Shown one piece after another: positions 1-35,941 of a stretch of 35,941 nt of DNA. The stretch is from Clostridia bacterium (GTDB lineage: Bacteria > Bacillota > Clostridia > Peptostreptococcales > JAAYPU01), in contig JADQBM010000076.1 in assembly GCA_016278615.1 (NCBI GenBank), positions 1 to 35,941 on the forward strand, given 5' to 3'. Position 1 is the stretch's first letter, and every line of letters starts with the position of its first letter. Position numbers and translations under genes: made by a program. The notes beneath the pieces are model-generated. The model was not told where the DNA came from and ran no database searches. It saw nothing but the letters and a program-made list of their open reading frames with translations.

Positions 1-550
1 TTTTAGAAGCTATAGCACCCGCCTTTTGCACGGCAACATTTTCACCAGATACGACGATTTGCCCCGGATAATTATAGTTGGCACATTCTATAATCCCTTC
101 TTTAGACGCCTCATTTATAATTTCATTAACAATGTCTCTTTCAAGCCCAATTATTGCAGCCATGGCGCCAATCCCTATGGGGACTGCTTCCTGCATAAAC
201 ATGCCCCTTTTTCTCACCAGCTTAATGGCATCAGTAAACTCCAATGCTCCAGACATCACTAATGCGCCATATTCACCAAGACTTAATCCAGCCATGATAT
301 CTGGCTTTATTCCTTTATTAAATAAAATCTTTGCAATGGCAACATCTATTGTTAAAATAGCCGGCTGTGTATTTTCTGTTTTCCTTAACGCTTCATCTGG
401 ACCATAAAAACACAAATGTTTCATGTCCAAGTCAAGGGCCTCAGAAGCAAACTCAAGTGTCTCTTCTACTTCAACATACTCCTGGCATAAGTCCTTACCC
501 ATTCCCACATACTGAGATCCTTGTCCTGCAAACAAAAAGGCTTTTTTCAT
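1..550 (-). CDS. fabD: Malonyl-CoA:ACP transacylase FabD (partial, 3' end outside window)
   Basis: This enzyme transfers the malonyl group from malonyl-CoA to acyl carrier protein, supplying extender units for fatty-acid synthesis in the cytoplasm. About 183 codons are visible, starting MKKAFLFAGQGSQYVGMGKD, a standard FabD N-terminus with the GQGSQ motif. The nucleophile elbow GLSLGE follows, with the catalytic Ser near residue 90. The ATG at 548-550 has a GAGGTG ribosome binding site and lies 10 bases after the fabH stop, so it is the last visible gene of the fapR-plsX-fabH-fabD operon. The gene runs off the left edge without a stop, so the C-terminal part with the active-site His is not seen. 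Identification is firm. Confidence 0.96.
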   Translation of the reverse strand, partial: MKKAFLFAGQGSQYVGMGKDLCQEYVEVEETLEFASEALDLDMKHLCFYGPDEALRKTENTQPAILTIDVAIAKILFNKGIKPDIMAGLSLGEYGALVMSGALEFTDAIKLVRKRGMFMQEAVPIGIGAMAAIIGLERDIVNEIINEASKEGIIECANYNYPGQIVVSGENVAVQKAGAIASK

Positions 551-560
551 GGTTTTCACC

Positions 561-1547
561 TCACTTATTCCACTGAATAATCGCAGCACCCCAAGTTAAT
601 CCTGCACCAAAACCAACTACAAGGATGTGATCGCCTTTTTTGATATGCCCTTTTTTAACGGCTTCATCCAAGGCAATGGGAACTGAAGCAGCTGAGATAT
701 TTCCGTATTCCTGTATATTCACATACACTCTATCCATAGGTATATTCATTCGTTTTGCTGCATTATTAATAATTCTCAGATTTGCTTGATGTGGAACAAG
801 ATAATCGATATCATTTAAAGTTAAGCCACTTCTTCTAATGGCTTCTTCAGAAACTTCTACCATTTTTCTCGAAGCAAATTTAAATACTTCACTCCCATCC
901 ATTACGACCGAGTGCAATTTTTTATCCACAGTTTCATGTGTAGCCGGCATTCTGGTTCCTCCTGCAGGCATATAAAGGAATTTTCCCCCTGTGCCATCTG
1001 CACCCAAGGCTGTTGATAGGATTCCACCTTCTTCTACACCTGAAACCACAGCTGCGCCGGCGCCATCTGCAAAAATAACAGCCGTTTTTCGATCTTCCCA
1101 ATTAAGAAGCTTTGATATGACTTCAGCGCCGATAACTAGCACTGTTTTCGCTTGACCGGATAAAATAAATGCCTTAGCAGTTGTCAATGCATAAATGAAA
1201 CCGGAACAGGCAGCACCCAAATCAAAAGCAGCTGCATTAACAGCCCCAATTTTTTCTTGAATAATACACGCAGTTGATGGAAAATTCATATCTGGGGAAA
1301 GTGTAGCCGTAATAATTAAATCTATCTCTTCAGCCTTTACACCCGCATCCAAAAGTGCAGCCTCAGCAGCTTTTGCACCTAAATCAGATGTTGCTATATC
1401 CTTTTCCGCAATTCTTCTGCGTTCAATTCCTGTTCGCTCTACAATCCAGTCATTGTTTGTATCCATTATTTTTTCTAAATCAAAGTTTGTTACAATTCTC
1501 TCCGGTAAGTAACTACCCATCCCAATAATTCCTACTGATTTATTCAT
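561..1547 (-). CDS. fabH: Beta-ketoacyl-ACP synthase III (FabH)
   Basis: FabH condenses acetyl-CoA (or a branched acyl-CoA) with malonyl-ACP to start fatty-acid chains. The 328-residue length is normal. The thiolase-fold triad is visible: Cys114 in GAACSGF, His253 in VPHQANLR and Asn283 in EYGNISAAS. The C-terminal GFGAGLTWGAA motif is also typical. The ATG at 1547 overlaps the end of plsX by 8 bases and uses a GGAGGG site inside plsX, so the two genes are probably translationally coupled. Whether it prefers straight or branched primers cannot be read from sequence. Confidence 0.97.
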   Translation of the reverse strand: MNKSVGIIGMGSYLPERIVTNFDLEKIMDTNNDWIVERTGIERRRIAEKDIATSDLGAKAAEAALLDAGVKAEEIDLIITATLSPDMNFPSTACIIQEKIGAVNAAAFDLGAACSGFIYALTTAKAFILSGQAKTVLVIGAEVISKLLNWEDRKTAVIFADGAGAAVVSGVEEGGILSTALGADGTGGKFLYMPAGGTRMPATHETVDKKLHSVVMDGSEVFKFASRKMVEVSEEAIRRSGLTLNDIDYLVPHQANLRIINNAAKRMNIPMDRVYVNIQEYGNISAASVPIALDEAVKKGHIKKGDHILVVGFGAGLTWGAAIIQWNK

Positions 1548-2568
1548 CTTTACCCTCCTTTGAATCGTTACCCTGAAGCATCACAATCTCATCATGGATG
1601 ATATCCACCACATTGTTTTGAATATATGGAATCGCTTTTAAAATAGCATTTTTTACTGCTTTCGCTTCTGATGAACCATGCATTTTTACCACTGCACCTC
1701 TAACCCCCAAAATAGGGGCCCCGCCATACTCAGAATAATCCAACTCTTTTTTTAAATCTTTAAGCTTCCCATATAGAATTAAAGCTCCTATTTTTGCAAC
1801 TAAGCTTTCTTTTAATTTATTTTTCATTAATTGAATAAATGAGAGTGCCACGCCTTCAGATAATTTTAATATCACATTACCAACAAACCCATCACATACA
1901 ATAACATCTGCAATACCATTTTGTAGTTCCCGGGCTTCAATATTACCTGTAAAGTTTAAACTCGTCTTCTCAAGTCTCTGATAGGCATCTTTTACAACAG
2001 ATGTCCCTTTGTTTGCTTCAATCCCAATATTCACAAGCCCCACTCTGGGCCTGCTAATATTCAATACCTTTTCACAATAAATACTGCCCATTATAGCAAA
2101 TTCTACTAAATTATTTGCCTTACACTCTGCATTTGCCCCGGCATCCACCAAGAGACATGCCTTTTTAATGGCTGGGTTTGGATACACAGCCGTAAGTGAA
2201 GGACGATCAATTCCAGGAATTCTTCCTAAAATTAGTAATGCACCAGTCATCAGGGCGCCAGTATTCCCAGCAGAAATAAATCCATCAATTTTCTTCTCTT
2301 TTAACAGATTCATCCCAACAACCATAGAGGAATCTTTTTTACTCCTTATTGCTTTTACAGGTTGGTCATCGTTGGTAATAATATCCGTTGTATGCACCAC
2401 TGTAATTTTGGAGTGAATATATGTATACTTTTCCAATTCTGACTCTATAAGATTTTTGTCTCCAATGATAACAATATCTCCAGACATCTCCTCAAGAGCG
2501 TCAATGCAACCTTTTACAATTTCATATGGGGAATGGTCTCCACCCATGCCATCCACTGCAATTTTCAT
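1540..2568 (-). CDS. plsX: Phosphate acyltransferase PlsX
   Basis: PlsX converts acyl-ACP and phosphate to acyl-phosphate, the donor used by PlsY to begin phosphatidic acid synthesis. The 342-residue protein starts MKIAVDGMGGDHSP, the family's signature N-terminus. It contains the conserved ISAGNTGALMTGAL segment, the VDAGANAECK segment and the DGFVGNVILKLSEG segment. The ATG overlaps the fapR stop by 4 bases (ATGA) and has a strong AAGGAGG site, so coupling with fapR is likely. The fapR-plsX pairing is the classic Gram-positive arrangement. Confidence 0.97.
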   Translation of the reverse strand: MKIAVDGMGGDHSPYEIVKGCIDALEEMSGDIVIIGDKNLIESELEKYTYIHSKITVVHTTDIITNDDQPVKAIRSKKDSSMVVGMNLLKEKKIDGFISAGNTGALMTGALLILGRIPGIDRPSLTAVYPNPAIKKACLLVDAGANAECKANNLVEFAIMGSIYCEKVLNISRPRVGLVNIGIEANKGTSVVKDAYQRLEKTSLNFTGNIEARELQNGIADVIVCDGFVGNVILKLSEGVALSFIQLMKNKLKESLVAKIGALILYGKLKDLKKELDYSEYGGAPILGVRGAVVKMHGSSEAKAVKNAILKAIPYIQNNVVDIIHDEIVMLQGNDSKEGKDE

Positions 2569-3146
2569 AATTCTTCCTCCTTCAACTCATTTAATAGGGG
2601 AACTAATATGAATTTCCCTCTGAAAACCTGTTCCTGTTTTACTGTTATTTTAACGTGTACGATATAATCTTTATTTCTCTGACTAAACACTTCTGCTTTA
2701 GCAACTAATTTGTCTCCCACACTGACAGGCTTGCTATATTTCATATTGGCAACTCCTGTCAAGGCGGCTTTTGAGTTAATAACTGCCAATGCCAAAGACT
2801 CTGCCATTGAAAAAATGTAATGACCTTTAACAATATCTGTTTTCTTGAAGGTCATCTCCCGATTCGCTTCTAAGAATGAAATGCCTTGTTGATTAACTTC
2901 TAATTCTATGATTTCTCCAATAAGCTCGGATATTCCTAAACCCACTATTTTTGAATAATTTTTCTGTGCGGCTGCCCGCATTCTTTCTCTTAGCTCAGGA
3001 ATTCCCATCTCAAGTCGATCCAATCGTATTGTTTGAATACTAACCTTAAAGATTTCACTTAACTCTTCATCAGACACAAAAGGCGTTTCTGTAATCATCT
3101 TTTTTAATTCATATTGCCGTTCATTTTTCTTTGTTTTTATTTTCAA
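2565..3146 (-). CDS. fapR: Fatty-acid/phospholipid biosynthesis repressor FapR
   Basis: FapR represses lipid-synthesis genes and is released from DNA by malonyl-CoA (knowledge from Bacillus). The 193-residue protein has an N-terminal helix-turn-helix (about residues 15-60, with DEELSEIFKVSIQTIRLDRL as recognition region) and a C-terminal hotdog fold (about 95-185) with the expected HYIFSMAESLALAVI and ALTGVANMKY segments. The start is a TTG at 3146, chosen because GGAGG (3156-3160) lies 9 bases upstream. It heads the plsX-fabH-fabD operon. A palindromic FapR site overlaps its promoter, so autoregulation is expected. Confidence 0.95.
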   Translation of the reverse strand: MKIKTKKNERQYELKKMITETPFVSDEELSEIFKVSIQTIRLDRLEMGIPELRERMRAAAQKNYSKIVGLGISELIGEIIELEVNQQGISFLEANREMTFKKTDIVKGHYIFSMAESLALAVINSKAALTGVANMKYSKPVSVGDKLVAKAEVFSQRNKDYIVHVKITVKQEQVFRGKFILVPLLNELKEEEL

Positions 3147-3165
3147 TTTTTTACGCCTCCACAGT

Positions 3166-3186
3166 TATTAGTACCTGGTACTAATA
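3166..3186. promoter_or_regulatory. FapR operator (palindrome)
   Basis: ATTAGTACCTGGTACTAAT with one extra T/A pair outside gives two perfect 10-base arms around a central base. This agrees with the FapR box described in Bacillus (TTAGTACC-type half sites). It sits directly after the -10 box and ends 5 bases before the fapR ribosome binding site, so bound repressor would cover the transcription start. Confidence 0.9.
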
Positions 3187-3214
3187 GTATATATAACATT
3201 CATAATAATTGCAA
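3186..3214 (-). promoter_or_regulatory. Sigma-A promoter of the fapR operon
   Basis: On the minus strand TTGCAA (3209-3214) and TATACT (3186-3191) are separated by exactly 17 bases. The FapR palindrome begins at the end of the -10 box. Only sequence resemblance supports it, but the fit of promoter, operator and ribosome binding site is good. Confidence 0.8.
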
Positions 3215-3330
3215 TAAAAAAACCCATATTGATTTTCCCCTAAAGGTCATATCAAATAGGATTTCTTTAAATCAACGTATATATTCCATTACAAGCTTGT
3301 CCTTAAAGCCCAACGGTCCTTACATAACCC

Positions 3331-3354
3331 AAGATTTTACTCAGGTAAAATCTT
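3331..3354. repeat. Perfect 10-bp inverted repeat after the SSB-like gene
   Basis: AAGATTTTAC and GTAAAATCTT flank a 4-base loop, about 30 bases after the SSB-like stop. No U-tract follows on either strand, so it is not a canonical terminator. It may protect or process the 3' end of that transcript. Confidence 0.5.
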
Positions 3355-3360
3355 TCCTAA

Positions 3361-3395
3361 CTATTATCTATTATCTGTTATCTGTTATCTGTTAT
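3361..3395. repeat. Heptanucleotide tandem repeat, five units
   Basis: Five head-to-tail units: two of CTATTAT then three of CTGTTAT. The last two units are inside the SSB-like gene and supply its final codons and stop. Because every unit carries TAA on the minus strand, changes in unit number should still end the protein in nearly the same place. Confidence 0.8.
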
Positions 3396-4035
3396 CTTCG
3401 TCCTCCTCTTCCTCACAATTTTCCATCTTTAACACAGACACTTCAAAGGCAACTTTAGTTTCTACGGAATCCTCATCTATCTTCTTTTTATAGGTTCTAC
3501 TTTGTATGCGCCCCCACACCTTAATATGAGAGCCCACATCAAGGGCTTGAGAAAATTTTGCATTTCTTCCCCAGGCAATACAAGGTATGTAATCTGATTT
3601 GTTATAGGCCCTATTGACCGCAAGCATAACATCGCATATTTCTCTTCCCAAAGGAGTCAAACGATAAATTGGCTTTTTGCAAACATACCCTTCAAGAAAA
3701 ATTTTATTGGGATTTTTAATGGGCTCATCTAAAGAGATGCTATTAATCTCCCGAGCAAATACAGTTATGACTAAGCGATTTTTTTCCTCTTCAATCTTGT
3801 TATAGGTCCTCAATTGTCCATTAATCTGCACATAAGTTTTTTCCTTTAAATCCATATCTATAATGAGTCTCTCCGATACTGTTACTGGGATAATATCACA
3901 ATATCCACTTAATCTTTTAACTTTTAATTGGAAGGTATAAAAGCCCTCACCATAAGATTTATGGCTTATTACAGGCTCTGAACATATTTCTCCAGTAATG
4001 ATGCTCGTATTGGTTGTAAGATTGTTGTCCCCCAT
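3385..4035 (-). CDS. Clostridial SSB-like protein with two OB folds
   Basis: Predicted single-stranded-DNA-binding-type protein, 216 residues. The first OB domain covers roughly residues 8-105 (SIITGEICSEPV to NSISLDEP). The second covers about 110-205 (IFLEGYVCKKPIYRLTPLGREICDVMLAVNRAYNKSDYIPCIAWGRNAKF). The second carries the RTPxGxE-like pattern and the YIPCIAWG strand typical of SSB. It ends in an acidic tail (EEEEDED) as SSBs do, but without the usual C-terminal phenylalanine tip. I chose the ATG at 4035, which has GGGAG 9 bases upstream. A TTG start at 4119 would add 28 residues but has no ribosome binding site, and that extension crosses an inverted repeat. Its exact role in replication or repair is not known to me; it is not in the usual rpsF-ssb-rpsR context. 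Confidence 0.82.
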   Translation of the reverse strand: MGDNNLTTNTSIITGEICSEPVISHKSYGEGFYTFQLKVKRLSGYCDIIPVTVSERLIIDMDLKEKTYVQINGQLRTYNKIEEEKNRLVITVFAREINSISLDEPIKNPNKIFLEGYVCKKPIYRLTPLGREICDVMLAVNRAYNKSDYIPCIAWGRNAKFSQALDVGSHIKVWGRIQSRTYKKKIDEDSVETKVAFEVSVLKMENCEEEEDEDNR

Positions 4036-4058
4036 TTTTCCACACTCCCGTATCTTTA

Positions 4059-4218
4059 GTACAGCGTTCTCTAAATACCTACGCTTCCTATGGTCTGTTT
4101 TACGATTATACTGCGTCAAAGAAACTTGACGTAGATCCTACTACGCCTGCATTTCTTTTTCTTGCCTAATCAAAAAACAACCTCATAGTATTACCCAGTT
4201 ATTTAGAGAACGATGTAC
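4059..4218. repeat. 19-bp inverted-repeat pair bounding a 122-bp segment
   Basis: Left arm 4059-4077 and right arm 4200-4218 are reverse complements at 18 of 19 positions (TATTTAGAGAACGMTGTAC). The enclosed segment holds a TATAAT box on the minus strand near 4105-4110 and a smaller stem around 4111-4134 (CGTCAA/TTGACG). It lies immediately upstream of the SSB-like start. No transposase and no clear target-site duplication are visible. Confidence 0.75.
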
Positions 4219-4279
4219 GAGTAATCTCTCAATATCTTATTCAGCCCTAAGGCAAAATATGAACAAATCAACTTAACTT

Positions 4280-5035
4280 TTAATTGGATTTACATTGTCT
4301 TCCAGTATGGTCCATGAAATAGTTGTCTCTTAAGATCAGTTCTCCTATGGGAACAATCTCATATCCTTCCGATGTAAGTTTATCTAAAATAGGCGGCAGA
4401 TAATCTAATACGTACTCCGAATTATTATGAAATAAAACAATGGAACCGTTTCTCACATTTCGTACAACTCTATCTACAATTTGTATGCTTCCAATCTGCT
4501 TCCAATCAAGGGAATCCACATCCCACTGAATGGTAAAATACCCGTTTTCTTTTGTCGTTTCAATTAAAGAATTATTATAATCTCCAAAAGGTGGACGAAA
4601 TAAATCCGGTTTTTTTCCCGTTATGGCCCTGATTTTATTACCTGTTTCATTTAACTCTAAAATCATTTGTTCTTTTGACAACTGCGACATATGAGGATGC
4701 GTTGTAGAATGATTGCCTATTTCATGTCCTCGTGTATGTATTTCTTTTACTTTATCGGGATACTTATCGACCCAAAAGCCTACAAGAAAAAATGTTGTTT
4801 TGATATCATACTGGTCAAGAATGTCCATAATCTTAGACGTATTATCAGCTCCCCAAGCAGCATCAAAGCTAATGGCTATTCTCTTGTCATCCGTCTGTAC
4901 TGAATAAATTGGCAGCTTTCTATTGACGCCTGAAGCTGTAAGCACTTGTTGATTTAAGAAAGTAATCCCTATAATTATGAGAATGATAATAAGCAAACAT
5001 TTAATTACCGTTGATCTTCTTAGTGTAATAATCAT
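4280..5035 (-). CDS. PdaB-like polysaccharide deacetylase, membrane anchored
   Basis: Predicted NodB-fold deacetylase of 251 residues, resembling the sporulation/cell-wall PdaB group. Residues 10-30 form an N-terminal membrane anchor, leaving the enzyme outside the membrane. Motifs seen are ISFDAAWG (residues 55-62), the zinc-ligand motif HSTTH (109-113), RPPFG (147-151), and VLFHNN near the C-terminus. The first Asp of the usual FDD motif is kept (Asp58) but the second is Ala, as often seen in PdaB-like proteins. Start ATG 5035 has GGGGAG upstream. It is monocistronic, separated from the EPS operon by a terminator. It could act on spore peptidoglycan or, less likely, on the polymer of the neighbouring operon. 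Confidence 0.85.
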   Translation of the reverse strand: MIITLRRSTVIKCLLIIILIIIGITFLNQQVLTASGVNRKLPIYSVQTDDKRIAISFDAAWGADNTSKIMDILDQYDIKTTFFLVGFWVDKYPDKVKEIHTRGHEIGNHSTTHPHMSQLSKEQMILELNETGNKIRAITGKKPDLFRPPFGDYNNSLIETTKENGYFTIQWDVDSLDWKQIGSIQIVDRVVRNVRNGSIVLFHNNSEYVLDYLPPILDKLTSEGYEIVPIGELILRDNYFMDHTGRQCKSN

Positions 5036-5107
5036 GACCCTTTTCTCCCCTTACATGCATGGATTCAACCTATGATTAAATCTATGCATGATAATTTTGT
5101 ATATTAC

Positions 5108-5140
5108 AAAAAGACTGCTGAAAATTTCAGCAGTCTTTTT
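5108..5140. terminator. Terminator of the EPS operon (bidirectional shape)
   Basis: Perfect 16-base arms around a single central base, with A5 and T5 at the outer ends (core AGACTGCTGAAA/TTTCAGCAGTCT). It lies 33 bases after the stop of the BcsB-like gene and before the deacetylase gene. Confidence 0.92.
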
Positions 5141-5173
5141 GTTTTGAAATGCATGTTAAAAACTCTCTTTGGA

Positions 5174-7600
5174 TTATCTTCCCTGTTTCTTATTTTTTGC
5201 TAAATAAAAACCCAATCCCAAAAGCAATAGTAAGAAAACGCCGCCAGCAAATAAGATGTATTGTGTCATGTTTTTGCTACCGAAGATTCCCTGACTAAAG
5301 GCCGGACGTTCTGGTTCTTTTTGGAACCGAAAGGTCTGGAAATCTCCATTACTACTTGCTATTGCTGCATCCCCTGTCAAAAATCCCATTCTGTTTTCAT
5401 AGATATGCTCTATGGCATTGGTTAAAGATTTTTTATCTAAAGACGTCATGGTTAGCATCCCCTTTTTATTGTTGTAAGGAGATTCTTTGAGTTCTATAAA
5501 GGTAGCACTTTTTGTAAATTTTGGTAACAACTCGATTTTCTCATTGGAAAGAACAACCCCATATTGCTGATCATATTTAAACCATAGATAATCATTTACT
5601 GTCTTAATTGTTTTATTCTCTCGGGGTGTTCCAAAAATAATAAGATTATTGGCATGGTAATCATCATTAAACAAATCACCTTTTATGGCATTAATACTTC
5701 CTCTGTTCTTCTTTGTACCACTTCCAGCTAATTCTGCAATGAGACCTGCAATCATTAAATCTTCTCGAGAGGCTTGGTCGGGCAGTACAATTGTTGTTAA
5801 ATCTAAATCATCGTCTCTGGAAAAAGGATATGGAAAACTATCAAACAACATAAGGGGCATCTCTATAGTAGGGGCATAGAAACTAGAATCCTTTTGAATG
5901 TACGCCCAGGGTATACTGGCTAAATATCTCTCGCAATCAATAATGCCACTTGGAATCAGTTCAAAAACAACACGAACGTCATAATAACTGTTCCGTCTTA
6001 AATCTTCTGGAATATAAAAGGACACAGCATCTAAATCTCTTTTTTCTCGCTCTAATTTATGGCTGCCTATGGGTGCTCCGTTTACATAAACAGAAACCAA
6101 TGATTTCTCAAAATCAAGGTTATCAGAATATCTTAAGTTTAAATTTACACAAGCTTCATCTGCCAAGACTTTATTATAGGGAATCCTAAAACCAATACTT
6201 GTAAACTGTCTATTTCGTCCCTGCACTTCAATGCCGCCTAGTCCTAAATCTGTTAAATAGATATAATTGCTGTCTTCCTCTTCTTTTATAGTAATATTTG
6301 TATTCTCTGCTAGGACCATTTCAGAGCTTAGCATTTGGTCTTTAATATCGGTATTTTTAAGCGCTTTAACAGCAGTCATTAAACTGCTCCCCTTATTTGA
6401 AACCACTAAAAGAACCGGAACTCTTTGATTATTAATGGTTTCTCTGTAAATGTGTGCATCTTTATTATAGTGTTCCGAAGGATCATCTATAAAACGCTTC
6501 ATGTTGTTGGGAACGTCATTAAAATTTCCAATATATATCAAACTATCAAAATCATTTATACGGTTATCTGTGCTTCTTATTAAGGTAGTAGGTGGATCAA
6601 AGCTCAAACCTGATTCCTCCATATAGGCAATCAAAGTTAAAGCCGCTGAGATCTCATCGTCTGAATAGTCATGAGGAATTACCACCCCAATTCCTACATC
6701 GGTATCTGCATGCATGCCTACGAATGGTCTTGGAAAAATGGCTATCTCTTTAGTTAGATAACTTCTATCGTATTGAATAACATAATGGGTTGATCCATCG
6801 ATAATAATCCAATTTGCAATATTCTGATCATCTTCACAAGGATCATCTGTAATTCGGGAATGTGTCCTGATTTTCAATTCATTATAGCCTTTATTAATTA
6901 AATCTAACGGAATATCAATTGTCCAGCTCTTTAATAATTGATTATCAGTGTTTTTAAAATTCATTGATTTAACAGGTATATTGTTCATATAAATGGTTAC
7001 ATATGAAATGTCTCTTTTGATCAACTCATTGACACGACAGTTTAAATTTAATTTAAAATCTCGTGTAACCAGTTCCTTATCCACATCGAAAAACCATTTG
7101 CTTTCTCCATTGATACCTCTTAATTCAATATCATTCATAACTTTATAAGTATATTGCAAACGATTATCACTAATTTCCTTAATGGTTATTTGTTTCTCCT
7201 CTTGAGTCACATTCTCAATACCTTCATCAACCGATACCACTGTATCAGAGGCATTAGCAAAACCAACAGAAGCATGTTCGTCTTTACTTTGGGAATAAGC
7301 TGCTGTTTGCTTGTCGCTGAGTTTAGTAACAAATGCCCCGCTGACATGCTCCCTTATATTAGGAAGTGCTTTTAAAGCCTCGTTTTGACTCTTGTAAGTG
7401 CCATGAAAAACACTATGAATGGAAGTACTTATTTTGAAAGCTTCAATCCCTTCTTTCTTCATGTTTTCAATGCACAGATCTGCATTGGTGACATCTTTAT
7501 AAACCCCCAATTGTATGGCATAAATATCTTCTTCCCCATAAACAATGACAGAGCAAAATATCAAAGAAATTATCACCATGACCACTATTTTCTTTCCCAT
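5174..7600 (-). CDS. SPOR-BcsB fusion, YdaN-like EPS secretion subunit
   Basis: Predicted cell-surface partner of the polysaccharide synthase, 808 residues. Residues 1-22 are a signal peptide. Residues about 25-95 (IYAIQLGVYKDVTNADLCIE onwards) match a SPOR domain, a peptidoglycan-binding fold. The rest (about 165-760) is a BcsB-type region of alternating carbohydrate-binding-like and flavodoxin-like folds, including VGIGVVIPHDYSDDEISAAL and SFYIPEDLRRNSYYDVRV. A single membrane helix at about 775-797 (LFAGGVFLLLLLGLGFYLA) ends in a basic tail. BcsB proteins guide the nascent glycan after it leaves the membrane synthase, and B. subtilis YdaN is the closest operon analogue I know. It is the last gene of the six-gene operon, 10 bases after the GT2 gene. 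The SPOR module at the N-terminus is unusual. Confidence 0.85.
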   Translation of the reverse strand: MGKKIVVMVIISLIFCSVIVYGEEDIYAIQLGVYKDVTNADLCIENMKKEGIEAFKISTSIHSVFHGTYKSQNEALKALPNIREHVSGAFVTKLSDKQTAAYSQSKDEHASVGFANASDTVVSVDEGIENVTQEEKQITIKEISDNRLQYTYKVMNDIELRGINGESKWFFDVDKELVTRDFKLNLNCRVNELIKRDISYVTIYMNNIPVKSMNFKNTDNQLLKSWTIDIPLDLINKGYNELKIRTHSRITDDPCEDDQNIANWIIIDGSTHYVIQYDRSYLTKEIAIFPRPFVGMHADTDVGIGVVIPHDYSDDEISAALTLIAYMEESGLSFDPPTTLIRSTDNRINDFDSLIYIGNFNDVPNNMKRFIDDPSEHYNKDAHIYRETINNQRVPVLLVVSNKGSSLMTAVKALKNTDIKDQMLSSEMVLAENTNITIKEEEDSNYIYLTDLGLGGIEVQGRNRQFTSIGFRIPYNKVLADEACVNLNLRYSDNLDFEKSLVSVYVNGAPIGSHKLEREKRDLDAVSFYIPEDLRRNSYYDVRVVFELIPSGIIDCERYLASIPWAYIQKDSSFYAPTIEMPLMLFDSFPYPFSRDDDLDLTTIVLPDQASREDLMIAGLIAELAGSGTKKNRGSINAIKGDLFNDDYHANNLIIFGTPRENKTIKTVNDYLWFKYDQQYGVVLSNEKIELLPKFTKSATFIELKESPYNNKKGMLTMTSLDKKSLTNAIEHIYENRMGFLTGDAAIASSNGDFQTFRFQKEPERPAFSQGIFGSKNMTQYILFAGGVFLLLLLGLGFYLAKNKKQGR

Positions 7601-7610
7601 CTTTCATCAC

Positions 7611-8867
7611 CTAAAATCTTTCTGTTTTATACCATTTTGCTTCTCTCTTAAAGATTAAGTCCTTAATGAAACTAATAAAACCCATCGCTGCAACAACTGC
7701 CCATAATTTGCAATATGTAAAATACATAACCAAAATGATTAATGAATTCGATAAACTAACTTCTCCCTTTTCAGTAGAGCTTGAGATTTGAACCGATAAC
7801 ACAAAGAGAACATATGCCAAAAACCATAACAATAAGCTATATCCCATAACGGTAGTCTGAATAAACCCCCCAAAATTTAATATAAATATCAAGTCTGATG
7901 TAATAGCTGCCACAAAGAAAAAAATGTATACAGAGATATAGTATATTAAATCGAACCTTACAAAACCGGCATCTTTATCAAAAAGATACTTGTAATTCTT
8001 GAAAAGTACATAATAATTTCCCTTGACCCATCTGTTTCTCTGCTTAAACCATACGGATAAATTCTCTGGCTCCTGCTCCCAGGATGCAGAGTAAGGACAA
8101 AATCGAATATGATATCCCAAAAGATAAATCCGAAAACTAATTTCAGTATCTTCTGTTACAGCTTTTGTATCCCATCCTCCGATTTTTTCTAAAATCGACC
8201 TGCGAATGATAAAATTGGTTCCTGGAATGGTGCACAATTTAAATAGCTGCCACCTGCCAGCCTGTGCCATCCATTGGAAATACAGACTTTCAAGATTAAT
8301 ACATCGAGTAAGAAAATTAGCATTCTTATTTCTACATCTAAATTTTCCAATAACAGCACCAGCATGATCATCATGAACAATAGAATAAACCAATTCTTTT
8401 AAAGCCGATTTTTCAGGGGTGTTATCTGCATCATAAATGACAATAAACTCTCCTTTGCTGTAGGCCAGCCCAATATTCAGCGCATTTGATTTTCCTTTCC
8501 CCCCTATTTTGTTATCTGTATTGATGATCTTTAAAAATCTTTTAGGATATTTTTCTTGCATTTTTTTCAAAACATCTGCTGAGTCATCACTTGAATTGTC
8601 GTTTATTACAATGATTTCATATTGATCGTTCTTATAATCCAAATTTAAAATGGATAGAAGGGTCTTTTCAATTACTTTTGCTTCATTATGAGCGGGTATC
8701 AATACAGAAACAAAAGGATAATGATCTAAATCTCGATTTGTTTGATTTCTATAATGCTTCATATAAGACACAAATCCACTTGTGGCCAATACCACATTCA
8801 TGAGGATAACGATCCAAATAGAAAACAATGATGCCACCAATAAGTAATCATAAACATTATTTAACAT
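7611..8867 (-). CDS. Processive family-2 glycosyltransferase, YdaM-like
   Basis: Inner-membrane polysaccharide synthase of 418 residues. The GT2 core shows FVSVLIPAHNEA (52-63), the DAD metal/nucleotide motif (146-148), TED (238-240) as catalytic base, and QRNRW (276-280), the QxxRW signature of processive synthases such as cellulose and poly-GlcNAc synthases. One N-terminal membrane helix (about 7-30) and at least three C-terminal helices form the channel. No PilZ domain is present, so c-di-GMP control must come from a partner, most likely the degenerate GGDEF protein two genes upstream. Sugar specificity cannot be read from sequence. Listeria PssC, its operon analogue, makes a ManNAc polymer. 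Confidence 0.92.
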   Translation of the reverse strand: MLNNVYDYLLVASLFSIWIVILMNVVLATSGFVSYMKHYRNQTNRDLDHYPFVSVLIPAHNEAKVIEKTLLSILNLDYKNDQYEIIVINDNSSDDSADVLKKMQEKYPKRFLKIINTDNKIGGKGKSNALNIGLAYSKGEFIVIYDADNTPEKSALKELVYSIVHDDHAGAVIGKFRCRNKNANFLTRCINLESLYFQWMAQAGRWQLFKLCTIPGTNFIIRRSILEKIGGWDTKAVTEDTEISFRIYLLGYHIRFCPYSASWEQEPENLSVWFKQRNRWVKGNYYVLFKNYKYLFDKDAGFVRFDLIYYISVYIFFFVAAITSDLIFILNFGGFIQTTVMGYSLLLWFLAYVLFVLSVQISSSTEKGEVSLSNSLIILVMYFTYCKLWAVVAAMGFISFIKDLIFKREAKWYKTERF

Positions 8868-8878
8868 TTAACCTCTAC

Positions 8879-10156
8879 CTATTCTTTAAAGTATTTTTTA
8901 CTATCAACACGTCGTCCTATGAATAATAAAATTCCAAATATGAAAATAATAGTCAATGCTATTTTACTTCCAATTCCAACAATATGGGATATGTCATATC
9001 CCTCTGAAGGTTTTTCTTCAGGTGATAAATTCTCGCCTCTAATTCTTTTCATTTGTTCTTCTTGAAAAATATCTAACTGTGTCTTGTTATCAACAGCTGT
9101 GCTCGTATTCAGTATGCGAGAATCCTTAATTTTCAATATCCTCTCATTAAAAGAACTGGTCTTGAAGCTTTTTACAAGAATTTTTTCACTGTATAAAGCA
9201 TTCAATAAATGATCTAGCTCTTCAATATCATCATCTAGGGAACACGCAATTAAATCTGGAGGGAATTTATATCCCTGCTTGTATGTAAAAAGATTCAGAT
9301 TACTTGTATCAAACTTATTTAGATAAATATACGGGGAAATTTGCTTCGTTATATTAAAAAAGTCTAAATCCACATCCACTTTTCCGATAGCTTCTTCTAC
9401 CAAAATAAAATCAAAATCCAAATTTTGAAAGGCTTCAGCATTCATAAACAATTGATCTAAGGGGAATGTAACACCAGTAATTTCAAGGCCTTGTCTTCGG
9501 TACTCCTCAGTTGCCTTTTCTAAAGCAGCTTTCTTATCCGGATTATAGGTCCCGTGTGTGTTATGAATTGGGTAGTGAATAAAGAGGGTGCCACCCATTT
9601 TTTCAACATATTTCAACACCTCGATAAATTTATCATAGGCCTCCATCTGAACATTATCGTAAACGGGCATTACCGTACATACGAATTTAACACCTTTGCT
9701 ATTTAACTTATCGGCCATATCCATTAATTTATTTAAATCAGAAAAGGGATATACCTCATCAATCCCAATAAACAGACCTTCCTCTGAAGACTTTTTTAAA
9801 TAAAAACTGCTTTCATCATAAACATCATAGTTCTGATCCTTGAGATCATTCATTGTCTCAACGTATTTTTCTTCAGAATCAAAACTTGAAGCTACAAGAA
9901 TCACCAAAGTATTTTGTTCAATTTTTTCAATATCCAAATCACCCACCTGAAGCATGGATACTTGCTCATGATTACATTTAATTTTTATATATAATGGGAA
10001 AACATCACTGGTTCTTTCAGCATATCCGTATAAATGATCATACACCAACAAAAACTTTGGCTCTACATTTTCAGCAAAGGTTTGAATTTTCATAAAGTTA
10101 CATAAGACCATAATTAGAATCACATATTGGAACAGCTTTTCTTTCCTTGAAAACAT
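8879..10156 (-). CDS. DUF2334-like membrane-anchored protein, YdaL-like
   Basis: Predicted extracytoplasmic protein of 425 residues. It has an N-terminal signal/anchor (about 8-28), a large deacetylase-like barrel (about 33-290) and a C-terminal membrane helix (about 393-413). The segment GIDEVYPFSDLNKLMDMADK followed by KFVCTVMPVYDN matches DUF2334 proteins, which are distant polysaccharide-deacetylase relatives. GTLFIHYPIHNTHG is in the place of the family's His-containing strand. In B. subtilis the equivalent is YdaL, and in Listeria a deacetylase-like protein of the pss operon. It starts right after the GGDEF gene stop (TAA then ATG), so it is coupled. A de-N-acetylase role on the polymer is an inference; several catalytic positions are not clearly conserved. 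Confidence 0.75.
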   Translation of the reverse strand: MFSRKEKLFQYVILIMVLCNFMKIQTFAENVEPKFLLVYDHLYGYAERTSDVFPLYIKIKCNHEQVSMLQVGDLDIEKIEQNTLVILVASSFDSEEKYVETMNDLKDQNYDVYDESSFYLKKSSEEGLFIGIDEVYPFSDLNKLMDMADKLNSKGVKFVCTVMPVYDNVQMEAYDKFIEVLKYVEKMGGTLFIHYPIHNTHGTYNPDKKAALEKATEEYRRQGLEITGVTFPLDQLFMNAEAFQNLDFDFILVEEAIGKVDVDLDFFNITKQISPYIYLNKFDTSNLNLFTYKQGYKFPPDLIACSLDDDIEELDHLLNALYSEKILVKSFKTSSFNERILKIKDSRILNTSTAVDNKTQLDIFQEEQMKRIRGENLSPEEKPSEGYDISHIVGIGSKIALTIIFIFGILLFIGRRVDSKKYFKE

Positions 10157-11023
10157 TTAAACATCATACTCCATATCTTTTTCTGCCATCTGAAAAAACT
10201 CGTAAGCATTACTTGTTTTCTCTTGATCAAAGCTTGCCAGTCCAACCATAATTTCTAATTTCATTTTGTGAATTAAAGCCTCTTCTTCATGAAATGCCAA
10301 TTGTCGGATAGTGTTTTTTAATCTGTCTTTAACCATTTCTCCATCGTCATTTTGTGTTAAGAATACTACCCCAAACATATTGGAATCTCTTAATATGTAT
10401 TTTCTATCTTCTTCCCTTAACATTTTATCAATTTCAGAAGAAAGCAATGTAATGATTTTTTCAAATTTTGGCATGCCTATTATTCTAACAACTTCATTCT
10501 CGTATTTAACTTTAACTAACATTAAATTGGCAATGATACCATATCTTTTATTAATGTTCATATATCCTTGTAGTTCACTGAAAAAAGATTGAGAATTCCT
10601 AAGTCCTGTTTCCTTATCAACCATCACATATTCATTGTTCTCCTTTTTTAAACTCAAATTCTCCATCTGTAGGTCTCTAATCCACTTGCCTTTTAGTGCA
10701 AACATAATGGCAAACAACGGAATAACTATCATCCAAAAATACACGTTTATATTAATTGGAATGGCTTGTGTTATGTATACAAAGATATGTAAACTTGCAT
10801 ATGCAAAATTGAATAAAATACTATATAAAATAGCGATGGTGATATTTGTATAATAACCTATGATACATCCTATCATAACACTTAAAATGACATAAAAGTT
10901 TAAGATTTCTTCGCCAAATTGTCCGTAAGCATAGATAATGGTAAGCATAAAGAACAAGACAATAATCAAAGTATCTACCAGGTCAATTTGATGAGATAAT
11001 TTTTTGTTATAATTCTTTTTCAT
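10157..11023 (-). CDS. Membrane protein with degenerate GGDEF domain, YdaK-like c-di-GMP receptor
   Basis: Predicted c-di-GMP sensor for the polysaccharide synthase, 288 residues. Four or five membrane helices lie within residues 15-110, followed by a short helical linker and a GGDEF-fold domain (about 138-285, opening with the usual DKETGLRN). The active-site GGDEF is replaced by DSNMF (213-217), so cyclase activity should be lost. The inhibitory-site motif RxxD is kept as Arg203-Glu-Glu-Asp206, five residues upstream of the degenerate motif, as in binding-only receptors. This is the pattern of B. subtilis YdaK and Listeria PssE. Its ATG overlaps the stop of the upstream membrane-protein gene by one base (TGATG) with an AAAGGAG site. 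Confidence 0.88.
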   Translation of the reverse strand: MKKNYNKKLSHQIDLVDTLIIVLFFMLTIIYAYGQFGEEILNFYVILSVMIGCIIGYYTNITIAILYSILFNFAYASLHIFVYITQAIPININVYFWMIVIPLFAIMFALKGKWIRDLQMENLSLKKENNEYVMVDKETGLRNSQSFFSELQGYMNINKRYGIIANLMLVKVKYENEVVRIIGMPKFEKIITLLSSEIDKMLREEDRKYILRDSNMFGVVFLTQNDDGEMVKDRLKNTIRQLAFHEEEALIHKMKLEIMVGLASFDQEKTSNAYEFFQMAEKDMEYDV

Positions 11024-12462
11024 CAGATTTTCTCCTTTCTGAAAATAATAGAAAGAACATAAGTAAAATTAAAGTAAAACAAAATGTCTAATGCTAAAGT
11101 ATTCATGAACAAATGTTTACTCAAGTCCGCATCTCCAGCTCCAATAAATGACGCCAATATTTGCGAGAAACCTGTGAGAAGAACATATAACATAATTATT
11201 TCAATATAAAAAGGCATCTGAATAGAATGATGCTTCCTATTTCCAATAAACCTATTAATCCCTAAGACTAAACACGTTAATAAAAACAAATATACAAATC
11301 CTGAATATTTTGGAATCAAATTTCCTTTCACATAACTCCATAAAGAGAAGAAATCTGTTTTTTTCCCATATTCCATCCCGGCACTTCTTTCATAATTACC
11401 TAAAGCATCGGGTCTAATAGCAAAGCTGTTTTTCCAGCTAAAATTCATCATTTTTGAGAATGCTTCTGGATGTGTTAAATAATACATAGAAACAGAAGTC
11501 AAATGATACTTAGAATAAAAATTGTCAAGCAACATGGGATCTCTTGGATCTATAACAGGCGTTGCATCGAAATAAATAGTTTCTGCTAATAAGGCATATT
11601 GCTCACTTATCCCCATTTCTTTGATAATAGACTGTGCTTCTGGCTCAAATAATAAAACCCCTCTGTTCATCATATGGTACTTATTGATCAAATAAATACT
11701 ATCATCTATCATAAAGTACATAAATACTCCTGAAACCAGTAAAACAAATCCTAAAGATACCGCTATAATTTTTTTCTTAATATCTATATTTGCAAATACA
11801 ATGACTGCCAATACAACACACGCTAATATTCCATTTGCAGCAAATTGATTTTTTGAACCGATGAACATAAAGGTAGCCAGAGCAAAGACGCTCAAATACC
11901 TTATTCTATTGGTTTTATCTAATGCAAATTTCATCAAAGCTGCTATTGAAAGCATATAAAAAACGTAGGCGACGGCTTCACCATAAAAGCTGTTTAAATA
12001 TGCCACATAGCCAATATCTCCGAACATAATAACTGTAAAGCATGCAAAAAAATATTTCAGCTTTGAATTCTCAGTCATCTTGCTTACGACTACAACTATC
12101 CAATATAAACTCAGACTTAAAACACCTAAATAAAGAATTGCTAAAAATCTGATATCAAATTTTTCATCCTGAGTAAATAAATCATCTAACAATACTGCCG
12201 CTTTAATGACAATACTATGAGTGGATAAAAAATTACCATGATAATCGTTGTAATACTCCAATTTATCATATTTATGGTTGAAGTAACCATAGTAGTCTTC
12301 TTCACTTCGGTCTGCTTCAAATTTCAAATCGTTTGTTACCATAATCCTATAAAAGTCGCCGTTGTCAGCGAGCCCTATCAGGGGTCTGCAAAACAATGCA
12401 TACGTTGAGATGAGTATCAAAATCAACACAGCCACAATCGGTGGTGTTACCATTTTTTTCAT
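11023..12462 (-). CDS. Multi-pass membrane protein of the EPS operon, possible GT-C-type transferase
   Basis: Membrane protein of 479 residues with about ten predicted helices. Just after the first helix there is an extracytoplasmic acidic segment, PLIGLADNGDFYRIM. An acidic residue in that loop is typical of GT-C glycosyltransferases, and the LADNGDFYRIM pattern reminds me of WsfD-like S-layer glycan transferases, but I cannot verify this. It is placed between the GH8-like and GGDEF genes; B. subtilis ydaJKLMN has no gene at this point. If it is a GT-C enzyme, it could add side-chain sugars from a lipid-linked donor to the exported polymer. That is inference only. Confidence 0.6.
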   Translation of the reverse strand: MKKMVTPPIVAVLILILISTYALFCRPLIGLADNGDFYRIMVTNDLKFEADRSEEDYYGYFNHKYDKLEYYNDYHGNFLSTHSIVIKAAVLLDDLFTQDEKFDIRFLAILYLGVLSLSLYWIVVVVSKMTENSKLKYFFACFTVIMFGDIGYVAYLNSFYGEAVAYVFYMLSIAALMKFALDKTNRIRYLSVFALATFMFIGSKNQFAANGILACVVLAVIVFANIDIKKKIIAVSLGFVLLVSGVFMYFMIDDSIYLINKYHMMNRGVLLFEPEAQSIIKEMGISEQYALLAETIYFDATPVIDPRDPMLLDNFYSKYHLTSVSMYYLTHPEAFSKMMNFSWKNSFAIRPDALGNYERSAGMEYGKKTDFFSLWSYVKGNLIPKYSGFVYLFLLTCLVLGINRFIGNRKHHSIQMPFYIEIIMLYVLLTGFSQILASFIGAGDADLSKHLFMNTLALDILFYFNFTYVLSIIFRKEKI

Positions 12463-12552
12463 AGGGAAACCCCTTTACGAGACTTTTTCTTGCCACATAA
12501 TACAATATGTAAAAATTATATATTCTCCATTAATACATATTAATTACTTTTA

Positions 12553-13677
12553 TTAATAGATAAAAGATGAAGACAAGAGATACTGTAGATTATCAAAAGA
12601 ATAAACTGTGTTGTCTTGTTCATCTCCAAAACTTCCGTAAATATCAGAGGCTTCATTTAATACTTGAAATCGCTGAGATTCTTTCAGCAACTTTTCAGAT
12701 TTTTGTGGCTCATTTGCTAAGAAAAACAACCTTGCAGCAAGAGCGTAAAGCGCTGTAGATTCAACATCCGTAACAGGTTCATACGTTTCACTAGAATAAG
12801 AAACATATATTTTTCCATGCTTTTCATATTCATTCCATAGCCACTTTAATCCTTCTCTGTCATATTCACCCACTTCTGCCAAATGAAGCAAAGTGTATAC
12901 AGACTGAATTAAGCAGTTTTCATTTTTTGATGAATATGATTTTTGATCTTGAAAATACTGATATTCATACAAGCCAGTGCCTTGAATTTTTCCATTATTA
13001 ATAATTTCATATGAAGAGTCATAGACCTGTTTCCATTCAGCATCCATTGGCATCATTTTTTTCATTGTATATAAATCTATATAAGATAGTGTAATCATAT
13101 TGCTCTTGTTTTGGAATCTTTCATCGTAAAAATCTATCAGGGAGCTCTCCAAAGTATTATAGGTTAATAGGGTTTTTGAGAGCTTCCTTGCAGACTGAAG
13201 GTATGCCTCATCCCTCCATTTCTCATTTGCCAATATGAGAGCCCTTAATAATCTTAAATCATCAATGAGTGCATTGGTGCTTTCCTTTTTTCCCGACTTT
13301 GACATCTTCCATGAAATGATTCCGTTAGAAAGAATCAAATTTTTCATTGTCCATTGGAGACTGGAATCAAAATCAACTTGTTGATTTCTATTAAGTAGGT
13401 ATAGCAAGATAAGTCCCTGAGACTCAGATAATATATCCTTTCCTGTTGCAATGGTATCCCTATTACTTTCCTTATCCAGATAATTTGTATAGATAGAAAA
13501 ATCCGGGCCGGACATTTTTTGGGCAACAAAATCAAGTGCTATTTTTTCAGGTTCTGGTATTTCTCCCATGGCAGCATTCCTTTCAGGAATACAAAATCTG
13601 ACCTGTGATTTAACCATAATGGATACCATTAAAACAATACCTATTAACACCATCAAAATGAGTTTATTCTTATTCAT
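12553..13677 (-). CDS. GH8-like glycoside hydrolase, YdaJ/PssZ-like
   Basis: First gene of the EPS operon, 374 residues. Residues 5-22 form a membrane anchor or signal peptide. The remainder looks like an (alpha/alpha)6 barrel of family GH8. SESQG (84-88) corresponds to the SEGQG motif with Glu85 as general acid, and ALIDDLRLLRALI (Asp139/Asp140) to the conserved acidic helix. Dedicated hydrolases of this type (BcsZ, PssZ, YdaJ) trim or release the polymer made by their operon. The ATG 13677 is preceded by AAGGAG, which lies inside a small hairpin. The overall similarity to GH8 is distant, so activity is likely but not certain. Confidence 0.75.
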   Translation of the reverse strand: MNKNKLILMVLIGIVLMVSIMVKSQVRFCIPERNAAMGEIPEPEKIALDFVAQKMSGPDFSIYTNYLDKESNRDTIATGKDILSESQGLILLYLLNRNQQVDFDSSLQWTMKNLILSNGIISWKMSKSGKKESTNALIDDLRLLRALILANEKWRDEAYLQSARKLSKTLLTYNTLESSLIDFYDERFQNKSNMITLSYIDLYTMKKMMPMDAEWKQVYDSSYEIINNGKIQGTGLYEYQYFQDQKSYSSKNENCLIQSVYTLLHLAEVGEYDREGLKWLWNEYEKHGKIYVSYSSETYEPVTDVESTALYALAARLFFLANEPQKSEKLLKESQRFQVLNEASDIYGSFGDEQDNTVYSFDNLQYLLSSSFIY

Positions 13678-13694
13678 TTAAGGGGCTCCTTAAA
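13675..13694 (-). promoter_or_regulatory. Hairpin enclosing the ribosome binding site of the first EPS gene
   Basis: TTTAAGG and CCTTAAA (seven pairs) flank the loop AGCC on the minus strand. The AAGGAG ribosome binding site lies in the 5' arm and loop, and the 3' arm runs into the start codon. Folding would hide the site, and the GGA at the stem-loop edge is a possible contact for an RNA-binding regulator. Confidence 0.55.
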
Positions 13695-13778
13695 AACATC
13701 CATCATGATACAGTTTATTAGATCATTCAAAAAACAATACCAATATTATTAACGTGTTGAATCAATATTAGTTACGTT

Positions 13779-13807
13779 ATTATAGCAAATTCTACATATT
13801 ATTACAA
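13779..13807 (-). promoter_or_regulatory. Sigma-A promoter of the EPS operon
   Basis: TTGTAA (13802-13807) and TATAAT (13779-13784) on the minus strand are 17 bases apart. It implies a leader of about 95 bases before the GH8-like gene. I saw no clear c-di-GMP riboswitch in that leader. Confidence 0.75.
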
Positions 13808-13836
13808 TAAAAACTACAGGATTTAATGACTATGCA

Positions 13837-16800
13837 TCATCTAGCCACAGCTTTATCTTTTAATCTGTATTTTGTGATGTCATCTCCTACTGTTTGCCCT
13901 GATATTTTTGTTATCACAAAAGTATCTTGATCCAGCACCTCATTGACTCTGCTCGCTGTCCAGCCTCTTGTATTATTTCTAATCCAATCTCCTACAGAAA
14001 GGTTGTGGTTCGCTATTTTAACCATCGTTTCTGTTGTACCCCCTTGAGTAAATGAATTGCCAACCCTAAAAAATGTTTCAATGGCATCTCCTGCAACTTG
14101 CTTACCGATTGCATATTCGTGAGAAAGGGTGTCAGGATCCATCCTGTTGATAATTCTAAAAGTATTATTCCTTGTAACATTCACAATAGCATCGTTATTA
14201 TTTAGCATATGATTGGGCAATTTCAGTATTTTTTCATTGGTATTGTCAGGCGTATTAACAACTCTAAAGGGAAAAGCAGGATAGCCAACCTGATTGTACA
14301 GACTATATTCAGGATAATTGTGCCATGCATATTTCGCACCCATAGGTTCTGAAATCTCATCGCACCAAATTTCAACAGTATTATTTAGAGGATTTATTCT
14401 TGATTGCGCACTGTGCCACTTGCCTTGATTATCCATAATTTCAAATCCCTTTGGGATATCATCCTTTATATATAAAGCACCATAGGTATAATCAAATCCA
14501 ACTATGACTTTATTTCCTTCGAAACGATAATCCTTCATTTCAGGACTTCGTTGCTTCATATCCTCCTGATAAATCATCCCCATAGCTAAGTAAGCCAACC
14601 TTTTTCCGATTTCCTTTTTTTCTCGAGGATGGATCTCGATGGGGTCTGGGTCAGCCAAGTCAATGGTAGTAACAAGTCCGGTGCTGTCTGTGGTATTGGC
14701 GACTTTCATCTGGACAGCTCGAAGAAAAGGCCAGTTATCCGAATCATCTTCATAGTTGTTATATCCAAATCCGGAAATCTGCACCAACATAAATGGAAGA
14801 TCCAAATCCTTAAACTCTTTCCTAAAGCCCCTTATATAGTCTCTCAACAAGGGTTCATAGCCATAACCTAAATGGGTACTGTTTTCTCCCTGATAATAAA
14901 TAACCCCTTTAACCCCGTAAGGCGCATTGGTGTCCATATAGCCTTTCCAAAATCCGGACAAAATAGGTTCATCATCTTTTTGAACAAAGCCATCTTCCTC
15001 CATGATAATATCAGGCATAAATACTTCTATTGTGGTTCCTCCATATGTCATAGAAATAATTCCAATTTTGACATCAGATAATTCTTTATTTAACTCCAAT
15101 AGTTTCTCCGCAAAAAATGTCCCAATTGCCGGAGATCCATCAATTACCCATCCAAGAGAAGGCTGCCATTCTCCATCTATAGTATCGCGGGGCTTTACTG
15201 CTATTGCTTTTTCGGATTCATAAAGTCTTAAATTATTATTTTTTAGAAAGAATTCCTTAGTTTCCTGCGCCCCGTAGCATTCATGCAAAAACATCTCTGC
15301 GTTGGATTGCCCAGCTACAACAAAAACTTCACCCACATGCATATCCAATAGAGTTATTTTATCTTTTCGATCTGTAACGGTTAGAGTATAGGGTCCTCCA
15401 TAAGGTTCTGGGTCCAGTTCTAAATACCATTGACCATTCTTTACGACTGTGGTTTTATTCTGACTTTTAAATTTAACTTTAATGGTATCCCCTGTAAAGC
15501 CTTTACCCCAAACAGGTATTTTTTTGTTTCCTTGAAGAACGCCACCAGATGATAATATATTCGGCAAAGCCAAATCATAATTGGCTTTGCGATATCCGTC
15601 ATCTATCATTCTCATGAGAATATTAACCACTTCTGACCTGTCTATATGTGTATTTCCTTTAAAGCATAATGTATCATCCAATCTAAGATAGCCCTTTTCA
15701 AAAGAATAAAGTGCCGCGTTAAGAAGTGTTCTATCTTTAATCGTACTACTATCTTTAATCAGAGAATCCAAACTCCTATCAAAAGATGGCGTTTTATTAA
15801 AACGAAAAATCATTAAAGCGGCATCATATTTTGTAAGGGGTTGTTCTAAATCTGCATAGTCCATCTCTTCCACAAGTCCCAGTTCAATACCCCGACTTAA
15901 GTAGTGTTCCGCCCAGTAATCCTTGCCAGAAGGGCATTCCTCACCTTTTAGCGTAATAAGCATTTTTAAAAATTCTGCTACGGTCACATTTTTATCTGGC
16001 CGAAAGGTATTGTCTCCAAACCCACCAATGATGCCTCTATTAATAAGGTATTTTATTTCACCGAACTTTTCATTTTCATTAATATCCCAAGGGTTAAATG
16101 CCATATTATTCTTTAATTGAGCTGCATATTTTTTATATGCTTCTATATCATAAAGCTTAATATTGTCATAACGAACAACTGGAGAAGTCCCCCAGCCATC
16201 ATCCGCATATCCTACTGTGCCCAGCGCGGGTCCTGTTTTGCTTTCAAGAATTTTATAAGGGGACGAATCTGTATATGCTACCAGTGGTTCATATGCTTTG
16301 GCTGGATTGGTTGGACCATCTATGTAAAATTCTATATGAACATTTTCATCCTCTGTATTTTGAATTACTAAACGTCCAGTATAATCAATGTTTTCTCTCA
16401 ACAAAAAATATCCTTCAACAAGGGCAGACATTTTAGTCGGAGCAGCAGTATTAATAATAGCCCATTTGCATTTGAATTGATTATATCCTGTATTCTCCAG
16501 ATAATAGGAAAGGGCATAATACTCTTTAAAATTTGTATCCTTCGATCGCGGGATAATGATGGCAATAGGACGCCCAGGATGCCCTTCATTGCCCATTCTC
16601 TGTACATTAATAGTAAACTCCATCCCATAGTCTTGTTTATTCTCCCACAACTTTTCGTTTAATACAGCACGTTGCATATACTGAGCATGGCCTAATTCCA
16701 AAGCCCCGTTATCCGTAATCGTATTTTTTTGATCTTTAGCCGTATTGATTTGCCAAATGGTTTCACCTTTTTTTGTCACAACTTTATTGTTAGACAATTG

Positions 16801-16938
16801 CTTATCATCAAAGCTTTCTTGGAAAAACCAATCTGGTTCTTCTTCTTCATCTTTCTCAGCCGCATAAGACAAACCAAAACAAAGCAATAATAATAATGCT
16901 ATTAATAAAAAAAATGCTTTTTTACCTTTTTTTCTCAT
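13837..16938 (-). CDS. SLH-domain sialate-O-acetylesterase-like surface protein
   Basis: Large secreted protein of 1033 residues. It has a signal peptide (1-27), a laminin-G/concanavalin-like region (about 35-265), and three S-layer homology repeats (about 285-445, e.g. LINRGIIGGFGDNTFRPDKN). A short beta domain (about 455-530) precedes an SGNH-type acetylesterase domain (about 533-810). The esterase carries VVAGQSNAEMF with the nucleophile Ser545 and a late DPIEIHP stretch that may supply the Asp/His pair. The last ~115 residues are unrecognised. SLH repeats tether proteins to pyruvylated cell-wall polymer, so it should sit on the cell surface and remove acetyl groups from a glycan. It follows the GH26 gene by 46 bases and probably shares its transcript. 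Confidence 0.88.
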   Translation of the reverse strand: MRKKGKKAFFLLIALLLLLCFGLSYAAEKDEEEEPDWFFQESFDDKQLSNNKVVTKKGETIWQINTAKDQKNTITDNGALELGHAQYMQRAVLNEKLWENKQDYGMEFTINVQRMGNEGHPGRPIAIIIPRSKDTNFKEYYALSYYLENTGYNQFKCKWAIINTAAPTKMSALVEGYFLLRENIDYTGRLVIQNTEDENVHIEFYIDGPTNPAKAYEPLVAYTDSSPYKILESKTGPALGTVGYADDGWGTSPVVRYDNIKLYDIEAYKKYAAQLKNNMAFNPWDINENEKFGEIKYLINRGIIGGFGDNTFRPDKNVTVAEFLKMLITLKGEECPSGKDYWAEHYLSRGIELGLVEEMDYADLEQPLTKYDAALMIFRFNKTPSFDRSLDSLIKDSSTIKDRTLLNAALYSFEKGYLRLDDTLCFKGNTHIDRSEVVNILMRMIDDGYRKANYDLALPNILSSGGVLQGNKKIPVWGKGFTGDTIKVKFKSQNKTTVVKNGQWYLELDPEPYGGPYTLTVTDRKDKITLLDMHVGEVFVVAGQSNAEMFLHECYGAQETKEFFLKNNNLRLYESEKAIAVKPRDTIDGEWQPSLGWVIDGSPAIGTFFAEKLLELNKELSDVKIGIISMTYGGTTIEVFMPDIIMEEDGFVQKDDEPILSGFWKGYMDTNAPYGVKGVIYYQGENSTHLGYGYEPLLRDYIRGFRKEFKDLDLPFMLVQISGFGYNNYEDDSDNWPFLRAVQMKVANTTDSTGLVTTIDLADPDPIEIHPREKKEIGKRLAYLAMGMIYQEDMKQRSPEMKDYRFEGNKVIVGFDYTYGALYIKDDIPKGFEIMDNQGKWHSAQSRINPLNNTVEIWCDEISEPMGAKYAWHNYPEYSLYNQVGYPAFPFRVVNTPDNTNEKILKLPNHMLNNNDAIVNVTRNNTFRIINRMDPDTLSHEYAIGKQVAGDAIETFFRVGNSFTQGGTTETMVKIANHNLSVGDWIRNNTRGWTASRVNEVLDQDTFVITKISGQTVGDDITKYRLKDKAVAR

Positions 16939-16984
16939 TGTTATCCACCCCTTTTATAACACCACAGAAAAGTTTTATTATATT

Positions 16985-18130
16985 CTATTTAATTGGATAA
17001 TTCTTTAACTCAGGCAACTCATCTTTTGTAATAACATACTCATGATGGTATACCTTTTTTAGCATATGGATTTCTGTATACTCATCTGAATATTTATTGC
17101 GTTCTTTATTAACCACTGGTGTTTCAGACCATGTGCAAAACCACAGCCAGGTAACATTATTATCCATGAGATATTCTGGATCAGGCATAGGACCATTTTC
17201 TGTAAGTGCTACCATCTTAAATTCATCAGAATATGACTGAGCCTTTTTAAATTCCACTTCTAATGGAGAATAATCTCTTGGTTCTAAATAAGCATGTTCT
17301 CCTATGATATCAACTACATCATCTCCTGGATACCAATTAGAATCCTGCCCATTCCATACCCAAATAAGATTCTTAAGCTCATGGTGCTCTGTAAATCTGT
17401 CAAACATCAATCTCCAAAGTGCTTTATATGGCTCTGGTCCTTTGGAACCCCACCAAAACCATCCGCCGGAAGCTTCGTGCAAAGGTCTCCAGAGCACAGG
17501 CGCACCTGCGTCTTGAAGTTTTTTAAGTTCTTCAGCAATGGCATCCATATCACGTAACAGTAAACGATACTCTTCAGAGCTCTGGTCTTCTAAGCCTTTT
17601 TGAAAGTCAAAAGTAGTGGCTCTGGTATACATACCACTCCACCAATGCTGATCCGGTTCTTTATCTATCAAATCCATAGGTGCATTCCAGTGCCAACAAA
17701 AATCAACGATTCCACCACGATTCCACCAGTCAATCCCCTTATCTGTATCAATTCCAGAGGCTCCGCGTTCAACTCTTGAAGGAGAATAATCCATAAAATC
17801 CAAACCCATAATGGCCGGGTATTTTCCAGTTATTCCATAAATAGCGTCCATTTCAAATGAATCTCGATCCACATGTTGCCCCGAAAGAATTTTTTGACCG
17901 TAAATATCTCTTAGGAAATGCATCAGCCTTACAGCATTAATATGAGGGTTTTCTGTTATTAATACCAGAATCTCTTCTTCCTCATTATGAAGTGGATCCG
18001 CTTCGTTTAAGTCCTCTTGGTTTTTGTTTTCAATATAAAAATAAACTGAAATAATTATCATAAGACTAAATATAAAAATGGCAACTGCTTTCTTGTACCA
18101 CGTCTCTCGCCTATGCTCTTTATTTCTCAT
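16985..18130 (-). CDS. GH26 beta-mannanase-like glycoside hydrolase
   Basis: Predicted beta-1,4-mannan endohydrolase or a relative, 381 residues. An N-terminal membrane anchor (about 14-33) is followed by a GH26 TIM barrel (about 60-370). The early signature LSGQH is present. The acid/base Glu219 lies in WRPLHEASGGWFWWG and the nucleophile Glu311 in ALTENGPMP; both catalytic positions are intact. The WFWW aromatic patch lines the substrate site in this family. It is encoded just upstream of the SLH acetylesterase and next to the EPS operon, which suggests it acts on the cell's own polymer or on acetylated mannan from outside. Being membrane-anchored argues for a housekeeping role on the self polymer. 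Confidence 0.9.
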   Translation of the reverse strand: MRNKEHRRETWYKKAVAIFIFSLMIIISVYFYIENKNQEDLNEADPLHNEEEEILVLITENPHINAVRLMHFLRDIYGQKILSGQHVDRDSFEMDAIYGITGKYPAIMGLDFMDYSPSRVERGASGIDTDKGIDWWNRGGIVDFCWHWNAPMDLIDKEPDQHWWSGMYTRATTFDFQKGLEDQSSEEYRLLLRDMDAIAEELKKLQDAGAPVLWRPLHEASGGWFWWGSKGPEPYKALWRLMFDRFTEHHELKNLIWVWNGQDSNWYPGDDVVDIIGEHAYLEPRDYSPLEVEFKKAQSYSDEFKMVALTENGPMPDPEYLMDNNVTWLWFCTWSETPVVNKERNKYSDEYTEIHMLKKVYHHEYVITKDELPELKNYPIK

Positions 18131-18190
18131 AATTCATCCTTTTCTGGGATTAAGTGTTTACACCGCTCTTGTTAGTAATGCACACAATAA

Positions 18191-18219
18191 AAGCCGATTT
18201 AACATTGTTAAATCGGCTT
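18191..18219 (-). terminator. Terminator after the lipoprotein deacetylase gene
   Basis: AAGCCGATTTAA and TTAAATCGGCTT are perfect 12-base arms around a 5-base loop. On the minus strand the stem ends in TTTT. It separates the deacetylase gene from the GH26 gene. Confidence 0.85.
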
Positions 18220-18333
18220 CTTCTCCAATGCCATCTTATGATAATTATAGTTGACATGGGTAAAAATGTAAACGTAATATATATATTTATCTGAAATTGT
18301 TTGATTTTATTATTTATTATAAGAAGACTTAGC

Positions 18334-19437
18334 TTATTCGGAGTCTTCTAAAACATAGGTCACCAATTCACGTTCACCAATTTTCTCTAAATCTATTTGA
18401 TCCTTATAGTCTTCAGGGACCGTTACAGTCTTCGGATTGCCGTCTGAAACAAATTTCGTTCTCTCTCCTTTTTCCAATCGATCCATCCAGTCGTAAATAC
18501 CTGTTCCTTTTACGTATTCTTGTAAATCACTGGCTCTTACTCGATGAATCCCCGAGGGATTAAAGTCCATATCATAAGGTGATTTATAGGGGTCCCAGCC
18601 TACTTCAACAATAGCGATGTTGTGATAATCTTGCTCCTGCCCACTGACAATGTATTGAAAAAGAGACTCATCTTTTTTTGGCTTTGATCCATATGGAAGG
18701 GATAATGTATTCACTTCATAGCCCCGAACGATACTATCGACTTTTTCTTTCACCGTCCATATCTCATGCTCAATGCTTTTAGAATCCGTACAATTTGTAA
18801 AATCAAAATGATTTGCAGTATGATTGCCAATATCCATCCCCTGCTCCACAAGGTAGTTTAATTTATAGTCGAGATACTCTTTTTGACCAAAGGGAACGTT
18901 GTCATTCACAAAGAAAGTCGCTTCTAAAGGAAAATCTGGATGTGCTTCATGAAAATCTGTTAAGATCCCTACAGCACTTTTAGGATCAATGGTATAAGTC
19001 TCATCTTCCTCCGAAATAATATTAAATTGGTTTTTATTTCCATCATCAAAAGTTATCACAACAGGAGAAAACCCAGAGGGTGTATCAATATTACCTTCTG
19101 CATAATCTTTTAAACTAATAGGGCGATAGCCTGTTTCGTATAATTTTTCTAAGTCTTTTCTGAAGCTTTCAGGCGTTCTTGCAAACTCTTTTTCTTCTTC
19201 CCCTATGCTATGATACATCAAGACCATAATTTGACCCGCTTCATTGGGTTTAATTTTTTGTAAATCTATATCAGAAGTGATTATTTCTTCTTCTTCTTCT
19301 TTATCTTGTACTATATCATCAATACCTTCCTCTGTATCCGAAATGGTTTCAGCATCCTGAGAACAACCTGTAATAAATAAAATTAACAATATTATAAATA
19401 CCACTGATGTTTTCTTTAAAATTCTTTTGATTGCCAT
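18334..19437 (-). CDS. Polysaccharide deacetylase lipoprotein
   Basis: Predicted extracytoplasmic de-N-acetylase of 367 residues, similar in layout to PgaB/IcaB-type deacetylases. The signal peptide ends in a lipobox (LFITGC, Cys25), so the protein should be lipid anchored. An acidic linker (30-60) leads into MVLMYHSIGEE, a common opening of this group. The NodB motifs seen are VITFDDG (Asp131, Asp132), HTANHFDF with the two zinc His, and LPYGSKP. The ATG 19437 is preceded by AGGGGGA. Upstream is a hexanucleotide repeat tract, downstream a terminator, so it is transcribed alone. With the EPS operon nearby it is a candidate for trimming N-acetyl groups from the polymer. Confidence 0.9.
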   Translation of the reverse strand: MAIKRILKKTSVVFIILLILFITGCSQDAETISDTEEGIDDIVQDKEEEEEIITSDIDLQKIKPNEAGQIMVLMYHSIGEEEKEFARTPESFRKDLEKLYETGYRPISLKDYAEGNIDTPSGFSPVVITFDDGNKNQFNIISEEDETYTIDPKSAVGILTDFHEAHPDFPLEATFFVNDNVPFGQKEYLDYKLNYLVEQGMDIGNHTANHFDFTNCTDSKSIEHEIWTVKEKVDSIVRGYEVNTLSLPYGSKPKKDESLFQYIVSGQEQDYHNIAIVEVGWDPYKSPYDMDFNPSGIHRVRASDLQEYVKGTGIYDWMDRLEKGERTKFVSDGNPKTVTVPEDYKDQIDLEKIGERELVTYVLEDSE

Positions 19438-19460
19438 TATTATGAAAGTCCCCCTAAAAA

Positions 19461-19545
19461 AAAGTTTGAGTTTAAGTTTAAGTTAAAGTTTAAGCATAAG
19501 AAAGTTTAAAGTTTAAGTTTGAGTTTGAGTTTAAAGCTTGAATTT
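19461..19545. repeat. Degenerate hexanucleotide repeat (GTTTAA/GTTTGA) in a 5' region
   Basis: About a dozen imperfect copies of a GTTTRA-type unit lie between 24 and 108 bases upstream of the lipoprotein gene's start. The rest of the 337-base gap to the spore-protein gene holds an AT-rich inverted repeat and a likely promoter area I could not define. Confidence 0.7.
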
Positions 19546-19605
19546 AATTTATAAGATGATTTATTTATTATATCTTATCATTGCTTCATTTACTATCTGT
19601 CATTT

Positions 19606-19638
19606 CAAAAATAGAAATGAAAAATATTTCTATTTTTG
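19606..19638. repeat. AT-rich 13-bp inverted repeat
   Basis: CAAAAATAGAAAT and ATTTCTATTTTTG flank a 7-base loop, in the gap between two divergent genes. T-rich sequence follows on the plus strand, but no plus-strand gene ends here, so its role is unclear. Confidence 0.45.
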
Positions 19639-19774
19639 TTTTTATTCTCTTACATTCATAAAATTGTCATCATAATTTGTTATTGTACTGGACAAATTAT
19701 AAGTACAGATTAAATAAAATTAATCTTAACAATTTAAAAAGTTAAAACAATATTTTATAAAAGGAGGAAGTAAA

Positions 19775-19996
19775 ATGGCAAGAAATAATAATAAAAGTGT
19801 CGTACCAGAAGCTCGATCCGCTTTAAATCAAATGAAAACAGAAATAGCAAGTGAGCTTGGACTTTCAAATTATGAAAATGTAGATAAAGGGAATCTCACT
19901 TCAAGACAAAACGGTTATGTCGGTGGCTATATGACAAAAAGATTAGTAGAAACTGCTGAAAGAAGTATGGCAGGAAATGCACCAAGCCAAGGCTAA
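19775..19996 (+). CDS. Small acid-soluble spore protein, alpha/beta type
   Basis: DNA-coating protein of dormant spores, 73 residues. It contains the germination-protease site KTEIASELG (cleavage expected after Glu23) and the conserved C-terminal DNA-binding segment NLTSRQNGYVGGYMTKRLVE. The start has a perfect AAGGAGG ribosome binding site. In spore formers these genes are transcribed in the forespore by sigma-G; I could not place the -35/-10 boxes with confidence. It is followed by its own terminator. It shows that the organism forms endospores. Confidence 0.97.
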   Translation: MARNNNKSVVPEARSALNQMKTEIASELGLSNYENVDKGNLTSRQNGYVGGYMTKRLVETAERSMAGNAPSQG

Positions 19997-20015
19997 GAAA
20001 GAATCTAAAAAGTCC

Positions 20016-20057
20016 AAAAAGAGTAGAGAAGGATAACCATCTTCTCCACTCTTTTTT
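20016..20057 (+). terminator. Terminator after the spore-protein gene
   Basis: AAAAAGAGTAGAGAAG pairs with CTTCTCCACTCTTTTT with one mismatch, and is followed by further T residues. Confidence 0.88.
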
Positions 20058-20111
20058 TATATGTTATAATAAAAGTAATTACATTAATAGGAGCATAAAT
20101 AGGAGCATATT

Positions 20112-20645
20112 ATGAATTTAGAAAACATTAAGATTGCAGAAAACAAAATTCTCATACTCTATATTATGAATCAATTTAAAATGCCTTTAACGGAATCTCA
20201 GTTAATTCAATTTATACTTGAAAAGGAATTCATGAATTATTTTGTTTTTAAGCAACATTTAAGTGAATTAATCGCCTCAAACATGATAGAATACAATGCC
20301 TCCGAAAAATATAGTTACTATATCATCTCAAAAAAAGGTGAAGAAACACTGGAAATTTTCAAAAAGCTAATTTCACAAGAAGTGAAAAGTATTCTTGATA
20401 CAGAAATCATTACGAAAAAGAACCAATATAAGAAAGATAGCGAAATTATAACAAATTACGTTAAGATTGCCGATTTTGAATATATTGTCTATCTCATGGC
20501 CATTGAAAAAGGAACGCCATTAATTGATCTTAGATTAAATGTTGGCTCAAAGGAGCAAGCAGAAGCATTGTGTAAGAATTGGAAAAATAATTCTTCAGAG
20601 TATTTTAAAAAAATATTGGATATTATTACAAAATCGGAAAACTGA
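20112..20645 (+). CDS. DUF4364 family winged-helix-like protein
   Basis: Protein of 177 residues with the DUF4364 pattern: IAENKILILYIMNQFKMPLT at the start, then an N-terminal winged-helix-like region (about 5-80) ending in YYIISKKGEETLEIF, then an alpha/beta C-terminal half. It is found mainly in spore-forming Clostridia, and its function is not established. The start is preceded by two copies of ATAGGAGCATA, so there are two candidate ribosome binding sites, the nearer being better spaced. It lies between two terminators and is probably transcribed alone from a TATAAT-like box near 20065. Confidence 0.85.
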   Translation: MNLENIKIAENKILILYIMNQFKMPLTESQLIQFILEKEFMNYFVFKQHLSELIASNMIEYNASEKYSYYIISKKGEETLEIFKKLISQEVKSILDTEIITKKNQYKKDSEIITNYVKIADFEYIVYLMAIEKGTPLIDLRLNVGSKEQAEALCKNWKNNSSEYFKKILDIITKSEN

Positions 20646-20681
20646 TGCCTTCCCTTACCCATTTTGTCAATGAAGAAAATC

Positions 20682-20728
20682 AAAATCATTATCTCCATCC
20701 TATAATAGAATGGAGATAATGATTTTTC
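20682..20728. terminator. Bidirectional terminator between the DUF4364 gene and the dctP fragment
   Basis: Perfect 17-base arms (AAAATCATTATCTCCAT and its complement) flank an 11-base loop. A/T runs at both outer ends suit the two convergent reading frames. Confidence 0.9.
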
Positions 20729-20749
20729 AATAACCAGATAAAGTTTTAT

Positions 20750-21561
20750 TTAGGATGCTTCATCAATAGCGGTTAACAATTTATCAACAATTTCGTCTCC
20801 AATGTCTTCACGAATCATGTCATATGCAGGTTTAGCTGCTTCTCTCATTTGTTGATGAGTTTCTTCAGGCAGGTCGATTACTTCAACACCATAATCTTCA
20901 AGATCTTTTCTAAATGAATCTCTTTTTTCACCAGCTAAGTCGTAAGTATATTGGTCCGCTTCGATCATAGCCTCGGTTATAGCAGTCTGATACTCTTCTG
21001 GCAGACCCTCAAAAATATCCTTATTCATGATAACTGTTGCAAGGAACATGATGTGATTAGTATTGATTACATATTTTTGCTGTTCATGGATTTTGTTTGT
21101 ATAAATAGTTTCATACATATTTTCCTGCGCATCGACAACGCCTTGCTGTAAAGCTATATACACCTCGCTCCATGCAAGGGGAGTCGGGTTAGCTCCAATC
21201 GATCTCCAATATTCCATGTGATATGGATTTTCCATGGTTCTAATTTTCAATCCTTCAAAATCCTCAAATGATCTAATTTCTTTATTACTACTGGTTTGGC
21301 GAAAATCTTGAGGAACTATACTGATTAATTTAAAGCCAGCAGCGTCATATTCTTTAGAAATGTCTGCTTTAAAAGGACCGGTCATAACTTCGTAAGCAAC
21401 CTCTCTACTTGGAAAAGTACTTGCCATATCAAAAACAGCAAGAGTAGGTATGAAATTTACTTGAGGCGCCGTAGTTTGACCAACCATTGCGACGTCACCC
21501 ATTTGGCAAGATTCAAGCAACTCTCTATCTGCACCTAATTGACTATTTGGGTAAAGATCAA
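20750..21561 (-). pseudogene. Truncated dctP (TRAP substrate-binding protein), missing its N-terminus
   Basis: This encodes the C-terminal ~256 residues of a TRAP substrate-binding protein nearly identical to the intact copy at 25419-26459. It lacks about 90 N-terminal residues including the lipoprotein signal, so it cannot be exported and is probably dead. Homology to the intact gene runs 20753-21561 (offset 4672 bases). By eye, 20753-21400 is identical and all 11 mismatches fall in 21401-21561, so the copy is a mosaic. At 21562 the sequence switches abruptly to a TetR-like fragment on the other strand. The final Lys codon of the intact gene is also absent. Confidence 0.88.
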
Positions 21562-21741
21562 GAAGAAGGAGAAATAAGAACCGATGTAACTCCTGAGTAT
21601 ATTTTGAGGTTTTTTATTGCTTTAAATAATGGTTTCATATTAGACTGGTGCTATAGAAATGGAGATTATGATTTAAAAGAAGTGCTTCAGGAATCACTTC
21701 CCAGGATGCTTGACAGCTTTACAAAGATAAAAACTAAATAA
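21562..21741 (+). pseudogene. C-terminal fragment of a TetR-family regulator
   Basis: About 59 codons (EEGEIRTDVTPEYILRFF... ending FTKIKTK) look like the ligand-binding C-terminal end of a TetR/AcrR repressor. The DNA-binding half is missing; the frame instead runs back into antisense dctP sequence. The break coincides with the end of dctP homology (junction around GATCAA). A second, shorter TetR tail with similar sequence lies at 25302-25373. Confidence 0.7.
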
Positions 21742-21762
21742 AAAAAGTGGCTGACGCCACTC
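21738..21762 (-). terminator. Possible terminator downstream of the first GntR gene
   Basis: On the minus strand AGTGGC, loop GTCA, GCCACT, then a run of T. The stem is only six pairs but G+C rich. It lies at the end of a G+C-rich structured stretch (to about 21837) between the GntR stop and the TetR fragment. Confidence 0.6.
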
Positions 21763-21837
21763 CGCTATGGAACTCTATGGTTCCTTCGGCACTGCACCCT
21801 CCTTCATAAGCAAAGAGGCTTTCGCCGTTTATATATT
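21746..21837 (-). other. G+C-rich structured segment of unknown nature
   Basis: About 55% G+C by eye in an otherwise AT-rich spacer. On the minus strand it can form GGC-GAAA-GCC (21827-21836, a GNRA tetraloop hairpin), GGAAC/GTTCC, and a 3' terminator-like stem. No reading frame stands out. It may be the 3' region of the GntR transcript, a small RNA or a repeat element. Confidence 0.4.
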
Positions 21838-21956
21838 GCATATGGAATTTAACCTTAAGTGGTTTGCTTCTTTTATTATTCACTAGAAATATGTCTTATT
21901 ACTGTCTTCTGGTATATTTGGTCTTCCAATTTCTTTTGATTACAAATCTTTTACCA

Positions 21957-22640
21957 TTAGATAAAATCAATATTATCATAACCAAAATCCTCTAAAGTTT
22001 CTTTTCTGCACACTTCAATATGCTCAACTGTAATTTTAACAGTCTGTTCAAAGTTCATTGCCTTTATAGCAGATAAAAGGCTTTTATGATTTTCAATTAC
22101 TCGTTCAATTCTTTGATCGTTATTTGAAGTTAACTGTCTGAAAACCTTCATTTGATTTCTGTTATCAGTGTACATCGTTGTAAATCTGGAGTTTCCATAA
22201 AGGGCTATAATACTATCGTGGAATAATTCATCAGATTTTACAAAATCTATCCCGTTATTTTTATCTTTTATTACTGTCCCTGGATCTATTTTATTAATTT
22301 CGGTTATATAGTGTTCATAATCTGTAGGAAGTAATACTGTTATAATCTTGTGGAGTACTTCCTTGTCCAACATGAGCCGTATATCAAAAATTTCATTTAT
22401 ATCTTTCGGAGATGCCGAGAAAACATAATAGCCTTTTTTATCTTTAATTTCGATAAGCCCTTCCTTCGTTAGCAGTTGAATAGCATCTCTTACAGGTGTT
22501 CTGCTTATACCTAACATATCAGCAAGCTGGGAATCAACTATTCTAGTTCCAGGGAGCAGTTCATTATGTAAAATCGCTCTTTTTATCAAATCATATGCTT
22601 TCTCATTTAAGTTTTCAACTTTGAGTATTTTATTCTCCAT
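21957..22640 (-). CDS. GntR-family (FCD/FadR subgroup) regulator 1
   Basis: Transcription factor of 227 residues. The N-terminal winged helix (about 10-78) has AYDLIKRAILHNELLPGTRI and LADMLGISRTPVRDAIQLL, the typical GntR recognition helix. The rest is an all-alpha FCD ligand-binding domain (about 85-215) with the expected metal/ligand residues (ELFHDSI, HIEVC). ATG 22640 has GAGGGAG. It is the distal gene of the set at 21957-25102, with a small palindrome in its own leader. It probably controls that set through the palindrome at 25190-25215, with a carboxylate or sugar acid as effector. Confidence 0.92.
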   Translation of the reverse strand: MENKILKVENLNEKAYDLIKRAILHNELLPGTRIVDSQLADMLGISRTPVRDAIQLLTKEGLIEIKDKKGYYVFSASPKDINEIFDIRLMLDKEVLHKIITVLLPTDYEHYITEINKIDPGTVIKDKNNGIDFVKSDELFHDSIIALYGNSRFTTMYTDNRNQMKVFRQLTSNNDQRIERVIENHKSLLSAIKAMNFEQTVKITVEHIEVCRKETLEDFGYDNIDFI

Positions 22641-22655
22641 CCTACACTCCCTCTC

Positions 22656-22669
22656 ATACTATTTAGTAT
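22656..22669. promoter_or_regulatory. Candidate operator upstream of GntR gene 1
   Basis: ATACTATTTAGTAT, two perfect 6-base arms around TT, 15 bases before the GntR start. Position suggests autoregulation. The remaining 150 bases to the next gene show AT-rich sequence without other clear elements. Confidence 0.45.
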
Positions 22670-22821
22670 TGTTTACAAAAAGTAAAATTTAAGCATAAGT
22701 AAGCCAGCCGTGAAGGTATAAGTTTATAATAACCTTAATCTTCAAGGTGGTCAATCTTATGCCTGGGATAATAATATATAAATCATTATATCATTATATT
22801 TAAATTATATATTTCAACTAA

Positions 22822-23484
22822 TTATTCACATCCCAACTCATTAGTAATCTGCATTTCAGTAGCCATAAAAATTCCGGGAGTAATTGTTTCATATTGATGC
22901 CATGGGTACTCAACGTTTTCATCGTACATTGGAATGTGGCTATTTCCAGGAGCCATAGGCTCTTCGCGGTATAATGAGGTTAAATCCTGATAGTAATACT
23001 GCTGCATGGTGCCGAAGCCTACTATCTGAGTATGGACTTCTTTGATAGGAGGACCACCCCAATGAGTTTGATGCAGACCGACTTTCAAAGGAACCGAACC
23101 AGCAAAACACATGTTAACAGCAACATTACCTATATTTATCTTACGTGAACGCCAGAGCGATATACCTTTGTGTCTTTCTTCATGAGTTGCATCATATGCA
23201 AGGGTCCAAGTTTTCTTTACTTCTTCAAATAAAGCTGCTTCATTCATATAATCCATAAATTTTTCAATAATTAAGCATCGTTTAATTTGTTTGATTTTTG
23301 TATTTGTCACTACGACTGAGCGGAAAAAGTCTAACGGACGATTATTTATCATTATAGGTTCTTCTGAAAGATTAAATACAATGCATTTTTCTCCAACTTC
23401 ATATTCTTTTTCATTAAGAATATACTTTACAGGGAAAAATGGCTCTGCATAATCCAATGATCTAATACTCATGTTTTTTCTCAC
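22822..23484 (-). CDS. Unrecognised 220-residue protein, possibly cupin-like
   Basis: I do not recognise this family with certainty. It has no signal peptide or membrane helix. The second half has spaced His residues and short beta-type segments (LHQTHWGG, EVHTQIVGFGTMQQYY, PWHQYETITPGIFMATEM), which look like a cupin or related metal-binding beta barrel. It lies between the racemase-like gene and the GntR gene in one transcription unit, so it is likely an enzyme or sugar-acid-binding protein of that pathway. The listed start is a GTG at 23484; an ATG four codons later (23472) is equally possible, and neither has a strong ribosome binding site. Confidence 0.55.
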   Translation of the reverse strand: MRKNMSIRSLDYAEPFFPVKYILNEKEYEVGEKCIVFNLSEEPIMINNRPLDFFRSVVVTNTKIKQIKRCLIIEKFMDYMNEAALFEEVKKTWTLAYDATHEERHKGISLWRSRKINIGNVAVNMCFAGSVPLKVGLHQTHWGGPPIKEVHTQIVGFGTMQQYYYQDLTSLYREEPMAPGNSHIPMYDENVEYPWHQYETITPGIFMATEMQITNELGCE

Positions 23485-23533
23485 TTTCCAGGAGCTGGAT
23501 CTCCTTTTTGTTTGATAAGTTATTTATTTAGAA

Positions 23534-24220
23534 TTATTGATTTAACAGCTCATCAATACGTTTAAAGGCAGTTTCACCTGCATAAAAAACAGGAACCTTA
23601 AATTTAGCAGATTTAATCTTGTCTTCCATCATGGCAAAAGGAATCTGTCCCATTAATACACAATCAACGCCTTGTTCTATCAATTTTTTTATATCATTTA
23701 AAACTATTTCATCATGTTTTTCGAATTCACCGACGTTAAACAATGCTAAGGCAGTAATATTGTTTGAAAAAGTGATTTCGATTTCCTTATTTATTTTTTC
23801 AGCTCTTGATTTAATTCCCTCTTCTACATAAGGAACAACATATTCTGTTGTATTTATAACCCCTATGCGGCTGTATTTATTAACAACCTCATCAAGAATG
23901 ACGGCATCAAGCTGTATAAAAGGAACATTTACAACTTCACTTGCATACTTCACGGACCTGAGCATAAGACTACAGCAAGATACTATAACACCACAGCCTG
24001 CATTTTCCAGTTGAGCTGCAAAATTAGCATATCTAAGCTTATTTGTCTTTGGGGTAACACCTACTGGTGAATTGAAGTTATCTATTTTAACATTTCCATC
24101 ATATATATGAATAAATTCTGTCTGTGGAAGATACTGTTTCATAAATTTTTCAGCCATTGCGATTGTTGCCGGTGTGGTGTGAATAAACCCAACTTTATTT
24201 CTTTGATTTTTTGCACACAT
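23534..24220 (-). CDS. Aspartate/glutamate/hydantoin racemase-superfamily protein
   Basis: Cytosolic protein of 228 residues with the two-domain racemase fold. It opens with KVGFIHTTPATIAMAEKFM. The first catalytic Cys is present in VIVSCCSLML (about residues 77-86). The second half has GVDCVLMGQIPFAMME where racemases usually have a GC(T/G) motif. Here the expected second Cys is replaced by Gln, so a two-base racemase is unlikely. An isomerase, a decarboxylase like arylmalonate decarboxylase (which has a single Cys), or a lyase are alternatives. It lies in the GntR-1 set between the isomerase-like and unknown genes. ATG 24220 has an AAAGGAAG site. Confidence 0.8.
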   Translation of the reverse strand: MCAKNQRNKVGFIHTTPATIAMAEKFMKQYLPQTEFIHIYDGNVKIDNFNSPVGVTPKTNKLRYANFAAQLENAGCGVIVSCCSLMLRSVKYASEVVNVPFIQLDAVILDEVVNKYSRIGVINTTEYVVPYVEEGIKSRAEKINKEIEITFSNNITALALFNVGEFEKHDEIVLNDIKKLIEQGVDCVLMGQIPFAMMEDKIKSAKFKVPVFYAGETAFKRIDELLNQ

Positions 24221-24271
24221 ATAATTACTTCCTTTATCTAATTTATTTTAGCTAATTCGATGTAAAATAAT

Positions 24272-25102
24272 CTATGATTTTATGATACTGTTGTATAAAT
24301 TACGGATATATTTGAGACCAGCAGTAGCTTCTTCAATACCATCTCCGACAGATTTAAATTCGAAAACTAAATAGTCTTGATAGTCAATTTCTTTTAATGT
24401 CAGTAACATTTTGGGGAAATCAAAATGCTTTCCATCGGGAACAGCTCTTTTTAAATCGGATATATCTGCTTGTGCCACTACGCCTTTTGCTTTTAAAACA
24501 GCAGAGTAAAAATCCGATTCTTCAAGATCCATATGATATGAATCTATTTGTAATTGAAAGTATGGAGAATTAAAGCTTTTTATTAAAACTAAGTTTTCTT
24601 CAATTGTTCCTAAAACATCACAATCAGTTCTTCCAATAGCTTCATGCACTATGCGTATTTGGTTTTTTTCTGCGTAACTTATGCATTCAGGTAAACTTTT
24701 TCTATACTGTTGCATAAATTCTTCTTTAGTATCACAATCTGCATAAGAACCTCTTATGGTTCCTATACCCACATCTGCTCTCCCCAGTTTTACTGCCAAA
24801 CCAATATGTTCTTTCATTCTTTCAATTGCAGCCAGACGTTTGGCTTCTTTTTTATGTCCAAGGCTTATACCATCCACTGTGTAAGCTTGTCCTGTTGCGA
24901 TGGCAGACACCTTTATTTTATAGGTATTTAAAGCTACCAATGCCTCTTCTAAATCAAATTCTGCTGGTCGATTGATTTGAAATTGGACCGCATCATAGCC
25001 AATAGATGCCGCATTCTTGATTATTTCAGTTACAGTACCTTTTAATGGAGCCGGTGCATTTACTGAGCTTGCAGGAGCACCTACCACACTAGTTTTCCAC
25101 AT
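24272..25102 (-). CDS. Sugar phosphate isomerase/epimerase (AP-endonuclease-2 type TIM barrel)
   Basis: First gene of the GntR-1 set, 276 residues. The TIM barrel shows IGYDAVQFQINRPAEFDLEE, RIVHEAIGRTDC, LQIDSYHMDLEES, AQADISDLKR and YLVFEFKS, the usual Glu/Asp/His metal-binding strand ends of xylose-isomerase-like enzymes (EC 5.x, e.g. hydroxypyruvate isomerase, inosose dehydratase or tagatose epimerase relatives). The exact substrate is unknown. ATG 25102 has AAGGGGG. It is preceded by a strong promoter and a long palindromic operator. Confidence 0.85.
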   Translation of the reverse strand: MWKTSVVGAPASSVNAPAPLKGTVTEIIKNAASIGYDAVQFQINRPAEFDLEEALVALNTYKIKVSAIATGQAYTVDGISLGHKKEAKRLAAIERMKEHIGLAVKLGRADVGIGTIRGSYADCDTKEEFMQQYRKSLPECISYAEKNQIRIVHEAIGRTDCDVLGTIEENLVLIKSFNSPYFQLQIDSYHMDLEESDFYSAVLKAKGVVAQADISDLKRAVPDGKHFDFPKMLLTLKEIDYQDYLVFEFKSVGDGIEEATAGLKYIRNLYNSIIKS

Positions 25103-25189
25103 TATAATTCCCCCTTATATTTTAAAATAGCATTTTATAGGTCAAATAAGTAGTTTATTAATTAATTCATATCAAAAACCTCTTTCATA

Positions 25190-25215
25190 ACCGTATACCG
25201 TATACGGTGTACGGT
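25190..25215. promoter_or_regulatory. 26-bp palindromic operator with GTATAC core
   Basis: ACCGTATACCGTA followed by TACGGTGTACGGT: 12 of 13 positions are symmetric. The GTATAC element is typical of GntR/FCD operators. It begins just downstream of the -10 box (near +2), suited to repression by GntR regulator 1. Confidence 0.75.
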
Positions 25216-25223
25216 ATGCCATC

Positions 25224-25252
25224 ATAATATATTATTGCTGTCAATGTGTCAA
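25224..25252 (-). promoter_or_regulatory. Sigma-A promoter of the isomerase-racemase-GntR set
   Basis: TTGACA (25247-25252) and TATTAT (25224-25229) on the minus strand, 17 bases apart. The palindromic operator follows directly. The rest of the 316-base gap holds the TetR remnant and a terminator. Confidence 0.85.
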
Positions 25253-25301
25253 TATTAATAAAGATAATTCTGATATTATAAGGATCGTAAAAGATCAATA
25301 A

Positions 25302-25373
25302 TTAAAACAAGTGCTGCAGGAGGCACTTCCCAGAATGCTTAAAAGTTTTACAAATATAAAAACTGAAGAATAA
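25302..25373 (+). pseudogene. Second TetR C-terminal remnant
   Basis: Twenty-three codons and a stop (LKQVLQEALPRMLKSFTNIK, then TEE) closely resemble the end of the fragment at 21562-21741 (LKEVLQESLPRMLDSFTKIK). An in-frame stop precedes it, so only the tail is left. It is convergent with the intact dctP. Confidence 0.6.
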
Positions 25374-25402
25374 AATATAGGGCATTAGAATGCCCTATAT
25401 TT
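25373..25402. terminator. Bidirectional terminator after intact dctP
   Basis: Perfect 14-base arms (AAATATAGGGCATT and complement) with a 2-base centre and A/T-rich ends, 17 bases after the dctP stop. Confidence 0.85.
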
Positions 25403-25418
25403 ATAAGATTATATTTGA

Positions 25419-26459
25419 TTATTTGGATGCTTCATCAATAGCGGTTAACAATTTATCAACAATTTCGTCTCCAATGTCTTCACGAATCATGTCATATGCA
25501 GGTTTAGCTGCTTCTCTCATTTGTTGATGAGTTTCTTCAGGCAGGTCGATTACTTCAACACCATAATCTTCAAGATCTTTTCTAAATGAATCTCTTTTTT
25601 CACCAGCTAAGTCGTAAGTATATTGGTCCGCTTCGATCATAGCCTCGGTTATAGCAGTCTGATACTCTTCTGGCAGACCCTCAAAAATATCCTTATTCAT
25701 GATAACTGTTGCAAGGAACATGATGTGATTAGTATTGATTACATATTTTTGCTGTTCATGGATTTTGTTTGTATAAATAGTTTCATACATATTTTCCTGC
25801 GCATCGACAACGCCTTGCTGTAAAGCTATATACACCTCGCTCCATGCAAGGGGAGTCGGGTTAGCTCCAATCGATCTCCAATATTCCATGTGATATGGAT
25901 TTTCCATGGTTCTAATTTTCAATCCTTCAAAATCCTCAAATGATCTAATTTCTTTATTACTACTGGTTTGGCGAAAATCTTGAGGAACTATACTGATTAA
26001 TTTAAAGCCAGCAGCGTCATATTCTTTAGAAATGTCTGCTTTAAAAGGACCGGTCATAACTTCGTAAGCAACTTCTCTGCTTGGAAAAGTACTTGCCATA
26101 TCAAAAACAGCAAGAGTAGGAATAAAGTTTACTTGAGGAGCGGTGGTTTGACCAACCATTGCGACGTCACCCATTTGACAAGCTTCAAGCAACTCTCTAT
26201 CTGCACCTAATTGACTATTTGGATAAAGATCAATTGTTAGCTTACCATCCGTTTTTTCTGCAACAAGTTCTGCAAATTTTACCAATCCTTTGTGTGTAGA
26301 AGTTTCTTCACTGGTAGCAGTTCCTAACTGAAGATTCATTACTGGTAATCCTTCAGCCTCCGGTGCTTCTGCTTCTTCCTCTGGTGCCCCACCACATGCA
26401 GCAAGACTCAAGACCATCATACAAGCCAATAGCAAACTTAAAATTCTTCTCTTTTTCAT
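25419..26459 (-). CDS. dctP: TRAP transporter substrate-binding protein DctP
   Basis: Extracytoplasmic binding lipoprotein of a tripartite (TRAP) transporter, 346 residues. The signal peptide ends in a lipobox (LSLAAC, Cys22), followed by an acidic linker. The binding-protein fold includes GLKIRTMENPYHMEYWRSIG, whose Arg normally holds the substrate carboxylate, and LQQGVVDAQENM, the DctP signature. It is preceded by dctQ and dctM in the order Q-M-P. The 132-base gap after dctM contains hairpins. ATG 26459 has GGAGGG. The ligand is probably a carboxylate or sugar acid handled by the adjacent GntR-controlled enzymes. A truncated copy lies at 20750-21561. Confidence 0.95.
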   Translation of the reverse strand: MKKRRILSLLLACMMVLSLAACGGAPEEEAEAPEAEGLPVMNLQLGTATSEETSTHKGLVKFAELVAEKTDGKLTIDLYPNSQLGADRELLEACQMGDVAMVGQTTAPQVNFIPTLAVFDMASTFPSREVAYEVMTGPFKADISKEYDAAGFKLISIVPQDFRQTSSNKEIRSFEDFEGLKIRTMENPYHMEYWRSIGANPTPLAWSEVYIALQQGVVDAQENMYETIYTNKIHEQQKYVINTNHIMFLATVIMNKDIFEGLPEEYQTAITEAMIEADQYTYDLAGEKRDSFRKDLEDYGVEVIDLPEETHQQMREAAKPAYDMIREDIGDEIVDKLLTAIDEASK

Positions 26460-26548
26460 TTCTTTCCCTCCTAATTATATATTTATAATTTGGTTTGAAA
26501 AATCCTTAGAATTAGTTTTAAGGACTTTTCTATCTATTTTACAAGGAT

Positions 26549-26566
26549 TCCAACCAATGGGTTGGA
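26549..26566. repeat. Hairpin between dctM and dctP
   Basis: TCCAACC and GGTTGGA around a 4-base loop, 26 bases after the dctM stop. A second, imperfect stem (CCTTA...TAAGG) lies nearer dctP, around 26505-26525. No U-tract follows either. They could protect the dctP message or weaken read-through. Confidence 0.5.
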
Positions 26567-26591
26567 CTCCCGATAAACAGAGTTATTTTTC

Positions 26592-27878
26592 TTAAAGTAA
26601 AATCAGACTGACTGCCGGAACAAATGTAATAATCGCTAATGCAATAATAAATGCGAGAACAAATGGATAGGCCATTTTACCTACTGTAACAACCGGCGTA
26701 TCAATGAGTGGGCTCGCCACAAATAAATTCATTCCGAAAGGCGGTGTTACAAAACCTATAGCAAGATTCACTACCATGATAATCCCTAAATGTATTGGAT
26801 CTATTCCCATAGCAACAGCGATGGGCATTAAAATCGGAGATAGTATGATTATTGCTGGTCCTGTATCCATTACCATCCCCATAACTAAAAATACACCATT
26901 AAGTACCAGTAACAGCCCAATTTTTGTTGTGAAATTATCAGTGATGTAGTCTGCTAAAATCATGGGCACTCTCATCAACGTAAGAATACGTCCAAGAGCC
27001 ATTGCCATAGCTAATAAAATTGTAAGAGGCGCATACATTCTGACAGATTCAACAAAAATAGGTAGTAACCGTTTTACAGATATTGTTTTATAAATAAATA
27101 AACATATTAGCAAAGCATAGAAAACCGAAACAGTAGCAGCCTCTGTTGGCGTAACGATACCACTATAAATTCCTCCTAGAATAATTATTGGAGTAAGCAG
27201 CGCCCAAAAACTTTCTTTAAAAACTACTAAAAAACCTTTATCTTTTAATGCCTTATGATTGGCTTTAATCTTTTCCTTGTCCTCTCCTTTAACGCGACAA
27301 TATATATAGGCATATGTCATGAGACAAAGTGCAATAAGTATCCCTGGCAATATACCTGCAGTAAACATTGCCCCCACTGATACTCCAGTAGCTAAACCAT
27401 ATAAAATGAATGGAATGCTGGGAGGAATGATAACCCCAAGACCTCCAGCAGTTGCAACTAAAGCTGCACTAAACACCTTGTTATATCCCAATGATACTAG
27501 TATTGGAATGGTCATGGCACCGACAGCTGCTGTTGTTGCAGGGCCAGAACCCGAAATAGCACCATAAAACAAACATGTAATAATAACAGCTGAAGGCATT
27601 CCTGCTGTTCTGCTCCCTATAAAATAGGCGAAAACATCAAACAACTTCTTCGATATTCCTCCTCTTGCCATCAACGCTCCAGACAACATAAAAAGTGGAA
27701 TAGCAAGAATTGGGGTGTTATCAACGCCACTCACCATGTTTCTGATAACATAATCTATATTGGCGGGAAAATTATCAACGATGAAAGTCGGAGCGATACA
27801 CACGATTCCTATAACAACACTAATGGGAACCGTAATAAGTAATAAAACGACAGCAATTAATAAAACAATAGACAACAC
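26592..27878 (-). CDS. dctM: TRAP transporter large permease DctM
   Basis: Large membrane subunit (428 residues, about twelve helices) that moves the substrate using the sodium gradient. It shows family segments such as NTPILAIPLFMLSGALMARGG, FYGAISGSGPATTAAVGAMT, GLGVIIPPSIPFILYG and IGFVTPPFGMNLFV. It follows dctQ after 120 bases. The start at 27878 is GTG; the next codon, TTG, is also possible because the ribosome binding site AAGG is close. Confidence 0.96.
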   Translation of the reverse strand: MLSIVLLIAVVLLLITVPISVVIGIVCIAPTFIVDNFPANIDYVIRNMVSGVDNTPILAIPLFMLSGALMARGGISKKLFDVFAYFIGSRTAGMPSAVIITCLFYGAISGSGPATTAAVGAMTIPILVSLGYNKVFSAALVATAGGLGVIIPPSIPFILYGLATGVSVGAMFTAGILPGILIALCLMTYAYIYCRVKGEDKEKIKANHKALKDKGFLVVFKESFWALLTPIIILGGIYSGIVTPTEAATVSVFYALLICLFIYKTISVKRLLPIFVESVRMYAPLTILLAMAMALGRILTLMRVPMILADYITDNFTTKIGLLLVLNGVFLVMGMVMDTGPAIIILSPILMPIAVAMGIDPIHLGIIMVVNLAIGFVTPPFGMNLFVASPLIDTPVVTVGKMAYPFVLAFIIALAIITFVPAVSLILL

Positions 27879-27998
27879 GACACCTTCTTATGTTTTATTT
27901 AGGTTTTTCTATAGGAACACCTATAACCCATTAAGTCAAAATATAAAACTCTAATTTTGCATTTTCGTATTATACAGATTTTTATGAAATTTTTATTG

Positions 27999-28487
27999 CT
28001 ATACTGGCTTTTCTTCCCTAATTTCAGTAAGACTAATGATCAAACGTTGAATGCCGCGTATTACCGAAAGGGAGAAACCTATCAATCCCGATAAATAGAT
28101 ATAATGCATGGGCATACCCACTGCCGGACTTGTCTGCCCACTGGCATAGATATCCTTCACCACATTTACAGAATTAATAGCTAAATAGAAGAAAAATATA
28201 ATGACGATTAAATCTACAACTATATTTAAATAGTTGGTTATGTTTTTAGGCAGATAATGAAATAACACGTCAACTTTAAGTGATATCCCTCTTTTAATAC
28301 AATAACTCACACCTAAAAAAGTACTCCATATAAAACAATAACGTGTAAATTCTTCTGGCCAAGATAGCGATGCATTGAAAACATACCTCATAGTTATCTG
28401 AAGCATCATCGCACTGGCAATAAGAGCCAACAATACTACCATGATGTATTCTTCAAAATGTTCGTCTAGCCACTTAAGTAGTCGCAT
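27999..28487 (-). CDS. dctQ: TRAP transporter small permease DctQ
   Basis: Small membrane subunit (162 residues, four helices) that pairs with DctM. The first loop has the family pattern YVFNASLSWPEEFTRYCFIW and the second YCIKRGISLKVDVL. It begins the dctQMP unit. ATG 28487 has GGAGG. No convincing promoter is visible in the 359 bases upstream, so it may be transcribed from the creatininase-side operon. Confidence 0.93.
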   Translation of the reverse strand: MRLLKWLDEHFEEYIMVVLLALIASAMMLQITMRYVFNASLSWPEEFTRYCFIWSTFLGVSYCIKRGISLKVDVLFHYLPKNITNYLNIVVDLIVIIFFFYLAINSVNVVKDIYASGQTSPAVGMPMHYIYLSGLIGFSLSVIRGIQRLIISLTEIREEKPV

Positions 28488-28723
28488 TTAAAATACCTCC
28501 ACTCAAAATTATTCATTCCGCTCTGCCTACAAAAAACTACATCTATCTTTTTATTAGGTTCAGACTGCTTTTCTTGCATGCATCAATTTCACAAATATTC
28601 AAACAATAATGAATATGAATTTCTTATTGGACTATTAAAATCTTCATATTAGATTAGATTTTAACATCTTAATAATTGAATTGATTTAATAACAAAGAAT
28701 TTAATTTATTAGTAATAGATGGC

Positions 28724-28846
28724 TTAGAAGCCGACACCTGTACTTTCACTTTTAATGATTTGTTTAGAATCTATTAATAATTCTTGTGCTGCATCGACTT
28801 TTTTTCGCCTATCTATTGAGGGGGAAAACAAATATGATTTAAATGC
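28724..28846 (-). other. In-frame open extension after the creatininase-family stop codon
   Basis: After the TAA of the creatininase-family gene, the same frame stays open for 40 sense codons and ends at TAA 28724-28726. The translation is coding-like (…KKVDAAQELLIDSKQIIKSE…). It may be a stretch cut off by a stop mutation, or chance. The rest of the 359-base gap (28488-28723) is AT-rich, with only a weak 7-base inverted repeat at 28595-28616. Confidence 0.35.
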
Positions 28847-29812
28847 TTATGTTGGCCAGCCTAAAGTGTAGATATGTTTACCGCCGTTTAAGGGACCTTT
28901 TAGTAGAGCTTCTATCTCTTTTTTATCTCTTTGAGACATTAACTCAGCATCGGGCAGAACACCTACAGGGAATTTTTCCAAAAGGTCACCCATAAGTTTT
29001 TCCATGTAATCACATACTTTTTCTATAGATTCATATGCCTTTTCAGCTTTTGCAAGAGTAGCATTCCCTAAAACACCTTCAGGAAAAGTTACACACTCTA
29101 TACCGCAATTGCCCACCTGACAATGACCAGGGATTGGGTGACCGTATATGTCCCCTCCGCGATCTACGTGCCCAGGTGGTAGAAATCCCTTAACACTTGT
29201 ATTTTCTGCATATTCCATATCACATAGTTCTGGAAAAAGAGCAAGGGAAATGGATGTTTCAGCCTCATCTGCATGTTGAAATGGCGTTTCATATGGACCA
29301 CCATGTGCCTTGTCCATAAGGGTCTGCCCCATAATACGAGGAAGATCAAGAAAATAAAGGATTGCAGGAACTTGATATTTTTTACCCCACTCTTGAAGAG
29401 CAGAAGGAATTATATATTCCTGGCCATGCATACTGATAAATATTTGTTTACGAAAACCAGTATTCCAAAAACCTGTAATAATCGCTCGTAAATAATCCGA
29501 AAACACACTATCAGGCAAGGGAATCGTTCCCGGCTGTCCTATATGGTGAAAAGGATGGGACCCATACCAGACAGGTTCAGCTACTGTACATCCAGTCTTT
29601 TCAGCTACCATCTCTGCAATACGTGTAACAATAAAGGTATCCTCACCTATGGGACCAGCATTACCATGATTTTCTGTTGAACCTACTGGAATAATAATGA
29701 CATCATTTTCCTTTAAGCGTTGTTCAATATCTCGTTTATTCATAGTTTGAAAATAAATCTTAGTTGGATCTTCCATATGTCCACCTTTTGGTGGTATGTT
29801 CCATTTGCTCAT
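28847..29812 (-). CDS. Creatininase-family amidohydrolase
   Basis: Metal-dependent amidohydrolase-type protein of 321 residues. IIIPVGSTENHG (39-50) gives the first metal ligands (Glu47, His49), GEDTF the Asp (58), ISMHGQ the central His, and HADEAETS the conserved late Glu motif. The family includes creatinine amidohydrolase and enzymes opening cyclic amides or formamides. At 321 residues it is longer than typical creatininases (about 250-265). It starts 14 bases after the cupin gene at ATG 29812 with AAGGAGG. It is the last gene of the RraA-Ldh-AOR operon, suggesting that the pathway substrate contains an amide. Confidence 0.85.
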   Translation of the reverse strand: MSKWNIPPKGGHMEDPTKIYFQTMNKRDIEQRLKENDVIIIPVGSTENHGNAGPIGEDTFIVTRIAEMVAEKTGCTVAEPVWYGSHPFHHIGQPGTIPLPDSVFSDYLRAIITGFWNTGFRKQIFISMHGQEYIIPSALQEWGKKYQVPAILYFLDLPRIMGQTLMDKAHGGPYETPFQHADEAETSISLALFPELCDMEYAENTSVKGFLPPGHVDRGGDIYGHPIPGHCQVGNCGIECVTFPEGVLGNATLAKAEKAYESIEKVCDYMEKLMGDLLEKFPVGVLPDAELMSQRDKKEIEALLKGPLNGGKHIYTLGWPT

Positions 29813-29826
29813 TGTACTTCCTCCTT

Positions 29827-30186
29827 CTATTTTCTATGCCCATCTAATTGTGGGGAATATATCCAAATAAATTTTAATGGTATTTTTCCAGTATTTACGA
29901 TTGAGTGTGTGGCTCCCGGAGGATTATACACACAGATGCCTGGCTTCAATACAATTTCTTGATCTTCAGTAATAAATTTTCCTTCACCTTCTAAAAAATA
30001 CATGACTTCTTCTTCTTTTTCATGTTTATGTTCAGGTACGCATCCACCAACATGAGTTACATTAACGCCCATGGCTAAGTTTTGGGCCCCTACTGTTTTT
30101 TCTGAAACTAAAATCCAAGATGTTCTTGGAGGTTGACGCGTTTCACCATCAACATTATTAATATCAACTACTTTTAATCCTGACAT
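29827..30186 (-). CDS. Small cupin-domain protein
   Basis: Single-domain cupin of 119 residues. The metal-site motif is visible in VPEHKHEKEEEVMYFLEGEG (His, His, Glu) and the second motif in YNPPGATHSIVNTG (His). Such proteins act as small isomerases, dioxygenases or sugar/acid-binding proteins. It is encoded between the aldehyde oxidoreductase and creatininase-family genes and is probably an auxiliary enzyme of that pathway. The ATG has AAGGAG. Confidence 0.88.
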   Translation of the reverse strand: MSGLKVVDINNVDGETRQPPRTSWILVSEKTVGAQNLAMGVNVTHVGGCVPEHKHEKEEEVMYFLEGEGKFITEDQEIVLKPGICVYNPPGATHSIVNTGKIPLKFIWIYSPQLDGHRK

Positions 30187-30254
30187 AATGACACACTCCT
30201 TGTTATTAATTATAGATTATATTTTTTTAATAAATGGTAAAATAACATAACATT

Positions 30255-31994
30255 TTAGAAGGAATCGGTTCTTACTTCTACGGACCATATTCGTTCTAAT
30301 TCTTCCTGTGGGATGTCAAACACGGTGTTATTTGGAGGCAAAGGTTCCTCGGTCATAAACTCTGGAATTCTTTTATACTTTTCTGAAACACCAGCAGCTT
30401 CATTGAACGCTCTTTCAGTTTCAAGGACATCTGCACCCATATATTTAATTTCACCCAATGTGAAATCCCAACCATGTCTTGCTTTATATAAATTGGTAAG
30501 CAATTCGGGAGATTTTACAAAAGCTGGCCTGATAAACAAACATACACCCATGGAATCTAAAATAGCTGCTCGCACTTGTAGCTGTCGAGAATTATTAACC
30601 TGATTTTCCAACCCAAGAGGATTGTTTGTCTTAAGGGTTTCAAAAGCATTTCCTGCTGTGTGATCAGCACCCATTGGGGAAGTGATATAGGTTACCCCAT
30701 TACCTTTTAATGCACGGGGATCATATGCAGGCATGGCCTGACCTTTTGCTACCGGTACACGCCTGTTGCCAAAAGCTTGCCCTGTGAATGCGGCTCCGTT
30801 TCCTATAATTCTTCCTAAATATGTCCCTTGACCCACTTGACGAATCATATCTTTTGCAGCTTCAGCATCTCCGAAGTTAGCAACGCCTGAATCCATAGCG
30901 ACGCCAATTGCTGCGCCACATTCAATAGCATCAAGTCCAACTTGATTACAGAGATGATTTAATTCACCAATGTCATCAATATCTCCAATCCCACAATTAG
31001 GACCTAACAAAGATAAATTCTCATATTGCAAAGAAGCCACCCTTTTTTTGCCTTCTTTATCTGGCATTATGTTGCTACATTGGATGGTACAGCCTGGTAC
31101 GCATGGTGTTCCCGATTTCCCTACCCCACCACGTTTTTGAACCATTTCAGCAAAATCCGGTCCTGTTAATCCAGAAACATCTTCAAACTGACCTGAACTA
31201 AAGTTTCTTGTTGGAAATATTCCAACTTGGTTTGCCATTTCCAAGATATCAAGTGTTCCATATTTCTTGCGATTTATGCTTTTGGGATTCTCAAAAAGTG
31301 TCTTCGTTATTTTCATTACTGTATCTTTCAATAATTCAGCATCAAAATAATCAGGTATATAGGTCGCTCCCGCATCATCTATTACAATCGCTTTAATGCC
31401 TTTAGAACCCATAACCGCGCCTAAACCACCGCGACCTGCATAACGAACTTGCAAGCCTTTATCATCGATTGATGCGATACCAGCACCATGCATTTTAAAC
31501 TCACCGGCTGGTCCAATACAAATAAGTCCTGTCTTTTCACCAAACTGTTTTCTTAGTGCCAGAAAAGTCTCATCTACTAACATCCCTTTTAGTTCTGGTG
31601 TCTCTATAATTGAAATTCTATCCTTAGTAACATGTAATACTCTTGTCATGATTTTATTTCTTTCAGGTATATCTTCAAGTATTAATGCTTTGATTCCAAG
31701 TTTTGATAGCCTCTTTCCTGCAAAGCCACCTACATTGCTTTCCTTGGCACCACCAGTTAGTGGGCTTTTCCCGCCAAATGATAGTTGCCCTGTGGTGGTT
31801 AAGCTGGTATCCGCAAAAAGACCATTGGCTAAAATTAATTTATTGTGTTTGCCAAGAGGCTCACATGTTGGAGGTACTTCATTGATTAAAGTTTTAGCAA
31901 TGAAGTGTCTTCCACCCCATACAGCTTGTTCTTCAGTAGGTTTTGTATAGGTTACCTCACCTGTTTGAGTATTGACTCTTACTATTTTATCCAT
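30255..31994 (-). CDS. Tungsten-containing aldehyde:ferredoxin oxidoreductase family protein
   Basis: Predicted cytosolic tungstopterin/4Fe-4S enzyme of 579 residues, oxidising an aldehyde to an acid with ferredoxin (or the reverse). The N-terminal pterin-binding domain shows LTGGAKESNVGGFAGKRLSK (79-98) and RYAGRGGLGAVMGSKG (184-199). The cluster ligands are Cys298, Cys302 and Cys306 (CVPGCTIQC) with Cys485 in DSMGVCLF near the active site. It is complete and slightly short for the family (about 605). A MoaD-like protein is encoded in the same region. The operon sits under a GntR operator, and the gene starts 2 bases after the Ldh-type gene. Confidence 0.93.
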   Translation of the reverse strand: MDKIVRVNTQTGEVTYTKPTEEQAVWGGRHFIAKTLINEVPPTCEPLGKHNKLILANGLFADTSLTTTGQLSFGGKSPLTGGAKESNVGGFAGKRLSKLGIKALILEDIPERNKIMTRVLHVTKDRISIIETPELKGMLVDETFLALRKQFGEKTGLICIGPAGEFKMHGAGIASIDDKGLQVRYAGRGGLGAVMGSKGIKAIVIDDAGATYIPDYFDAELLKDTVMKITKTLFENPKSINRKKYGTLDILEMANQVGIFPTRNFSSGQFEDVSGLTGPDFAEMVQKRGGVGKSGTPCVPGCTIQCSNIMPDKEGKKRVASLQYENLSLLGPNCGIGDIDDIGELNHLCNQVGLDAIECGAAIGVAMDSGVANFGDAEAAKDMIRQVGQGTYLGRIIGNGAAFTGQAFGNRRVPVAKGQAMPAYDPRALKGNGVTYITSPMGADHTAGNAFETLKTNNPLGLENQVNNSRQLQVRAAILDSMGVCLFIRPAFVKSPELLTNLYKARHGWDFTLGEIKYMGADVLETERAFNEAAGVSEKYKRIPEFMTEEPLPPNNTVFDIPQEELERIWSVEVRTDSF

Positions 31995-31996
31995 AA

Positions 31997-33040
31997 CTAT
32001 TCGCTCCCCAGTCTGATATTTGAATTCGCCTGAATAAGGATTTTATTGAGTGCCATTAACTGTTCCTCAGTCATATTGACTCCAACATCTTGACTTTCTT
32101 CTTCTTTTCGATACTCAATTTCCCCAGGCATTAATATTTCATGGAACCCTTGTGCTTTTTTAAGATTCTTAATAGAACCTGTATAGCCTGCCATAAGTTC
32201 TTTAAATTTATTTAATTCCATAAATCTGGAAATATCTATTACGATACAAGAAACGCCCGCACCAGTAGGTCCTTCCAGTGCGTGAAATGATTTAAGATTA
32301 GGTGCATAGGATGCGCCGGATAAAATACCCGAAAGTATGTCTACCGTCAATGCCAGGGCTGATCCTTTGGGCCCGCCCATAGGTAGAAGTGTTCCCTTTA
32401 ATGCTTCATTTGGATCTGTAGTTGAAAAGCCCTCTTCATCCAAGGCCCAATCCTTGGGAATATCGACGCCTTCACGCGCTGCCTTTCGTACTTTTCCTCG
32501 AGCTACGACACTTGAAGCCATATCAGCGTTAAAGCCTACGCCATCAGATGCAACAGAAATACCTATGGGATTTGTTCCCATAAATTGCTCTGCTCCACCA
32601 AAAGGTGCCATAGCAGGTGCCGCATTACCAGACATGATAGCAATCATACCTTGGTCAGCCGCCTTTTGTGTATAACACGCCAATGAACCTATATTATTTG
32701 TATTTCGTACCAGCACAATGCCAATACCATATTGTTTTGCTTTCTCAATGGCAAGTTCTACCGCCTCATTTGCTGCTACCATGCCAATGCCATCCATTCC
32801 GTCGATAATAGCAGTTGCCCCACTATCAGAAACTACTTTTGGAATAGTGGGTAATTCCAAAAGTCCGGCCTCCACTCTCATGGCCATTACTTTAAGTAAA
32901 TATGTACCATGAGTGGATACACCTCTCATATCCGCTTTAACAAGAATATTGGCAATTACTTCAGCATTATCAGAAGTCTCTCCCAAATATTTAAGAATAT
33001 CTATAGCGCCTTGTTTTAGTGTATTGACAGCTATTTTCAT
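31997..33040 (-). CDS. Ldh2-family malate/L-lactate/ureidoglycolate-type dehydrogenase
   Basis: NAD(P)-dependent 2-hydroxyacid dehydrogenase of the type-2 malate/lactate family (relatives: ComC sulfolactate, AllD ureidoglycolate, YlbC/MdH), 347 residues from ATG 33040. The start is chosen because GGGGG lies 8 bases upstream; an ATG at 33055 lacks a site. Motifs are ADMRGVSTHGTY with the catalytic His (44), VRNTNNIG, GTNPIGISV and PMGGPKGSALAL. It probably oxidises the hydroxyacid intermediate of the pathway to the ketoacid cleaved by the RraA-type aldolase encoded just upstream. Confidence 0.9.
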   Translation of the reverse strand: MKIAVNTLKQGAIDILKYLGETSDNAEVIANILVKADMRGVSTHGTYLLKVMAMRVEAGLLELPTIPKVVSDSGATAIIDGMDGIGMVAANEAVELAIEKAKQYGIGIVLVRNTNNIGSLACYTQKAADQGMIAIMSGNAAPAMAPFGGAEQFMGTNPIGISVASDGVGFNADMASSVVARGKVRKAAREGVDIPKDWALDEEGFSTTDPNEALKGTLLPMGGPKGSALALTVDILSGILSGASYAPNLKSFHALEGPTGAGVSCIVIDISRFMELNKFKELMAGYTGSIKNLKKAQGFHEILMPGEIEYRKEEESQDVGVNMTEEQLMALNKILIQANSNIRLGSE

Positions 33041-33080
33041 TGAAATTACCCCCATTTATCAGTACTTCTTGTGTTAATTA

Positions 33081-33752
33081 TTATTCTTCTTTTAGTCCTA
33101 ACTTTTCAAATATTGGCCCAAATTTATTAAAATCAACACTGGAAACACCGGATTTAAGGATCTTTGCTTTATCAATTTCTTTGTTGTCACGCTCAACAGA
33201 TTTTTTGAATATTTCTTCACAATCTTCTCTTTTCACAACTACCATGCCATCGTCATCTCCCAGGATAAGATCACCAGGTTCAATCATTATGCCACCAAAT
33301 ACAGTTGGATAATTTATAAGCCCTAAGGTCCCTTTTACAGTCCCTCTTATGGCAGTCCCTCTACAAAAAACTGGAAACTTCATTTCAATTATTTCGTTTG
33401 AATCACGGACGCACCCATCAATTGCAAGTCCACCAAGATCTTTGGCCATAGCAGAAATGGCCATTAACCCTCCAAAATATCCATATTCGTATCCCCCTGC
33501 TGTTGTTGCAACGATCACATCACCGGGTTGTGCTATCTCAAGGGCTTTATGAAGCATCATATTATCACCAGGCATACATTGAACGGTTAAAGCTGGTCCA
33601 CAGATTTTAATACCTCTTCCAAGAGGTTTAATGGCATAACTTACCGCACCCTTTTTCCCTGAAGCCTCATGCACTGTTGCTGAAGACAAATCATAAAACG
33701 CCTTTACCATATCAATTGATGGTCTTTCTATATTCTTTCTTACATGTATCAT
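33081..33752 (-). CDS. RraA-family aldolase/decarboxylase-like protein
   Basis: First gene of the operon, 223 residues. The family includes 4-hydroxy-4-methyl-2-oxoglutarate and 4-carboxy-4-hydroxy-2-oxoadipate aldolases that yield pyruvate, and RNase E inhibitor RraA. The aldolase Arg-Asp pair is seen in IDGCVRDSNEI (Arg116, Asp117), with GDNMMLHKAL and PGDLILGDDDGMVVV as other family landmarks. In a catabolic operon in a clostridium the aldolase role is favoured. ATG 33752 has GGGAGG. A GntR operator and promoter lie just upstream. Confidence 0.88.
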   Translation of the reverse strand: MIHVRKNIERPSIDMVKAFYDLSSATVHEASGKKGAVSYAIKPLGRGIKICGPALTVQCMPGDNMMLHKALEIAQPGDVIVATTAGGYEYGYFGGLMAISAMAKDLGGLAIDGCVRDSNEIIEMKFPVFCRGTAIRGTVKGTLGLINYPTVFGGIMIEPGDLILGDDDGMVVVKREDCEEIFKKSVERDNKEIDKAKILKSGVSSVDFNKFGPIFEKLGLKEE

Positions 33753-33794
33753 TTTGAAAATTCCTCCCTTTAATTACTCCAGTATATTCAATTT

Positions 33795-33843
33795 AATATC
33801 ACCGATATATCAGTTATATTAAAAATAATTGAGCGTATGTCAT
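33795..33843 (-). promoter_or_regulatory. Promoter and GntR-2 operator of the RraA-Ldh-AOR operon
   Basis: Operator AATATCACCGATATATCAGT at 33795-33814 matches the one before GntR gene 2 at 19 of 20 positions. On the minus strand it is preceded by ATGACA (33838-33843), 17 bases, AATATA (33815-33820), a weaker promoter than that of the regulator gene. Confidence 0.7.
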
Positions 33844-33876
33844 TTTTTAATTAATCCTGTATTAATTAATATTAAA

Positions 33877-34095
33877 CTACCCGCCCATTACTGCGATGAA
33901 TAGATGGATCTCATCATCATTTGCAATTGGATTGCTTTCTTCAATAATAGTAGAACCTTTAATAACAATTAAAATGTCTCGAATTTTTTGCGGTATTGCC
34001 ATTTCGTCAAGTATTTCACTGACGATTTTTGAATCATTTATTGTTATGTCACAGCTATACTTCTTTAGTAAGCCATGCCCAACTAATAAAGCCAT
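33877..34095 (-). CDS. MoaD/ThiS-like sulfur-carrier protein
   Basis: Small beta-grasp protein of 72 residues ending in Gly-Gly (IAVMGG), the site that becomes a thiocarboxylate in MoaD and ThiS. The LLVGHGLLKKYSC start and DEIHLFIAVMGG end fit the family. MoaD-type proteins are often encoded with aldehyde:ferredoxin oxidoreductases and donate sulfur for the tungstopterin cofactor, so a dedicated cofactor role here is likely. It follows GntR gene 2 by 53 bases and may share its transcript. Confidence 0.8.
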   Translation of the reverse strand: MALLVGHGLLKKYSCDITINDSKIVSEILDEMAIPQKIRDILIVIKGSTIIEESNPIANDDEIHLFIAVMGG

Positions 34096-34148
34096 ATACG
34101 CCTTTCCTCAATCTTTCATCACTATGGCAATGTCCATTGCCTCTACAC

Positions 34149-34802
34149 CTACAACTCACTAATAAAGCCTTCCTTCATACGTAGTATTGCTTTTTTAATA
34201 TGTGCTTGCAAACATGCAGTCGCTTGTTCTTTATTTCCTGCTTTTATTTCATCTAAGATTTGTATGTGCTCATCAAGGGCCTCAGGGCTGCTATATTTTG
34301 CTATCTTATTGGAACAGAAAAAATACTGCTCTCTTAAATTTTCGATAATGCTAATAAAGTAATCATTGTCATAAAGTTCAAAAAAAACATGGTGGAATTC
34401 ATTGTCCTTTTTTGTATACTGTTTAATATCGCCTTTTTTTAATAGTCTCTTTTGCTGGTCAACCAATTCGACTAACTTATGTATATCTTTATCTGTAATA
34501 AGATCAAAAGCCTCTTCAAATACGAATTTTTCAATACACTCTCTAACTTGAAATATTTTAATAACATCTTTAATGTCTGTTCTAACAACAAAAAAACCTA
34601 CATTGGGAACGCGTTGAAGAAATTTTTCTCTTTGTAATCTAATTAATGCTTCACGCACAGGTGTATAACTCATTCCTATTTCATTTGAAAATTCTCTGGC
34701 ACTTAAATAGCTGCCATTCTCAAAGCCAGTAATTTTTTCTTTTATTATATGATAAGCTTTTTCACTTAAAGTGTCAGATTTCACAGTGCTTTCACCGTCC
34801 AA
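34149..34802 (-). CDS. GntR-family (FCD) regulator 2
   Basis: Transcription factor of 217 residues. The winged helix (about 8-75) contains LSAREFSNEIGMSYTPVREA, and the all-alpha FCD domain follows with NEFHHVFFELYDND and a C-terminal HIKKAIL. It is distinct from regulator 1. The listed start is TTG at 34802 without a clear ribosome binding site; a GTG at 34784 with GGTGA nearby is an alternative. Its own promoter carries a palindrome repeated before the enzyme operon, so it likely represses both itself and the RraA-Ldh-AOR operon until an effector binds. Confidence 0.92.
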   Translation of the reverse strand: MDGESTVKSDTLSEKAYHIIKEKITGFENGSYLSAREFSNEIGMSYTPVREALIRLQREKFLQRVPNVGFFVVRTDIKDVIKIFQVRECIEKFVFEEAFDLITDKDIHKLVELVDQQKRLLKKGDIKQYTKKDNEFHHVFFELYDNDYFISIIENLREQYFFCSNKIAKYSSPEALDEHIQILDEIKAGNKEQATACLQAHIKKAILRMKEGFISEL

Positions 34803-34820
34803 TTTTAGTTATAACATATC

Positions 34821-34872
34821 AATATCACTGATATATCAGTACCAATATATCATAGGAATTCTTCCTTGTCAA
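34821..34872 (-). promoter_or_regulatory. Promoter and operator of GntR gene 2
   Basis: TTGACA (34867-34872) and TATATT (34844-34849) are 17 bases apart on the minus strand. The operator at 34821-34840 contains the perfect 14-base palindrome ACTGATATATCAGT (34827-34840), starting 3 bases after the -10 box, i.e. over the transcription start. Confidence 0.85.
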
Positions 34873-34967
34873 ATACGAATCTCATTATTTGTAAATTTTT
34901 CATTATACCTATTATGCGTGTTATGCGTGTTTTGATTTTTATCACATTTACATTAATTGATATACTT

Positions 34968-34992
34968 TACTTTAGGTCATATACCTAAAGTA
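34968..34992. repeat. Hairpin downstream of aroQ
   Basis: TACTTTAGGT and ACCTAAAGTA are perfect 10-base arms around a 5-base loop, about 40 bases after the aroQ stop. No T-run follows, so it is only a weak terminator candidate. Confidence 0.5.
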
Positions 34993-35030
34993 GAGTACAT
35001 CCTTCTGCCAACAAATAGTTCACTTTGGTG

Positions 35031-35477
35031 TCATGGATTATATCCAGGAAAATGATCTAATAAAGCACTTATTCCCAGAAGATAACTTCTGTACCCAAAT
35101 CCACAAATTTGGCCCACGCACACATCTGTTATGACAGATATATGTCTAAATGCTTCTCTATTAAATATGTTAGATACGTGCACTTCTACAACAGGAATTC
35201 CAATTGCTCCAATCGCATCTTTAATAGCAAAACTGTAATGAGTAAATGCCCCTGCGTTAATTACTATTCCACTGAAATCTTTTTCTGCATCCTGGATTTT
35301 ATCGATTATGACTCCTTCATGATTTGACTGGAAAATTTCAAGATTTACTTGATTATCTTCTGCAAATTTCTCGATTCTTTTACATAAACTTTCATATGTT
35401 TCTTTACCATAGATATGCAGCTCCCTTTTCCCTAAAAGGTTAATGTTAGGTCCATTAATAACTAAAATATTGTTCAC
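35031..35477 (-). CDS. aroQ: Type II 3-dehydroquinate dehydratase
   Basis: Third enzyme of the shikimate pathway, converting 3-dehydroquinate to 3-dehydroshikimate; 148 residues, usual length. Motifs are NGPN (8-11), Arg18 and Tyr23 in the flexible active-site loop, NAGAFTH (74-80, where most relatives have NPGAYTH), and HVSN..NREAFR (100-111). I chose the GTG at 35477 because AGGTGG lies 8 bases upstream and it gives MNNILVINGPN, the family's usual N-terminus; a GTG at 35489 would add four residues. It is not in an aro operon. Upstream are a promoter, an aromatic-rich short ORF and a terminator. Confidence 0.95.
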   Translation of the reverse strand: MNNILVINGPNINLLGKRELHIYGKETYESLCKRIEKFAEDNQVNLEIFQSNHEGVIIDKIQDAEKDFSGIVINAGAFTHYSFAIKDAIGAIGIPVVEVHVSNIFNREAFRHISVITDVCVGQICGFGYRSYLLGISALLDHFPGYNP

Positions 35478-35640
35478 TACTTTCACCACCTATTCACCTA
35501 TTCAATTTTTTTATTGCTGTTTCAAAACTGTAATAACCATTTTTGTAAATAATATTCACTTCTCAAAGATCAGTTTGCAAACCGAAAACATATATTAAAC
35601 CCAGTTTATTGGGAGTTTAATCTATTTGAACTTTAAAGTT

Positions 35641-35673
35641 AAAAAAAAGAAGACCCATTAATGAGTCTTCTTT
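35641..35673 (-). terminator. Terminator (candidate attenuator) between the leader ORF and aroQ
   Basis: On the minus strand AAAGAAGAC pairs with GTCTTCTTT; a U-G pair and CATTAATG fill the top of the stem. A run of eight T follows. It lies 19 bases after the short ORF's stop and about 165 bases before aroQ. Part of its 5' arm (ACTCATTA, 35659-35666) can instead pair with leader sequence TAATGAGT (35712-35719). Confidence 0.85.
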
Positions 35674-35691
35674 GTTAATTATAATTTTCTT

Positions 35692-35847
35692 TCAAACATT
35701 CATAATTATACACTCATTAGGTAAGAACTTTTTAATTTTTTTGCAAAAGAAATATCCAGCGCTAAAATAAAAATAGCCCCAGTAAAAGTTAAAAAAAACT
35801 TTATTTAATTCTTTTACAATGTTTTTCTTACCAATAAGTTCGTTCAT
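35692..35847 (-). CDS. 51-residue aromatic-rich ORF: candidate leader peptide of aroQ or small membrane protein
   Basis: The ORF starts at ATG 35847 with GGGGA 8 bases upstream and a strong promoter 40 bases further, and ends at TGA 35692-35694. Residues 18-34 (FFNFYWGYFYFSAGYFF) include 12 aromatic residues of 17. Lys-rich stretches lie on both sides. The terminator follows within 20 bases. Next is aroQ, an aromatic-amino-acid biosynthesis gene. This is the layout of a ribosome-mediated attenuator, although 51 residues is long for a leader peptide. The alternative is a small single-pass membrane protein. Not recognised as a known family. Confidence 0.6.
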   Translation of the reverse strand: MNELIGKKNIVKELNKVFFNFYWGYFYFSAGYFFCKKIKKFLPNECIIMNV

Positions 35848-35887
35848 CTTGATAATCCCCGTGTTTTCACTATATTAGCTTTATTTG

Positions 35888-35916
35888 ATTATAGACGAAG
35901 GAAAAACATAAGTCAA
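35888..35916 (-). promoter_or_regulatory. Sigma-A promoter of the leader ORF/aroQ unit
   Basis: TTGACT (35911-35916) and a perfect TATAAT (35888-35893) on the minus strand, 17 bases apart. It is the best consensus match in the window. Confidence 0.88.
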
Positions 35917-35941
35917 CATTTTTTTATATTAAGCTATACCA

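Follow-up and report, generated by a model that had tools for sequence, protein, structure and literature searches.

Which compound could an anaerobic bacterium break down with an RraA-type aldolase, an Ldh2-type dehydrogenase, an aldehyde:ferredoxin oxidoreductase (AOR), a cupin and a creatininase-family enzyme encoded side by side? This question is raised by a locus of a Clostridia bacterium (GCA_016278615.1, contig JADQBM010000076.1), of which we analyzed a stretch of 35,941 nucleotides, here called the window. A sequence-only reading had proposed an undescribed catabolic operon at 28847-34095, in which an amide is opened by the creatininase-type enzyme, a hydroxyacid is oxidized by Ldh2, the ketoacid is cleaved by the RraA-type protein to pyruvate plus a carbonyl compound and an aldehyde is oxidized with ferredoxin by a tungsten AOR. 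A MoaD-like protein was suggested as one that may serve the tungsten cofactor, and TRAP uptake was noted next door. Our analysis shows a conserved, apparently co-regulated gene set that, as a prediction, may allow oxygen-free microbes to degrade quinate or shikimate by direct ring opening, without prior formation of an aromatic compound.

Gene content and conservation of the cluster

The genes lie where the sequence-only reading had placed them, and its observation is confirmed. The unit is, however, larger than described and comprises the following features of the window, all on the minus strand:

25419-26459 (-), DctP, TRAP solute-binding protein
26592-27878 (-), DctM, TRAP large permease
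27999-28487 (-), DctQ, TRAP small permease
28847-29812 (-), IolN-like C-C hydrolase of the creatininase fold, proposed ring-opening enzyme
29827-30186 (-), cupin, proposed ketol isomerase or tautomerase
30255-31994 (-), aldehyde:ferredoxin oxidoreductase family protein, tungsten type by family
31997-33055 (-), Ldh2-family 2-hydroxyacid dehydrogenase
33081-33752 (-), RraA-fold HMG/CHA-type aldolase
33795-33813 (-), operator-like site CTGATATATCGGTGATATT before rraA
33877-34095 (-), MoaD/ThiS-like protein of 72 aa ending in GG, proposed cofactor supply for the AOR
34149-34802 (-), GntR/FCD regulator
34821-34839 (-), operator-like site CTGATATATCAGTGATATT, just downstream of a TTGACA-17-TATATT promoter-like site (34872-34844)
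35031-35489 (-), AroQ, type II 3-dehydroquinate dehydratase, membership uncertain

From rraA to the creatininase-type gene the gaps are 25, 2, 68 and 14 nt. Lack of co-occurrence in other genomes had been named beforehand as a refutation, but co-occurrence is strong. All 13 fetched loci (handles such as L018 below stand for loci) with an AOR of >=55%, which come from three phyla, also carry RraA and Ldh2, 12 carry the cupin (80 bits or more, with a fragment in L023) and 10 the IolN-like gene at 62-82% identity. Among 67 loci with more distant AORs (42-47%), 0 carry RraA at 100 bits or more, although L064 has a 65-bit match, and 7 carry Ldh2. The window AOR forms one clade with the 13 cluster AORs (SH-aLRT 100, in a quick tree). 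A sister clade has cupin, IolN-like protein, AOR and Ldh2 but no RraA.

The flanking genes are conserved in part of the loci. A GntR orthologue of 150 bits or more lies beside the cluster in 9 of 13 loci, on the opposite strand in L020 and L027, and DctM is present in 7 of 13. Relatives of DctP occur in the clusters of L016, L017, L018, L019, L021, L027 and L028 at 39-46%, DctM is 56-63% identical to the cluster copies in L018, L019, L021, L027 and L028, and DctQ is about 50% identical in L018, L019, L021 and L028, with a fragment in L027. A protein similar to the small GG-ending protein (29-39%, 35 bits or more) is encoded upstream of rraA in 10 of 13 loci. The full layout is held by L018 and L028 (Fervidicola ferrireducens and Thermovorax subterraneus). 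In contrast, the genes at 21957-25102 (GntR, unknown, racemase-like, TIM barrel) were rejected as part of the unit, since in the best-hit tables they appear in the 13 cluster loci only as weak GntR matches in L024 and L025. A plasmid search with the IolN-like protein gave 286 records, all under 60% identity and 27-30% in the 10 rows listed, and was of no use.

A shared operator-like sequence and a second operon

A 19-bp operator-like sequence (the CTGATATATCRGTGATATT site) has three exact sites in the 3.5-Mb genome, before gntR, before rraA and, at positions 5805-5823 of another contig (C27), before a second operon. One further site with 2 mismatches overlaps one of them, and the backwards control gave 0. 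The second operon encodes a Zn-ADH (65% to L018), a TIM barrel (55%) and an AroE-like protein (75% to L025 of the Spirochaetales), as well as a short VOC protein. No operator site was found before aroQ of the window.

Three Spirochaetales genomes hold extra dehydroquinases in the cluster, and two of them also an AroE. L025 and L026 hold AroE and two AroQ, and L147, from the same genome as L024, holds two AroQ, while AroD-AroE fusions lie elsewhere. However, the genome of L024 lacks the cluster AroE, and only 2 of the 13 loci show AroE or AroQ in the stretch examined, so the hydroaromatic link rests on four genomes.

Family assignment of the encoded proteins

The creatininase-type protein scores 531.8 bits against the IolN model (3-dehydro-scyllo-inosose hydrolase, NF041098, cut-off 245), but only 82.1 bits against true creatininase (TIGR04448, cut-off 235). 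Amide opening is therefore rejected. The IolN model does not fix the substrate, because a paralogue of the same genome, on contig C85, scores 530.5. The companions expected for an IolMNO inositol pathway do not reach their models (IolM 450, IolO 300): the two ADHs of L018 score 219 and 207 bits and its TIM barrel 62 bits, the C27 TIM barrel gives no hit at E 1e-10, and the TIM barrel at 24272-25102 of the window scores 175 bits. This comparison discriminates little, since the neighbors of the C85 paralogue miss both cut-offs as well (ADHs 191.6 and 154, IolO-like protein 250.5).

The RraA-like protein exceeds the HMG/CHA aldolase model NF006731 (214.8 bits, cut-off 179), as do the proteins of five of the 13 related loci (198.9-226.1), thus 6 of 6 tested. 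It does not reach the ligK_PcmE model TIGR02798 (204.9 bits, cut-off 304.5; 186.9-208.1 in five others). The structure 3noj aligns over residues 5-220. E36, N71, H75, R123, D124, G144, T145, K147, R195 and E199, in the numbering of the P. putida enzyme, are kept in the window and in all 13 loci, while residue 102 is G, D or E. Roles of N71, R123, G144, T145, K147 and R195 are described (PMC5065237), with N71 and K147 proposed to bind the CHA C5-carboxylate (PMC5065237). D124 likewise belongs to the active site. Identity as the RNase regulator RraA is far weaker than the aldolase match and was rejected.

The AOR has AFOR_N and AFOR_C domains and matches 1aor with 210 bits. Cys 298, 302 and 306 (CX3CX3C) and Cys 485 fit the cysteine cluster plus distal Cys that bind Fe4S4 in this family. 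The Ldh2 protein matches PF02615 (354 bits), while sulfolactate, ureidoglycolate, malate/lactate and dehydrogulonate dehydrogenase identities all miss their curated cut-offs. The cupin matches Cupin_2, and its predicted structure (pLDDT 94) has a fold matching TM1459, KdgF, DddK, phosphomannose isomerase and others. The small protein is MoaD/ThiS-like by eye, without a Pfam or NCBIfam hit; ThiF-family genes lie in two related clusters. The regulator matches PF00392 and PF07729. DctP, DctM and DctQ match PF03480 (284 bits), PF06808 (344 bits) and PF04290 (114 bits). Of 100 solved sequences matching DctP, the 60 listed include sialic acid and isethionate binders and many without a named ligand, which was not informative for the ligand.

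AroQ of the window scores 195.3 bits against TIGR01088 (cut-off 169.85). It is the only dehydroquinase found in this genome, no type I enzyme being detected, and may be the biosynthetic one; we therefore rejected it as proof of catabolism. The AroE copies of the clusters (L110, L025, L026) carry QT[FL]AP, where four biosynthetic copies (L108, L142, L143, L146) carry HSxSP, with the SxS substrate motif of aromatic biosynthesis. L141 and L144 were not matched by the pattern used. The substrate of the cluster AroE may hence not be shikimate. For the TIM barrel, the best sequence match in the PDB is AsbF (3dx5), but weak at 30.6 bits, while a Foldseek search ranks ketose 3-epimerases first, with AsbF and the QuiC-type fusion 5hmq at ranks 36-37. 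In L025 and L026 the TIM barrel lacks two of four putative metal ligands, by our own assignment.

A proposed route for hydroaromatic acids

We favor, as somewhat more likely than not, a GntR-controlled catabolic regulon for quinate and/or shikimate in an anaerobe. In this view, the acid is taken up by the TRAP transporter, and an AroE-type dehydrogenase (or, in other genomes, a second Zn-ADH) makes 3-dehydroquinate, while AroQ can bring in shikimate through 3-dehydroshikimate. The IolM-like Zn-ADH would oxidize the other beta-hydroxyl to 3,5-didehydroquinate, a 2-hydroxy-1,3-diketone like the substrate of IolN itself. The IolN-like protein would then hydrolyze a ring C-C bond, giving HOCH2-CO-CH2-C(OH)(COO-)-CH2-COO-, and the cupin and/or the epimerase-type TIM barrel would shift this ketol to a 2-hydroxyaldehyde. 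The AOR would oxidize the aldehyde to the acid with ferredoxin, Ldh2 would lead on to 4-carboxy-4-hydroxy-2-oxoadipate (CHA), and the RraA-fold CHA aldolase would give pyruvate plus oxaloacetate. By arithmetic on the formulas, two ring oxidations, AOR and Ldh2 remove the 8 electrons that separate quinate from CHA. However, the electron balance also allows an inositol route. What our analysis establishes is the gene content, its conservation, the shared operator-like site and the family and active-site matches, whereas the substrate, every reaction (including cleavage of CHA, and tungsten-dependent aldehyde oxidation by the AOR) and their order are inferred, and no experiment supports the chemistry.

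The interpretation given by the sequence-only reading is thus partly supported. One conserved catabolic unit, Ldh2 followed by RraA-type cleavage, the AOR as a likely aldehyde-oxidizing step, a MoaD-like protein and TRAP uptake are supported; the amide-opening step is not. The order is also likely different, with AOR before Ldh2 and both before the aldolase, which is again an inference. The link to AroE and dehydroquinase, which points to hydroaromatic acids, could not be seen by that reading. The earlier statement that no described pathway with this set was known agrees with our literature searches, which showed no description of it in titles and abstract openings, although a search of open-access papers only is weak evidence of absence.

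Alternative readings

The strongest rival, though unlikely, is degradation of an inositol or another cyclitol, by two ring oxidations, IolN-type hydrolysis to a keto-sugar acid, AOR and Ldh2 to a 2-ketoaldarate and RraA-type cleavage of that. The IolN score, the resemblance of the L018 ADHs to IolM, the weakly IolO-like TIM barrel and the redox balance speak for it. However, the same genome has the other IolN-type gene on C85 beside two ADHs, an IolO-like gene and a sugar-type ABC transporter, although the sub-threshold scores of these neighbors make this cluster a guess as the separate inositol set. Furthermore, the locus has a TRAP rather than a sugar ABC transporter, the aldolase keeps the CHA carboxylate-binding residues, and AroE and AroQ genes lie in related clusters.

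Less likely still, another cyclic or branched carboxylate might feed a module that turns 2-hydroxy-1,3-diketones into 2-oxoacids, with quinate and shikimate not being the natural substrates. The sister clade without RraA and the altered AroE motif would fit. On the other hand, AroE-family enzymes are not known to act on substrates other than shikimate, quinate or amino analogues, and tandem AroQ occurs in three Spirochaetales clusters.

Classical catabolism to protocatechuate, with the TIM barrel as an AsbF/QuiC-type 3-dehydroshikimate dehydratase, is very unlikely: the AsbF similarity and the VOC protein of the same operon favor it, but the fold search ranks ketose 3-epimerases first, 8 of the 10 related loci with this TIM barrel show no AroE or AroQ in the stretch examined, and the route leaves the IolN-like protein, AOR, Ldh2 and CHA aldolase without a role.

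Relation to known systems

The IolM-IolN-IolO inositol pathway of Thermotoga maritima (NF041097, NF041098, NF041099; Rodionova et al. 2013, cited in PMC3750489) likewise combines a Zn-ADH making a cyclic beta-diketone, a creatininase-fold C-C hydrolase and an epimerase-type TIM barrel. Here these occur with AOR, Ldh2, a CHA-type aldolase, cupin, TRAP and AroE/AroQ. The last step of the protocatechuate 4,5-cleavage and gallate pathways (LigK/PcmE, HMG/CHA aldolase, 3noj) shares the aldolase fold, the active site and the proposed substrate CHA, but here CHA would come from a non-aromatic ring without oxygen. The aerobic quinate/shikimate pathway (AroE/QuiA, AroQ, QuiC to protocatechuate) shares entry enzymes of AroE and AroQ type, whereas hydrolytic ring opening without aromatization is proposed here. 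Tungsten aldehyde:ferredoxin oxidoreductases (1aor, 8c0z) share family domains and the cysteine pattern, but the cluster AORs form a separate clade, and their substrate is proposed to be a dicarboxylic 2-hydroxyaldehyde.

Biological meaning

Quinate and shikimate are abundant in plants, and quinic acid is part of chlorogenic acid in coffee. A 2024 study of coffee and gut bacteria states that knowledge of the enzymes that degrade quinic acid in gut microorganisms is mostly lacking (PMC11602726). Fermenting bacteria that degrade hydroaromatics without aromatic intermediates were reportedly described decades ago, without genes. It is about as likely as not that anaerobes from at least three phyla degrade quinate and/or shikimate by a non-aromatic route, in which a creatininase-fold C-C hydrolase opens 3,5-didehydroquinate and a tungsten AOR plus Ldh2 turn the product into CHA, so that an aldolase known from aerobic aromatic breakdown ends an oxygen-free pathway. 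The gene set named here makes the question testable with a handful of enzymes. It would give AOR and IolN-type hydrolases a new role, and could explain CHA aldolases in organisms without aromatic ring-cleavage clusters, whose role has been called unknown (PMC5065237).

Gene content and conservation of the cluster

The sequence-only reading had named six genes in the window as one catabolic operon, and this observation is correct: all six are present at the stated coordinates (28847-34095) on the minus strand with clear family matches, except for the 72-aa MoaD/ThiS-like protein, which has no model hit and is named from its shape and its Gly-Gly end. The gaps within the run from rraA through ldh2, aor and the cupin gene to the creatininase-type gene are 25, 2, 68 and 14 nt. 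A GntR/FCD regulator lies upstream of this run and a TRAP transporter downstream, the latter after a gap of 359 nt. The interpretation given with the sequence-only reading is supported in part, since the catabolic unit is real but the gene read as an amide-opening creatininase-type enzyme fits a different hydrolase model (see below).

To test how far the genes travel together, we scanned the genome contigs of 84,980 species with the AOR and analyzed the best 80 of 275 confirmed relatives. Thirteen of these loci carry AORs of 55% identity or more. They belong to Bacillota (including Fervidicola and Thermovorax), Anaerolineaceae of the Chloroflexota, Spirochaetales and one contig named only as bacterium GBS-1. 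At fixed bit thresholds the 13 loci hold RraA in 13, Ldh2 in 13, the cupin in 12 (locus L023 has a fragment), the IolN-like gene in 10, the MoaD-like gene in 10, Zn-ADH in 11, the TIM barrel in 10, GntR in 9, DctM in 7, AroE in 2 and AroQ in 2. The three loci without the IolN-like gene (L016, L017 and L024) are short contigs, and the genome of L024 has the gene on another contig. In contrast, the other 67 loci, with AORs of 42-47%, hold RraA in 0 (locus L064 has one weaker match of 65 bits), MoaD, GntR and the TIM barrel in 0, Zn-ADH in 1, and Ldh2, cupin and IolN-like in 7 each. The 14 cluster AORs form one clade with an SH-aLRT of 100 among 88 rows in a quick tree. Among the 97 searched relatives of the window's genome no listed AOR exceeds 45% identity. 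The window's genome itself has nine AOR-family matches, at the high end of the 0-12 seen among 98 genomes. In 391 genomes of the class, 12 have an IolN-type protein at E<=1e-30, and three of these (the window's genome and the genomes G151 and G224) have one at 80% identity or more. G151 appears to carry the contig of L020, with the same matches. The cluster is therefore rare, patchy and present in distant phyla, which suggests horizontal transfer.

The common layout at the other loci is GntR, MoaD-like, RraA, Ldh2, AOR, cupin, TRAP, ADHa, IolN-like, ADHb and TIM barrel. It is complete in L018 and L028, L019 and L021 lack one gene of it in the stretch covered, and others vary. L022 and L023 show no TRAP hit. 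The window lacks the ADHs and this TIM barrel. However, the same genome has a corresponding set on another contig, C27, in one gene run that also encodes a VOC protein:

C27 4565-5608, Zn-ADH, 65% to ADHa of L018
C27 3579-4394, TIM barrel, 55%
C27 2668-3528, AroE-like, 75% to the Spirochaetales copy

The best match to ADHb in the genome is the ADHa gene itself at 43%, and hence AroE appears to stand in for ADHb, although this is an inference.

Other parts of the window were inspected as well. At 20750-21520 lies a truncated second copy of the 3' part of dctP, nearly identical to 25419-26459 (about 700 bp with 3 mismatches, a direct repeat 4672 bp apart). It might be a partial duplication or an assembly effect, and it brackets a GntR, an unknown, a racemase-like and a TIM-barrel gene. 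At 22822-23484, between a GntR regulator and a racemase-like gene, a 220-aa protein without Pfam or NCBIfam hit is encoded. The genes at 4280-19437 (a BcsB cellulose-synthase-like subunit, a glycosyltransferase, WsfD-like, GH8, GH26, polysaccharide deacetylase and GGDEF genes) are probably an exopolysaccharide cluster unrelated to the finding.

A shared operator-like sequence

The sequence CTGATATATCRGTGATATT was read from two places in the window, before gntR and before rraA, and was then looked for on C27, which was already linked by homology. An exact copy lies about 200 nt upstream of the ADH gene; 3 of 200 shuffles of that contig had a match at up to 3 mismatches. In the whole 3.5-Mb assembly there are three exact sites, all before these genes, plus one 2-mismatch site that overlaps the rraA site on the other strand, while the backwards control gives none. 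The chance expectation in the window at up to 3 mismatches is 0.02. Sites with up to 3 mismatches also lie in the loci L018, L019, L027, L028 and L130, and together with locus L110 that is 6 of 24 loci scanned. The other 18, L016, L017 and L020-L026 among them, have none, and none was found in 946,071 bases of control loci. The gntR site directly follows a TTGACA-17-TATATT promoter-like sequence, as expected of an autorepressor, although promoter-like matches as a whole (47) are no more frequent than in shuffles (47.7).

Predicted activities of the cluster enzymes

IolN hydrolyses a cyclic 1,3-diketone. The creatininase-type protein passes the IolN model (531.8 bits; cut-off 245) and fails the creatininase model (82.1; cut-off 235). 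The genome has a second IolN-type gene (53%) on contig C85 (locus L129, 26000-39651), beside two ADHs (191.6 and 154 on the IolM model; cut-off 450), an IolO-like TIM barrel gene (250.5; cut-off 300) and a sugar-type ABC transporter. This may be the inositol set of the organism, but its neighbours miss the cut-offs, and the IolN model scores the second gene 530.5 and so does not distinguish the two.

The RraA protein aligns over 216 residues without gaps to the HMG/CHA aldolase of P. putida, 3noj (169.8 bits; next match 73.8), and passes the model NF006731 in 6 of 6 proteins tested, while it fails the stricter TIGR02798 in 6 of 6. The tested active-site residues are kept in the window and in all 13 loci (R40 is R or K; D102 is G, D or E), among them N71 and K147, which have been proposed as ligands of the CHA C5-carboxylate (PMC5065237). 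The AOR has both family domains and four matching cysteines. Ldh2 reaches no curated equivalog cut-off. The predicted structure of the cupin (pLDDT 94) resembles TM1459, KdgF, DddK and phosphomannose isomerase among others, which is compatible with isomerase or tautomerase chemistry but not proof of it. The predicted structure of the TIM barrel (pLDDT 92.7) is closest to ketose 3-epimerases, with AsbF and a QuiC-type fusion at ranks 36-37. ThiF-family genes lie in the L022 and L026 clusters and a ThiS gene in L025, in line with cofactor supply.

A proposed hydroaromatic substrate

The link to hydroaromatic acids comes from three Spirochaetales genomes and from the AroE-like gene on C27. In L025 and L026 the cluster includes AroE and two tandem AroQ genes, with the AroE of L026 on the opposite strand. 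In the genome of L024 a second contig (L147) has IolN-like, ADH, AroQ, AroQ and TIM barrel, but no cluster AroE. The tandem genes form diverged pairs of type II dehydroquinases:

L025 19164-20087, tandem AroQ pair
L026 11008-11949, tandem AroQ pair
L147 10225-11139, tandem AroQ pair

In these three genomes the only AroQ copies found are those in the cluster, and AroD-AroE fusion proteins with the usual HSxSP motif lie elsewhere, so it seems that the cluster copies are surplus to biosynthesis. The cluster AroEs, including the one on C27, share an unusual QT[FL]AP motif, while the other AroE of the window's genome has HSYSP. This marks a specialised subfamily, but does not fix its exact substrate. 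The AroQ of the window is the only dehydroquinase found in its genome and may be biosynthetic. A carboxylesterase-family gene (PF00135; L022 5771-7279) lies just upstream of gntR in an Anaerolineaceae cluster, with peptide-type ABC transporter genes before it, and one can speculate that it releases quinate from esters.

Conversion of quinate (C7H12O6) to CHA (C7H8O8) needs two waters and the loss of eight electrons. Two ring oxidations, one hydrolysis, the AOR (one water, two electrons) and Ldh2 (two electrons) would give exactly that, and CHA would be split to pyruvate and oxaloacetate. 3,5-didehydroquinate has the same 2-hydroxy-1,3-diketone arrangement as the substrate of IolN. Its hydrolysis would leave a terminal hydroxymethyl ketone, which an isomerase must turn into a 2-hydroxyaldehyde before the AOR can act. 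In this view each enzyme type has one place, with cupin and TIM barrel competing for the isomerase step. However, the balance alone would also fit an inositol route ending in a 2-ketoaldarate. The gene content, its conservation, the repeated operator-like sequence and the family and active-site matches are what the analysis itself demonstrates, whereas the substrate, the catalytic activities including CHA cleavage and aldehyde oxidation, the order of the steps, the role of AroE in place of ADHb, the surplus of the Spirochaetales AroQ copies and the horizontal transfer are inferred from them.

The AORs nearest to the clade (L029-L034, L045 and L083, from Chloroflexota and Acidobacteriota) mostly sit with the same cupin, IolN-like and Ldh2 genes but without RraA. 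Four of these eight loci have an unknown 304-aa-type protein (in L033 at 1520-2434), and IclR is found in L033, branched-chain-type ABC transport in L030 and a CoA-transferase in L032. This suggests that IolN-like, cupin, AOR and Ldh2 form a module that converts 2-hydroxy-1,3-diketones to 2-oxoacids and is used on more than one ring, although this too is an inference.

Searches of the open-access literature aimed at this pathway returned no description of it, as far as titles and abstract openings show. A study on gut bacteria states that the enzymes of quinic acid degradation in the gut are mostly unknown and names two other proposed routes, to protocatechuate and to hexahydrobenzoate (PMC11602726). 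Inositol did not support growth of T. maritima in the tests of another study (PMC3750489), a caution that such clusters do not guarantee growth.

Taken together, the genes form a real, conserved and very probably co-regulated catabolic unit. Our confidence in its role is only somewhat better than even, since the assignment rests on sequence data without any assay and the IolN model is broad. On present evidence, the most likely role of the unit is the oxygen-independent, non-aromatic degradation of quinate or shikimate.
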